Assembly: GCA_026075535.2 (NCBI GenBank) | Contig: AP026540.1 | Span: 9,486,001-9,550,000 of the forward strand | Source of the DNA: Tricholoma matsutake | Taxonomy: Eukaryota; Basidiomycota; Agaricomycetes; Agaricales; Tricholomataceae | Length of the DNA stretch: 64,000 bases | Direction: 5' to 3' | Part shown: in pieces, positions 1 through 64,000 of the stretch | How positions within the stretch are numbered: the first letter of the stretch is position 1 | Layout: each line of letters starts with the position of its first letter | Notes under the pieces: generated by a model | Databases searched by the model: none | The model's input: only the letters and a program-made list of their open reading frames with translations | What the model was told of the DNA's origin: nothing | Made by a program: the position numbers and the translations under genes

Positions 1-1071
1 AGCTCTGATAACTCCATTTTCACCAAGAATTGAGAAAGCTTCTTTTGTAATTTCACCAATTGCAAGATTATCCCGAACTGACAGCTCTGTATCAGCAGAA
101 GCAGCAATGGTGCAGATGGACTCTTGAACAAAGGCCTGCCATATTTGACAACATGACAACCAATGAAACCCATGTTGCTGTGTTTTTCCAAAAGAATTGT
201 TCCAGAATTCCATGTATGATGAGGCTGAAGCATGAAAGCTGTACATGGCATTCACAACAGCATTTGAGAAAACCCAATCAACCCATACACTTTGACCAAC
301 TTTGAGGAATTTGGCAGAATTCAAATACAAGCTGGTGAACTGGTTCTCTTCATTGATTTCTGGAGTGCGCTCATGATCGGCACTATATGATGTCATGCAA
401 TTGGGGCATCTTCCAGTAAGAACTGGAACATCCTTGTGAATGGTATTATTCTTCACAAGTGTTACCAGGGGAATGTCTCTTTGTTTGGTTGTCTGAACCA
501 GAGACCAAAATCCACATCCGCTTGTGACACATTGATATGATTGAGGACAAATGATATGCACAGCTTCAATTGCTGTATATGATATTGGCTTGAGAGCAGT
601 CTTTAGATGGCCCTTTTTGTTGTATTTGGTGAGGCCCAAGTGCCATGCCAATTCATCAAGTTTGGTTGCAATGTTGCTGACAATGTGGTTTTCAGAAATG
701 CCTTCATACCAGTCAGATTCATGCAATAGGGATGCACTGTTGTTCACTTTTGCATGTACTGCCCGTGACAAGCTTTTGATCCAACTGTTGATGGTAGATA
801 TGTTTTCTCCTTTTGTAAGCAAATACTGTTGTCTTGCATGTAAACTGAGAAGATCGGGATTTTCAGTCATTGTAAACAACAGTAATAAAACTGTTGAGAG
901 TGAGATGTCATATGGGAAGTTTTTCTGGATGAATTGACTGAATGAAAGGAAAGTCAATTCTGGAAATGGGCTGAATTCTGACAATGCAGCAGCTGTGGGC
1001 AAAAAACTAAGACCCAGCAAAATCCACAATGGCAAAGGTAGACAGCAAAGACTTGAAAACAGCCAGAGCAT
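1..1071 (-). CDS. KDZ-associated cysteine-cluster (CxC5/CxC6-like) protein, partial
   Basis: A long minus-strand frame stays open from an ATG at 1071 to the left edge of the window, so the C-terminus is missing. The middle of the protein has cysteine pairs and triads (CPQSYQCVTSGCGFW near 495-545, GRCPNC near 405-415), followed by a segment with YLNSAKFLKVGQ and WVDWVFSNAVVNA. This order resembles the CxC5/CxC6 cysteine-cluster proteins that accompany KDZ transposases in mushroom genomes; these are thought to bind metal, and their function is unknown. No in-frame stop is visible in the part present. The first 65 bp overlap the end of the next upstream gene in another frame, so a later start (a Met around 868) is possible. 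The family call is from recognition of pattern only. Confidence 0.6.
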   Translation of the reverse strand, partial: MLWLFSSLCCLPLPLWILLGLSFLPTAAALSEFSPFPELTFLSFSQFIQKNFPYDISLSTVLLLLFTMTENPDLLSLHARQQYLLTKGENISTINSWIKSLSRAVHAKVNNSASLLHESDWYEGISENHIVSNIATKLDELAWHLGLTKYNKKGHLKTALKPISYTAIEAVHIICPQSYQCVTSGCGFWSLVQTTKQRDIPLVTLVKNNTIHKDVPVLTGRCPNCMTSYSADHERTPEINEENQFTSLYLNSAKFLKVGQSVWVDWVFSNAVVNAMYSFHASASSYMEFWNNSFGKTQQHGFHWLSCCQIWQAFVQESICTIAASADTELSVRDNLAIGEITKEAFSILGENGVIRA

Positions 1072-2197
1072 TGCATTTGGGCCCCTTCCCCTTTTCCTTT
1101 CCTTCCCCCTTTCCTTTTCCTTTTCCTTTCTGAGTTTCTCCCATGTCAGATCCTGCCTCTGTCTCTCCCTTTGTCAAACCCTCTCCCCCATTTGCCAGCC
1201 ATTCCAGAAGATCAGAAAATGCATATGCAGGTTTCAATATTCCCCACAACTCAATATCTGAGAGCTTGTTGTCACTGTCCTCAAGCCAAGACACCATTGT
1301 AGGATAACCAGAAAGCTTTGGAAAAGCCTTGCTATACATCAAGTGCCACTGTGATTTTCCCTTGAAAATGCTGATGATATCTGCATGTGTTGGCTTCTGA
1401 TCAAAAACTTCTTTCAACTTTCCAGTCTCCCATAACATATTGCAGGTCTTGACAGCCACCAACCATGCCTTGTACTTCTGCCATGCATAACCCAAATTTA
1501 CATCCTTGTGATCGGTTAACTCAACCGGAATACTGAGAGAAGCAACCATCTTGTCTTTGAACGGAGAGCCAGTGACAGAAAGAGGTGTAGACATGCGAGT
1601 CTCAGGTGGGGCAGTACTAGTAGAACCAACCAGAGTCAAGACAGATAATGCAGGAAGGAATGTGGGTTGTTGTTCCTTATGTGAAATAAACATCAAGTAA
1701 TCTTGATGGAGACTGTAAAAGTGTCTCACATAACAGACTGGAAGAATATAGTCTTTCTTTCTCTTAATCCATTCAATGTCTTCATCAAATGATACTGCAG
1801 CCTCATATCAGCCTTTGTCAGTCCACTCTCCTTGTTCATAAACAGATATTTGAGGGTTGGTTTCTATCATGGGATTATTATAAAAAATAATAGGTATGCA
1901 TGAAGGCTCCATACTTTCAATTGGAGACCACTTTGCAGCAATAGATTTGAGGATGGGTGCCATAGAAAACTGAACATCGACTTTGAGAATCCGGAATGGC
2001 TTGACTTTGATAGAATCAACTAGTGAGTTATAAATATGTACTCTGCCCGTCCTTAAAACTGGAGTCTCAAGATTGTTGTCATCACCTGCATCAGCAAAAT
2101 TGAAGACATTCCCAGTGGCATGTCCATGCATATGTCCACCAGTAGTGTGGGATGATCCATGGAGAGCAGGTGGTGGACTGGATGATGGACTAGTCAT
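1007..2197 (-). pseudogene. Uncharacterised gene with one in-frame TGA
   Basis: Two minus-strand open frames, 2197-1808 and 1807-1007, are in the same register and separated only by a TGA at 1808-1810. Together they give about 396 codons. The protein starts with a Ser/Pro/His-rich stretch (MTSPSSSPPPAL), continues through a globular-looking middle (LVDSIKVKPFRILKVDVQF; YAWQKYKAWLVAVKTC) and ends in a Lys/Gly-rich tail (KGKGKGKGEGKEKGKG). I do not recognise the family. The stop could have been CGA or TGG, a single transition. It may instead be the 3' part of the multi-exon gene just upstream (2221-3578), because good donor and acceptor sequences lie between them. Confidence 0.5.
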
Positions 2198-2220
2198 CTG
2201 AACATCTATGGATGTTTTAC

Positions 2221-3578
2221 AATGCTAAAAAGCAAAAGCAAAAGTAAAGACCTCCTACCTGGATCTTGAAACCCTTTGGCTCAGACCATGGATGTTGCAC
2301 CAGGAACAACTACAATGATATATTAAAAAGACCATTTTTTCATTACCTGTGTCACCCGTCGAGGAGCCACCCAGTAAATGATCTAATACTAATTCTAGAT
2401 TTTAAATTACAACTACAACAAATTAAAATACCTTTGGACCTAAGGGCTACTACAGAGACAGGGGATGGTCAGGATGTAACCAGTAAAAGAAAAAGAAAAT
2501 GGGGGCTTGCTAGTGGTTTTAGTACCCCCATCATTGGCATTGGCGCCAGCGTTGTCATCCATGGCCTTCCTGCCACTGGTGTTGGTGGTGTCGACCCCAT
2601 CATTGGCGTTGTTGTCACAGGGTTTGGGGCCTCCATTGTGGTCGTCACCCTGGCGCTCCCCATGGCTGGTGTCATTGTTGGTGTTCACATCGTCATCCTG
2701 GGCCTCCTTGTCATTGTCATCCTGGCGCTCCCCATTGCCATTGTCATCGTTGTCATCCTGGCGCTCCCTGTTGTCAGTGTTGGCATTGGTGTCGTTGTTG
2801 GTGTTGTTGGCGGGCTTGCTGTTGTTCCCGTCGTCAGCCTTGCCATTGTCTTTGTTGTCGGCCTCCCTGTCATTGTTGTTGTCGGCTGCAGGCTCCCCGT
2901 GGCTTGAGCTGTCATCAGTGCCATTGTTGTTGCTGGATTTGTTGCTGGTCTCCTCTTCGCTCTCCTCGCTGTCACTGGATGGGGCCAGCAGGGCTCAGGG
3001 TCGACCAGCGCCACCCTGACCAGGAGGAGGGGGCAGGAAACTTGCCTTGGCCACTCGAGCACATTTGGGGGGGGCAACAGAAACTCCGCTCGCTTTGAGA
3101 GCGAGTTCGGCTCTATGAAAGAAAAAAAGAATGAGAAAAGATATTAATAAAGAAGAAACATACCTTAAGGGGGCAGCCAAAGCCGCACCCTGTCCTTTTG
3201 AGCCTCTTTTTGAGGTCCTGTAAAAGGAATAGCATGTTAGTATACCATAATGATGATAAAAAAGAAACATACCTTAAAGGGGCAGTCAAAGCCGCACCCT
3301 GTCCTTTCAAGCCTTTTTTCAAGGTCCTGTAAAAAGGAACAGAATGTTAGTACCATAATGGCTGGATAGAAGAGCTGGGTTACTTACCTTTTGCTACCTT
3401 TCCCCTTCCCAGACTGTTCCTCTTCTTCCTTCTCCTCATCTCGCTTCACTTTCTTTGAGCCGTCCTTTTCAAGTGCTGATATGGCACATTTGTGGGTTCG
3501 CAATCCCAATTTGGGCAGGGATTTCGATGGTGATGGGCTGGATCCCTTGTTGCGTTTGTTGGCATGGGTGGTTGGCAT
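2221..3578 (-). CDS. Multi-exon gene with a duplicated exon and an acidic low-complexity domain
   Basis: Starts at ATG 3578 (MPTTHANKRNKGSS). Exon 1 is 3578-3388, a Lys/Glu-rich basic region. Exon 2 (3326-3273) and exon 3 (3217-3164) are both 54 nt, both in phase 2, and clearly duplicates. Exon 4 starts at 3112. Introns begin GTAAGT or GTATGT, end in ACAG or ATAG, and two carry CTAAC branch sites. Exon 4 reads through an in-frame TGA (2995-2997) into about 180 codons of Asp/Asn/Glu-rich repeats (NGNGERQDDND type). This explains the apparent hydrophobic frame on the opposite strand. Further splice-like sites at 2227-2440 suggest continuation into 2197-1007. Function unknown. The TGA may be decay or a missed intron. 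Confidence 0.5.
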
Positions 3579-3759
3579 GGTTTTTGATGGGGGTGGTTGG
3601 TGGATGGGGTCATGATGTGTCGGTAGTTGGGTTACTGTGGTGTGGTTGTGTGTGAGAGCACTTGTGATGACACATCACACAGCTGTGATGCGCTATTACT
3701 GATGATGATTTGTTACCATGCACCTTAATTGGGTAATAAAAGTGTCAAATGTTGGGTAA
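3579..3759. other. Intergenic, no gene seen
   Basis: Upstream flank of the multi-exon gene at 3578. It includes the short inverted repeat GTGATG..CATCAC around 3665-3695. I see no coding or element boundary here. Confidence 0.3.
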
Positions 3760-4115
3760 AGAGAACAACTTGGTAGCTAAGTGGTTAAGTGTGCTGTTCT
3801 ATTTATGGTTCAACCCATGGTCAAGTGTTCGATTCTTGTTGGATGTGAACATTTTATTTGGTAAAGCATGTGCTGTCCGGTTTGTCCAGTTGTGCAGTTG
3901 GTCATGCGTCTGGGTGACTCCAGTGAATCCAGTTGTAATGAGTCTGGTCAGATTCCGGGGATTCCGGGTGTAAATTGGATCCTTATTCCGACTGGAATTA
4001 TGCTGCATAGGGAAAACTACATACAAAAAAAATTCCACTGGATTCCAGAAATTCCAGAAATTCCAGCTGGACAAACTGGAATCCAACCGGAATAGGTGGG
4101 GGAGTGTAAAGTACT
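3760..4115 (+). mobile_element. Solitary SINE-like element (tRNA-like head, minisatellite body, shared tail)
   Basis: The head looks tRNA-derived: box A at 3771-3784 (TGGTAGCTAAGTGG) and box B at 3825-3835 (GTGTTCGATTC). A body of ATTCCAG-rich repeats follows (3920-4090), then a tail at 4095-4115 (GGTGGGGGAGTGTAAAGTACT, one base longer). The same tail terminates both 2.3-kb elements at 8995-11307 and 60920-63127, although the tRNA-like heads differ. A convincing target duplication was not found: the upstream CACTTGTG (3658-3667) matches the downstream CACTTGTC in only 7 of 8 bases. Pol III activity is inferred from the boxes. Confidence 0.5.
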
Positions 4116-4117
4116 CA

Positions 4118-4197
4118 CTTGTCCTCTTGAGTGTTGGGAGCATATACTCCCATAAAAAAAAAGTGGAAGGAAGCTGGAGCTTCCAACACTCAAGGAC
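4118..4197. repeat. Inverted repeat, also present in part at 5212-5250
   Basis: TTGAGTGTTGG at about 4128 is matched in reverse by CCAACACTCAA at about 4182, around an A-rich centre. The left arm plus GGGAGC(A/G)TATACTCCC recurs almost unchanged at 5212-5250, so this is a dispersed sequence. It could be a small foldback element or a duplicated gene fragment. Confidence 0.4.
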
Positions 4198-4421
4198 ATG
4201 AAACTATAAGGAACTTAGTATAATTCGAGGGGGGATTCTAGAATACAGTACACAAGTATTCGAGTATAGACTATATACTAATGGAATAACATGTGATAAC
4301 AGAGTTGCATGTGATAATGTAGTGATGATGTAAGAGGCACTCTTTCACTCTCTCATACTCCAAAAAAATGACCAGAGGGGGGGGGGGCTTGTATCAACAA
4401 GTCATAGGCACACTTTACATG

Positions 4422-5126
4422 TCAGTGAAAACATTGAGTTGCCTGGTAGTGGACTGATGATGAAGGTGGGCATTGAACATCACAGGCGTTGACGAGGACT
4501 GGTGTTGACAAGGATGGGGACAGGTGTTGATGAGGATGTTGACAAGGATGGGGACAGGTGTTGATGAGGATGTTGACAAGGATGGGGACAGGTGTTGAGG
4601 AGGACATTGAGGAGGACATTGACAGGTGTTGACAAGGATGTTGACAAGGACATTGACAGGTGTTGACAAGGACATCACAAGGATGGGGACAGGTGTTGAC
4701 AAGGATGTTGACAAGGATGGAGACAGGTGTTGAAAAAATAACCATTGCGTTTGAGGGAAAGGTGTCAATGGCAAAAAATGGGGGTTGGGGTGTGTTATAA
4801 GGCCACATTTGCAAACAACAGGTGTTGGGTGTGAGTGGAGGGCATTGACAGTGAAAAACAGAGGGTTGGGGGTGTGTACAAAGGCTCCTTGGCGATGGAA
4901 TGGGGGCTGGGGCATGAGATGGGGAGGTGAACAGGGAGTGAGGGGGGCCAATGGCATCCTTGGTGATGCAAGATGGTGGGGGGGGGGGGGGTCTGAGCCA
5001 AGCAGGGGTGCATAGAAAGCGAACGAGGCACAGGCAATGAATGAGAACCTCTTCTCTTACAATGCGATCAACAGCTTCCCTCCATGCAACATCTCCATCA
5101 ATGCGATCACATGATATATTACACAC
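4422..5126 (-). CDS. Doubtful minus-strand gene part running into minisatellite
   Basis: Only the first 40 or so codons look like ordinary protein (DRIDGDVAWREAVDRIVREE). After that the frame goes through a poly-Pro stretch and the minisatellite. It may be the downstream exon of the gene at 5130-5765, from which it is separated by a few bases and a frame change. No family recognised. Confidence 0.25.
   Translation of the reverse strand: MCNISCDRIDGDVAWREAVDRIVREEVLIHCLCLVRFLCTPAWLRPPPPPPSCITKDAIGPPHSLFTSPSHAPAPIPSPRSLCTHPQPSVFHCQCPPLTPNTCCLQMWPYNTPQPPFFAIDTFPSNAMVIFSTPVSILVNILVNTCPHPCDVLVNTCQCPCQHPCQHLSMSSSMSSSTPVPILVNILINTCPHPCQHPHQHLSPSLSTPVLVNACDVQCPPSSSVHYQATQCFH
4475..4740. repeat. Minisatellite, ACAGGTGTTGACAAGGATG-type
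   Basis: Imperfect tandem copies of a unit built from GACAAGGATG, TTGACAAGGA and GGGGACAGGTGTTGA, with higher-order repeats of about 50 bp. The long Cys/Pro/His-rich frames on the minus strand through this region are a consequence of the repeat. Confidence 0.75.
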
Positions 5127-5129
5127 TAA

Positions 5130-5765
5130 TCACATGACATAGTTCATTAGATACACAAACAACTTGTATTGTAGAGTATTCTTCCTCGAAGTGACACCAC
5201 GTTCATCACAGCTTGTCCTCTTGAGTGTTGGGAGCGTATACTCCCTTCCACCATGCTCCTTAGTGGGTGTGTTAGGTGGTGTGTCATTGTTGGGCACACT
5301 TGGAGGCACAATGAGGGGAATATTGGTCGTGGAGCTAGTCTGAAGGGTTCTGATGAGGTTTTTGATTGTAGATTTAAGTGAATCAATTTGTGTGCATATT
5401 CCGGTAATGTTGCCTTCAAGTGCATTGAGGCGCTCTGATGTGTCCATGTCACTAGGGGGCACATTTGGTGAAAATGGCAGCGCACTAAAGGTGGGACTGT
5501 TGGGAACGGTGTGTAGGGAGTCTGTGGAGCTTTGGGAAGTGTTGTCCACTCTGTACCTGCCTATCTTGGGCAGTGCATTCATGATTTTGGGCCTTAGGAG
5601 AGACTTTTCTACTATAAGGGCAACCCCAGCCTCTAGCAAAGGGAAATCTGAAGTTAAAATTATACTACATATTACAGGGATTGGAGGTGCACCTAGCAAA
5701 GGGAAATCTGAAGAGAAAACTCTAAGGACCCCTTTGCCAATGCCCAGTATATGTGAAGACTGCAA
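5130..5765 (-). CDS. Uncharacterised protein with a short predicted coiled coil
   Basis: Open frame of 211 codons. The middle (SERLNALEGNITGICTQIDS and following) has the heptad look of a coiled coil, followed by Ser/Thr/Pro-rich sequence. Near the start a 60-bp direct duplication (TAGCAAAGGGAAATCTGAAG at 5634 and 5694) may mark an intron or a local repeat. The 3' part contains the sequence shared with 4118-4150. Resembles neither a known transposase nor a known enzyme to me. Confidence 0.35.
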   Translation of the reverse strand: MQSSHILGIGKGVLRVFSSDFPLLGAPPIPVICSIILTSDFPLLEAGVALIVEKSLLRPKIMNALPKIGRYRVDNTSQSSTDSLHTVPNSPTFSALPFSPNVPPSDMDTSERLNALEGNITGICTQIDSLKSTIKNLIRTLQTSSTTNIPLIVPPSVPNNDTPPNTPTKEHGGREYTLPTLKRTSCDERGVTSRKNTLQYKLFVYLMNYVM

Positions 5766-6014
5766 AAATCAAATAATAATCTAAAAATAGAAAAGGCAGA
5801 GATAGGCAGATCAAGGCTGCCAAATGACATCATACCAAGGGGTAGATGTCAGAAGGGGTGCTCCACCTCTAAATATAAAACTGTCAACATGCACAAACAT
5901 GATAGAAAGGGAAATTAGTAATAAAATAAGGAAAAATCATAGAAAATGAAGAACAGAAGGAAATGAAGTGAGGAAAAATATAGGACAAACATAAAAAATA
6001 GGAGAAACACACAG

Positions 6015-6597
6015 GGCACCCCCTAGTTCCCTTACAGCATACCCATAACATCAAGCAAGGGAGTGATCATTTTTGCTTGTCTTGTCCACCACAACAAATT
6101 CCTTCTCTTGTCCCTGGCTATTCTCAAGGATGAACTCTCTCCAATCATTCTGAAGGGCTTCATCATGCTCTGCAGCAAGCTTGTGGAGCATCTTTTGAGT
6201 GAGGTCTGCTTCTTCAAGATTTCAGCAGAGAGTGGGAATGACAACAAGATTGTGATGTATCGCAAGCCACCACACAAGCTCATCAACATGAGTATCCAAA
6301 TTGGTAGAGTACACTTCTTTGACTGCAGTTAGAACAGCATGAGTGATCAGTCATGTCTGTCCAATAAGAGGAGATGGCAGTTTGTTGACAGACCCAAACT
6401 CCTGGAAATTGGAATATCTTCTGCCAGTGATAGAGGCTGCTCCAAGACACTAGAAGAGCATTGCAGATGTCTTCTTCATCCCAACCATGATTCCAAAGGC
6501 AAAGTGCATAGTCCTTGAGGTCAGAACTGATTTTTCTGTTCACCATTTGATGTGATGGGAAGAAACTTGGCAGGGTTTCCTTTTTGGGATGCATCAA
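6015..6597 (-). pseudogene. Tc1/mariner-like transposase, truncated and broken
   Basis: The N-terminus carries a helix-turn-helix of the kind found in basidiomycete Tc1-like transposases (MVNRKISSDLKDYALCLW, then DEEDICNALLVSWSSLYHWQ). Downstream, in shifted frames, are THVDELVWWLAIHH, QKMLHKLAAEHDEAL and EFVVVDKTSKNDHSLA. The last includes the first catalytic Asp region (family pattern VDETSKNDHTLAR). At least one frameshift and two TGA stops occur, one where the family has Arg (SLA-stop-CYGYA). The sequence stops matching near 6015, so the rest of the DDE core is absent. The family is clear; the copy is dead. Confidence 0.8.
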
Positions 6598-6599
6598 GA

Positions 6600-7865
6600 T
6601 TTATTTCAATTATGTGATTACAATCAACTTCTGCTGTAACCTCAGATTTTATACTATCTACAATGTTTCATATTATGAGGTCCTCCACTTGTCACTGCAT
6701 GGACCATTACCTCTGCTGCTTAGCTCAAGGTGGGAAGATTACAGCAAAACAAGGGCTCTTGGCATAGATAGGTGAAGGAGCAGACATGCTACAGATATAT
6801 AGGAAGCTACTACAGTTACATAAAAAGCATGCAGAGACCATTTCACTATCCAAACAGAAAGAATATGAAAACAAAATATCAAAGGGAGAGGTGGGTGGGT
6901 CACAAAAATTGACAGTTAAAGGAACTATTCAATATGGCCTATAGATATGAGGCCCATAAGAACATGCACTGACAAGAAATGATGGGCTAGTAATGCAGCT
7001 CACTGTTAGGATTCAGTTGATGAATCCTGTTAGGAGATCCTCGATAAGTACAAGCCTAGATGAACCACAGTGAGAGCTCTTACAATGTAGATAGTTGTTA
7101 TGTGTGAGACTGATCTCGAGGCAAGGCCTTGTATAACAACTAACTGATAAGGTAAGAGCCAAATCCATGTGAAAGAAGTGCAGAGCACTTACCTGTGCTG
7201 CTTGTGAGACAAGATGGTGGACAGGAGAAAGCAACACAGGACCTCCTAATCGCACATAAACTGTCTATGACTGGGCATCTGCTAAACCCTAGCACCTCAT
7301 CATGGACTGCGCGATTAGGAGGTTGAGCAGAGCTCAATGTGACACAATGCGGATAGTGTGGCTAGTCACATGATTGAAAGCTTGATGGCACAGAGGCCTA
7401 TGAAAACACTCCTTACCCTTGGAACCCGTGTTTACGATGACCTCAACATGTTGACATTGTGTTGAAAATGCAACATTATTTAATTTATTACATAAGGCAG
7501 ATTAGGTCAGGTGACTGGTTGATAATCCTGCTCCTGATGTCACCTTGCCAGGATTGCCTTGCATGCAGATAGTACAACAATAATATCATGTTTCTGTCTT
7601 TTCCAAAATTTATTTGGGTCTCTGTGGGCCGAGGAAATTGATCTGAGATGTTATTGGCCTGTGGCACTGCCACCAGTTATTAGCCATCCACTACTATTAG
7701 TGCTCTCCACTCTGAACTCATTGCTGTATCTTCCCAACCAGCACTAAAAGATCACATTGAATATCTTCCATTCAATATCTCTCACTGAAATTGAAAAATG
7801 AGACCAAACTCGGCTTAGGATCATCACTTTTCTTAGTCACTCTTCAATAATCTGCACACCCCATA
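6600..7865. other. No supported gene
   Basis: Only short frames without family features. A segment from about 7003 (TGTTAGGATTCAG) to 7474 (AATGCAACA) has TG..CA ends like a solo LTR, but no 5-bp target duplication was found. Confidence 0.4.
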
Positions 7866-7867
7866 TT

Positions 7868-8235
7868 TTACAATGAATCTACTTTCATACTACTGGAAGG
7901 CTGTTTCAAAGGTATCAGGGAGGTCAGGAAGGTCCCAAGCCACTTGTGGTGCAGTTCACCCTCAGTATCCAAATGCAAGTTTTCTAGGCAGTTGCTGACA
8001 AGCTGCTTGAGGGCCAGTGGTATGTGAGGGGCTTTGTCTGCCTTGGAATTACCCTGAGTCCAGACAAGCATATAACTGCATCAACTTTGCAATTGCACAA
8101 CCCTTGTTATTAGTTTATTTCTAAATTATATACTACTTACTGGTAACACAAAAGACATGAGAGGAACCCCCAGTTTGAAGCTGGTTTTCAATGACCAGCA
8201 AATGGCTGCTGAAAGAGCTTTAATTTTTTAGTTCT
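7868..8235 (-). CDS. Possible two-exon gene fragment
   Basis: A minus-strand exon-like segment (FKLGVPLMSFVLP, near 8145-8190) ends at a canonical donor (GTAAGTAGTATA). After an AT-rich gap it is followed by a 60-codon frame starting YMLVWTQGNSKADKAPH and ending at 7868. The protein looks non-random, but I do not recognise it. Probably a fragment of a mobile-element gene. Confidence 0.3.
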
Positions 8236-8860
8236 TTTTCTGATATTTGCATCTATTTATACCTAGTAGAGTGGATGGAAAATAGGGTTGCATAAAAAAT
8301 TTGAGGCTGGTAATTTACTGGTACTGTACCATTTCAAATTGTTCAGCCATCATGTATCACAGACCTCTTGGACATGGCCAAAATCGAACTACTGTCCCAG
8401 ATCATGTCAAGTTTGGCTGAAGTATCTACACAGCTCTCAAATTCTCCTTTTTTTTTGGCTGAAAACAGTAAAATATGGTAGATATAGGTGTAAGCAAGTT
8501 GAGTATGACCTAGTGCAGCTTCTAATGTTGAGATATGTACATGAATATGCGTAATGAAAGCACAACTGTGCCTTGATCACTTAGGAGAATGGGGACAATG
8601 TAAATTGGAACTTGATATGATTTTGAAGGGGGAATGAGAACTAACTAAGACATCATTTTGAGAATCAACTATCATGCACGTGATTGTGTAGATTAGTAAT
8701 GGTCCTGAAAGGTATGTGATGGAAGGGTAACACATTTGTGGGGAAGTGGTAAGGTAGTAAGATAATCAGGGGAATTATCTTACAATATGTCAACGATGTG
8801 AAAAACACTGGATTCACACTGCCTCTGAGGATAACCCTGACTTTACCCCCTTGCTGTCTG
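8236..8860. other. No supported gene
   Basis: AT-rich sequence with short frames only. It lies downstream of the DDE_1 transposase tail. Confidence 0.4.
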
Positions 8861-8994
8861 TCACATCTCTTCATCTGTGCTCTCATCATCATGGCTCCAG
8901 AACTGATCAAGCTTGTAGAGCCTGTTTGCAGTCTTCACGTGCTTCCCTCATCCCATATCTTCTGATACTGAGTCATGCTTCTTGTCCAAACTTG
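8861..8994 (-). pseudogene. DDE_1 transposase, C-terminal tail (segment 4 of 4)
   Basis: Continuation of the host transposase beyond the 2.3-kb insertion. Joining codons up to 11316 with 8986 downward, keeping one TSD copy, gives SSL-DKKHDSVSEDMG, a TGA, then GKHVKTANRLYKLDQFW and an acidic end before the stop at 8861-8863. The FW-H-D-acidic ending agrees with what I recall of this mushroom family. The TGA is probably decayed Arg or Trp. Confidence 0.6.
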
Positions 8995-9269
8995 GAGGTC
9001 TTTACACTCCCCCACCTTTCCTAGTGGACTCCAACTGGAGTCCAACTGGAGTCTGACTGGAGTCCACTGGGACTGGTCACCAGCCAACTGCCTGCAAAGT
9101 TGCCAGTCCAGTCCCAGTCCAGTCCGACCAGACTCCAAGTGGAATCCACTCAAACACCGGATTCCACTCGGACTGGTCCAGTGGAGTCCAGTGGAGTCTG
9201 GTTGGAGTCCGGTTGGAGTTCGAGTGGAGTTCGAGTGGAGTCCAGTCGGATTCCGCTGAAAAAGTGTGT

Positions 9270-9365
9270 AAGAAAAGGAATTGAACCCAGATCCCCATAG
9301 GTTGCTTATGTAATCAATCATGATGCACAATATAACCGTTACACCACAGTACCTTGTGTAAGGCA
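9270..9365 (-). ncRNA. tRNA-like Pol III promoter, left end of element copy 1
   Basis: On the minus strand, box A TGGTGTAACGGTTA (9346-9333) and box B GGGTTCAATTCC (9288-9277) lie in tRNA order and spacing. Transcription would run outward through the minisatellite toward 8995. No full cloverleaf is evident, so this is a SINE-type head rather than a tRNA gene. Confidence 0.5.
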
Positions 9366-9690
9366 TCATCTACTTGCATTAGGTACTGTGGTGCGGCTGT
9401 GTATGACAAAGCATATTGCCGCGTCATCAAATGTGCCAGCTCATCACTCACCACCACCACCGTCGACGCTGCCTCCCTCCCTCCTCTCTCTACCACCACC
9501 ACCACTGCATGGACACCCACTGCCACTGCTCCCATGCCCAATCTGCCATCATCACCACCCGCAAACGAGCCGAATGGATGGAACGCAGGCCCAAATGATG
9601 CAGATCGTGTTGTTTGGGCCCTAGGTAAGTTTTTTTTTGTTTGCTTTTTGTTTTTATAAACTAACTAACCAGTTTCTTTAGTTTTCTAGG
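9354..9690 (+). CDS. Thr/Pro-rich small protein of the 2.3-kb element (doubtful)
   Basis: A plus-strand frame begins MCKASSTC at 9354, runs through Thr- and Pro-rich repeats (LTTTTVDAASLPPL) to NEPNGWNAGPNDADRVVWAL, then reaches a canonical donor GTAAGT at 9625 with an acceptor at 9689. The inverted copy (62806-62516) keeps the same frame despite indels of whole codons. That fits coding selection, but trinucleotide-like repeats would also give it. No known domain. Confidence 0.3.
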
Positions 9691-9850
9691 TTATAAACTA
9701 CTGGTAACAACGCCACCACCCACAAACCAGCTGACTGGATGGAACGCGGACCCAAACGACGCAGATTGCGTCGTTTGCTACATAAGTTTTTTTTGTTTGC
9801 TTTTTGTTTTTATAAACTAACTAACTCGTTTCTTTTGTTTTGTAGGTTCT
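9560..9850 (+). repeat. Tandem units: hairpin block plus pyrimidine-rich intron-like block (2 copies)
   Basis: Two units of about 150 bp. Each has a palindrome (9588-9621, GGCCCAAAYGA...TTGTTTGGGCC type; 9753-9777, CAAACGACGCA/TGCGTCGTTTG) followed by T-rich DNA with AACTAAC and a CTAG or GTAG end. Unit 1 has a good GTAAGT donor; in unit 2 the donor G is changed (ATAAGT). The inverted element copy has three such units. Confidence 0.6.
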
Positions 9851-10554
9851 ACTCTACTGGTAATGACCAACGGCTGGACGCGAGACAACCCCACACACCC
9901 ACCCCATGCCTGCGAGCCCCTGCTCGTAGGGTGGATTGTGAGTGTCACCAGGACCCCCAGAACGCGAAGCAACGGGGCCAACGACACACCACCCGCCTCC
10001 AGCCCCTTGAGCAACTGCTCGGGGGGTGGATCACAGGTGGAATGGAGGTGACGACGGCGAACAACGACAGGGCAATGCCAATGCCAACACGGAACGATGG
10101 GGATCAACCCAGACCTGATGACACCCGTGCCAGCCCCCTCCTCCCCGTCCAAATGGGATGTGAGGGTGTCGATAAAGGGTAGGAGATGGCAGAGGGGTAA
10201 CGGGAGACCGGCGGAGCAGGATACCCACCTGGTAAGCACCCACCTACCCCCTCCCTCGCATGCCACATCACTGACCCCTCCCCCCAACCCCTCTGAACTA
10301 GGAGACCTGCAAAACTGACAACACACCCACCCCACGCCGATGAGCACCTGCTCGTCGGGTGGATGGCAGGTAGACCAGGGCTACAACAACCATGGCACCC
10401 ATCCCCATGCCTATGAGCCTCTGCTCGTAGGGTGGATGACGGGTGCGGCTTGCTACGGTGACAGAAACGTGCAAGGAGGGGTGGGTGACGACACCCACCC
10501 CAGACCGCATCCCCCAACCCCCCCTCCCCCGCATTTTGCATGGGTAGGGGTCTT

Positions 10555-10725
10555 TATTATTTTTAATTTATCTCTGCCCCCCCCCTCACACCGAATGCGA
10601 GGGGTATATATATTGTAGTACTTACGAATCCCCCCCTCGCGCTGAATGCGAGGGGTTTAGTTTTTTATGTACATAGTAGTAATCCCCCCCCTCTCGCAAG
10701 ATGCGAGAGGGGTTTTTTTTTGTTT
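10555..10725. repeat. Three C-rich/G-rich short hairpins
   Basis: Three successive short palindromes about 55-60 bp apart, of the form CCCCTCGC-loop-GCGAGGGG, with different loops. Equivalent triplets occur at 13360-13560 and 61440-61640. G-runs could also form quadruplexes. Confidence 0.55.
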
Positions 10726-10864
10726 ATTATTATATTATACCCACTCCCTCGTGTCCTACATGAGGGATGTGGTTAATTAAAATTTTTTGATCTTAATTGT
10801 TTAAAAAATGCCTCCTCAAAGAATATGAAAAGTTGAGTCATAAATAAACCTTATATTGATCCCC

Positions 10865-10980
10865 AATAAATCTCCTGTGGCTCAAGTGGTTGAGCACACT
10901 TGTTTGGTTTGTCATGTGATTCCTTATGGTGAGGTCTTGAGTTCAATTCCTGCAGTACACAAATTTATTTTGCAGGTACT
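10865..10980 (+). ncRNA. tRNA-like Pol III promoter, right end of element copy 1
   Basis: Box A TGGCTCAAGTGG (10878-10889) within a D-arm-like TGGCTCAAGTGGTTGAGCA, and box B GAGTTCAATTCC (10939-10950). It points outward to the right, through the 11-bp minisatellite into the terminal repeat at 11307. This is a different tRNA-like head from the one at the left end. Confidence 0.55.
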
Positions 10981-11039
10981 TTATGAAATTCACCAAGTCC
11001 GAAGTCCTTTGAGCTTATATCTAATTGACTTATCATTTG

Positions 11040-11280
11040 GTTGCACTCGGACTCCAGTTGGACTCCACTCGGACTCCACTTGGACTCCAGTTGGACTCCA
11101 GTTGGACTCCAGTTGGACTCCAGTTGGACTCCAGTTGGACTCCACTTGGACTCCACTTGGACTCCACTTGGACTCCAATGGGGGATTGAACTCTACATGA
11201 CTTAGTGTAGTTCAATTGGACTCCACTCGGACTCCACTCAGACTCCAGTGGACTCTGGTCAGTCCAGTCAGAGTCCACTA
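11040..11280. repeat. 11-bp minisatellite GGACTCCAGTT
   Basis: About 20 imperfect tandem copies of GGACTCCAGTT or GGACTCCACTT, directly inside the right terminal repeat. A duplicate stretch with the same motif follows a short unique interruption at 11180-11215. Confidence 0.85.
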
Positions 11281-11307
11281 GGACAGGTGGGGGACTGTAA
11301 AGTACTG

Positions 11308-12268
11308 CAAACTTGACATCTCATCAATATCATCAGCACATTCAGCATCTGTGATGCACATCAGTCTGCCATCTTCCTGAGCTGAAAACCTCAATGGAGC
11401 TGATCCCTCCAACATCACACCAACAATGGCTGAAATGGGAACAACAGAGTCATCATTGGTGTCACATGGCAACACCTTATCTTCAGGCTTTTCAACATGT
11501 TTGGGTGGGACGATATCTTGGGACTGCCTCATTGTGAGCTCTTTCCAGCACTCTGGATCTGTATTCTTCAGCTCTTGCAACCTTGATCATGCCTCTACAC
11601 CAGTCAAGCACTGGTTCCATTCTCAAACCTTGCACATTTCAAATGCCTATTTTGTTTGTTTGTCAGTGTTTTCCTGGTTAAGCTGAGCAATCATACTTTT
11701 TTTACTAGAGTTGGATTGTTTATGGTGCAATGCATGTTCCAGAGTCACCTTGCGCTTCAATCACGCAGCATAGGTAGTTGACTGTCCAGTGTGATAGGCT
11801 CATCTTTAGTTTGTGCTTTGTCCAAGATCTCAGAAATGATATCTTCATGATATGATCTCTTGATTGACAGCTTCCATGGCCATTGGATTCCAACATCACA
11901 TGGTTGGGCAACTCCTGTACACCCTCCTGGAATGAAATTGAGAATGATAGTGGGGTGAATTGTTTTAATCCAGTTTCAAAACTCATCTGACCAGTGCACT
12001 GACCAGACATTAATGGACCATAGTGCTTTTTGTGATGGAGGCAGATGTAGCACAATTTTCTCTTCATCAAAATATGGTGTGAGGATCTTGTTTATGAATG
12101 AACACATCGTCTCCTAATTTGCCCAATATGTAGTGGTTCCAGATGCTTTGAGTAGCATCCTGTTTTAACAAGATCATGATAGTGTGGAGCATTTTGAGAG
12201 GGACAACTGCGGTCACTTTTACCAGTGTAGATGGCTTGTATTGGTAACAGCTTCCCACTGCTTGAGAC
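11308..12268 (-). pseudogene. DDE_1 transposase, C-terminal half of catalytic domain (segment 3 of 4)
   Basis: Begins immediately after the 27-kb insertion with SSGKLLPIQAIYTGKSDRS and PSQNAPHYHDLVKTG. It continues in shifted frames through a degenerate WSVHRS motif near 12000, PGGCTGV, CDVGIQ-like and SIKRSYHEDII-like segments, AFEMCKV-stop-EWN and LQELKNTDPECWKELT, then an acidic region (SVVPISAIVGVMLEG). This is the order of the pogo-like DDE_1 transposases common in Boletales and Agaricales. Several frameshifts and TGA/TAG stops show it is dead. The segment ends at the TSD of the 2.3-kb element. Confidence 0.8.
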
Positions 12269-12540
12269 TAGTGTTAAAGGGGTCCAGTCCATAAGACCAG
12301 AAAAAGACTGGAACCATAACTGAACTTAACTACAAAAGACCGAACCATTGGTCTTGGTCCATCCAAAATGGCTTGTGGTCCAGTTTGCAGTTGATACTGA
12401 TTTAAAATACTGAAAAACCAATGGAAAACTAGTCTCAACTGGTCTTGTTGAGAGACATACCATGAATGGCACATTACCCAATGCAGAAGAGTTTCCTGTG
12501 CTGATTGATGTGTGCACTATCTTTAGCACACCCCCTTTGA

Positions 12541-13017
12541 TATGTGTGTGACAAACACATTTAGGTTACATTTCTTATCTCTTCTCTTTGTCCGTCTGAA
12601 CTTATATATACTAGTAGATAGACGGTCTGCCACCTCAGTCCCTAATACAAGGACTGAGGTGAGTATAGTCTTAGGTTTCACATTATCATGAATCACTAAC
12701 TGTACCTTAGTTTAATTATGTTTACACTAAGTACAGTATAACCAAATGAAGTCTCTAATGCAAGGACTGAGTTTAATCTTGTTTACACTAGGATCGATTC
12801 TCTACAGGTTATGGGCCTTTTCTGTTGCTGAATTGACAGTAGAGAAATTCCTAGCCACTCGACATGTGCTGATGTCATTTGTGCAATTGAATTCTGATCA
12901 CAATCTTGCCTTGGCATCACAGACTTATTCCCCTTGCGGTAGCCATCCCAGTGCACATCTAATCTCTTTGTTGCTTTTACAATTCCATCCCATCACTATA
13001 CCACATCCTGAACATCG
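12541..13017 (+). other. Probable 5' region of copia element (LTR/leader), boundaries not fixed
   Basis: Non-coding sequence between the subterminal part of the 27-kb insertion and the copia gag start. It contains duplicated motifs (CTAATACAAGGACTGAG and CTAATGCAAGGACTGAG). Its position fits an LTR and leader, but no second LTR is available to define it. Confidence 0.35.
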
Positions 13018-13225
13018 ACATAATGACCGCTGCCTCTGACACCACTGTTTCTGTCCCCCTTATCAGGATCTCGATCCAGTACTCAGGGGTCAAACTTGAC
13101 AAACTCCAATCTAACTACAAAGAATAGTGTGAGGATGTCACCATTGTGCTTTCTCTCAACAGCCTCTATGAATATGTATCTGGGGACACCTTGCCTCCAC
13201 CTGACACTGAAGTGCATGCCTCCAC
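13018..13225 (+). pseudogene. Copia gag, N-terminal part
   Basis: Starts MTAASDTTVSVPLIRI at about 13021. It contains the gag-like LQSNYKE-stop-CEDVTIVLSLNSLYEYVSG (two pieces around a TAG where Trp is expected) and ends at CCTCCAC, the target duplication of the 1.0-kb hAT. The frame resumes after that element at 14255 as ASTNWAANARIAFAFL. Confidence 0.7.
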
Positions 13226-14254
13226 TAGGGCACAGCATGGGTAACCCTTGGGTATATGTCCTCATACCCTTACCTGTGGGTTTCCATGGGTTACCCATGG
13301 TTATATGTGGGTTTCAAGAAGAATACATATTTTAATAATTTATTACACTAAACTAAGTTAATAGAAACCCCCTTGCTCACGTTTGGAGCAAGGGAGGGGG
13401 TGGTGGACCTATTCTAATAAATAAATTACATTAAATTAATATAGAAAACCCCCCCCTCCACATTTTGAGTGAGGGAGGGGGTGGTGGTGCCTATAGTCAA
13501 TGAAAACAAAACAAAAAACCCCCCCTCTCACATTTGGAGCAAGGGAGGGGGGTGGTGCCTGTAGTCATCGATCCCCATTTCCACCCCACGAGCAGTTGCT
13601 TGTGGTGGCAGTTGGGTCCTTGGGTCCTCCTCCTGGTCATCATTGTCATTCCACCCACTATCCACCCCACAAGCAGTTGCTCGTGAGGCTGGGGCAGGTG
13701 GTGTGCCATTGTGACATGGTGGCATTGGCGTGGGGTCGTTCTGAGGGAATTCCAACCTAGGAAATGAAAGAAACAAAATAGTTAGTTTACGAAAAAGAAA
13801 CAAATGAAAAAAAAACTTACCATGGGCCCAAATGACGCAATCACATCATTTGGGCCTGGGTGACATGGCACTGTTGGGTGTGTGTCATTAGCTGTTGTCA
13901 TCCATTGTTATCAGTAGTTTAGAACCTGAAAAAGAAGAAACATAATCAATTAGTTTAAAAAAACAAGAAATGAAACACAAAAAAACTTACTATAGGCCCA
14001 AACGATGATTCACATCATTTGGGCCATGCTATGGTGGCGGTTGGATCATCGTATAGTTTAGAATTAGACATGTTGTGAGTATTCAACAAAGTCAGATGAT
14101 TACTCACCTGCCCAAAATCTGGGTACCAGCATACCTGCACATACCCGTAACACCATGGAAAAGGGTACAGTGTTGCCCAGGTATGGCAATCCCATACCCA
14201 TGCATACCTGTGACCGGAAACACACGGTGTTACCTGTACCCATGCCATGCCCTA
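13226..14254. mobile_element. 1.0-kb non-autonomous hAT (TAGGGCA ends) inside copia gag
   Basis: Flanked by GCCTCCAC at 13218-13225 and 14255-14262 (perfect 8-bp duplication). Terminal repeats are TAGGGCACAGCATGGGTA on the left and, inward from the right, TAGGGCATGGCATGGGTA. Inside, on the minus strand, are C-rich hairpins (13360-13560), two GAGC..GCTC motifs (about 13588, 13670), and two GGGCCCAAAYGA palindromes each abutting a canonical intron-like block (GTAAGT...AG). The same parts occur in the 2.3-kb elements, so the families share modules. Confidence 0.8.
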
Positions 14255-15165
14255 GCCTCCACTAATTGGGCTGCTAATGCCCGCATTGCCTTTGCTTTCT
14301 TGGTGTCCAGCATCGCCACTGGGGAACATTGCTTCTTGACATGACAAAGGGACCCAATGCCAACTGGAAGGCACTCCAGGATCAACATTTGAAGGAAGGA
14401 CCCATTCACCAGGTGCAGCTGTTGCAGCAAGCCCTTGCCACTCAGTGCATGAGGGACACTCCATTCCCCACAATAGTGGAGTGCATTTGTGCCCTTGTAT
14501 TGTGTCCATTTGCTATGGGTGACATTACAGCCAATCTTATGTGTTCTATAATACTTTTGAACTCCCTCAGTGATCATTTCCCCCATGCCCACTCCATCAT
14601 CTCCCACAATATCACAAATTCTATGCTGAAATCCCTGTACACTTCCCATGACATTCATCGATTCTTAGAAAATGAACAGACCCTGATTGAGAATGACCAG
14701 CATATGAAGAATAAATTGTTGATAGCGCTTATGGCCCATGCTAAGGTTCCCAAAATGTCCATCCCCCTCCTTTGTGGCAACCTGATTTGCAAGAAGACTG
14801 GACATACTACTGAATTTTGTATCAAATCAGGCAGTGGCATGGCTAGAAAGACCATTGAGGAGTCCAAAGTAGCTTGGAGGCTTATGCTTGAGAAGAAATG
14901 GTTGGGTGGTGATATGTTGAAAGTGCCTGTCACTGTGAAGAATGTTAACAGGCATGCATTCACTGTATTAATTGATCCTGCCCCCCCATGCCCTTCTCCA
15001 TCACCTGAATTTGCTGGTATTGCACATGATCCTCTTCCTACTGCGCCTATCAAGGAAATCAAATATGAGGGCTGGATGGCAGTTGAGGAGGAGCCTGTGA
15101 CATCCATCAATTGGAATACTCACACCATTCCAACTGCTGAGACTGCACTTACAGCATGTCCCTAA
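14255..15165 (+). pseudogene. Ty1/copia gag
   Basis: Continues gag after the hAT insertion: ASTNWAANARIAFAFLVSS in one frame, then a frameshift near 14335 into the 278-codon frame beginning LDMTKGPNANWKALQDQHL. Features are the alpha-helical gag core (ANLMCSIILLNSLSDHF) and a zinc-knuckle remnant, CGNLICKKTGHTTEFC (14780-14825). The 3' end overlaps the protease-integrase frame by 10 bp in another register, as in intact elements or through a frameshift. Structural protein of virus-like particles. Confidence 0.75.
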
Positions 15166-16061
15166 ACCAGACAACATGCACCAAGACGTCTATTAATGAT
15201 TTCCCCTTCATTGTAGATTCCAGTGCCTTGGTTCACATTTCTCCAGACTGTTTGGATTTCCTTTCCCTCTACCCAACCACACCCCATTCAGTGAAAGGTG
15301 TTGGTGGATCTTCTATTCCCACCATTGGTGTCAGTGACATCAAAATATGTGTGGCATGGGGTGCATCAATTATCTTATGTAACACACTGTATATCCTGAA
15401 TGCAAGTGTCTGGCTCATCTCCATCAGTTCCCTCACTGAAGACTCAAACACCATCACCCATTTCGACTCCTCATCCTGCTGGATAACAGACAAATCCACA
15501 GGTGCTTTCATTGCATGTGGCCCCCTACTCTCCACAAAGAAACTCTACATGCTCACCCTACATTTTGCTACCACTGATCATGCTCTTACCATCCATGGTA
15601 CACCTTCTCTCAAAACCTGGCATCATTGCCTTGGCCATGCAAATTATCAATCCCAGTGGGATATGGCCAAAAAGGGAACACTTACAGGTGCATCTGTCTC
15701 TTCCATCTTGAGACCGCCTAAATGTGATGCATGCAGCTTTGGAAAACAGATGAGAACACCAGTACTGAAGAAGCATGAGCAGGGGGATGGGCATAAGGCA
15801 ATGAGGAAACTGGAGAAAGTATGGGTAGACTTATCAGGAGCACATGCTGTTAGATCGCGTGCCAGAAATGACTATGTCATGGATATCATCAGCGACTACA
15901 CTTCATTTCCTTGGTCCATACCTTTGAGAAATAAGGATGACTCATTCCCCAAACTCAAGGCATGGGAGCTCACTCATGAAGCTGAGACAGGCCTGAAGGT
16001 CAGTACTTACATTACTAACAACGGGGAACTCAAATCACACCAAATGGAAACAAGGTACTGA
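15156..16061 (+). pseudogene. Copia protease and integrase
   Basis: Begins with a protease remnant: FPFIVDSSALVHIS, where the active-site triad region normally reads DSGA and here is DSSA. A GAG-pre-integrase segment with HHCLGHANYQS and zinc-binding CDACSFGKQ follows, then the integrase core start (EKVWVDLSGAHAV, YVMDIISDYTSFPW). Ends in a frameshift after TYITNNGELKSHQ, the region of the second catalytic Asp. Confidence 0.8.
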
Positions 16062-16680
16062 ACAACGGTTTACTGCCCCACACACGTCTGTACACATTGG
16101 ATGTGTCAAACGTATGCACAGAACTTTCATGGCAAAGGCATGTACAATGCATATATATGCACGGCTACCTACATATCTCTGGGATGAACTCTACCTAATG
16201 GCCATCCATCTACATGCAAAAACCACCACTCAATTGTTACATGGAATCATGCCCTGGGAATTATGGTATGGATGCAAACTGGATTATTCATACATGCACA
16301 AAATAGGTTGTTGGGCATTTGTCCTTATCCCTAAGAAAGATAACCCAAAAATATTCAAACAATCAATTGAATGTGCTTATTGGATATGGACATAAATCCA
16401 AAGCCTACCGATGCTATGACCGTACCACCCATAAAGTCCACAGTTCCTATCATGTTCACTTCATTGAGAGTCATGAAGGTCATACACCATTGGAACCGGC
16501 AAACACACCTGACATAGACTCAGTCAGACCAATAAACCCAATAATCGCACCATCTCATGATGATGATAAACCTATCACTCCCACAGCTCGCCTGGATGTA
16601 CATATAACCCCACCCATAATTGTGCCCCCACACCAATCATCTCACATCCCAGTCAACTGAACACAATCCAAATAGTGGAC
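16062..16680 (+). pseudogene. Copia integrase C-terminal part
   Basis: Degenerate integrase end in two frames. MHRTFMAKACTMHIYARLP, LWDELYLMAIHLHAKTTT and PWELWYGCKLDYSYMHKIG match the copia integrase end and the following linker; then AYRCYDRTTHKVHSSYHVHF leads into a Pro-rich spacer. Confidence 0.7.
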
Positions 16681-18150
16681 CTGCTGTTACCTGCACTGAA
16701 GCAGCAGTGCAGGAATCCAGGGAAGGTGCAGTTTGCATAAAGGAGCTTCATCAAGAACAGAAAGCAGGTAGACAGGCTGAAATGCACACCAATCACTCTG
16801 AAGAGCTTGCTGCTGGCAATAATGTTGCTAATGATCTCTGCCATGCATTTGAGAACCTCGATCTTGGCAATCAGGCACATGAGCTTCTTGCCCTGATCTC
16901 AGAAATGACTGATCTTGATCCAGAATCACTTCAATTTGAAGATGAGCCCTGAACATGGGATGAGGCAAAGGCGTCAGCTGATGCAGTTAGATGGGAAGCT
17001 GGGTATCATGATGAATTAAAATTGTTGAAAGAAATGGGGGTCTACAAGCTTATCCCTCACTCCAAAGTTCCTCTTGGGAAATGCATCCGAAAAGGGAAAC
17101 CTGTTTTTCACATCAAGCATGATGAAGAAGGAAAAGCAGTTAGGTGGAAACTATGTCTTGTCTTTAAAGGTTTTGAACAAATTTATGGCAAGGACTACAC
17201 TAAAACCACCTCACCTACTGCACACATGGAATCATGGAGAATCCTTTTACACATTGCAGCCTCTCTAGGTTGGGACATGCAACAAATTGATGTGAAGACC
17301 ACTTTCTTGTATGGCTTACTACCTGAGGATGAGGTACAGTACATGCAACAGCCCATTGGATTTGAAGAGCCTGGGAAAGAGGACTGGGTATGGCAACTTC
17401 AGCGAGGCCTGTATGGTATGAAACAAAGTGGCCGCATCTGGAACCAGACTCTCAATGCCCAGATGATCAAATGGGGATTTATGCACCTGGCCTGTGAGTC
17501 ATGCATTTATTACTGCAAAACTGATACTGGCATCATTATTTCAGCCTTCCATGTCAATGACTACCTCTCCATTGCTGACTCAAAGGAGGAAAATGAACGC
17601 TTCAAAGCCCAGATGCATAAGGTTTGGACGATCTCTGAACTGGGTACTGCACAATTTATTATGGGTATGGCTATATCCTGGGATAGGATCACATGAACCA
17701 TTTCACTTTCTCAGACTGCCCTTATTGACAAAATCACTGAACAGTTTGGTCAGAGAAATGTGCATCCGGTATCAGCCCCTCTTGAACCAGGTTGTAAATT
17801 TTGTTGTGTTAATCCACAATCCATGACTCCCAAGGAATGACTACAGCTTGACAAACTACCCTACTGGTCCCTTGTTGGCTGCCTACTTTATCTGGTGATC
17901 TCCACTTGGCCCAACATCTCATATGCCATCCAACAACTCTCCCAATATCTTGACTCCTATTACTTTGAACACTGGGGTGCAGCCATCATGCTTGTCTGCT
18001 ACCTCAAGGGGACAAGAGACCTTAAACTGCACCTCGGGGGTAATTTCCCTATTACAGTGGCTCAAAAAACTGTCCCAATGTTTGCTTGTTTTGTAAAGAT
18101 TGATCTGGTGAGCAATGCCGACATAAGCATAATGTTGGCGTAAATCAGAC
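16681..18150 (+). pseudogene. Copia reverse transcriptase and RNase H, truncated
   Basis: One frame open from 16620 apart from TGAs at 16950-16952, 17694-17696 and 17838-17840; in each place relatives have Arg, e.g. TWDEAKASADAVRWEAGY preceded by the stop. RT motifs: QQIDVKTTFLYGLL (first catalytic Asp), LQRGLYGMKQSGRIWN, and FHVNDYLSIAD, where the usual VDD is VND, so the polymerase is inactive. NISYAIQQLSQYLD and YLKGTRDLKLHLGG mark the end of RT. The RNase H part is lost after about 18145, where the KDZ block starts. Confidence 0.85.
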
Positions 18151-18156
18151 AAAGTA

Positions 18157-19450
18157 CTATGACATTATGGCTTTCAGAATATTCAACTTTTATGTGATTT
18201 GGATAAGAACCCATTGTTTAATAAGCAAAACAAAATGGTCACTCATTGGGACAGTTTTTTGAGCAGTTGTTTTTTTCTAGTCAATTACTTCAATTGACCC
18301 CATTCTGCCTTGATACCTGCCCTAATACTGTTGGGGATACTTTTTATAAGATGTTGGGGGACCTCTGGCATAATTTACCCTACTTCACTACTACACCTTT
18401 TTACCATTAAGGCATTGATTTTGATGATATCATGAATTTTCAGAATTGGCATTTCAGGTGTTTTCATATATGTTTAGATGGTTGAATTGAACAAACTGGA
18501 ATAGTACTTCAATATCATTACCTTGAAAGCAACATTTTACTTGCTTATATATATGCTTGCTGCTGTCACACTGCTAAAAATATCACCTGGTCTTCAGCAT
18601 TGCCAAATTTTAAAAGTGTTCTGTGTTTTTTTCCCTGAAAACTTTGCAACACTGCCTAGTATATATTCCCCCCTAAGTGTTTTCATACTGGGCCATTCTA
18701 TATCACAGCTATATCATGTGGTATAATCACAGAACACATACTCATAGTTTGAATGGCTTGAATAACTCAAAGGGAGATGGTCAGAGATCTCAGAGTTGGC
18801 TGAGTACCCTTAACCAATTTATCTTTCATAGTTTGATAAATATTTTCAGAATTTTTAGAATTTGTTTTCCTAAGTTACTGATGTACATGGCTAATATGAG
18901 AACAATGCAACTACAAATATGCTATAACATGCATTTATCTCACATGAAATCACAACTCTCAGTGACTTTAGACCATTATATATGGACTAACTAATGGTGG
19001 CTTTAGGCTGTATTTAATGGTCCAGCTAATGTGGGCCCATAGACTGTAATAGACCATAGAAGATGTGTGGGCTCATCTGGCAGGTATAAGTTCATTTAAA
19101 TAGAATGGGCTCATGGGTGAAATGAGTAGAGCTTTATACCACATGTGATGGGTGGGCCCATGGGATATGTTAGTATTGGAATAGACCATAGATGATGGGT
19201 GGGCTTATAGGACATGAGGACTTAGCAGTAGACCATGGATGATGGGGTGGGCCCAAGTGTAATTTTGGGACTGGTATGGATCATGTATAATGGGTGGGCC
19301 TATGTGATATGTTAGCATTGGAGCAGACCATGGCTGATGGGTGGGCCTATAGGACATATTGAGGCAGTAGACTATGAATGTTATGGTAGGCCCATGTAGG
19401 TCATGTTAGCAGTGTATTAGACAATGAGATGAGGCTCTTACCATTGCTAC
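18157..19450 (+). repeat. Left inverted-repeat arm of the KDZ block
   Basis: Contains the outer arm (18411-18510) and, from 18960, a CAGTG-starting arm with degenerate subrepeats of the type GACCATAGATGATGGGTGGGC. About 240 bp near 18170-18410 have no counterpart on the right arm, so the arms differ by an indel. No coding sequence seen. Confidence 0.65.
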
Positions 19451-19554
19451 ATCTTAGCCTTCCAAGAGACTACATGGTAGCAAATGCCCATATTACATAT
19501 CAGCATCATAGATTCATAGTAGACCTTGAATATTTATTTGTCCTCTACTTGTGG

Positions 19555-19765
19555 CTGGATTGAACCATCAGGGTGAGTACATCAGGATTGAACCATCTCA
19601 GTGAGTAGATCTTGATTGGTCCATCGGGGTAAGAATGTTGGGATTGAACCATCAGGGTAGGTACATCGGGAGAAGATTGTTCCATTGATGTAAGTCCATT
19701 GTGTTGGAATTTCATTGAGGTTAGTACCATTGGAATTGGTTCATCAATGTGGGAACATCAGATCA
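19555..19765. repeat. Minisatellite of about 31 bp
   Basis: Five to six imperfect copies of GGATTGAACCATCAGGGT plus AGTACATC. No function evident. Confidence 0.6.
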
Positions 19766-19925
19766 GAACATCAGTATATTTCCACTTTTCTATACTTTTG
19801 TTGGACTGTTCCAGCCTAATATATTTAAGTAGTGTTAGTGTCAGTGATAATATAATTCACTCTGATGTACTCATTCCTGCTTCAAGCTTACATCCCAATA
19901 TTGGCATTCATTAAAATAATGTAAA

Positions 19926-21221
19926 CTACAACTCAAATTTTGAATTGTTAGCTACATATGTCTTGAGGCAATCATGCAGTTGTTCAACACCAGCTGCAAG
20001 ATATAACTCTGCTTCCAACAACCTGGAGAGCAGGATGGCCTGCTTTTCCTTTGCTGTTGTCCTTACCTCAATGCCTCTTATTGCCTCTCCACTTCCACTT
20101 TCTCCTTTATCAACTCCTCGATGCCAGGCCGCAAGAGGAAGAAGCCGCCGACTCTTCAATCATTCCTTCCCCCCGATCCTCTACTGCTCTCCCCTTTCCC
20201 TTCACCGCTTTCCCAGATCCCAGCATGATGTCATCCACTTCCACTATCCCCACCGTCTCCTGCAGATTCTCCTCCTCCACAAATTCCACCTCATCTGATT
20301 CATTGCCACCATCATCCCCCAGCTGGTCCACCTGCTCCTCTTCCTCAGTTTCTGGTTTGGGTGATCGATTGTCTTCAGAGGTCGGAGAAGGTGGTGTATG
20401 AGATTGTGGCCATTTCGGGGATGGCTGTTCCTCACCGCATATTGTTGTTCCAACGTCATAGTCAGGTGTAGAAGCAAAGTCGATGGGGTCGGAGGCTGGA
20501 GATGACAGAGTTTTCAGGATGGTGACAATTGGGGGTGTTGGTGGGTGAGGAATGAATACAGGCCTTGTCCTGAGAGGAAGAGGCGGGGGCGGCAACAGCA
20601 GTAATGGCAGTGGAAGTAGCGAATCCAACTTAACATTTCCTTCCATAATTCCTTCCATCTGGTGCTTGTTTATAGTCGCCTGTCGTATGTGGAGTGGGGT
20701 TCCCTCCTCCAGTGGACTCTTGAACCTCACATGTCTATCATCACCCTCCTCGACATATCCACCAAGTGGAAGTGTGGGTGCCGGCATGCCATAGAATTGG
20801 GAAGATGGAATGAGTCCCCCCACAGAACCCTCTTGAAATTGGGGATGGATAGCTGGCAGTCTCATCATGGCTATTGGAACCTGAGGAGGTGCCAGTGTTT
20901 CAGGGAGGGTGGAGGTACTGGCGACCATCGATCTGCTCAGTTTCAGATGAGTTCTCAGTTTTGAAGATGGCTGAAATCCAGAATGAACCATCGGAGGCTC
21001 GATTTCAGCAGTAGAAAGAGTTAGCGGAGCTGTGTTGGGGTTGGGGACAGCAGATGTACTGCCATCTGAAGATAAGTCCAACTTTCAATGCTTTGTCAGT
21101 CTGGATGAGGGTTGGTAGTCCAGCATAGAGGGAGCAGGTTGTTTTGATTTCGGGACCACCTGAAAACCATGTAATTACAACTAAATTAGTATTACAATTC
21201 ACTTACCTTGATCTTTGGCAT
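19926..21221 (-). pseudogene. KDZ-block gene A: Pro/acidic-rich protein, left partner of a divergent pair
   Basis: Exon 1 is only 15 nt (21221-21207, MPKIK), followed by a 46-nt intron (GTAAGT...TTTTCAG) and a long exon from 21160. The protein is VVPKSKQPAPSMLDYQPSS, an in-frame TGA, KLDLSSDGSTSAVPN, long Ser/Pro-rich stretches (PLPLLLLPPPPLPLRTRP) and an acidic part (EEEEQVDQLGDDGGNESDEV). After a frame break near 20120 a helical tail follows (KEKQAILLSRLLEAELYLAA). Transcribed away from 21402, sharing a 180-bp upstream region with gene B. Family unknown; looks like a disordered regulatory or structural companion protein. Confidence 0.6.
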
Positions 21222-21401
21222 TGGAATATTGGTTTCAGGGATGTTTGAATTGTTTTAGTACACAAGTTCTCAATCGATCAATTGACTTACCATGTGGTTC
21301 CAATTGGATTCTCGCAAACAATACCGATCCAGTACTTCAACATTGTTCACTCAATCAATTAACAATACTTTGCCCTTCAGCTTTGGATATCAACTCTGCA
21401 A
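21222..21401. promoter_or_regulatory. Shared divergent upstream region of genes A and B
   Basis: Only 180 bp separate the two start codons, so both promoters must lie here or inside the genes. No TATA box or motif stands out. Inference from gene layout. Confidence 0.4.
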
Positions 21402-24040
21402 ATGCCTTCCTACAATCAAGTTGCTGAATCTTACATCAATGACATCCTCCCTTCCATTCAACCACATCTCCATTGATCTGTCACAAAGGCCATCTTCGGA
21501 GGTGATGAAGATCTTTTACTACTCCTTCAAGAACTTCCAAGCTCACCAGTATGTCTGTTAACTATCCAAATTTCATCCTATAATGTATCATTTCTATCAA
21601 ATCAGGGATTGAATACCCTCGTCAGGCAACAGTTGTTGGTATGGATTGACGAGTGCAAGCTGGAGATTGTTCTTCTACAACATGGCTGAGGCTATACAGT
21701 AAATGAGGAAAAATTGAAGAGTTGGATTGTACGTTAACTCAATTTACCTGTCAATGAGTTTCTAACTGTACTTCCTAGTACACTACTTCATCGGGTGCTC
21801 AAGATGTACTGGAATGTGAGGGAGATGGCAGATATGACTTTGTCCCATCTTGTCTGCTCATCAGCGCGGCCTTGCAGCTTGACCGACCTGATACTCAAGG
21901 AATGGAAGTTGACTTTGGCAAGATAAAGTGGGACGACCCCTTGTTGTGGTACCACCCGATGCTTTCAGAGGAGGGCAGCAGTACTCGGGAGTGGTTTTCA
22001 GAAGGGCATCAGACACCAGGTAGGTTTCACTCAGTTTAGCTTGAATTATCTACATATTGAATCACATATAGTACCTCGTGCAGTTCGGAACAGAGTAGCT
22101 GCCTCTACAATAAATCCAATCGTCATCCCAGGCAACATCCAGATTCATTCGAGGGATGAAATGTTGCAAATTATTCCCCCACCGCCCACTTCAACTGGCC
22201 CGGCTTCAAGTCATTGTAGCCTTCCTTTGGCCAGAATGACAGTCGATCCATCAACACAATACCAGCTTTTGAAAATGACTCCCATGGGACGGAGGAGCCA
22301 TTCACAGACTTGTATCAAAAGCAGTGAGTATGTGAACGACTCTTCTGATGAGATAAAGGAAGAGGCCTGGTTGGAAGAAGCAGGAGAGAGAGGGTGGAGC
22401 AGGATGAAGAAGGTGGATGTTAAAGGAAAGCAGAAGGATACAGCAGAGGTGATGGATGTGGATTCGGAGGAGGTCGACCAGCCTGCGGAGGGGTCATCAC
22501 AACCCTCAAGAAGATCACAACCCAAGGCAACAACATCAAAATCAAGCATGAAGCCTGGAACAGAGACCATGCATCCGCCGAATTTGGGCAACACGGAGGC
22601 TTGTGCAAGGTGTGTGAAGCTGGAGGTGAGATGCGTGTATGCGGGCAACACCGCTTGTTTGTCATGTCGAGGTTGCAAGCAGAAGTGTACAAAGGTTGTT
22701 GGGGAGTGGCGGACAAGAGGGAAAGCGACAGTGACGAAGGAAGGAAAGACACAGGTCATCAAGTCAGAACCAAGAGCAACCCCAACAACACCTGCATTGG
22801 GTGATGAAAACATGTTGGAACCCTCCCCATTGAACCCAAGCCTACACCGATCAACCAGGACCCAAAGCACTTCAAGGCCACCTGAGGCAGCTAAGGCTTC
22901 ATCAACCCCAAGCAGGGGATCGACGCCAAAGCCACCAGTGACACCAAAGAGAGGGACGACTTCAAAACCAACAAGGGCAGCAGTGGCGACACCAAAGGCA
23001 AAAGGAAAAGCAAAGCCAAGAAGTAGATCCAAGTCAAAATCCAGGAAGACGGATGAGGACAAAGCCATGTCGGATGGTGGAGAGACTTGCTGAGGGAGTC
23101 CAGGGGTGGTAACAGTGCATCCATTGGGGCAGGTACCATCGGAGTACCTTTACTTTGTAAATCAGAAAGGGGAACAGGTCAGTGAGGCTGTCCGAGTTGT
23201 CAACAATGGTGAGGCGAGTGTTGAGGGAGAAATGGCAATAGTGCAACAGCTTCAATGGGAGAATAACTGACTGACTAAGGAGGTCACAGAGATGCGAGAG
23301 GAGATGAGGAAGATGAAGGAGATGATGGTAGCAATGGAAATGAGCCAAAGGGTGCTTATCAGCAACCACAATGCCCATACTGCACTCCTGGAACAGCATC
23401 AGCAAACATTGACCAAAGTCATGTCCCAACCTACAATGCCCTCCGACTGCTGAACACCTGAGGATGGAGGTGCCATGGAGAGTCTCAGCATGCCACCATC
23501 CTGCTTTTTGTCATCACCCTATTCCTCACATTCTATGAACATTGTCCCATATCCCTCCCCTTATCCCCCTAATGATTTCACATCACCCGTTATCACTCCG
23601 AGGAGTTCAAGAGTCTTCAACGACATTATTCAGCCCAGCATGTTACAGCTGAACAAACTCAGGATTACACCAAGTCCGAATCCTTCCAGTCAGTATCATC
23701 AAACCTCTGATGCTGCAATAGGGAAGAACGACCTGTTGCGGGACCATCCCATGCAGCTTTGGCGAGTGGACAGGATGTACGAGAGATGGCTTCACAAGTG
23801 GTAGCCCCGGAGGTTGCATTGAATACCATGCCAGAGGTTGAGAATGTAGATGAGAGTGATGGCGCAATAACAAAGGAACAGGAGGCCGAGAGACCTAGGA
23901 TGGTCATGCCCAGGATAATGGAATCTCTGGTGTCAGGAATGGAAGATGAATATGATAGAGATTCTTTTGCCATGGCAATCAATGAATCCGATGAAGAATT
24001 GGACAGGGATCATCAGTATAACTGGGAAACATTACTGTAG
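21402..24040 (+). pseudogene. KDZ-block gene B: zinc-cluster protein with five in-frame TGAs
   Basis: Exons 21402-21548, 21606-21728, 21779-22019 and 22072 onward join in phase through GT-AG introns. Start MPSYNQVAESYINDILPS. Conserved-looking N-terminal part (TKAIFGGDEDLLLLLQ, RQQLLVWIDECKLEIVLLQ, FGKIKWDDPLLWYHPM). A basic middle holds a seven-cysteine cluster at about 22605-22692 with spacing C-x2-C-x6-C-x7-C-x2-C-x2-C-x3-C, reminiscent of fungal Zn2Cys6 clusters, so DNA binding is plausible. A Lys/Ser/Pro-rich linker follows, then a coiled coil (TKEVTEMREEMRKMKEMM) and an acidic tail. TGAs interrupt at 21474, 21687, 23091, 23268 and 23451, with a frameshift before 23800. Confidence 0.7.
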
Positions 24041-24119
24041 TATTAAAATGATTATTGTCAACAGCTTTGGTAAGATAGGCATTCATGGATTACTGCATGC
24101 AAACTAGTACATAACTGAT

Positions 24120-24930
24120 GTGACAAAATGATGACCAGAGAAAACGACCCAACAAAATGACCTGACAACATGACCTGACAAAATGACCCAACATGATCTC
24201 ATGAAATGACCCAACAAAATGACCCAATGACCTGACAAAATGACCCGACAAAATGACCCAACACAATGAACCGACAACATGACCCGACAAAATGTCGGGT
24301 CATCTAGTGTCGGGTCATCTTGTGTCGGGTCATCTATTGTTGGGTCACAATACTTATTTGGTCAATTTGTCGGGTCCTTTAGTCAGGTCATTTTGTCACA
24401 TCCTCAGGTTACTTGGCTAGGTGATCATTTTGTCGGGTCATTTTGTTGGGCCATCCAGTGTTGGGTTATCTAGTGTCAGGTCGGTTTTGTTGGGTCATTT
24501 TGTCAGGTCATCAGGCCATTTTGCCAGGCGATCAGTTTGTCGGGTTGTTTTGTCAGGTCATCATTGGGTCCAGTCATTTCATCGGATCATTTTGTCAGGT
24601 CATCTAATGGCGGGTCATTTTGTTGGGTCATTTTGTTGGGTCATTTTGTTGGGTCATTTTGTCGGGCCATCCAGTGTTGGGTCAGCTACTGTCAGGTCAG
24701 TTTTGTCGGGTCATGTTGTCAGGTCATCGGGTCATTTTGTCAGGTGATCAGTTTGTCGGGTCGTTTTGTCGGGTCATCTACTGTCGGGTCATTTTGTCGG
24801 GTCATTTTGTCGGGTCATTTTGTTGGGTCATTTTGTTGGGTCATTTTGTTGGGTCATTTTGTTGGGTCATTTTGTTGGGTCATTTTGTTGGGTCATTTTG
24901 TTGGGTCATTTTGTTGGGTGGTTTGTCTAT
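24120..24930. repeat. Palindromic array of a 13-bp unit (GGGTCATTTTGTC)
   Basis: Left of about 24290 the units read in one orientation (GACCCGACAAAAT); right of it they read in the other. The centre is GACCCGACA-AAA-TGTCGGGTC. The right part (24600-24930) is very regular, with over 20 copies. Unspaced, so not CRISPR. It fills the gap between the convergent genes B and C. Hydrophobic frames here (GSFCWVILLGHFV) are repeat artefacts. Confidence 0.85.
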
Positions 24931-25144
24931 AGTGAATGCTCGAAAATTCCAAACAAAGACCACTATGCTTGTCTGGATACTATTCTATGTTTACATTTTC
25001 CTTCCCTTTTGTTTCTTCATCTCTGCCTTCTTTGGAATTATCTTTAAATTAGGCTGCTCACTTATTGGTACTGGTTTTTCAGTTGTGTTTCGAGTAGACC
25101 CCCTTTGAGGGGGCTTCAAAACTGCAGGACATTTCAATTATTCA

Positions 25145-27216
25145 TCATCTTGGACAAAATAGACCAAGCTTACCCAATGACTGTGAATGAGCAGGCACAT
25201 CGATAGAAACTTTTGGCTTCTTCTTCGGTGGTTCCTTTATCTTCTCAGCCAACCTCAATTTCATCACCTTTCCTTTCTGCATCATCTCTGGTTCTTGCTG
25301 ATCCCCCCCCTGAATCTCATACTCATTTGTTGCAGTGTTGGCACTCTTCCCAGCATCCACAGCCCTACCAGTCTGTTTGCTTAAAGGTTGCATCATACTC
25401 TTTTGAACAAGTTCCGTTGCCAGGCTGAGCTTCTGCCGTTTCCTAACTGGATGCATCTTGCTATTTCTGGAATTTCCTGTGATCAGAATTGGTGTCTTGC
25501 TTGGCCCAACCTTCGGTTGTCTGGACTGCATTACATCTTCCTCTTCCGATGACTCCATCTGATTGACCAATGTGAAATCAAACACTTCACCCGATTCCTC
25601 AACCTCGTTTAATGTGGGAGCCCTCCATTTATGCCTTCTTGAATCTGGAACAATATGGTCAGTCCACCTTTCCTCAGGCTTCTCCACCCTCTTTTCCTTG
25701 CCTTTACCCTCCCTCTCACTCTTCTTGGTCCTTGGGCGGCTTGGGCGGCTTGGTGTTTTGGCATCGGAATCAGCATCGGAATCAGAATCGGAATCAGAAT
25801 CATCTCTTGATCTCTTCTTTCCCTTCAATTTTTTGTCCTGATAGAATTTGAAACCGAAACCATTGCTTTCCTGATTAGAGTATCAAAATGTCAAAATCTC
25901 CTTGATCTGGTGGTCCTTCATAAGCTTGAAACCATCAGGAACCTGATCCTCCCCAAAGTACTTATTTGCATCTTCAATGAACGACATCCAAGGAGGGATT
26001 GCATGTTCATTACTGCAAGCCAGACCTGACAAGTCATCCGGGATGAGAATGAACAAATGATTGCCAACCCACTCACGATATGCTGACCCAACATATGACC
26101 TGATTAATGCTTTCTTATCCATCCCTTTGCTTGGCCAGTCAGTCAGCTCAGGAAGCAATGGATTCCTGTTGGCATCCGTATCCAACTGAACATATGGCTT
26201 TCGACTTGAGGTTCCAATAGGAACTTGGAACTTTGCTTCTTCAGCTGCAGCTAACAAAAGACAATTATTTTGAATCTTTCCAATGAGAAATTATCCATTT
26301 ACAATACATCTCCTTTGCATGCATGTTTAGAAGCCCCATGATTGGCTTGGTATCCCAATCTTTGTTTGCTTGGAAGAAAGACTTCCCTCCGAGATCTCCC
26401 ATAAATTCATGCCTACAAAGAAAAAGGTTTAACTGGCAGAAACAAATTCAGACAGTGAACAGACTTAATGCATTCGTGACAAGTACTCCATTCACTTCCT
26501 TGTGGCATGTTAATACCAAACAGTCCATTCCACAAGACTTTTTCATTTGCTTGCAGAAGGACTTCACATGCTTATGAGCCTGTTTTGCATTCCTGTTCTG
26601 CATTAGTATTGATAATACCAATATTCAACGTGAATGACCTACCTTGCTTGCTCCTCAGCTGGGGGACCCATTCGATTCCATATATCGGCCAGGTCCTCCA
26701 TCTTCCTTTTCTCTGCTTCCGATGTCTTCCTCCAAAGGTTACTCAACTCCTTCTGGTATGTGCCAAATGCCTTTTGATTGTCCGCCTTGCATGAAGTATC
26801 TTCTACCCATCCACCCATTTTTCCTTGAATCGTTTCCTTTAACTCCCCTTTTGCCTGAACGCCGAGAACCCTTCTACCCATCCATTTCTTGATCCCCTTA
26901 AATTTCTTGGACGATTCTCTAGTTCTTCCATATGTATGGAACCAAGCATATACACCCTGTTCAAAAATGCCCTGTTCAAAGGTGTTGCAAAATACTTTCC
27001 AATTCATGAACTGACCTTCTTCCTCAACTCCTTATCCTCCCTAGACCAGTGGGGATTCTTTTTCTTCATTTTGTCATAAACTTTCTGACCAATTCTGTTC
27101 TGCTGTGAACAATCTCCCTCTCGCCATTGTTCCTTTCTGGCTTCTAGGATTTCCACATCTTCCCCTGTCAGCTTAAAGTGGACGAGTTCGGGAGGAACAT
27201 GGGCTTCAGCTGGCAT
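25145..27216 (-). pseudogene. KDZ-block gene C: expanded mushroom family protein
   Basis: Start MPAEAHVPPELVHFKLTGED at 27216; exon 1 ends at 27016. Introns with good borders separate exons carrying GIFEQGVYAWFHTYGRTR, ADIWNRMGPPAEEQAR, AKQAHKHVKSFCKQMKKSC, HEFMGDLGGKSFF-like, and AAEEAKFQVPIGTSSRKPYV plus GNHLFILIPDDLSGLACS. An in-frame TGA at 25883-25885 precedes a basic/acidic tail (KGKKRSRDDSDSDSDSD). The opening and the WNRMGPP motif match a family found in many copies in Agaricomycetes next to mobile elements; its role is unknown. Divergent from the Myb/SANT gene to the right. Confidence 0.7.
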
Positions 27217-27309
27217 AGTGTATAGTGATGTAATGTATGTGATGTGATGGTGGATAAGTGTATTTTTGGCGTTGTGGTATTGAAACAAGTACAAATCAGG
27301 ATGCAGGGG

Positions 27310-28100
27310 AAATCATTTCATTATGGAATCAATTATACCAATCATTGTCGATTATGGTCGATCATGGTTGATCAATTTTGATCATTGTTGATCATTGTTG
27401 ATCATTAATTAATCCATCGATCCTGAGTCTTGAAAAGCCCCTAATTGTATGAGTCCAGTCACTGATCACACATATTGACCAATATGCTCCAAGGAATGCT
27501 CAGAAATGCTCAGAAATCATATCAGTGATCATTTGAAGACCAATCTTTCAGTTTAATCAAACCACTTGTCAACTTTCTTTTTGTCACCTAGTATGAAGTC
27601 ATATATTCAAGTCAGTTGGCATCACTTCTAGATAGTTTGGTTGTAAAAAGGCATAAGAAAAAAAGCACTGTCTAAATCATAAATCCCCATAATATACATT
27701 CTTCAAAGATAAGATGAGATCATGAGGAACAAGTGTCATTGGTTGTTTCATGGTTAGAAGTTTCTGATCTAATGTAAATTGCAGTTCGTACATCACCATC
27801 TACTTACGTTCTGAACAAAGCAAAACTTGGAGTTTTTGAGTTAAAACCTTAAATTCTTAACATGTCTAACAATGTATTCAGAACTTATGGAGTTAGAATA
27901 TTGTACAAATGTCATTTGTGTGATAGACTTGATACGTCATGATTGTGCAGTCACATGATAGCCACTAAATCTCCCTACCATCTTCTTCAATACTACTTGA
28001 ATACTACTACTACTACTACTAGCTTTGCATTCTTTGACCTGACATTTTGACCAGTTTTTTAACGTTTACCTGACTTTGTTGACTTGCACCTAACTATCAT
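27310..28100. other. Intergenic with GTTGATCATT repeats; no gene
   Basis: Contains a short run of TTGATCATTG repeats (27350-27410) and a (TAC)n run near 28005. No supported coding sequence. Confidence 0.4.
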
Positions 28101-28181
28101 GTGACTGAGAAATTTCCTTTTTTACAGAGGGTAACCTGCCGGCGGGTGCCAAAAGACTTCGTTCTCTGCCTCCCTCCCGCA

Positions 28182-29531
28182 ATGTCTCTAGGTTTCGATT
28201 ATATGCCAATTGATAATCTACATCAACACATTCTTCACTACGCAGCTGCTGCTGTACAGATCTGTCTCCCTATCCTTATGGATGTGCTCCCCTCCATCAA
28301 TGCTGATGATGCCACAACATCCGAAGCAGTGAAGAGTCAAGCGAAGAAGTGGTCAGATCAAGAAATTGAAGACCTCGTTGCTTTCTTGTACAACTGCCCA
28401 GCTCTCCAGGGAACTTCAAGCCAGTTGTCTGGACAGCAGCTAAACTGCATCTTGACACCAAGCACCCACATTCTCTGCGAACAATAGCTGCCATCAAAGC
28501 CAAGTTTACTATGGTGCATGATATAATCATTCTACATCCTTTTCCTCCATTTTACTATTCTACTAGTATAAAGATATGTACAGGGTGGTTGAGGATTACT
28601 ATGGAAGGTTGGGAATGGGTGCAATGCCTGCTGGATCAGGTATCTGGGCACAAACGAGTGCCAAGCTTCAACATTACAAGGATTTTGAGAAGAATTTAGG
28701 GAAGGAACAGGTATGTTCCTGTTATATTGTTATTTTCATATGTATCTAACCTTCAAATCACAGAAAAGGTACTGTCGTCAGCTCCTCAATGCATCATTTC
28801 CACAATATGCGAAAATGCAAGTGATCATGGAGAAATCTATCGCGAAAGGTCAATTTGCACACAGGGGCACTGCCCAAGCCCCCCCCAACCTCTTGATTGA
28901 TGGGAATGGTGAGGTTAATGAGACTGGGCATGCTGCCCCTTTGTCTTCAACCAGGATCATCTTTCCTGCCACACAAGACGGCTTGACTTTCATGGATGTT
29001 GTTGATCCAGCCCTCCCATCAACATTGTCATGTCCTTTACTAGGCCAACTACCTGCAACAGCCTCATCTTTGCTCTCTATCCTATCAGTCCCGACAACAA
29101 CTCCATCCTCAGCCCCTCTTGCTTTGGCATTCTCACAGCCCCCTTCACATCCCCTTATGTCAGCATTCTCACAGCCCCCTGCTTCGGCATCTTCGCATCC
29201 CCCTACGTCAGCATCCTCACATCCCCCTACCCCGGCATCAGCTCCTAGAATGCCCTCAGTGAAATCGAAGTCATTGGGAAAATGCAAATGGGCATCAGGG
29301 GATGATCACATGCCCGATCGGCCACCATCCAAAACTGCTTCAAAGCCACAATCAAGTGCAACGACATTGACAAAGACCAATACAAGCATCTCTGCTCTTG
29401 TTGGAGCAACTGGGGCCATCAACAATCTTAATACGACTATGCAACAAAGCCTGTTTCAATCGGATGCGCGGCAAATTGAGTTGGCAATGGAGCTGATCAA
29501 AAATGCAGACCATATTGATGATAATGAATGA
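28182..29531 (+). pseudogene. PIF/Harbinger-associated Myb/SANT-like DNA-binding protein
   Basis: From ATG 28182 (MSLGFDYMPIDN). A SANT-like domain starts KKWSDQEIEDLVAFLYN, then shifts frame by one base at about 28410 into NFKPVVWTAAKLHLDT and AAIKAKFTMVHD. An exon with MGAMPAGSGIW-type sequence and another with RYCRQLLNASFPQYAKMQ and AKGQFAHRGT follow. The pattern W...L..Y/FL.......FKP.VW..A matches Myb/SANT partners of Harbinger transposases. A long Ser/Pro linker and a helical C-terminus (QIELAMELIKNAD) end at 29531. Convergent with the transposase fragment at 29690-30100. The frameshift suggests a relic. Confidence 0.7.
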
Positions 29532-29689
29532 GGTGCTCTTTCATTCTATTATAGCAATAATCCAAATGCTGCCGGTAGTCTCATAGCCATGTCTGATGTG
29601 CAGTGGGAAAATACATTGCGTTATGCTCTCCAAACAATCTTGAAGCCAGCTGTATCCTAAATTTTTGTACACTAACTGTACTGTACACT

Positions 29690-30100
29690 GTATTACTCTA
29701 CACCTGTATTGTACAAAATTTCATCAATGTCGTCACTGGCCTCGCATTCTCGCAAAATCACCTGATAGCTATTCCACATTGACTGTGCAATCTTGTTTTG
29801 CCAACCCACAACCGCCCCATTTGGGATGTTGTCTTCTATATTGCTGGCTTGTCACACAAAGCCATCACCAGTGTGGCCACCTTGGTTTGGGTATTCTTCA
29901 CTTTCAAGTTCTTCTTCGTGAGGATCATGAATGCGAATAAAATTATGTATAGCACACAATGCTGCTGGAATTTGTGCTTGGATTGTCATGTCATATTCTG
30001 GGCCAATCAAAAGTATGCGAAAGCGCTTCTTGAGAACTCCAAAAATGTGCTCGATTACATTTCTTGCCTGAGTGTGACGCTGTCATTACAAAGTTACCTG
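29690..30100 (-). pseudogene. PIF/Harbinger transposase, C-terminal fragment
   Basis: On the minus strand: RHTQARNVIEHIFGVLKKRF, which holds the third catalytic acid (E of the VIE.IFGVLK motif of DDE_4 transposases), then YDMTIQAQIPAALCAIHNFI and QNKIAQSMWNSYQVIL. A TGA at 29852-29854 sits where relatives have Arg. The two catalytic Asp regions upstream are missing; the sequence switches abruptly to KDZ-type sequence at about 30100. Confidence 0.8.
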
Positions 30101-30102
30101 AG

Positions 30103-31123
30103 ACAGGTTGGTGGTGTCCCGACAATGACCGAGCAAATCGAAATTACTAAAAAACAAAGTCGGCTTCTCACAAGAATCTTGGATCATCAGAGGAAAGCAA
30201 ATCACTTTCTCTGACCTGACTCATCATCAGAAAATATCAGTTCCTCCTATGAGCCCTCCAAAGTCTTCGTCACTGATGATGATGGTGAGATTGATCTAAT
30301 CTCTTGCCCTGTTTCATCCAACCCATTCAATGATGTGGGATCGGGGAACAGGCCTGATACTTCTGTCATTGCATTGCCATCATCTCTGACCGCCAAAGCA
30401 ATCAGAGAGAGAGGGCTGGAGGAGCTGGCAAAGCTTGAGACAGAACTTCGGAGTGGGCAGTGCAACAACAACCTCAAAGGGATCAGGCTCATGCTGGGAA
30501 AGAAAGCTTTCTTGTTCATTATGAAGATCCGACCCAAGGGACCTAAAACAGGAAAAACAAAATCTTGGGATGGTATTCACTCTACCGACCAGGCCTTACA
30601 ACTCTATGCTCAAAACTATCAGGCTGGTAGGGAAGCCCTGGTGTCATCGGGAGCTTCAAAAGAAAAGCTAGATCAATTCCAAATCCTTGATCAGAGCCAT
30701 CTAAAGACAAGTACTACATTGATAAACCCAAAGGAGTCTGGATGGAAGCATGATTCATTGCCATGGTTCTGGTATATGGATGTCGAGGGTGACAGTTTGT
30801 CATCTAATTATATGAAAGAATGTGAGTGGATGAAAGATTGACTGATGTGTAAAACTAAAGATATATATGTAGTTCACCGGGTGAACTGGCTGAGAGCAAA
30901 AGCAGCATTTGAACGAGTGATGGAGGAAAACACCCTTGTTCGGTATGAGATGAAATGGACAACAGCATACTTCAATCATCAGGCAGCAGAGTGGAGGAAG
31001 AGAAAAGCGGCTGATTACTCTCATGGACATAAGATCTATGCTGCACAACAGGAGGCGATGTGGGAGGATTTTGCTAATACAGCAAGGAAGTCATTTATTA
31101 GATTGGGGGTGAATATTGATTAG
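30103..31123 (+). pseudogene. KDZ transposase, C-terminal region
   Basis: Reads EQIEITKKQSRLLTR, then an in-frame TGA at 30212-30214, then PDSSSENISSSYEPS, LAKLETELRSGQCNNNLKGI, LGKKAFLFIMKIRPKGPKT, SWDGIHSTDQALQLYAQNY, DSLPWFWYMDVEGDSLSSN. A 51-nt intron (30822-30872, GTGAGT...TGTAG) joins NYMKE to FHRVNWLRAKAAF, followed by YEMKWTTAYFNHQAAEW and a His-Lys-Ile-Tyr-Ala end. This is the characteristic C-terminus of mushroom KDZ (Kyakuja-Dileera-Zisupton) transposases. The CxC2 domain and catalytic core are absent, replaced by the Harbinger relic, so no transposase is made from this copy. Confidence 0.85.
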
Positions 31124-31131
31124 AGTAGTAG

Positions 31132-31805
31132 TACATAAGTGTCCCGACCCGACACTAGATGACCCGACACTAGATAACCCAATAAAATGACCCGACAAAA
31201 TGACCCGGTGAAATGGCCAGATAAGTATTCCGACCCGACACTAGATGACCTGACACTAGATGACCCGATAAATGACCTGACAAAATGACCCAACACAATG
31301 ACCCAACAAAATGACCCGACAAAATGATCACCTGACAAAATGACCTGATGACCTGACAAAATGACCCGACAAAATGACCCGACACAATGAGCCAACACCA
31401 GATGACCCGACACTATGACCTGATAAATGACTCGTTTTGTCGGGTCATCTGGTGTTGGGTCATTTTGTCGGGTCATTTTGTTGGGTCATTTTGTCGGGTC
31501 ATTTTGTTGGGTTGTTTGTCGGGTCATCTAGTGTCGGGTCGCTTTGGTCGGGTCATTGTGTCGGGTCATTTTGTTGGATCATCTTGTCGGGTCATCTACT
31601 GTCGGGTCATTTTGTTGGGTCATTTTGTTGGGTCATTTTGTTGGGTCATTTTGTTGGGTCATTTTGTCGGGTCATCTTGTCGGGTCATTGCATCGGGTCA
31701 TTTTGTCAGATCATCTGGTTGGGTCATCTACTGTTGGGTCATCTGGTGTCGGGTCGGAATACTTATCTGGCCATTTTGTTGGGTCATTTTGTTGGATTGA
31801 TCTCA
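31132..31805. repeat. Second palindromic 13-bp array
   Basis: Same unit and same arm-reversal as 24120-24930, centre near 31430. The outer arms also match in reverse (AGATAAGTATTCCGACCCG at about 31220 against CGGGTCGGAATACTTATCT at about 31755). It lies between the KDZ transposase end and the convergent gene D. Confidence 0.85.
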
Positions 31806-31928
31806 CTTTCATTTTGCAGGGTGGTTTTATATTGTTGTAATTGTTTCACATACATTCGAATATCTTTCATGGTCCAAATGTAAATAATGATGATCCAATA
31901 TATAATTCCATAGGTAAGTCTCTCTCCA

Positions 31929-33521
31929 TTATCTCAAATCATCCTGTATAGCTGCCCGAATACTAGCCACTCTTGTTTGACTCTCCAACATGTTTCGATA
32001 TCCTGCCATCATAGCAGGTAGGAGTTCCCTTGGAAGTATAGGATGGTGTTGCCTGGTGTTTTCATCACCAGTGATGTTCTAAGATGATCACAATGAGCAT
32101 TGTCCAGTTACATTTAAAATTAAATCCAAGATGAAGAGGATCACTCACAAATTCTCTTTGTGCCTGAAGTGCTTGCTCCAGACTCATACCCCACTGGTTG
32201 TTCAAAGATATTGAGAACCAGGGCTGTCTTTTCTGGCCACTAGTGGTGGGATGTTCTTGTAAGTAATTAGAATGCAATCCTCTAATCTTTTCAAGGAGTC
32301 CAAGGAGCTCTTCTTCTGCCTTGACAATATGATGCATTTGTTTATAAACTTCTGGAACTATAATGTGGAAACTCTTCAGATAACATTTCCCCAGGAATTG
32401 TCGACCCACAGCCTGTCCAATTTTAGAAAACAGAATGAAATGACAGTTCCCATTGGTTCACTTACTGATTCTTCTCTAATCATTTGCAGATATTGCAATT
32501 TATGCTCCATTGAATGATTACTATTGGGACTGATTGCTGCCATGAACAAACTCCGTGAGCAGAGAAGATCCATGAATTCCTGTGCTTCAGTGTTGTTTGA
32601 AAAGGGGAAATCAACGACACCTTCATGGATAAACGCTGGAAATACATTCCAGTTGATGCTCATGGTTGGTTATTTGACCATCTCTCAAGTTTCAAGTAAA
32701 TATATCCAATGTTGATCATTACATAAGTTGCATAGCCATAAGCAGACTTCCAATCATCAAGACTCCATTATCTACTTTTGATCACCGGGTTAAAGGCAAG
32801 GTAAGTCAGACTGGACATTCCACATCGGAGACCTCCTCATCATCTACAAGATCTTCCCTTTCTATCAAGAGCTCTCCCACAGCCACATGTACCATTCCCA
32901 ATGCCAGCAATGAGTCCTGCTGACTTTGGCTGACATCAAGCAAAACCCTTGATTGGAAGGAAGGGGCAATTTCATTGACACCTGGCCCCACCTGTTATCA
33001 ATAAAAAATATTATCATTCTAGTATCTAATAATGAGATGTAGTGCTACATACCACATTCCGGAATCTCGGTACATCTGGGAAAAGGTCTGGATTGATGAC
33101 CATGGGAGTACTGATGATCCACCAAGGATCGAGGTATGGTTCCACAATCCTTGTCAAGTCGATGTCGGTAGTAGCCTCCCTGAGCGACGAAAGGCTTCCC
33201 TTGAATGTGCCAATGTCCGAACTTGATACATCCATGACCAAGGAGTGCAGTCTTTTTTGAAAAGGGGTGAGATAAAGGAACTTGTTCTCAAGGATCATCC
33301 ATCCAAGTATAATTTCCAGAATCCCCTAACACTGGATAAAAATGTAGTTATGTAGGAGTAATGCAACTTACAAGTTCTTGCTTCATCCTGGCTTTCCAAA
33401 TATGATAATACTCATTGAGACCTGACTGACGATGAGGCTGTTTAGCTTCAAGTGTTGCTGCGCTAGCCTGGGAGCAGAGATAATCAACAACTGCCTGGCA
33501 TGTTACTTTCAGAGCACTCAT
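31929..33521 (-). CDS. KDZ-block gene D: uncharacterised multi-exon protein, divergent partner of TET/JBP
   Basis: Start MSALKVTCQAVVDYLCSQ at 33521 (a longer start at 33611 is possible). Exons joined by GT-AG introns carry NEYYHIWKARMKQEL, GWMILENKFLYLTPFQKRL, RIVEPYLDPWWIISTPMV, VGPGVNEIAPSFQSRVLL, NWNVFPAFIHEGVVDFPF, VGRQFLGKCYLKSFHIIV, SLNNQWGMSLEQALQAQREF and a last exon ILPRELLPAMMAGYRNML ending at TAA 31931-31929. The junction between the exons at 32806 and 32663 is unclear, so this could be two genes. No stop in the exons given. Family unknown to me; position suggests a KDZ companion. Confidence 0.55.
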
Positions 33522-33824
33522 TGTCAGGAGTAATGATAGATATTGATGAGATTGATTAGAGAAATCAACATCTATCATTGATTGCTTATCGGTATCGGAG
33601 ATCAAAGTCACTGATGATGTTCAGATGATGTTCATAGATGAAAGATAACATCAATCGGGATCAGGATCAGGATGGACAACAATTGCAGTGACATTTCATT
33701 TCACTGGACATTCTTGACAATTGGAATGTCAGATATCAGATTGATTTGAGTGATCAGTAGATAAAGGCCCCTCTGATTTACATAAATACAATCTGTTGTC
33801 TATGTCAGATTCATCAGATTCAAC
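33522..33824. promoter_or_regulatory. Shared upstream region of gene D and the TET/JBP gene
   Basis: About 300 bp between divergent start codons. Contains GATCAGGATCAGGATGG-like short repeats near 33655-33675. Promoter role inferred from layout. Confidence 0.4.
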
Positions 33825-35199
33825 ATGTCATTACCATCTAACTTGCCTTTCTTCTTGACCGACACTGTTTTGGACTACCTCCGAGCCCGATTTTGGTGGG
33901 TGATTTCAAGGAAGCTCCATGAGAATCAGAACGTTCCTGATCTCACAAAGATGAAGGCAATTTGGCCAATCTATAACCAAGAGAATCCTGGCCCACTTCC
34001 TCCACTTTCACTATCAGTTCAACTCGCAGTTGACTGTGAACAAATGGCAACAATGGCAGCTGATGCTTATTGCAATAGAAGTAATATTTAGATTTTGTCA
34101 ATTTGAAATTTCTGGCTAAATGATTTCAGTGAAATTCGATGATCTTGATGTGCAAAGATATGACTCAAACATGTTATTGAAGAGACCGACTGGTCAGAAC
34201 GACTCCAAGGAGGATTCCTTGATCATGACAAGCCATTATGGTGGACAGAGACTACTTACCCAGCCAACCATTGTCCTAGACATGCATGAATGGATCCTAC
34301 TTTGGTTCCTGCCTGGCATCCTGAGCCCTGAAAGACAGGTGAGAACTTGTTGATATAATAATACCCCCCTCTGATTCATTTGACTATCACTTGGCTTGTA
34401 GAGAATTCTTTGGGAGGCTGCACTGAAGATGGATCAATCTCTCAGAGGATCCCTTACTCTGAATCCGACTCACACAAAATGGTGTTCAGATCCTCAATAT
34501 TATAAATCTCCTGGAAAATGTCAGCCTTATCCTGGCAATATCAATCTCTCGCCAGCTTGGTTCCAGCAAGCACACAATGTAAGTTGAAGGTTTTTATATT
34601 TCAGGGCCTTTAATTCTATCTTCTGATTGTTCTAGACTCCTAAATTCAAGCCTGAGATTTCAAAGACCTTGAAGGCGAGATCGGAGAACCTGAACACACT
34701 TGGATGGCTGAAAGAAACTTCAGAATCGTTCGCACTGATGGGTGCCTTGCTCAGCATTGTTCATCCTGAACTGTATGAGATTGGTTGAGGGGTGCTGAAG
34801 AAGGTGGGAGATTCTCCGGACATGGTAAAGGATGGTGAGGAGGTGCTAGAGGTTTTACGGCTGTGGACAACACCTTTCTCAGGATATGGTTTGATCAGTA
34901 ATTGCATTACCCCTATGCATCAGGACAACAATTCCCAAGGCCCATGGTACGACTGTTTAATGACCATTGGAGATTATGAAAAGGGAGCTTGGTTGAAACT
35001 CAAGAACCTTGGATTGGAGCTGGATTATCCTTTGGGAACAATGGTTTTCCTGCTGGGAAAGGTAATCCAACATGGAATTTCAGAGATTAATGGGAACCAG
35101 GTATGTATTGCCCAATATATGAGGGATAATGTTCATGAGAGGATGAGGATGAGATCGCCTGAGTGGACAACAGTGACCAAGACTTTCTCATCTGAATGA
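33825..35199 (+). pseudogene. TET/JBP-family 2-oxoglutarate/Fe(II) dioxygenase (5-methylcytosine oxidase type), one in-frame TGA
   Basis: Four exons: 33825-34080, 34130-34338, 34402-34578 and 34636-35199, joined in phase by GT-AG introns of 49-63 nt, giving about 401 codons. The C-terminal third is a double-stranded beta-helix dioxygenase core. It has the iron ligands PMHQDN (His309, Asp311) and IQHGIS (His360), with PWYDCLMTIGDY, LGLELDYPLGTMV and QYMRDNVHER in the order of fungal TET/JBP proteins. Such enzymes oxidise 5-methylcytosine in DNA. A TGA at 34786-34788 (YEIG-stop-GVLKK) lies upstream of the core; Arg (CGA) or Trp would be expected. Apart from that, the gene looks whole and all visible active-site residues are kept. 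It may be a very young pseudogene. Confidence 0.85.
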
Positions 35200-35309
35200 T
35201 TTGTATTTCCAATTTTATTTCATGATACAATATCATACTGGGTGACAAATGAACTTTTGTATGGTTATCTTCTGATGTAATGATGTGGAGCTAGCACTTC
35301 AACATATTT

Positions 35310-36131
35310 TGACCAGCATGCCCAACAGAGAACATAACCTTTGAAGGATGCCATGCACCAATACATGTGACCTTGCAGAGACCCTTGTGTGTCTTTCTTT
35401 GACCCATGGGCCCATTCATCATATGGTCCACTGCAGTATTAATATATATAACCCATGGGCCCATCCATCATATGATCCACTACAGTGTTGACATGACCCA
35501 TGGGCCCATCCATCATATGGTCCACTCTAGTGTTGACATGACCCATGGGCCCATCCATCATATGTTCCACTATAGTGTTGACATGACCCATGGGCCCATT
35601 CATGACAAATGGCCTATAGCAGTACTCATATCACCCATAAGCCTATCCTATTTCCATGACCTTATATCTACCACATGAGCCCACTTATCTACTATGGTCT
35701 GTTATAATCCATGGGCCCAGATTAGCTGGACCATTTCAAACAGCTTAAAGCCACCATTAGTTGGTCCATTTGTAATGGTCCAAATACACTGAAGGGGCTG
35801 ATGAAATTACATAGTTGAGGTCATGGACAGTTGGAAAGAAATAACCTTTGTAAGAAATAACAGTTTTTTAAAGAAGAAAGTGGAGAAATATGTTGAAATA
35901 TTGAAATCAAAAGTGATTGTGCAGTGTATAGTGACATTATAACCTTAAACAGATATTCTGGCATACAGAATGGTGGAGTAAGGATGATGGAATTCAAGTA
36001 CTCTTCTAATATGTTGAATTGAATGCTATTAACCTTCCATAAAATCTATAAGAACACCTGAAATGCCAATTCTGGAAATTCATGATGTCATCAAAATGAA
36101 TGCTTGAATGATAACAAAATGTCATAGTGGC
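35310..36131 (-). repeat. Right inverted-repeat arm of the KDZ block, with 45-bp tandem repeats
   Basis: Five tandem copies of about 45 bp start ACCCATGGGCCCAT at 35402, 35451, 35496, 35541 and 35586. The reverse complement of 35700-35791 matches 18960 onward, and that of 36020-36115 matches 18411 onward. Short frames here are repeat artefacts. Confidence 0.7.
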
Positions 36132-36280
36132 TAGGGAATGGCATGGGTAACCCGCGGGTGTTCAAAATTTAACCTGTACTCTGACCCGCAAGGGTATTTA
36201 CCTGTCAACCCATGGGTTTTCATCCACGGGTCACCACGGGTATGGGTATACACCATGGGTTGTACTATAAAATCCTGTAA
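36132..36280 (+). mobile_element. Left end of another TAGGG..GGGTAACCC hAT-like element
   Basis: TAGGGAATGGCATGGGTAAC at 36132 matches the terminus of the element at 13226 (TAGGGCACAGCATGGGTAAC) with few changes and continues in (C/G)GGGT-rich sequence. The other end and a target duplication were not identified; the body may run on through 37517 and 39006-39340, interrupted by other insertions. Confidence 0.5.
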
Positions 36281-36587
36281 TTTATCAAGAACTCATAAAC
36301 TATTAATCAATACGGTCCCATCCAGCCTTGAGATGTGGTTCCTTGTCTCCCTCAATGTCATTCAAAGTCCCTACTGCCAAAACATCAGAATCCTTCACCA
36401 ATCCCTGTATAAACAAATAGATGAGTCACACATTGACATGTTTGTTTACAGTAAACAAATACAGATGCATCACATTTGTTTGTAATTACAAACATTCATG
36501 CAACATCAACTGTGCTGCATCACCACCCTGGTCTGCAACCATGACCACACAAACCAATGAACACAAAGCAGGGGGCCCAAATGATGA

Positions 36588-37012
36588 ATGGAGCAGGACA
36601 TCTAGTCACCACTACTTTTGGACAGTGGCCAAATTGGGTCTGGAAATTTTTTGAAAGTTACATGCCAATTTTTACCCTGATCCAGGTGGTGTTTGAGATC
36701 AGAAACACATCCAAATGAAGGACAAATTTCATTTGTACCCTTTTATGGCATTTCTTCACCAAGATTCTATCAAGAGAGAAGTCACATTGCATGACAAAAC
36801 TTCTATATTTGGATGAATCTGTCACACATGGCCAATTTCATATGACCAACATTTAAAACTCCATCAATTTTGAGAAATAGATCAATTGCTCTAGCCAGTC
36901 GATAGCTCTCATCAAAAGAAACACTTTGACTAGAGGGATAAGAAAAAGACAAAATTTTATAGGCACAATATTGTTTATACAAAAGTAGTGGTGACTAGTT
37001 GTCCTGCTCCAT
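36588..37012. mobile_element. 425-bp MITE with about 30-bp terminal inverted repeats
   Basis: Left end ATGGAGCAGGACATCTAGTC; right end read inward ATGGAGCAGGACAACTAGTC, the match continuing through ACCACTACTTTTG. It sits between the two arms of a GGGCCCAAATGA palindrome (36573-36587 and 37015-37030), which would close up if the MITE were removed. No clear TSD. Non-coding. Confidence 0.7.
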
Positions 37013-37029
37013 AGTGTCATTTGGGCCCC

Positions 37030-37285
37030 CTAGGGTATGTTTTCATAGTTTACTTCTTCTTTCTTTTACTAACTACCTGTTTTTCTTCATTTTTAGGTTT
37101 TTTCATCTTATTAATGACACTGCCCACCCACCAAACAATGCACACAAGCCCTGTGCTGCTGCTGCAAGCCTCTGCTCGCAGGGTGGCAACAGGCCCTTTC
37201 CTGGACAACGATGATGACTGCTGATGCCATGTCACAGAGCACCACCACTCTGCCTGTGAGCCACTGCTCATAGGGGGAGATGGGG
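37030..37285 (+). repeat. Intron-like block and GAGC..GCTC motifs of the GGGCCC repeat family
   Basis: Directly after the GGGCCC palindrome comes GTATGT (about 37036), a perfect TACTAAC branch-like site and TTTTTAG. Then there are two motifs, GCCTCTGCTCGCAGGGTGG (about 37170) and GAGCCACTGCTCATAGGGG (about 37258). Same module order as in the 2.3-kb elements. Confidence 0.5.
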
Positions 37286-37509
37286 GTGCTGACAATGATG
37301 AATTGGGGGACAACAAAAGACAACAAGAACAAACAACAAACACCAGGGACAATCATGAGCACTGGGGACAACGAATATTGGGGATGATGAACACTGGGGA
37401 CAATGAACACTGGGGACAATGAACAGTGGAGCGATGACTTGTAGGGACAATGAGCACCAGGGATGATGAACAGTGGAGCAACGACTTGTGGGGACAATGA
37501 ATTAAGGGG
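37286..37509. repeat. GGGGACAA-type minisatellite, continued at 39006-39150
   Basis: Imperfect repeats of GGGGACAATGAACACT. The run is split by the hAT at 37518-39005 and resumes right after it. Confidence 0.7.
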
Positions 37510-37517
37510 ACAACAAG

Positions 37518-39005
37518 TAGGGTGTAACACGGGTTACACCGCGGGTGAGTTTGATGCTTACCGCACCCATACCCGCATACACCGCACCCGTTAGTACACC
37601 ATACCCGTGGGTATGGGTTTTAACCATGGTGTTTTAGTAAACACCACGGTGCAGACACTTGTAGCTACTACATAATGAAAACATCAAAATAAAAAAGAAT
37701 GACACATCACAAGCCTCTCGTTTCACTGGGCCCTTCAAACGAGATGTAAATAAATTAGAATGAAGCATAAGATGATAAGAAATGAAGCAGTTCTGCCATA
37801 CCCAGGTTGTAGCCACCACATAATGAAAACATCAAAATGAAAAAGAATGGCACATCCCACGCCTCTCGTCTCACTGGGCCCTTCAAACAACATGTAAATA
37901 GATTAGAATGAAGTATAAGATGATAAGAAACGAAGCAGAACTTGCCGAGTTCTGCCATACCCAGATTGTAGCCACTACATAATGAAAACATCGAAATGCA
38001 AAAGAACAGCATGTCGCAAGCCTCTCGTCTCACTGGGCCCTTCAAACGACATGTAAATAGATTAGAATGAAGCATAAGATGATAAGAAACGAAGCAGAAC
38101 TCACCAAGTTCTGCCATACCCAGGTTGTGGCCACTACATAATGAAAACATCGAAATGAAAAAGAACGGCAAATCACAAGCCTCTCGTCTTACTGGGCCCT
38201 TTAAACAAAATGTAAATAGATTAGAATGAAGTATAATATGATAAGAAACAAAGCAGAACTTGCTGAGTTCTGCCATACCCACATTGTAGCCACTACATAA
38301 TGAAAACATCGAAATGCAAAAGAACAGCATGTCGCAAGCCTCTCGTCTTACTGGGCCCTTGAAACGACATGTAAACAGATTAGAATAAAGTATAAGATGA
38401 TAAGAAATGAAGCAGAACCCACTGGGTTCTGCCATACCCAGGTTGTGAGTACTGCATAGTGAAAATATCAAAGTGCAAAAGAATGGCACATAATAGGCCT
38501 CTCATCTCACTGGGCTCTTCAAATGACAAGGAAATAGATGAGAATCAAGTATGATATGAGGGAGAAACAAAGCAGAACTGACCAAGTTCTGCCCATTCCA
38601 AGTCATAACTACTACCAAGTGAAAATATCAAAATTGGAAAGAATGCCATATTGTAGGTCTCTCATCTCACTGAACAACATACAAATAGATTAGAATCAAG
38701 TATAAGATGATAAGAGCCAAAGTAGAATTCAAGTTCATCTTGAAGTTAGGTAGGCACTGTTTGGCATTATGGATCATTGAGTATGGGTCTATAGTGCATG
38801 TGCTGTGAAATCTCACTTGATCAAGTATCCTACATAGCAAAAAGCAAGAACTAGTAGCGGATAGTACTCAGACACCATCTATACCTGTGATACCGTCAGA
38901 CGGGTTGCGGTATAGCATGGTGTTCTATTTTCAGACACCGTACCCGTACCTGTACAACCCGCCATGTGATCACCGCGGGGATCACCGTACCCATGATATA
39001 CACTA
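37518..39005. mobile_element. 1.5-kb hAT-type element carrying a 159-bp satellite
   Basis: Perfect 8-bp duplications ACAACAAG at 37510-37517 and 39006-39013. Ends TAGGGTGTAACACGGG and, inward from the right, TAGTGTATATCATGGG. It is inserted in the GGGGACAA minisatellite. GGGTA-rich subterminal sequence on both sides relates it to 13226-14254. No transposase. Confidence 0.8.
37662..38730. repeat. 159-bp satellite, about 7 copies
   Basis: Unit starts (TAGCCACTACATAATGAAAA) are at 37662, 37810, 37969, 38128, 38287 and 38446, spaced exactly 159 bp apart from 37810 to 38446; the first unit lacks 11 bp, and later units are degenerate. Because 159 is divisible by three, the minus strand has a 244-codon open frame of 53-residue repeats (KGPVRREACD in each unit). 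Confidence 0.85.
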
Positions 39006-39477
39006 ACAACAAGCAGCCTGGACAACAAATGGCAGCAAACAGTGGGGACAACAATGACAAATCAAGGGGACAACAAATCACAGGGACAATTAATCATGGG
39101 GACAATGAATTGTGGGGACAACAAACAGCAGGAAAAGGGATGACAGCAAGCATGAACAGCAGGGACAGGACAACGACCCCCCACCCTTGCTACAAAAGTG
39201 AGATGGTGGGGCTGTTTTTTTCTCTGATTCTAATTACTTTTATTTTGGTCTCTTAGCAACAGCCCACTGCTGCAAGCAACTGCTCGCAGGGTGTAAATGT
39301 AATTAGTTTTATCTACTATATAATATATTTTAGTTAGACTCAAAAAAACAGCAGGAAGACTGGTTAAAACCAGTCTTTTGGGGTTGACCAAACCCAATAG
39401 GACTGGTCCTATGTGGTTTGGTTGTGGTCCATCTAATCTCTGCATTGATGTGGACTGAACTGGACCCTTAAACACTA

Positions 39478-40481
39478 CTTGAGACTGAGACTAAGGCAGT
39501 AAATGCTTGCTTTTCATCTCCACCGAAAAGAGGAACCTGTTTGGCTCCAGTATCTGTCCACATCATTTTATCCCCAGGTGTGAACATCACCTGTGTCTGA
39601 TCTGAGTTGACAAGTAGCAATGCAGGAATGTCTTCCTCTTTTATTGCATAGGCTTTTTGGAAGAATGAGCATTCACAGAGATCTTCCCAGTTCGCTGGTT
39701 GCCTTTGTGCTGCCTGTGTAGCCTTTTGGTGGGACCCGGCCATTGCACTGTGTAGCCATTTTTGCACAAATGATTCAGAAGCATGGAATGTTGACCCATC
39801 TCGATGCAACTTTTGAAGAATTTCTGGTTCCATGTGCATAATTGTGGCAATGATAATGCCACATACTGTTATAATGGTAAGTGGCACATTTCCTACTCAC
39901 AAGGACTTCAGTTGATCCTTGATAGCATTGACAACAAGTGGATAATCTGCCTGAGTTATATTAATACCATAGTTTGCTTTATGGAACACTAAATTACTCA
40001 TGAGGACTCCTTTCCAACCTGCATTGAAATTACTGGGGTCATTTCCAAGCCTGGCACACTTGAGAGCAGTGTCTGACCACCATGGTTTGCTTCCAGAGTG
40101 ATCAATTCATCTGTCAATGGTTGTGCAGTTGAGACCTTTGAAGGTATTATAGTCCCACTTTTGCAGTTCTCTGACAATTGCTCGTGAGCTCATCTTTGGA
40201 CCCCCCACAGCTCGATGTGCAAGCTCAATTTGTCAGAATAGATGTGGTGAAAACCAATTGTGGTATATGGCAGACCCTTGTTCCTTTACTTTCTTTCACC
40301 CTTGAGGTCTCCATGTTGCTTGTTTGAGCTTCTCCTTGATTGCTCTTGCTGGTCAACTCAATTCTGCTACTGAGACACTGGTGAAACCAACATAATCATT
40401 GGCAAATTGGACTTCCCAAGTCTGTTTTCTATTCAGAAATCAATAGGAGAGCTCGAACTGTCACCATGGTGTGTTTGGTTC
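39478..40481 (-). pseudogene. DDE_1 transposase, DNA-binding region and first half of catalytic domain (segment 2 of 4)
   Basis: On the minus strand: SAIYHNWFSPHLF-stop-QIELAHRAVGGPKMSS, RELQKWDYNTFKGLN, SDTALKCARLGNDPSNFNAG, then the frame 39887-39478 with TIITVCGIIIATIMHMEPEI, ESFVQKWLHSAMAGSHQKAT, ALLLVNSDQTQVMFTPGDK (first catalytic Asp in VNSDQTQ) and KQVPLFGGDEKQAFTALVSV. Ends at the TSD of the 27-kb insertion. Several TGAs replace Arg, Gln or Trp. The order and motifs fit the pogo-like DDE_1 family of mushrooms. Confidence 0.85.
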
Positions 40482-41324
40482 TAGTGATTTAAGGTCCGAT
40501 TAGGTCCGGTTTTTTGACCCCAAAAGGGGTAGACCATGACTGTAACTGGTCTAGGACTGACCCAAATATTGGGGGACCATAACTGGACCGACTAAAACCA
40601 GTTGTTTTTGGTTAATAGACCAAAAAAAAACTGGTTAAGACTGGTTTTTTGTTGTAAAATTTGTTGTACTTATATAACCCATATGTATCTTGGTGACCAT
40701 TATCCAGACAGTATAGCCGATGTATGTTGGGTTAGGTACTGTAATTTACCATTGTTTGGTCCAACTTTTAAGAAATTTTATCAAGATTTGACCTAGTTAT
40801 GGTTCAAACAAAGTACACTGCATTCAAGTTGTGTCTGTAACTCATAATTTGTAGTATGTAGTTAAAACTTGTTGGGGATGTTAAATAAATGAAATCTACA
40901 TGGTACATATATCTATGTGTGTTATTGCTATGGATCATATGATGTCCAATTGTACCCAAAATTTTTGCAGCACAAGTTATAAGCAGTACAATCAAAGTCA
41001 TTCAAATTACAACAAAATACCTGTCATAAAATGGTTTTGGTCATATCTTTTTCAGTTCTCAACCATTTTTAATGAACCAGGGAGCAAAATTAAAGCGAAT
41101 ATGTGTGGAAACAGGGGGGTGTAGTCTATGTGACCTATTAACTGGTCTCAACCAGTTTAAACCAGTTTTTGTGTGGTTAACAATATTTTTGAGATCTGAA
41201 AGACCATAACCATAACTGCCCATAACTGGACATTTACTGTAACCGATGGTCCAGTTAGCACCAGTTAGGTTCGGTTCAGGTTCTGGTCTTTTTTTGGTCC
41301 ATAGGACCAGACCTTAAAATACTA
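40482..41324. mobile_element. 843-bp non-autonomous hAT element
   Basis: Perfect 8-bp duplications TTTGGTTC at 40474-40481 and 41325-41332. Terminal repeats TAGTGATTTAAGGTC on the left and, inward from the right, TAGTATTTTAAGGTC. The body is rich in ACTGGTT/AACCAGT motifs and AT-rich in the middle. Same family as the ends of the 27-kb insertion. No coding capacity. Confidence 0.85.
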
Positions 41325-41633
41325 TTTGGTTCCGCTGGGACTTTGCACTCCCAGGAGTATCTCCTTCTCACACAGCTTGAACCATGATTTTTGCTTTTGT
41401 TCAGTAACACCCTGCTTCTTCCTCAGAACCATATGTTGGATCCTCTTCTCATCCGCACATCTGTCCTCCTCTATTGTACTCTGTACTTCTTCATGAGTCC
41501 TTTCCACTTGCTTGTTAAACTCTTCCTTGCTTGATAACTGCTTGAAGAATTGGAGAATTCCCAATGGCTCTGTATTGTGACTTTGATCGAGTGCCATCCA
41601 AATTGTGCCTTGGATCTGAATTTTTTTCTTCAA
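41325..41633 (-). pseudogene. DDE_1 transposase, N-terminal part (segment 1 of 4)
   Basis: Frame with QIQGTIWMALDQSHN, LGILQFFKQLSSKEEFNKQ, ERTHEEVQSTIEEDRCADEK and EKEILLGVQSPSGTK, broken off by the 843-bp hAT. The opening (QGTI..AL.QS.....GI.QFFK) agrees with the N-terminus of the same mushroom DDE_1 family. On the far side of the hAT the sequence continues toward 40470, although with stops. Confidence 0.65.
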
Positions 41634-41710
41634 TGGACTGACAGGGGGGTGTTGCTAACACATTGTTTGTGTGTTCATTTTGAAGCAGGTGATGGAAGTG
41701 GTGTAATAGG

Positions 41711-41956
41711 TCATGGCAGTTGTGGAAGGTGAATGTTGCTCCAATACTCATCCTCTTCATTGGCATCTGATATCTCGCTTTGTGCCAAGCTTTGATATGG
41801 AGAGGAGGTGTTCAACATGTTGGAATTGATGGATTCAAGTTTGATATCCTGCCACTCAGAACCATTAGACTCTGACGAGGCTTTGGTGGACTCTGAGTTG
41901 TCTCCATCAGTGGGTGGACACATTGATGGACTCGCATCAATCATCTTTTGAAACAA
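41711..41956 (-). CDS. Acidic ORF upstream of the DDE_1 gene (doubtful)
   Basis: 81 codons rich in Ser, Glu and Asp (DGDNSESTKASSESNGSEW), possibly the 5' exon of the DDE_1 gene. No domain. Confidence 0.25.
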   Translation of the reverse strand: MFQKMIDASPSMCPPTDGDNSESTKASSESNGSEWQDIKLESINSNMLNTSSPYQSLAQSEISDANEEDEYWSNIHLPQLP

Positions 41957-41959
41957 TGG

Positions 41960-42700
41960 TAAGCTTTCTACAGTACTAGCTCCAACATTTTTGGCTCACC
42001 TCTGATATTTCATGCTTCACTAGGCATAAAAAAACTCTTAAACACTCACTGGCAGCTTGGTGAGGACCAAGTAGGGTATATTTTGATGGAAATAGGAGGC
42101 AACTGATAGCATTCCAGGCAAATACCCCACAATGGAACCAGTTGATGTGAAGGTCTTGAAATGCTATTGGTAGGCAAAAATGATGGAATTTATGATTTGT
42201 ATGATGCAATGTCCACTAGTCAATTGCAGCTGCCCATTGCTGTGGTATCGGATTTCTGACTGAGTCACCTGTAACAGAAGTACCTCAGTACTGCTGGCAC
42301 TCAGAGGGAAAGGGGCACAGTTAAACAGGAAGTTGTTATGGATTCAAGAAGGAGTAATTATTCTAAGACATCATACAAGAAATATCAACCTACAGACACA
42401 TGACTGTGTGTATTAGTAATCATGGTCCATGTCATGGTCAAACTTCAGGGATTTCAAAATATAGGCACCACCTAAATGGATATCCAGCAGGTATTACCAC
42501 ATGTAATATATAGGCAAAATGCATCAGCAGCCTATGTGCCAGAAAAAGATTTGAGAGGCTTACTGGATTTGTTATGTAGGAATCCGTGCTGTAAACAGTT
42601 TGTAGCATACATGCTGGCATAGTTTTGGAGCAATGCCAACACAATTCATACTGATATAGACACAAAACTTGGTCTGGATTTGGACTGTGGTCCCATTACA
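41960..42700. other. No supported gene
   Basis: Short frames only. No repeats or termini recognised. Confidence 0.4.
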
Positions 42701-42706
42701 TCAGCC

Positions 42707-42940
42707 ATTTCTATACTTGACATGTCGATTTCCCTGCAAAACCTGATTTTGGCAGATTAAGTCCTGAAAAGTCTACCAGACCAGTTCTGCACCAAAACTG
42801 CAAACAGTTTTTGCTCAGCTATTTCTATACTTAACATGTCGATTTCCCTGAAAAACCTAATTTTGGCAGATTAAGTCCCGAAAAGTCTACTGCACTGGTT
42901 CTGCATGAAAACTGCAAACAGTTTTTGCAGTCAATGCCCA
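42707..42940. repeat. 114-bp tandem duplication
   Basis: Two direct copies starting ATTTCTATACTT at 42707 and 42821, with the shared segment GGCAGATTAAGTCC. The copies differ at a number of positions. Lies 3' of the CACTA transposase gene and could be subterminal sequence of that element. Confidence 0.7.
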
Positions 42941-43135
42941 CTCATTGCCCCATTCATAACCTGCACACCATGCATCATAGGACCCAACAAACAATCTTAA
43001 TTCTCCGCCACATTGGAAATTATTCATTCTTACTGTTCTCGCTTGCTTTGTTGCATTTGACAAATCTGTTCATTCCACCATCTTGTCACATTGCGACATC
43101 TTATGTTCATCATCTTAATCAATATACATTTAACA

Positions 43136-46100
43136 TCATACTACAAAAAACATAATGTATTCAGTCCTAGTATAGATTGTAAGCAAACAAGTTGACAATA
43201 GCAAACTGTGCAGACATACCTTTGAGAGAGCCAGAACAATACAGCAGGACTCATTGAGCCTCTGCCTTGCATAGTGAGAGATCACCCACTGAAGCTCAAT
43301 GACTTCCAGTGTTGAGCTTAGAGAAGTTGAGTAGATTGATGCAGGAAAGTGCAGATAGAATTGAGATGGGTTTGAAGAGTGATCCAGAGGTTGTTGATGT
43401 TGCACTGCATATTTGACACTACCATCTGCATTTGCCATGATATATTGAATTGAGGCAGGAAATGGTGGGGATGCAGTGTTGCCATCAGGATGGAACAAAA
43501 CCAAGCTGTTCCTGATGTGGGTCAATGAGTGGGCAAAAATAACATTATAGTAACAATGTCTTGCACAGATGGCAACTGTCTTGTCCCTGATGAATTGTCG
43601 CAATTTGGATGAGACAGGTTGAAAAGCAGAGGCAGGGAGATTCAGCTCATCAGTATTGTTGGCATCATCATCAAGTGTTCTGGTGAAGAGTTTGTCGAGA
43701 ACATTCTTGCATTCATGGAGGAACAGCGGGCAGTCAGGGCAAGAAAGCCATTGCTTCAACTGTGCAGCCTTTGAGTACACTGACAGCATCATTGCCTCGA
43801 GTTCACCTGGTGGGCATGGATTAAATATGTGTATGCATACAATCAAGAGAGAAGAAATAGACCAACCAAATTTGTGATTATGAGGAAGTCACTGAAGTCC
43901 TCTGATGAGTCGCTCAGATGGAAAGCACCACCAGGACCAAACAGGACCAAACAACCATAAAAAGTCATAGATATGTATGGCCATATGACTGTTGAGGTGG
44001 TGATTGACAGGTGGATGGAATGCTTTCAAGCCTTGAACCCATGCAAGGAGCTCAGCTTGGTATGCATTTTGTCTGGCAGTCATCATTGTCCTCTTGCTAG
44101 CCAAAGAGATTGCACAGACCAAGGACATGGTGTGATCTAGAACAGTGTGCATATGTTCAGCCTGTGCAGGGGTTTCATGTCATGAACCCTCCCCCCAGAG
44201 GGTGACAAGAGCAACGGGGAGCTGGACAGTCAATAGTATGCACAATTTGTTGGCTTTGAGAGTTCCAGCAGCTGCATCTCTGAAGTTCTTTGGCACAGAC
44301 AGCAGCCACAAAGGGGTGTCAATGTCATGGATGACATCTTGAATGTGTTTCATGGTGGCCACACTGACCAACTTCAATGGCAGGGGGGCTGATGGAGTCA
44401 AGGGGAAGTGTGCACACTATTACAAGGGATTTCAAGTAAGTGCCTGGCAGTGAGCGAGAGAAGAGAATTCTCACCCATTTGGTCAGTGCTTTGGAATAAT
44501 CAGCTTTTGTGTATCTGGATTTAGGATGATTTCCAATGGTGATATGGGTCTCCAGAGATTTGAAGACAAATTTGAGGGCTGAAAGTTTCCAGTTCACTAG
44601 TTTGGCTGTTAAAGATTTGAGGCCACCTTCACCACTGATCAGGCTAACGAGTTGGGAATAGATTGGTGAGATGTCTTTAATAGTCTTCTCATCAAGCTGC
44701 TCTTGAGCCACCATATTCTCATCGGGGATGATGAATGGATAACTGAAGGCAGTTTGGGGGGTTTCCTTGGCCTTGGCTGATGCACTCATCAACTTGAGAG
44801 CATCACAAAAGTGTAAGAGGGCGAGTCCCTCAAACAGGCAATGTATTGAATCAACTACAACCATGTGAGCTGGGTCCCAATATGAAAGCCTCCACAACTC
44901 TGACCACCATATGCCATGGTCTTCGAACAATATCTTTTGATCATCCACCGATTCAGCTGCCTTCCAAGCATTGGCATGCAAGAGCATTGTCTTGTGATCC
45001 CTGGGTTCCCAATCTTCTGCCTCAATGTCAGTCCTTCTGAGATTGCTCAGACTGAAACATGAGCATCGGGTGCAGAGGTGATGGCTCCCAACACTTGCAT
45101 ACTTAGAGAACTTGCATGCAGTAGAAAGGTCACAAGCAACCAAGGCTCTTGCACTTCAGGTCATGCGCCCATGAGGGTGATTGGCAGTGCATGAGTACTT
45201 CACACCATGAGTCCAGGATGTTAAAAGGTCATCCACGACTGGCCAAATATAATGATTGAGTGCTGTACCATGGGGTTCTGCTGGACCAGGGATGATACAA
45301 GCAATGTACATGTTCTCAGGCTTGTAGCGAATACTCAATGGTAGGTTGAGGCATGCAGCACTGATGATGCCACAGGAAGTGGAAGGACCTCAGATTGTCT
45401 GGCTCTCAGCACTAAAAAAATCAAAGTTGAACACAAATAAATAGCATCCTTCATCACCTGGTCGATCAATGAATAGTCAGTGCCCATCAGGTCCTTTGAA
45501 TGTGCGGACAAATTCTGCTTCAGAGACATCAGAAATGAAGATGGGAGGGGGTTTGTTGCAGTTGATGGATGCTATGATGTTATCACAGAAATGGTCCATT
45601 GTATGTCCAACTGATGAGTGCAAGATTAGGCTGGCAAGGTAGTCATGGAAATGGTGGTAGATGTGGGTCTTAATGGGTGTCAGAAGACCATCTAAGCTGG
45701 TTTCTAAAAGTGGGGTGTTGCATCATTTGCTGCCAGGGGAAGGTACATTCGAGCACATCACAGGATATTGTGCAATCTTGGAGCCAGGCTTAAAGGTTGG
45801 TGGATAATTACAATGGCAGGTCGGGCAAACTGCATAGGTGGTAGTCTTTGACTCAAGATTAAACCGTTTGAGAACTGTATCCAGGGTCTTTGGGACTTGT
45901 TCCAGAATAGTTTGCTGGACAAGCCCAATTCTTGGTGATGTGGATAAGAAGGCAGATTGGAGAAGAATCGACAGCAGGTTGAGGAGAAGCTTGCCAGTCT
46001 GCCTGCTCACACTGAACAGGACTGTGCAGATGATTGCAATGAGCATGGCAATTTGGGTGGTCTGCTCGAAATTGTTGACAGGATAAGAAAAGTGATGTTC

Positions 46101-46888
46101 TGAAGCAAATATTGGTACAGAAATTTGATGAAGACTTCTCTGTACTAACCTGAATTAAAGTTGGCAGGCAGAGACTCATCACTTCCTGCCTTCACCTTGC
46201 CACAGACCTCTGCATACAACTGTTGGACACCATCCAGCACTTCTTTCAACTCCTTCTGGTGGGTGACCAATTCGACCTGCCGCATCACTGCGTCAAATGC
46301 CCCCTGAACAACCACAAGCTCCTTCTCAATTTCTTGAAGTGTTCCCAATAGAGGTTCAGCAAATTGAAGGAGGGTGAGTCTCAAAGCAAGTTGGTGAATT
46401 TTAGATTTGACTACATCCAGGCGCTGCTGTGCTGTTTGGGTCTTATGGTTCTTCTCCTCTTTCAAAGAGCCAGCATGTGTTCCCAGAGGAAGAGGTCTGG
46501 ATGAGTTTGCATTCAGGTCAGTGGGGAGTGTTGGAAGGTTTTGGGCATCCCAGTGAAGCTGCTGCAGGCTCTGAGCCATCTCCTCAACTGCAGCTTCTGT
46601 TGACATCACCAGCGGTTGCACTGAGGTTTGATATTCCTGTCTCGAGACAAACAGGCAGCTTGGTTGAGAATCAATGTCAGGGCCATCATCAGTGAGTGCG
46701 AGAGCCATCGTGGAAGTGGTGACATCTCGGAGGTCCTGTTCTGCTTGCTGCTGCTGTTCTTTGACATGTTTGAGATGTCCAATTCATGCGGATGTAGGCA
46801 TCATCACTCCCCAAGGTTTACCAGTGTTGTCCAAGCCCCCCACTTTGTCGCATTCTTTGCAGTGGCAGACAAAATCTCGTGCTGGCAT
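43136..46888 (-). pseudogene. CACTA (EnSpm-like) Tnp2-type transposase
   Basis: Start MPARDFVCHCKECDKVGGLD at 46888, an N-terminal cysteine motif typical of mushroom Tnp2 genes. After an in-frame TGA come a helical region (46708-46145), VCPTCHCNYPPTFK, FKGPDGH, IRYKPENMYIACIIPGPAEP, LNHYIWPVVDDLL, the catalytic-region segment GIWWSELWRLSYWDPAHMVV and VDSIHCLFEGLALLHFCDAL, VPKNFRDAAAGTLKA, MAIHIYDFLWLFGPVWSWWC, KQWLSCPDCPLF and LQWVISHYARQRLNES, in family order. Frame changes, some at introns, and several stops make it a probable pseudogene. Ends at a donor near 43222, so the last exon may be lost. Cut-and-paste transposase. Confidence 0.85.
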
Positions 46889-46897
46889 GTTGTCAAC

Positions 46898-47465
46898 TCA
46901 AGGGTGTGTCAGACACAGCTCAATTGAGGGTGAAATTGGAGGGGGGACAGACTCCACAAAGGTAAATGGAGCAAAGTTTGTGACCAATGCAGGCATATCG
47001 ACTCTTAGCAATGTCAGGGTGCTGTGGGCATGCACAATGCACAACAACAGAGGCACAGTTCACTGAGTGTATTGACCAGAGCAGGGAGGCTTCAAGAGTG
47101 TGGCAAACACAGCTCAAGCAACTAGTGGGATTGCAATGACTGATTGGTTTGATTGGGGACCGGGAGGGTGTGTAGAACACAGCCCAAGCAGCTAGGGAGG
47201 TATTGCAATGACAGATCGGCTTGATCGAGGGTTAGAGGGTGTGTTGAACACAGCCCAAGCAGCTAGGGAGGTATCACAATGACAGATTGGCTTGATCGAG
47301 GGTTAGAGGGCATGTCGAACACAGCCCAAGTAACCAAGGGAGGATGAAGCAGCAGTAGCCACAGTTGTGGGATCAGCAAATGAAATTTTTGAGGAATGTT
47401 CCAATGACAGTGGTCAGAGGACACTAGAGGGCATGTCAAACACAGCCCAAACCAGCAACAGTGAC
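46898..47465. repeat. 71-bp repeats (TGTTGAACACAGCCCAAGCA)
   Basis: Direct repeats of a GAACACAGCCCAAGCA-type motif, spaced 71 bp at about 47101, 47172, 47243 and 47315, with outliers at 46900 and 47436. Located just upstream of the Tnp2 gene. Related repeats with CACTGCCCA occur at 54565-54950. Arrays like this near a CACTA gene fit subterminal transposase-binding repeats, which is inference. Confidence 0.65.
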
Positions 47466-47831
47466 AAGAGGAGATGAGGATGATGATTGGCATGTTACTG
47501 GTGTTTGTGGCACAATACCAATACTGATACCTGGCACCCTGGCACTGATGTAATCACCTGATAAGGACAGCTTTGCACATACATGTCCCAAGTTGCGCAA
47601 TGCCAATGCCCACGAGACTTTGAGTTTTTGGATGTCGATTCTTTTATTGAGGTAATGAATTGACATGTATTATCAAAGTACAGCGAGGACTGGGGGTAAT
47701 GTACAAGTTTGGGGGAACTGAGATTGAAGAAGCTGAAACTAGTTCAAAGGACAACTAGAGCTTGGATCGTGTCCTCACTGACTGAGCAATGGACCATTCG
47801 CACTTTTGCTGAGCTCTGCATGACATATACT

Positions 47832-48604
47832 TCAGCTCAAGGCAAATGAGATCTGTGAGCAGCCAACATTCTTCATAATCGACAAGTCGAGGACACCTTT
47901 CACAAGCCTGTGAAAGCCAGGATCAGGAGTGGTGTAAGGTGAGAGAATATGCCTGCATACATGTTTGCAAACATGTTCAAGACTCCAGAGACTTTGTGAT
48001 GAGAAACATTTGGAACTATCGAGGTGCTTGGCAATGAGCTCCTTCACGTATTTCTGATAAAATCAGGGTAAGTGGACTGGAGATGAGGGGCATACAACAT
48101 AGACTGACCTTGAACTTTTGATAGTCAGATCCCAAGCCAAAGCAGCTTCAAGATTATAACCACTGCATCCAGGTCTACCCACCTCCCCTTGTGGCTTTGG
48201 AATGGGCTCATCCCCAATCTTGTCTTCCCCAATCTTGTCTTCAGCTGATCCTGCAGGTTGTCCTGTGCCATGCTCATCTTTATCAGAACTGAGGCTCAAC
48301 AAATCGGAAGTTTCCCTTCCATCAGGGCTTGGAGATCGGGCTGGGGTGTCGCGTGTGAGCATAGATGAGCTGGCAATTGCAGCCACGGCAGGAGTGGCTG
48401 AGCGAGAGTGAAAGGACACAGTTTAACCACTTGTGGGATGTCTGACTCTCTGTACTGGCCTGGAGTACAGTGCATATCGGGATTTGTGAGGTCATCCCAA
48501 TCCAATCTCCTCCTGCACAAGAAGGCAACCAGATGGCAGTAATCTTCTGACTTCAGTCTGAGTGATGAGAATCGGGAGTGTAGGAGGAGGAGAACTTGGT
48601 TCAT
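47832..48604 (-). CDS. Uncharacterised spliced gene
   Basis: Minus-strand exons: MNQVLLLLHSRFSSLRLKSE with FLCRRRLDWDDLTNPDMH; a Ser/Pro/Asp-rich exon (RSPSPDGRETSDLLSLSSDK; SGYNLEAALAWDLTIKSS) ending near a GTCAGT donor; and KYVKELIAKHLDSSKCF to 47832. The parts look coding, but frames at the junctions are not fully resolved. No known family. Confidence 0.4.
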
Positions 48605-48865
48605 AGAAGAGGGAGACTCGGGAGAGTTCAGTCAATGATCCTCTATTGGGTCTCATTGGTCGGGGTTGGGGCGATTACAACATTGGGCATACATGTGGAT
48701 GCCTTTAAGTATCCGATGATGGTGGCACCCCATTCATCTCGAGCCAACACACTGCACAAAGGGGCTGAGTCAGCAGGCATGCCTGGTCATGTCAAAGAAA
48801 CATTGGGTACTGCATGCCTCTCATCTGTCCTACTTCTTTCCAGTCCTGCCCCCTCCCCAAGAAAA

Positions 48866-50290
48866 ATGCTTGCCACATTGAAGAGCATCATCACTAACCA
48901 GCCCAAACTTGTCACCACTTTCCATGGCCATACAGGCTCCATGTTGTGCCTGAGTATATCTCCGAATGGCAGATATTTAGCCAGTGGTGGTACACATCAT
49001 GAGAGTGACTTTGACAAAGAGTTGACAAGAAACCACAGGGAACAATGGACTGAAGATATGGGAGTTGATGTTCAGGAAATAAATTGCAATTCCAGCACAA
49101 CCTTTCCATGAGTGTGGAGAAGTGACTTGCATTTGCTGGGTTACGCAGAAAGGGGAAACCTATGACATGCTCTGCTATGGCAATGGCCTTGGATTCTTGG
49201 TGTTCTTACAGCATGTCCCAACTGAGGTATGGAGATCTTCCAAGCCTGCCACAATGAGCTGAAAAATTCCAGGGTTACTTTGATGCCATCCACTCCAGCC
49301 AAATTGCTCGTGGAGGTGAAATCCTCTCTATTGCGGTGGACAGAGTTGGGACTGCACCTACTCGTATTGTGACAGGTACCTGCAACAAGTGCATTCAGAT
49401 ATGAAACTTCGATCCATGCACCAAGATGCTGCATTCCGTTCAATCCAGGGTTTACATGGACCACAACAATATTGTGCCCAAATGCCTTGCTTTCAATGAT
49501 AATCAAGACTGAGATCTCTTTGTCTTTGGCCTGTATGATGGTGGTTTGTGCATTGAATAATGGGTTTGGTGGCTTGGCTCATCACTGTAGCAGGTATAAA
49601 TATGCAGGACAAGATGGCAAGAAGTTGTCAAAGTCGCAGTTGGGCTTGGCAATGTGAGTTGCAATGTCTAGCCCAAGGCCTCTCATGAATCCCTTTATAG
49701 AGGAAATGCAGCAGTCGACACAGTTCGCAAGATATGTGTGGTTGACAATGTAACCAACAGTTTTGATTTATACAGTCTAGATGGAGGCCAGTTCGTCAGG
49801 GCATTTCAGACATGTGATGCCAAAAGAACATACCCGAAAGGAGTGGCGTTCGCTAATGATTCATGAGCAATCATAGGAGGGAGCGACCATGGAAAGGTCT
49901 AAATCTTTGAGCGCAAGACAGGTCGTTGCCTGAAGACCGTGACACACTGCAGGGATGGCAGTGTAGAAACTGTGGCAGTAGGTAATCTGTAGGCAAGGGA
50001 GGGCATGTTGACAATCTATCCATAGGTCCATGATAATGATGACAGCAGTGTTCTTCTGGCCACCGCATCATCAACCTGTGATGATCCAAGTCCCATATGC
50101 ATCTGGCATTGGAACACTGCAAATACTACAAAGAAGAGGACTGAGGTGCCTGGAGAGTGGGGAGTGATGCAGTTGATAGAGATCTTGATAAAGATAATCA
50201 TGATCACAGCTGCGGGAGTGTATTTCCTTGGGATAGCAAGGCAGAAGGTGCATCTTCCATTGCTGATTCCAGAAATGTGCTGATTTTGAG
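48866..50290 (+). pseudogene. WD40-repeat protein with C-terminal membrane segment
   Basis: WD40 units are recognisable although frames shift: TFHGHTGSMLCLSISPNGRY then LASGG; GEVTCICWVTQKGETYDMLC then YGNGLGFLVF; DLYSLDGGQFVRAFQTCDAK; AFANDS-stop-AIIGGSDHGKV-stop-IFERKTGRCLKT. The AIIGGSDHGKV segment resembles a WD40 family with many copies in mushrooms. Near the end EILIKIIMITAAGVYFLGIA is a predicted transmembrane helix. At least three stops and several frameshifts. Role in intact homologues unknown to me. Confidence 0.75.
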
Positions 50291-50299
50291 CAGTTCACT

Positions 50300-50905
50300 G
50301 GAAGGCTTCCATCAGCACTATCCTTTCTCGCACTGAAGGCCAAGAACGATGAGGGATTTGATGTGCATGAATATATCCGCCAAGCAATGGTGGCGGAAAT
50401 GAACAACATTTGCAATGAAAAGGGTACACAAAAGTTTGATGACAGAAAGGTTGCAGGTGAGCAAGGCATCATGTCCATATCTGGAGTCACTCAATGGTCT
50501 TTCGGCAGATACAGTGGGCACAGCTGGAGCTCACTGGAGCAGTCCAAGTGAGAGTCTCCACCAGGCCACACCAGAGGTCAGCTTTGCAGTAACACCAGCA
50601 TCCATGCACTGCAGCAATCCAGGTGTGGGGATTGCAGTAACAGAAACCTCAGATCTGGAATGGTGTGATGAGGATGCGGTTCTAGGGTGCCAGCACAGTA
50701 AGGAGCTGCATGGCGACAAGTGTACAGTAACATAGTCACAATGTCCTCAGGCAAACAATGTCATTACGAGAGTGGTATTCAAAATTCAATGTGATAAAAT
50801 ACAATATGATGGTGGAAATGAAAACAAAGAAGCATTGGAGAGAGGGGATAGGAAAAAAGAAGTCATAACAGGTTATTCATAGAAAACAAAACAATGGCAA
50901 CAACT
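50300..50905 (+). other. Fragmentary coding-like sequence, no family
   Basis: A short frame with HEYIRQAMVAEMNNICNEKG, then Ser/His-rich sequence. It may be a remnant of a gene downstream of the WD40 relic. Nothing else seen. Confidence 0.25.
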
Positions 50906-50910
50906 TTGGC

Positions 50911-51536
50911 TCAAAGATGGGCATAGGCATGGGGGCGAGGGCTGTGGATTATGATGTCTTTGGTGTAGACCTTGATCTTTGGCAGGGATGCTTTGGAGAA
51001 GGAAGCATCTGTTGCAATTCTGGCAACGCCATGAGCAGATGAGGATGGAGGAATGGCAGCAAAACTTACCTCTTTGCTACCCAATCTGCCATGACCCTGC
51101 TGATGCCACCAAGAGATGTGCATCGTGCTTTGATTCCAACTTTCATGATTATCATGTTGCTCTTGATGACTGAATCACGAGGCGCAATCATGTTGTCCAA
51201 GCATTCACTGGCAGGGAAGTGCTTGTGGTGCTTCCAGAAGACCATGAAGACCCAGCTGTGCCCCCCTTCTTTGACAGTCACTTGGCAACTGTGGACAAAG
51301 GGTTGGCGGGGATGACCAGGCGACATATGGTTTTCAGGAAAGGGATGGCAAAATTGGCATTGGGTTGGTGGTAGCTGATGTCAATGGTGGTAGGTCTTGG
51401 GCAGTTGGCACCATAGAGTCGACTGCGAACTGATTTCTCGATTGACTGGAATATAGGTATTAGGTTCAAGAACAAAAGAGGTACTTTGAAAACATACCGC
51501 TCTGGTTTTTGGGATGAAGTATGTTGTGTTCACCAT
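50911..51536 (-). pseudogene. Small protein of a widespread mushroom family (MVNT..FIPKTRA start)
   Basis: Exon 1 is 51536-51498 (MVNTTYFIPKTRA), intron 51497-51446 (GTATGT...TTCCAG). Exon 2 has SIEKSVRSRLYGANCPRPTT and PFLKTICRLVIPANPLSTVA. After a one-base frame shift near 51285 come VTVKEGGHSWVFMVFWKHHK, SVIKSNMIIMKVG and a GTAAGT intron. The last exon (KIKVYTKDIIIHSPRPHAYA) ends at 50911. Members of this family recur in Agaricomycete genomes beside genes of the type at 51889-54450. Function unknown. Only the frameshift breaks it. Confidence 0.65.
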
Positions 51537-51888
51537 TTTGTGGGCACAGATATAGCAAAATTGGGTAAGAACAAATAAAACGAAGCATTGTGCAAATCCT
51601 TATGCAGCAGTCAGTGATCAAGGACAGGAGAGAAGGAAATGCACAAATCTACCATTTTCCATATCAGGCAGGAGTCAGCCTCAAGGTCACATGCAAAGGG
51701 AAGATGGCATGCCACATTGTTGGTGGCCAATCAGTTCCGGGGCCAGCAAAGGGATTGTGAAGTGGCAAATGAAAGAATTGTGAAGGGTGAATGAAAGGAT
51801 TGTGAAATGGTACCATTTCTAGCACCTCCCTTCCGGATCCATTGTGATACCTTTCACACACCCCAGTACATCCACCAGCGACTCCTGA

Positions 51889-54450
51889 ATGGATGTCCCA
51901 ACAGACCATGATGAGGAAATGGCTGACCCTAGCAGCTCTGAAGGGTATGTCACACCAGATGGAGACTTTGAGCAGCAGACGTCAAGGTCACATGAATCAA
52001 CTCCTCACCCAAGCAGAACCACTACACCTCTCTTTCTTCCCTCGAGTGGCAATGACCACAGTGGAGAGGAAGGCCCACATATGGATCAAACTGGCATGCA
52101 CGATGAACCAGTAAGGCACCAATTGCCATTCACAGCTGCTTCCCTGAAATCAATTTCGAGCGGGGAACCTTTGGGCTCTGAGGGCAGGCAAGCCCAAATG
52201 AGACCACACCAAATGAAGCAATTTGGCCCTGACTCACGCCATGCCATGAAGTGCCCTCGCCAACTTCAGTTGATGGACTATCAAAAGTACTGGTCTGAAA
52301 CCTTCCAACAAGATGACATGATTGTAGAGCAGGCCAATGCCTTGCTGGCATGTTGCACAGGTGGAGGCTACACAAGCCAACAACTTGAAGACATTCCAGC
52401 AAATTTGGGCACAAGATCATGAGAAGTTCCGTGACAGAGAAGGGTGGACCAAGAGAAACAAGCGGTAAGGGTTGTGGCTAGAATTTCAGCAATTGCTGAC
52501 AAGTCCTCTTGTTAAAGATCAAGGTGGCATCCATGAGAGCTGCAATTGCTGAATACCAGGCAAAAACCCAGGTATGAATGAGGGTTATTAGACACCAGGT
52601 GCTGACACCTGCTGCAGGAAGAGGTGGCGGCATTAGAAGTGAAGTTGTGGGACGAGACTGTGGCATTAACGGCAAAAAACCATGATTTTGTATGTGACCT
52701 TGCATTGGATCTCATTTCAGCTTGTTCTGACGGGTGCTTAGGGCAATCTGGAAATGGCTGCAGCCAGGGTCATACAGGGAAACAACCAAGCCCAATGTAA
52801 AGAGGTGAAGTCACTTCATTTTGTACAGAATGTCATCATTGATGAGGGTAGATTGCCTGAAAATCTCGATCAGCAAAAGGGAAAGACAGAAATCTTTCTC
52901 CAGACAGATCCCGTCAACCTACTCCTGGCCTGTCAAATCCTGGCAAGCCACAAATGTCCTCAGATGCCTCTAGTAGTGCTGCTGGCATCATGGATGAGCA
53001 TTCAATGGAGGTCGATCACTATGAAGAACATGGTGGTGGAGCCAACAGCAGCAGCCAGAATGGTCAAGCTGGCACCAGTGGCCAGAATGCCCAATGCAAC
53101 ATTCCAAATGCAGCTTGAAGACATAGAAATGCCTGTGATAGTGGGCAAGGGGCCATCGCTCGCCATGGTGGCATGACGTCGAGGGCCAATAAAATGGAAT
53201 TCGATGGGGATGACGAGTATGAGGAAAATGGGGATGGCAGAGACAACAGCAAAGACAGGAACCCTGGAGAGGATGATGATGATGATGATGATGGTAATAA
53301 TAGGCCTGTAACAAGGAAAGAATTGGACAGGATGCTGACAAAAGTTGCAGCACAGATAAGGGGTGGTGGAGGGTCAAAGTACAAGAAGGCTCGCAAAAGG
53401 AATCCTATCAAGGAAAAGATTGCCAAAGAGAAGGCAGCAGACACTGAGGAGGATAGAGACTGATTCTTGGTGAGTAAGGGAAGAACACTCACAAACAAAC
53501 TCTAACCAACCTTGCCAGGCATTGACTTGTGCAGTGATCTATAAAGCCTTTGACTACAACTCTTAGGAGGAATTTGCCCTTCATGACCCTCCATTGCACA
53601 AAGAGTTGAGGGCCTTTCGAGAGAACAAAGGCAGCCCCAATGTGAATGATTTGCAACTTGATATGAGGGGAACACTGTCCTCCCTGTGGAACAAGCAGGT
53701 CATGGATCTTTTGTACTTGAAAGTTATGGCAAGTAAAGGGGAGGATGATGAGAATGGAGGGAGAGCTTGGGAGGACCTCCCTGAGTGGTCACAAGATTAC
53801 TTTGAAGATCTCATTGTCAGCCAACTGCGACGCACAAAGCAAGCCTGGGGGGGAGCCCAACCACAAGAAAAGGAAGATGGGACACTCAAAACTCAAGCAG
53901 AAGCCAAGGAAAGGGTGACAAGAGTTGCAGAGGCTAAGGAAGCATTGAACAGAGCAAGAACAAGGCACCAACAGGTGAGAAAAACACATAATCCTTTGTG
54001 AAACTAATGGTTTTGCAGAGGTACACTTGGCGGATCACAAGTTGTGAGGCAGAAGTCAAAAAAGGAAGGGTGATCCAGAGTCAAGGCATCAATCAATGGA
54101 AATATATACTTGCACTTTTCAAAAAACTCGGTCCTGAGGGAGTCAGCTCTGATGAGAGTGGAGTGGATGGTGATGGCAATGAAGTGGCATATGTGAAACA
54201 CCTTCCATGGTGACCAGACATTGAGGAGCATATCAGAAGGGTTGATTACCATGGGAGGGCCAGGATGAAATGTGCAAAACCTATGCAAAGGGTGAGGGAG
54301 AGGGCTATGGTTGAAAGTGAGAGGGATGCTTATGTCAGTTGCACTGCAGTGTTGTATGACCAGACTTGGCTGGGTAAACAGACCACTGCTGCCAGGAAAG
54401 CACTCTGCATTTCCTCAGAACTGTTCTCCCTGAAAAGGCTCAACAATTAG
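51889..54450 (+). pseudogene. Large multi-exon gene of an expanded mushroom family
   Basis: N-terminal acidic/Ser-rich region (EEMADPSSSEGYVTPDGD), then LMDYQKYWSETFQQDDMIVE, HEKFRDREGWTKRNKR ending at an intron, an acidic run (GEDDDDDDDGNNRPVTRKE), and the C-terminal part LQLDMRGTLSSLWNKQVMDL, WEDLPEWSQDYFEDLIVS, AEAKERVTRVAEAKEALNRA. A spliced exon follows with KYILALFKKLGPEGVSSDES and VAYVKHLPW, a TGA at 54211-54213 where Arg fits, then PDIEEHIRRVDYHG and YDQTWLGKQTTAARKALC. The arrangement matches a family I recall from many Agaricomycetes; no enzymatic motif is known to me. Frames between 52430 and 53170 are not well resolved. Confidence 0.65.
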
Positions 54451-54559
54451 GAGGTCTCACAGTAGCAAGGCAGAGTAACATACCTTTTCAAATGTTAGGC
54501 CATTAAGAGATGTCCAGACTCCCTCAAAACTTCAGTACTGCCAGCTGCAATGGAGCGTG

Positions 54560-54955
54560 ACATGACAGTTTGGGGGGCATGTCAAACACTGCCCACACAA
54601 CCAAGCTGGGGGAAGCAGGTGAGCAAATAGCTAGCAATGTTGTTAAGGGTGTGTTGAACACTGCCCATGCAACCAAGCTGCAGGAACCAGGTGAGCGAGT
54701 AACCAGTGAAGTTGTTGAGGGTGTGTTGAACACTGCCCATGCAACCAAGCTGTCAGCAATGATTGGGACTTCATGTCAGACACTGCCCAAGTGGTGAAGC
54801 CCTTCCTCAACCCAATCCTTTGGACACCATATCAGCCATAAGACATCTAGAATACTGAGAGCACTCACCAGAAACCTGCAAGCTGCCAGAAAAGAGTGGG
54901 GCATTGCTGGACAAGGACCTCATGAGGGCATGTTAGACACTGCCAAAGCACCAAA
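54560..54955. repeat. 72-78-bp repeats (TGTTGAACACTGCCCATGCA)
   Basis: Four or five direct copies of a GAACACTGCCCATGCAACCA motif at about 54577, 54655, 54727 and 54777, and a weaker one near 54930. They are in the same orientation as, and related to, 46898-47465. The two arrays bracket the 47.5-54.5-kb gene block. Confidence 0.6.
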
Positions 54956-55169
54956 GACCTGTGGTCACCTCATCCTTCAGACTCCATGTCAGTGATAGGA
55001 TATTGGACATAGGAGGAGGACTTACTAGCAATCCCTGACACTGCCAGCAAAAGAGTGCAAGGGCACAGGGTGATAATCAAGAGGTTGCAACATGCAACAG
55101 TCATCACCACATTGCAATCAAACTCAGTGTCTTTCAAACTCTGCTGAGACTCCATCTTTAAGCTTTACC

Positions 55170-55880
55170 CCACTGCCTCGGTGCAGATAGCGTGGGTGGT
55201 TAACCTTAACCCTAAGTTGTGCATCTTTGAGCCCTTGCAATTTCTCCCAACATGATTTCTGCCCTCAGACTGCTCCAGGGCTAGCACACTATCGCTTGTT
55301 CCTTGTCACTGTTCCTTTTCAACCTCCTGTCTTGTTGATAGGCATCCATTGAAAGAACTCTTGGACTGCTCCGGAGTTCTGACAACTATACTTTGCATTG
55401 GAGAATTTTGGGACTGCTTGTAAGCCCTCCCTTCCTTTCATCTACATTTCACCTTACAGATCTCCCAGGTCAAAGCTCGGGCATTGTTTTGCTTACAGAG
55501 GCCTTCAGATCTCACACAGCCCACATGTCCTTTTGAGGCTTTGGACTGGAGAACTTTCAGACTGCTCCAAAGTTCCCTGTCCTCTTGCTGTGGATTACAT
55601 TACAAGTCTGGAGGTTTTGGGTTGGAGAACTTTTGGACTGCTCCAAAGTTCCCCTGTCCTCTCACTGCAGATTCATCACAAGCCTTTGGATTGCTCCAGA
55701 GCTTCTCCGCACATTCTACCTGGTGTTCTGTCACTGTGCTTTCCAGATTGCTACAAACCCCCTTGCTCAGAATAAACCTGTGCCTCATTTGTTACCTGGA
55801 TGGGTGAGCCTCATCTGCTGCAGTTTTTTGTCAATCCTCTGATGTTGAATTCCTAGCTTCTCCCCCTTGGCGATCACTTT
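55170..55880 (+). repeat. Imperfect repeats of about 115 bp
   Basis: Copies of GGACTGCTCCAAAGTTCC with surrounding similarity at about 55365, 55555, 55640 and a weaker one at 55690. Short frames through it are repeats. May include the 5' part of the gene at 55883. Confidence 0.45.
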
Positions 55881-55882
55881 TA

Positions 55883-58800
55883 TTGCTGGATCCTACTCTT
55901 TTGGTTGCAAAGTTGCGCTACCAGACCTACAAATGGGACAAGTCATTGTTTACCTCCCCAAGGCAAAGGCCCTTGCCACCATCTTTAGGAGATAACCAGC
56001 CACTGACTGAGCCTGTTATACTCTCGCTACTTCTCCAACAACTGTGGTCTTCTCCCAACCATCCTTACCTCACATTCCTTCCAGAACAGCCCAGTTTTGG
56101 ACCATCTCTAACCAAATTTAACTGCTCCGTGGGTGACATCCCCTTGTTCAAAGGGTCCATTGGATGGCATCCGAGTGACCACATGGCCAAAAGGTGGAAG
56201 GTGTTCAAGCATTGCTTATGCTCACTGAGTTTGAAGCTCGCTAGGCACATCCAAGAGCTGGACCTGACAATTATTATAAGTGAACCTGTGAAACCTTTGG
56301 TGTATAGCTATTTCCACAGTCAGCCTTCAGAAGAGGAGATGATCAAGGTGATTCAGAAATCATGGGACAGGTTTGTGGTTTATCTAGGCTACATCTCATT
56401 GCTTTTGCTGCTGGTGGCTCATCTACCAAAACTCCTGTCAATTGTCAATGCCTAACACTGTCAGAGGTGGTGGAGGATGCAAATGCCCACATGAGCAAAC
56501 TGGTGTTGAAGGATCTGGAGCTATGTTCCATGTGGAATAGAGATGAGCAAAGGAAGGGAGTTGTCATTGAGGTTGGCAATTTCCCATGGCTAGATCTTGT
56601 CCCTTATTTCTTCTCTTTCAACCTCCCATTCTGGCTTCACTGGTCCTCCCCTCCATTTGTACACCCTCCAAACTCATGGGTATTGTCTTTCCTACCCTTG
56701 GAAGTGCTGCCAGATGACCTGAATGCTCCAAGACCAGAGCCCTATAGTGGGCCATGCAAAGGAGAATCCTTCAAAGGTTTCATGGAACATCGCTGCCTGT
56801 GAAACCTCAACTGTGAATGCATGGAGACTGAAGCTGAGAAATCGGTTAGGAAGAATGAACAAAAGGAGTGGGCCAGCAAATGTAAACCAGGCAAGAAAGG
56901 GCCTGCAGTTTTCATGTGGGAGCTGGTGGACGGTTATCGGATCCGGAAGAATGTCACACACAAGGAGGTTCCAACCACCTGGGACATCTATTCCCATCCC
57001 AGATTTGGTATGACTCTTTCAATAACGAGTTCAATTGCTGTTCTGAGTTTGAAGATGAAGATGGAAAGCATGATCAGGACAGTGATGAGAATAGTGATGA
57101 TTTTGTGAATGAGAATCCCTGGTGGCAGCCACCTGCATGTCCAAACCTGGTCCATCAGCCTATGTTCCCCAATGCCCCAACGTTAACAATTGTGCACATG
57201 TCACTCCATCCACAGGTCTGGAGCATCCCAAACCCTCTCCATCAGTTCCACAGCACCCCAACATTGATGATTATGTGCATGCTTGTCAATCCATGGGTCC
57301 AGTGCCTCCCAAACCTGGTCCATTGGTTCCATAACACCCCAAAGCTAAGGATAGTGTGCGTGCTCATCAATTTGTGGGTCCTGTGCCTCCCAAACCTGGT
57401 CCTTTGGTTCCACAACACCCCAATATTGACAATTGTTTGCCTCCTCATCAATCCGTGGGTCCAGTGCCTCCCAAACCTCGTCCATCAGCTCCTGTTCCAT
57501 GACATCCCAATGTCAATGATTGTGCAAGTGCTCCTCAACCCGCAGGTCCAGCATCTGTGTCTCCACCTCTACCTGTTCAACAACCTCTTATCTGTATTTC
57601 TCCTTTGCAAGTCCCTAGCACCACATCACCCTCTCTGGCACCACCAATGCTTTGTCAAGGTCCACCTTACTCAACATCATGTGAGATGAAGGTGTCATTG
57701 CCCCATTCAGATGTGCTTCAGCCCCTCTCAATGCCTTCCCATTCGCCCTCTTCCACATTGTCTGTCTCTCAACAAGTTCTCTCTTCTGCAGTGAAAGATA
57801 TAGCCACAAGTAACAATGTTGAAATGGCCGACAGCACCAATGTGCTGCCTTGCAGGGAGACACCACCAATAACATTGATGAGCACTCCATGCCCACCGGA
57901 CTTCCTCCCCATGGTGGAGCCTGCAGCGAGTTCATCTACTCAGACAGTTGATGGCTGCCATCCACTCCATCAGGAACTTGTACAACACAATGATGGTCTG
58001 AAGAGAAGATCCCAAGCACCACTCGCTTCTGTTCAAGGATGCCCTGGCCCATCCTCCTTGCCACCAGATGCGATGCAAGTTGACACCTCCCCAATGGTTG
58101 CGGGTAGTTCAAATTCCTCGAAAGACATTGTGGAAGACCTTCTTTACCACTGCTTTGGCTTTATGATTGGCAGTGCTGTTGCACACCCAACCGCACTTGC
58201 TGGAAGATTTACCAATGGTCTCAATACCTGGAAGGTGGCTTGTTGCGCAGTTGGGGCCCAAGAACTTCATTCCATCAATGAGCATCATTCAATGATGATG
58301 GATTTTCTCCATGCTATCATTGGCTCAGAAAGACCTTTGGACGATATCCTGGCATCTTATTGGGACCTTCATCCCCAAAATCCTGACCGCCTTTCAGACT
58401 ACAATATGGCACTGCATGTATCATGGAAGACCTCCAACATGCAGACCCTCTATATTCTGAGACTGCTCTCTGATGAAGATGCTTTGAATCGCACCTGGCT
58501 AATTGCTGTTGATGCAGCCATGGTGCTGGAGTGTATCCACCAAGGTCTTGGTCCTACAGTTGCCAATATTGCACTGTATTTCATCAAAAATGGCATTCCC
58601 TTTGTCACACTGCAACCCAAACTTCCTGTCTATCAACTGTTTCCACCACTACCAACACAATTGGATCTTACACTTGGAAGGAGGAACTTCCATCACACCT
58701 TCACACTCCTTGAGTTTCAAGACTATGAACGGCGACACAATGAGTTCTTCATCAAATATCTACATGCCCATCGTGCCCTTCGCATGGGTGGTGTAGTGGC

Positions 58801-59089
58801 TCAACTAGCACGTGAGGTATTGCAGCCCACCATGACAAACTGTGAACCCATGCATGAAGTGTATTCTGATCATTATTTTGCATATCCAGTCAGTGGTGGA
58901 GTTGTTGTGGATGATCAGCTCACAGAGGCTGAAATTGACTTTATTTTGGGGTGCTACCCTGTAGTGGGCAGAACTGGTAAGTTACTTCAATTTCCTATGC
59001 CTCAGTATCATGGTCATTCAGCTCAACCAACCAGGTACACAATGAACCCATTCCTGGTTTCCTCATCTCAATGCGTGGAATGCGTCTAG
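55883..59089 (+). pseudogene. Long gene of a mushroom-specific family, several frameshifts
   Basis: Pieces in order: IGWHPSDHMAKRWKVFKHCL and DRFVVYLGYISLLLLLVAHL; SKLVLKDLELCSMWNRDEQR and LDLVPYFFSFNLPFWLHW; KPGKKGPAVFMWELVDGYRI; after a frame shift near 57005, WYDSFNNEFNCCSEFED; a Pro-rich 27-residue repeat (81-bp period, 57175-57500); then the open frame 57557-59089 with WKTSNMQTLYILRLLSDEDA, LTLGRRNFHHTFTLLEFQDY, ALRMGGVVAQLAREVLQP and QLTEAEIDFILGCYPVVGRT. I recall this order from an expanded Agaricomycete family of unknown role. The last 510 codons are uninterrupted. Confidence 0.65.
57175..57500 (+). repeat. 81-bp coding minisatellite (27-residue Pro-rich repeat)
   Basis: Four to five copies, start points 57256, 57337 and 57418 spaced by exactly 81 bp. 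In the gene frame each reads VPPKPGPLVPQHP plus a variable part. Confidence 0.65.
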
Positions 59090-59230
59090 GCTCAACATCA
59101 ATCACTGGACCCCTGAATGTGGGGCATGATACCAACAACTCCGTCAGTCGATACATCAAGACATGTCTCATCCACTGAGCAGCCGGGATTGGAGAACCAT
59201 GCTCAGGTTGACTTCAACTGCAAGAACTCT

Positions 59231-59307
59231 GGTTCCTGAGATATTCTGGTGGCTTTGAAATGGCTTGGCTTGAGCCATTTCAAAGCCACCAGAATATCTC
59301 AGGAACC
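59231..59307. repeat. Perfect 35-bp hairpin
   Basis: 35-bp arms, beginning GGTTCCTGAGATATTCTGG and fully complementary, are separated by a 7-base spacer. Located between the gene ending at 59089 and the gypsy element end at 59360. Confidence 0.85.
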
Positions 59308-59359
59308 GCTTCTCTGATCACTTAGAGTTGGCAGGAGACCCCTCAGCTTTTGATGGGAT

Positions 59360-60271
59360 CTAGCTCCTCAAATATTTTAGTGATTTTACATAATTTATTT
59401 CCCAAGATAGCAAAAAATGCGGCTTGAGCCATGGCAACACTAGTTTGCATCTTGGCAGCCAGCAGTCATCTTTGGGTCCAAAACTGTTCCAGCGGACCAG
59501 GTACTGGTGACCCCATCCTCTTTTCTGTTTGTCAATGATCTTCTCAATGGTATATTCTTTGATACCATTCGCAGTGACAACTGGGCCAGAGCAAGCAAAT
59601 TCTGAGGAAGGGAATAATTTGGGATCATTGGGGTGGTAGCATTTAAGCACGGATGAGTGGAAGGTAGGAAACACGTCGGGCAAATTTGGAAGATCTAGGG
59701 TATAAGCTGAGAAGTCAGGGTATGCTTCTGTTATGGAGTGAGGACCATCAAATCTGGGGAAGAACTTAGCAACTCGATCTTTATCCCCAGCTTTCCATTC
59801 CTGTCTTTGGTGTAGTGTCAATAACATTACCTTGTCTCCTACTTTGAATACATCTTCTTTGCCCTGCTCTTTGTTTGCATAAAATGCCTGCGAAATTTTG
59901 GTGGTCAACAGAGAGTCCTTGGCATCTGCCTCATCTGCTAGGATTTGGCTGAAAAGGCTTTGTGTATCGATGTCAGCCGCAGAAGCTAATGCAGTGGGTA
60001 CAAGGGGTGGTAGAACCTGTGGAGACCGACCCATGTGAAGCTGGAAACCAGAGTACCCTGTTGATGCATTGACCGTGTTCATGATGTGGAATCGGATCAG
60101 AGGCAGTGTGCGCACCCAGCCCTTTTGATTTCGTTCAACATGGAAATGTACACATTGGTTCAAGGTTTTGTTCATGTGTTTGCTGCTGCCATCTGTTTGC
60201 AAGTGATAAGCAGTCGACATTTTAAGGTGTACTCTGGTCAACAGATGTAGTGCCTTCCAGAATTTAGACAC
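59360..60271 (-). pseudogene. Ty3/gypsy integrase C-terminal part with chromodomain
   Basis: FVSKFWKALHLLTRVHLKMS, STAYHLQTDGSSKHMNKTLN (third catalytic-acid region; relatives have H.Q.DGQ.E), GWVRTLPLIRFHIMNTVNAS, GDKVMLLTLHQRQEW and FDGPHSITEAYPDFSAYTLD. At the end is a chromodomain-like EYTIEKIIDKQKRGWGHQYL with VRWNSFGPKDDCWLP. The chromodomain makes it a chromovirus. Joined to the previous segment by a one-base frameshift near 60300. Confidence 0.85.
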
Positions 60272-60919
60272 AAACAGTTTATCACGGTCTGAGATAGATA
60301 AGTTCTATAGGCAAACCATTCTCACAGTACCATTCTGAGAAAAAGATCCCTGCGAGTTTGTGTGCAGTAATGTCAGTGCGTGTGGGTATAATGCGCACAT
60401 CAGAGCCCAGGTGATCAGTTACTGTGAGGATGCAGTTGAAACCCCCATCTTCAGGCAATGGACCAACAAAATCAAGGCAGATGGAGTCACCATGTGCATC
60501 AGGCACAGGCAGAGGGTGCAGTGGTCCCTTTGGTTTCAAAGTCTGCCCTTTGTTATGCTGACATTCTGCGCAAGAAGGGATGTAAGCATTCTCAAGGTCT
60601 CGATGCATGTTTGGCCAGTAGTATGAGTCATGGATGGCTGCATGCGATTTGTCACTGCCAAAGTGTCCAAGTGTGTTGTGTGCAAGCTGGAAAAGATCTT
60701 CTTGAAGTGTGCCATAATGAGGAATCACAAGTCAATCACCAATGTACCAGAGTTTATTCATGTAGTGGATATCCAAAATGCTGCAGTCCACAGTAGAGAG
60801 CTTTTTGCAGAAATCATCAGATTCATACCCTTTCTGTACATCATGAAGGAATGACTTGTCTGTGGAGATTTTCAGCACAGCATTCACAGTGGTGTGCTTA
60901 AGTAAATGTTCCCATTGAA
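60272..60919 (-). pseudogene. Ty3/gypsy integrase N-terminal part and linker
   Basis: After the RNase H linker (HLLKHTTVNAVLKIS) comes the LWYIGD-stop-LVIPHYGTL stretch, where the stop TGA replaces an Arg conserved in the family. Then follow zinc-binding HNTLGHFGSDKSHAAI and CAECQHNKGQT, and the catalytic core SICLDFVGPLPEDGG and ILTVTDHLGSDV. The segment starts at the TSD copy CCATTGAA (60912-60919). Confidence 0.85.
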
Positions 60920-63127
60920 CAGTACTTTACAGTCCCCCACCTGTCCTAGTGGACTCCAACCAGACTGACTGGAGTCCGACTGGAGTCCAATTGAACTACA
61001 CTAAGTCATGTAGAGTTCAATCCCCCATTGGAGTCCAACTGGAGTCTGAGTGGAGTCCAATTGAACTACACTAAGTCATATAGAGTTCAATCCCCCATTG
61101 GAGTCCAAGTGGAATGCATTTCAACCAAATGATAAGTCAATTAGATATGAGCTCAAAGGACTTTGGACTTGGTGAATTTCATAAAGTACCCACAAAATAA
61201 ATTTGTGTACTACAGGAATTGAACTCAAGACCTCATCATAAGGAATCACATGACAAACCAAACAAGTGTGCTCAACCACTTGAGCCACAGGAGATTTGTT
61301 AGGGATCAATATAAGGTTTATTTATGACTCAACTTTTCATATTCTTCGAGGAGGCATTTTTCAAACAATTAAGATCAAAAAATTTTAATTAACCACATCT
61401 CTCATGTAGGACATGAGGGAGTGGGTATAATATAATAATAAACAAAAAAAAACCCTCTCACAAGATGTGAGAGGGGGGGGATTATTACTATGTACATAAA
61501 AAACTAAACCCCTTGCATTCAGCATGAGGGGGGGATTCATAAGTACTACAATATATATACCCCTTGCATTCAGTGCGAGGGGGGGGCAGAGATAAATTAA
61601 AAATAATAAAGACCCCTCCCCACACAAAATGCAGGGAAGGGGGGGTTGGGGGATGCGGTCTGGGGTGGGTGTCATTGCCCACCCCTCCTTGCACGCATCT
61701 GTCGCTGTAGCAAGCCGCACCTGTCATCCACCCTACGAGCCTCTGCTTGTAGGTGTGGGGATGGGTGCCATGGTCGTTGTAGCCCTGGTGTACCTGCCAT
61801 CCACCTGATGAGCAGGTGCTCGTTGGCGTGGGGTGGGTGTGTTGTCAATTTTGTGGGTCTCCTAGTTTGGAGGTGTTGGGGAGGGGTCAGTGATGTGGCA
61901 TGCGAGGGAGGGGGTAGGTGGGTATCCTGCTCCGCAGGTCTCCTGGTACCCCTCTGCCATCTCCTATCCTTTATCGACACCCTCACATCCCATTTGGACA
62001 GGGAGGAGGGGGCTGGCATGGGTGTTGTCGGGTCTGGGTCATTCTGGGTCCTGGTGCTGGTAGGTGGCATTGTTGTCATCGTCATCGACTGCACACACTC
62101 ATGATCCACCCTACAAGCAGGGGCTCATAGGCATGGGGTGGGTGTGTTGGCTTGTTTGCGGGTGGTGGTGTCATTACTAGTAGATCTTAACCTAGAAAAC
62201 TAAAAAAATGAGTTAGTTAGTTTATAAAAACAAGAACCAAATGAAAAAAACTTATGTAGGGCCCAAACGATGCAATCTGGGTCGTTTGGGCCCGCATTCA
62301 CTCGTTTGTGGGTGGTGGTGTCATTACTAGTAGATTATAACCTAGAAAACTAAAAAAATGAGTTAGTTAGTTTATAGAAACAAAAACCAAACAAAAAAAC
62401 TTATGTAGGGCCCAAACAATGCGATCTGCATTGTTTGGGCCCGCATTGGCTCGTTTGCAAGTGGTGGTGTCATTGCCAGTAGATTATAACCTAGAAAGCT
62501 AAAAAAACAGGTTAGTTAGTTTATAAAAACAAAAAGCAAACAAAAAAAAAACTTATGTAGGGCCCAAACGACGTGATCTGCGTTGTTTGGGCCCACATTC
62601 CATCCATTGGGCTCATTTGTGGGTGGTGGTGATGGTGGATTGGGCATGGGAGCAGTGGTGGTAGAGAGAGGAGGGAGGGAGGCGGTGTCAATGGTGGTGG
62701 TGGTGGTGGTGAGTGATGAGCTGGCACATTTGATGACGTGGCTATATGCTTTGTCATACACAGCTGCACCACAGTACCTAGCACAAGTAGATGATACCTT
62801 ACACAAGGTACTGTGGTGTAACAGTTATATTGTGTATCATGATTACATAAGCAACTGATAGGGATCTGGGTTCGATTCCTTTTCTTACACACTTTTTCAG
62901 CGGAATCTGACTGGACTCCAACTGGACTCCACTGGACCAGTCTGAGTGGAATCCAGTGTTTGAGTGGATTCCACTTGGAGTCCAGTTGGACTGGACTGGG
63001 ACTGGACTGGCAACTTTGCAGGCAGTTGGCTGGTGACCAATTCCAGTGGACTCCAGTTGGACTCCAGTCAGTCTGGTCAGACTCCAGTTGGAGTCCACTA
63101 GGAAAGGTGGGGGAGTGTAAAGACCTC
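60920..63127 (-). mobile_element. 2.2-kb hAT-type element with tRNA-like ends, copy 2 (inverted)
   Basis: Same element as 8995-11307 in the opposite orientation. Flanks CCATTGAA (60912-60919) and CCATCGAA (63128-63135) form an 8-bp duplication with one T/C difference. Removing the element and one flank joins DPPLRW to EHLLKHTTV in the gypsy frame. The ends carry the same tail and minisatellites, and outward tRNA-like heads (box A 61287-61276 and box B 61226-61215 on minus; box A 62814-62827 and box B 62868-62879 on plus). It has three hairpin units instead of two. It has fewer CpG than copy 1, with TG/CA at many of those places. Confidence 0.9.
62156..62610 (-). repeat. Three tandem hairpin plus intron-like units (150 bp)
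   Basis: Units start at about 62161, 62311 and 62460. Palindromes at 62259-62293, 62408-62442 (15-bp perfect arms) and 62560-62594 all have the form GGGCCCAAACRA...TTGTTTGGGCCC or close to it. The donor position reads ATAAG rather than GTAAG in all three. Confidence 0.75.
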
Positions 63128-64000
63128 CCATCGAAGGGGAGGGTCAGCGACATTTACATCTGGGCAGGCACCCATGTCAGGAATGTCAGCAGGCAGGCAT
63201 GAAAGCGCATCTGCAATGGTGTTATCTTCACCCTGGATGTAAATAATTGTCATGTCAAATTGCAAGATATGTTCCATCCATTGTGCTTGTCTGCATGACA
63301 GGTCATTTCTGGGTCTTGAAGTTTTCCAGAGTGTGGTGATCAGTGTACACAAGAATTGGGGAGCTGAGAAGGTCAGATTGCCATTTTTTTAGGGCACATA
63401 CGATGGCCAGCAATTCTTTTTCATGTACAGGGTAGTGCTTCTGTGCATCTTTCAGTTGCATTGAATCAAAAGCAATGGGGCAAGCTGTTTCCCAGGTTTT
63501 TCCCCAACTGAGCACGGCACCAGTGTGGAAGTCACTAGCATCACAAGTCACAAAAATTTTGTTTTCCCCAGGATTTGAGTGATCAATCATGGTCAAGCAT
63601 TCCCAGCCAACAATGAGGGCTTTGATCAAATCAAAAGCATGCTGATGCTCATCGTTCCATGCAGGGAAGGTCTTTTTGCAATCCTTAGTGGTCAAAGGTG
63701 TGAGGATTGACATGTGGTCTGCTAGGTTTGGTAGAAAAGATGCGATGTATCGTATGAGCCCCAAAAAGCTCCGCATGTCAGTGCTACTTTTAGGTTTGGG
63801 CCACTGTAAGATTTTATCCACTTTAGAAGAGCAGGCTTGAATGCCTTTGCAGGAGATGTGATGCCCTAAGAACTTGAGCTCAGTAAGAAAGAACAATGAC
63901 TTTTTGGGATTGCAATAAAGTCAACATTTCCATAACACGTTCATGGGTGTTCGACCAAATGATGATGTCATCAAGATAAATATGACAGATCTGTCCCAGA
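63128..64000 (-). pseudogene. Ty3/gypsy reverse transcriptase end and RNase H, partial
   Basis: Enters from the right edge with the RT active site HIYLDDIIIWSN (YLDD intact), then a one-base frameshift near 63925. FFLTELKFLGHHISCKGIQ, FLGLIRYIASFLPNLADHM, and RNase H with KIFVTCDASDFHTGAVLSWG, PVHEKELLAIVCALKKWQS, VYTDHHTLENFKTQ and YIQGEDNTIADALSCLPAD follow. A stop sits in FKTQ-K, then the frame changes. It ends at the TSD of the 2.2-kb element. Confidence 0.9.

Follow-up and report, generated by a model that had tools for sequence, protein, structure and literature searches.

Gene content and order

The window, a stretch of 64,000 nucleotides from contig AP026540.1 of Tricholoma matsutake, contains a block of genes, repeat arrays and terminal repeats, which are listed below (the gene models are our own predictions).

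18944..18950, no strand: left copy of the 7-bp TSD, ATGAAAT (MITE copies represent the empty site)
18951..35800, plus strand: element with CA..TG ends, classed as Kyakuja from its sequence; non-autonomous copy, 16,850 bp
18951..19356, plus strand: left terminal region with 47-bp tandem units; the imperfect inverted repeat runs from 18959
20113..21084, minus strand: gene A, main reading frame (52 loci at 75% identity or more; the exon boundaries of the full gene are uncertain)
21476..24040, plus strand: gene B, limits approximate (the N-terminal exons are followed by a Zn2Cys6 cluster, at about 22602-22688, and by more exons)
24113..24930, no strand: array of 13-bp units in palindromic arrangement, first TGACCCGACAAAA and then TTTTGTCGGGTCA, where B and C converge
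25145..27216, minus strand: gene C (sister homologue 38-49%, best E 4e-43)
28182..29531, plus strand: Myb/SANT-like gene (Myb_DNA-bind_4, E 0.0036, 18.1 bits, under the cut-off of 27)
29692..30079, minus strand: PIF/Harbinger DDE transposase, C-terminal remnant (alignment to the C3 copy)
30080..31123, plus strand: KDZ transposase, C-terminal remnant with the core deleted (comparison with the C3 copy)
31140..31800, no strand: second palindromic 13-bp array, at the convergent KDZ/D boundary
32065..33578, minus strand: gene D, made up of several exons, limits approximate (28-51% to the sister homologue, E 1e-19)
33825..35199, plus strand: TET/JBP gene (exons 33825-34080, 34130-34338, 34402-34578 and 34636-35199)
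35400..35800, minus strand: right terminal region with 45-bp tandem units; the inverted partner runs to 35792
35801..35807, no strand: right copy of the 7-bp TSD, ATGAAAT (empty site in MITE copies; TSDs of other copies)

The divergent and convergent gene pairs described in the initial annotation are present in these models, and complete copies elsewhere in the genome have the order A-B-C-[Myb + Harbinger DDE]-KDZ-D-TET. Alignment to a sibling copy (C3:9050380) revealed that 3.78 kb is missing from the window at 30079/30080; this deletion removed the core of KDZ along with the greater part of the DDE gene. The TET gene of the window copy carries an in-frame TGA at 34786-34788; the window copy is a dead, damaged element. 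The same alignment excluded an intact KDZ gene in the window: the KDZ gene that had been claimed here is carried by sibling copies, as indicated by the Pfam matches of the C3 copy to KDZ (PF18758, E 7.9e-39) and CxC2 (E 1.5e-14), and is reduced to its C-terminal remnant at this locus. The TET/JBP gene was recognized as such by Pfam in the C3 copy (Tet_JBP, E 8.4e-16), which also contains a DDE_Tnp_4 domain (E 1.4e-22).

Nuwa-type PIF/Harbinger elements have Myb/SANT and DDE genes as neighbours (PMC12730594), as does the interior of the matsutake element, but no terminal repeats or 3-bp TSD were found for the matsutake pair: a search for its own TIRs returned only four chance-like 18-bp pairs (14/18 matches), none with a 3-bp TSD. 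The reading of Myb and DDE as a clean nested Harbinger was dropped, as no ends were detected. The minus-strand DDE remnant adjoining the Myb gene and the two palindromic arrays (24.1-24.9 and 31.1-31.8 kb) were absent from the initial gene list.

Ends and insertion site

The block had been described as enclosed by long inverted repeats and as about 18 kb long. Enclosure was confirmed, but the outermost repeats (18386-18513 and 35992-36129) form the two ends of another element, a MITE of ~0.9 kb that hosts the insertion. The MITE runs uninterrupted across the insertion point in 7/7 fetched MITE copies, which represent the empty site and rule out these outer repeats as element ends. The element instead spans 18951-35800. 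Its termini read CACAACTCTCAGTG ... CACTGAAGGGGCTG, that is CA..TG as in Kyakuja, and the first 250 bp of its left end recur with 99-100% identity at 20 other loci. Aligning the arms of several copies, a check that the initial annotation had put forward, fixed these ends together with a perfect 7-bp TSD in all five of the five family-1 copies with both flanks.

The separate MITE and the Harbinger-like gene pair inside the block are what one would expect if the block were a composite of independent insertions, flanked by unrelated repeats and forming no single mobile unit. We consider this exceedingly improbable, as the perfect TSDs at the same two ends of 5/5 copies already contradict it and 31 clusters share one gene order.

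Kyakuja elements have a 7-bp TSD and CA..TG ends, whereas Zisupton and Dileera have an 8-bp TSD, according to the available text of PMC12730594. Judged by its KDZ transposase, 7-bp TSD and CA..TG ends, the matsutake stretch is a real Kyakuja (KDZ) DNA transposon. Its ends form an imperfect inverted repeat (403 columns, 74%), a departure from the "no TIRs" feature of Kyakuja. In that text, the lack of TIRs is reported for two Laccaria Kyakuja families (Kojima, PMC12730594), from which the matsutake element differs in its imperfect terminal inverted repeats; the feature is reported for those two families only and does not define Kyakuja.

Co-occurrence of the companion genes with KDZ and TET

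Each gene is found at ~50 loci in the T. matsutake genome, and 31 of 74 family-1 clusters contain A, B, C, the Harbinger DDE, KDZ, D and TET, all in one order. The initial annotation had proposed counting how often A-D accompany KDZ and TET. Using a 27-kb distance, with all counts around KDZ/TET being lower bounds, we found that at least 39/52 loci of A, 41/52 of B, 44/54 of C and 51/52 of D lie near a KDZ or TET match, compared to 1.9% of random points; the same is true of at least 45/49 DDE loci, and KDZ lies within this distance of at least 43/50 family-1 TET loci. Family-1 copies differ by only ~0.7% outside CpG, so that co-occurrence within the family reflects co-inheritance.

A diverged sister element of ~18 kb, whose TSD in one copy is TGGTGAT (7 bp), retains KDZ and TET together with A, C, D and the N-terminal portion of B; Myb/DDE and the zinc cluster of B were not found in this sister. 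The TET proteins of the two families are only 44% identical, the sister homologue of gene A matches at 24% (E 3e-10), and the sister copy examined is itself decayed, with stops in C and TET. The genes and gene parts shared with the sister are an older set, and the recurrence of several companions in a distantly related element suggests that they work together. Mismatches between the families at first, second and third codon positions (.29/.24/.58 for KDZ,.35/.28/.63 for C,.36/.24/.63 for TET and.41/.32/.56 for D) reveal a third-position excess in C and D like that in KDZ and TET, so that both seem to be under selection as components of the element rather than passengers. The bias was weak for A and B (51 and 166 codons), and the B matches include opposite-strand pieces. 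Among 10 young TET copies dN/dS was 0.56 (0.63 with CpG columns masked), indicating no clear selection within the burst; within-family dN/dS was set aside as too weak a proof of selection. Protein homologues numbered one for D, three for C and eight for one exon of C, as matches without genome context.

These data bear on whether A-D are passengers of no use to the element, accompanying KDZ and TET only by descent from one ancestor. The co-inheritance within family 1 accords with such descent, as do the frequent stops in gene A (in 6/8 copies, leaving it stop-free in only 2/8), and the Harbinger DDE and Myb genes, though common near KDZ or TET in family 1, are likely passengers given that they were not found in the sister. 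For A-D, however, we regard this explanation as unlikely, since the diverged sister still has A, C and D and a portion of B, and the third-position excess of C and D resembles that of KDZ and TET. The initial proposal that the block is a KDZ (here Kyakuja) transposon whose cargo includes TET, with companions A-D travelling along, is upheld by the 27-kb counts and the sister recurrence.

Predicted proteins and arrays

The TET protein matches CcTET (E 7.9e-28) with a conserved HxD motif, and has the residues corresponding to Ser331 and Asp337 in an alignment with 7vpn that is ungapped there. AG-type TET/JBP proteins are recognized by HxD, glycine or serine at 331 and aspartate at 337 (CcTET numbering); by these motifs TET is an AG-type TET/JBP dioxygenase, with oxidation of 5mC/6mA predicted.

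Zn2Cys6 clusters follow the consensus CX2CX6CX5-12CX2CX6-8C, and the cluster of gene B reads CX2CX6CX7CX2CX6C. A seven-cysteine zinc cluster had been noted for B, but the extra cysteine is TGC where siblings have CGC or CAC: among 7 alignable copies, the position is cysteine in three, arginine in three and histidine in one. In Pfam searches with 42-44-residue peptides (partial stretches), the arginine versions scored 26.8 and 26.3 bits and the window version 21.5, relative to a cut-off of 21; inside a longer query the window version scored only 13.3 bits. The cluster of B is an ordinary Zn2Cys6, and its extra cysteine is a decayed CpG. For gene C, HMG proteins account for 10/11 PDB matches, with E values of only 0.2-2 across ~34 residues; Pfam gave no HMG match, and the predicted structure of one exon had a pLDDT of 51. 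The arrays consist of CGG-bearing units that each hold a CpG when undecayed. The sister has arrays at the matching gene boundaries too; their units are unrelated in sequence but likewise contain CGG and are likewise oppositely oriented.

Relation to known elements

TET-bearing Kyakuja elements are reportedly the subject of an earlier account by Iyer et al. from 2014. TET+ Kyakuja DNA transposons of Agaricomycetes have been described (Kojima 2025, PMC12730594), and the matsutake element has in common with them the KDZ transposase, AG-type TET, 7-bp TSD and CA..TG ends; it differs in its length of ~17-18 kb or more. The available parts of that paper do not describe a Harbinger pair, arrays bearing CGG or the companions A-D for TET+ Kyakuja. 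TET-bearing Kyakuja elements are already known, whereas the conserved companion set and the CGG-rich arrays appear to be new. The TET+ IS3EU elements of rusts are likewise DNA transposons in which TET is accompanied by a second conserved gene, an alpha-kinase, but with a different transposase and an unrelated companion (PMC12730594). Plant VANDAL (MuDR) elements counter epigenetic silencing with an anti-silencing protein of their own (PMC12730594); their proteins are unrelated to those of the matsutake element, which has an oxidase and for which companion binding to the arrays is hypothetical.

A possible anti-silencing role

The stretch is best explained, and in our judgement probably so, as a non-autonomous copy, in decay, of a large Kyakuja (KDZ) transposon that bears TET and a companion set. 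The KDZ transposase would move the element, the window copy being movable only in trans. The host would methylate CpGs of element copies, and the AG-type TET would oxidise 5mC on element DNA, making element genes transcribable. The companions would serve the same life cycle: B as a Zn2Cys6 DNA-binding protein, plausibly on the CGG-bearing arrays, C perhaps as a factor that acts on chromatin or bends DNA, and A and D as partners. We infer the joint anti-silencing role of companions and TET. A more specific version, which we hold to be unlikely, is that B (or C) binds the CpG/CGG arrays flanking the C-KDZ block and recruits TET, so that a methylation-sensitive on/off loop sets element expression, making this a conserved anti-silencing module and not a lone TET.

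The TET genes could instead serve the host through genome-wide 5mC oxidation, with the element merely amplifying them, and in L. bicolor and C. cinerea both TEs and TET genes are indeed enriched in 5hmC/5fC (PMC8889193, available text). This seems to us quite improbable given the proximity of KDZ to most family-1 TET loci, the detectable expression of only 4/46 TET genes of L. bicolor (PMC8889193) and the arguments of Kojima against a primary host role (PMC12730594), as far as the available text goes. TET-bearing transposons are believed to remove methylation marks set by the host, and the question is by what means TET is directed to element DNA and whether further proteins of the element assist it. 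For a TET-bearing Kyakuja with companions, a set that survives between families with 44%-identical TETs, with selection visible on C and D, offers candidate partners, and the arrays, whose undecayed units each contain a CpG, offer a candidate target.

Divergence between copies is mostly CpG decay, which affected 166/194 CpG-context columns compared to 55/1285 other C/G columns in a first alignment, and 204/266 compared to 47/1264 in a second. Such heavy decay fits methylated element copies, is expected if copies are methylated despite TET, and by itself does not demonstrate that TET helps. That copies are so heavily decayed though TET is present counts against the proposed TET role. The MITE was unusable as a CpG control, with zero CpG columns in its 7 copies. 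The ~50 copies of the element cleanly record natural CpG decay in a mushroom.

Boundaries of the Kyakuja element

The block bearing the TET/JBP gene is a single mobile unit with defined ends and a defined gene set, in which C, D, KDZ and TET are constrained and CpG sites have decayed. Self-comparison of the window, which spans C3:9486001-9550000, yielded an inner inverted-repeat pair (18959-19356/35400-35792, 74% over 403) nested within an outer one (18386-18513/35992-36129, 75% over 138). The initial annotation had the block enclosed by long inverted repeats; this stands for the inner pair, which belongs to the element, but not for the outer pair, which was ruled out as element ends because it belongs to a separate MITE whose flanks are joined at other loci: full-length copies of about 0.9 kb elsewhere in the genome are 90-95% identical to the left flank, the left and right flanks are contiguous without a break at the four MITE loci in the window's orientation, and their junction is unbroken in seven of seven fetched MITE copies.

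Boundaries in the window
18380-18950 and 35801-36136: MITE with its own inverted repeats, about 0.9 kb
18951-35800: Kyakuja element proper, ATGAAAT abutting each side

The comparison of ends across copies that had been proposed fixed them at 18951-35800, with perfect 7-bp target duplications in all five copies with both flanks covered (ATGAAAT, GGGTATA, CACCTAG, TGATAAC, AGTACAA); these and the CA..TG ends agree with Kyakuja, for which Kojima (PMC12730594) reports 7-bp duplications and CA..TG ends. A Ty1/Copia-type retroelement remnant (14278-18143; RVT_2 E 4.4e-41, GAG-pre-integrase E 1.3e-8) lies directly left of the MITE.

Companion genes travel with KDZ and TET

Protein searches of the T. 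matsutake genome (loci transcribed by hand, all counts lower bounds; candidates scored: TET 111/161, D 106/221, A 79/79, KDZ 150/566, B 85/85, C 111/112, DDE 150/263) gave at least 400 loci in at least 96 clusters, at least 74 of them with one or more matches at ≥75% identity. The complete set A, B, C, DDE, KDZ, D and TET occurs in a single order and orientation in at least 31 of the 74 clusters listed, two of the 31 having an additional reversed match and one a nested sister element. That A-D travel with KDZ and TET, as first proposed, was borne out: among the loci listed, 39/52 for A, 41/52 for B, 44/54 for C, 45/49 for DDE and 51/52 for D have KDZ or TET no more than 27 kb away, compared with 1.9% of random points (3 of 13 chromosome lengths being approximate values), and the 50 TET loci listed have KDZ within 27 kb in 43 cases and D in all 50. 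Fragments account for some of the loci with neither KDZ nor TET nearby; the example read, C7:10675184 (contig C7), starts at the element's left end and departs past window position 26805. A third, more diverged relative (contig C10, 8508997-8520125; A 69%, B 54%) has no KDZ or TET match nearby in the census listed.

TET-bearing Kyakuja elements are already known. Companion genes A-D of Kyakuja came up neither in a literature search nor in the accessible part of PMC12730594, whose main text lacks the word 'Tricholoma'; an earlier mention is possible in Kojima's supplement or in Iyer et al. 2014.

The window copy is dead and non-autonomous. A sibling (C3:9050380-9071161) shares its left and right parts and has an extra 3.78 kb, missing from the window at 30079/30080, that encodes the KDZ core (PF18758, E 7.9e-39), CxC2 (E 1.5e-14) and, on the minus strand, the greater part of a PIF/Harbinger DDE transposase (PF13359, E 1.4e-22), so that the KDZ gene initially ascribed to the block is confirmed in the sibling but has lost its core in the window. 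This deletion looks private to the window copy, short fragments aside, because no other cluster in the census listed combines A, B, C, D and TET with a lack of DDE and KDZ. The window TET also has a TGA (34786-34788) at a codon for Arg in the sibling.

A sister family and protein constraint

At least five clusters of C (42-43% identity), KDZ (69-72%) and TET in reverse orientation (50-56%) form a diverged sister family (C3:9958899, C4:7931753, C6:187078, C6:6902490, C8:5330933), and a sixth sister-type cluster has just C and TET. The C8 copy runs from 5325729 to near 5343794, with TSD TGGTGAT and termini CACCCCTCTCAGTG and GAATGCCCTG. In it, tblastn recovered A (24%, E 3e-10), the N-terminal exons of B (29-31%, best E 2e-12), C (25-49%, best E 4e-43), D (28-51%, E 1e-19) and TET (39-44%, best E 5e-87), and no Myb, DDE or zinc cluster of B; TET and D are arranged differently from family 1, with the minus strand carrying both, and this copy is also decayed, with stops within C and TET. 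A minus-strand gene between C and KDZ (5814-7442 of the sister-element sequence L042) is unrelated to the Myb/DDE at that place in family 1, the window copy's own family, and had no Pfam match. At C4:7908916-7957889, a sister element lies inside a family-1 element, two TET-bearing Kyakuja families being nested.

Between the families, mismatch by codon position was.29/.24/.58 for KDZ (906 codons),.36/.24/.63 for TET (318),.35/.28/.63 for C (403) and.41/.32/.56 for D (103), with a weak bias for A (.57/.37/.67, 51 codons) and B (.50/.42/.61, 166 codons, opposite-strand pieces included); matches outside gene intervals gave.41/.37/.47 (355, 68 of them C's first exon). Since the pattern of C and D resembles that of KDZ and TET, these alignments indicate that C and D evolve as constrained proteins, as do the transposase and TET.

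CpG decay

C/T or G/A differences occupy 166/194 CpG-context columns versus 55/1285 other C/G columns in the D-TET part (10 copies), and 204/266 versus 47/1264 in the A-B part (8 copies), where mean pairwise divergence is 0.7% outside CpG columns and 32% inside. Across 10 copies, each keeps 35-56 of 97 CpG sites, decay toward TG about equals decay toward CA, and three of the 97 sites decayed in a single copy. This is the pattern that 5mC deamination would give in a young burst whose copies decay largely independently, and such gradual decay does not contradict the statement in PMC12730594 that hypermutation was not detected in Agaricomycotina. The reading frame is open in 5/10 copies for TET and 2/8 for A. 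The MITE was unusable as a control family, its seven fetched copies lacking any CpG. Because the element's ends are CpG-poor (none in 18951-19450, one in 34951-35450) and its first 250 bp are 99-100% identical across 20 other loci, sites required by the transposase may be shielded from CpG decay.

Predicted proteins and palindromic arrays

The TET protein aligns to CcTET (7vpn) at E 7.9e-28 and carries the HxD motif; counted from that motif, position 331 is Ser and position 337 is Asp, residues whose roles are taken from PMC12730594. B, annotated initially as a seven-Cys cluster, reduces to six (CX2CX6CX7CX2CX6C), the extra position being Cys (TGC) in just three of seven alignable copies, Arg (CGC) in three and His (CAC) in one; against PF00172 (cut-off 21 bits), 42-44-residue peptides scored 26.8 and 26.3 bits for the two Arg versions and 21.5 for the window version, which gave 13.3 in a longer query. 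One exon of C, as a profile, reached HMG proteins only weakly (E 0.2-2), and its AlphaFold model had pLDDT 51; A and D had no Pfam match, and Myb was below threshold (18.1 bits, cut-off 27).

Arrays in the window
24113-24930: palindromic array of TTTTGTCGGGTCA, B/C convergent boundary
31140-31800: palindromic array of TTTTGTCGGGTCA, KDZ/D convergent boundary

The commonest variant units in both arrays are products of CpG decay. CGG triplets are typical Zn2Cys6 binding targets, and the arrays are CGG-rich (CGG+CCG 24.5 and 40.9 per kb, respectively, vs 10.3 for the whole element), which suggests that they may serve as binding sites for B. Sister arrays at the matching boundaries have units unrelated to those of family 1, ACCTATGGAACGGATGCC in the first (Tandem Repeats Finder) and approximately ATTCCGTATCATCC in the second (read by eye), and their CGG switches strand from the first array to the second.

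We propose that KDZ would drive cut-and-paste movement, that the host would methylate CpG of element copies and TET relieve this methylation, that B would act at the arrays and that C would be a chromatin factor. A strong TET effect is disfavoured: copies decay heavily despite TET, and in L. bicolor, according to PMC8889193, most TET genes bear 5hmC/5fC and only four of 46 have detectable expression.

Outside the block, the window holds an inverted-repeat pair (8994-11307/60920-63128, 80-86% identical) and a tandem repeat (37659-38593) of about five 159-bp units with an open frame running through.
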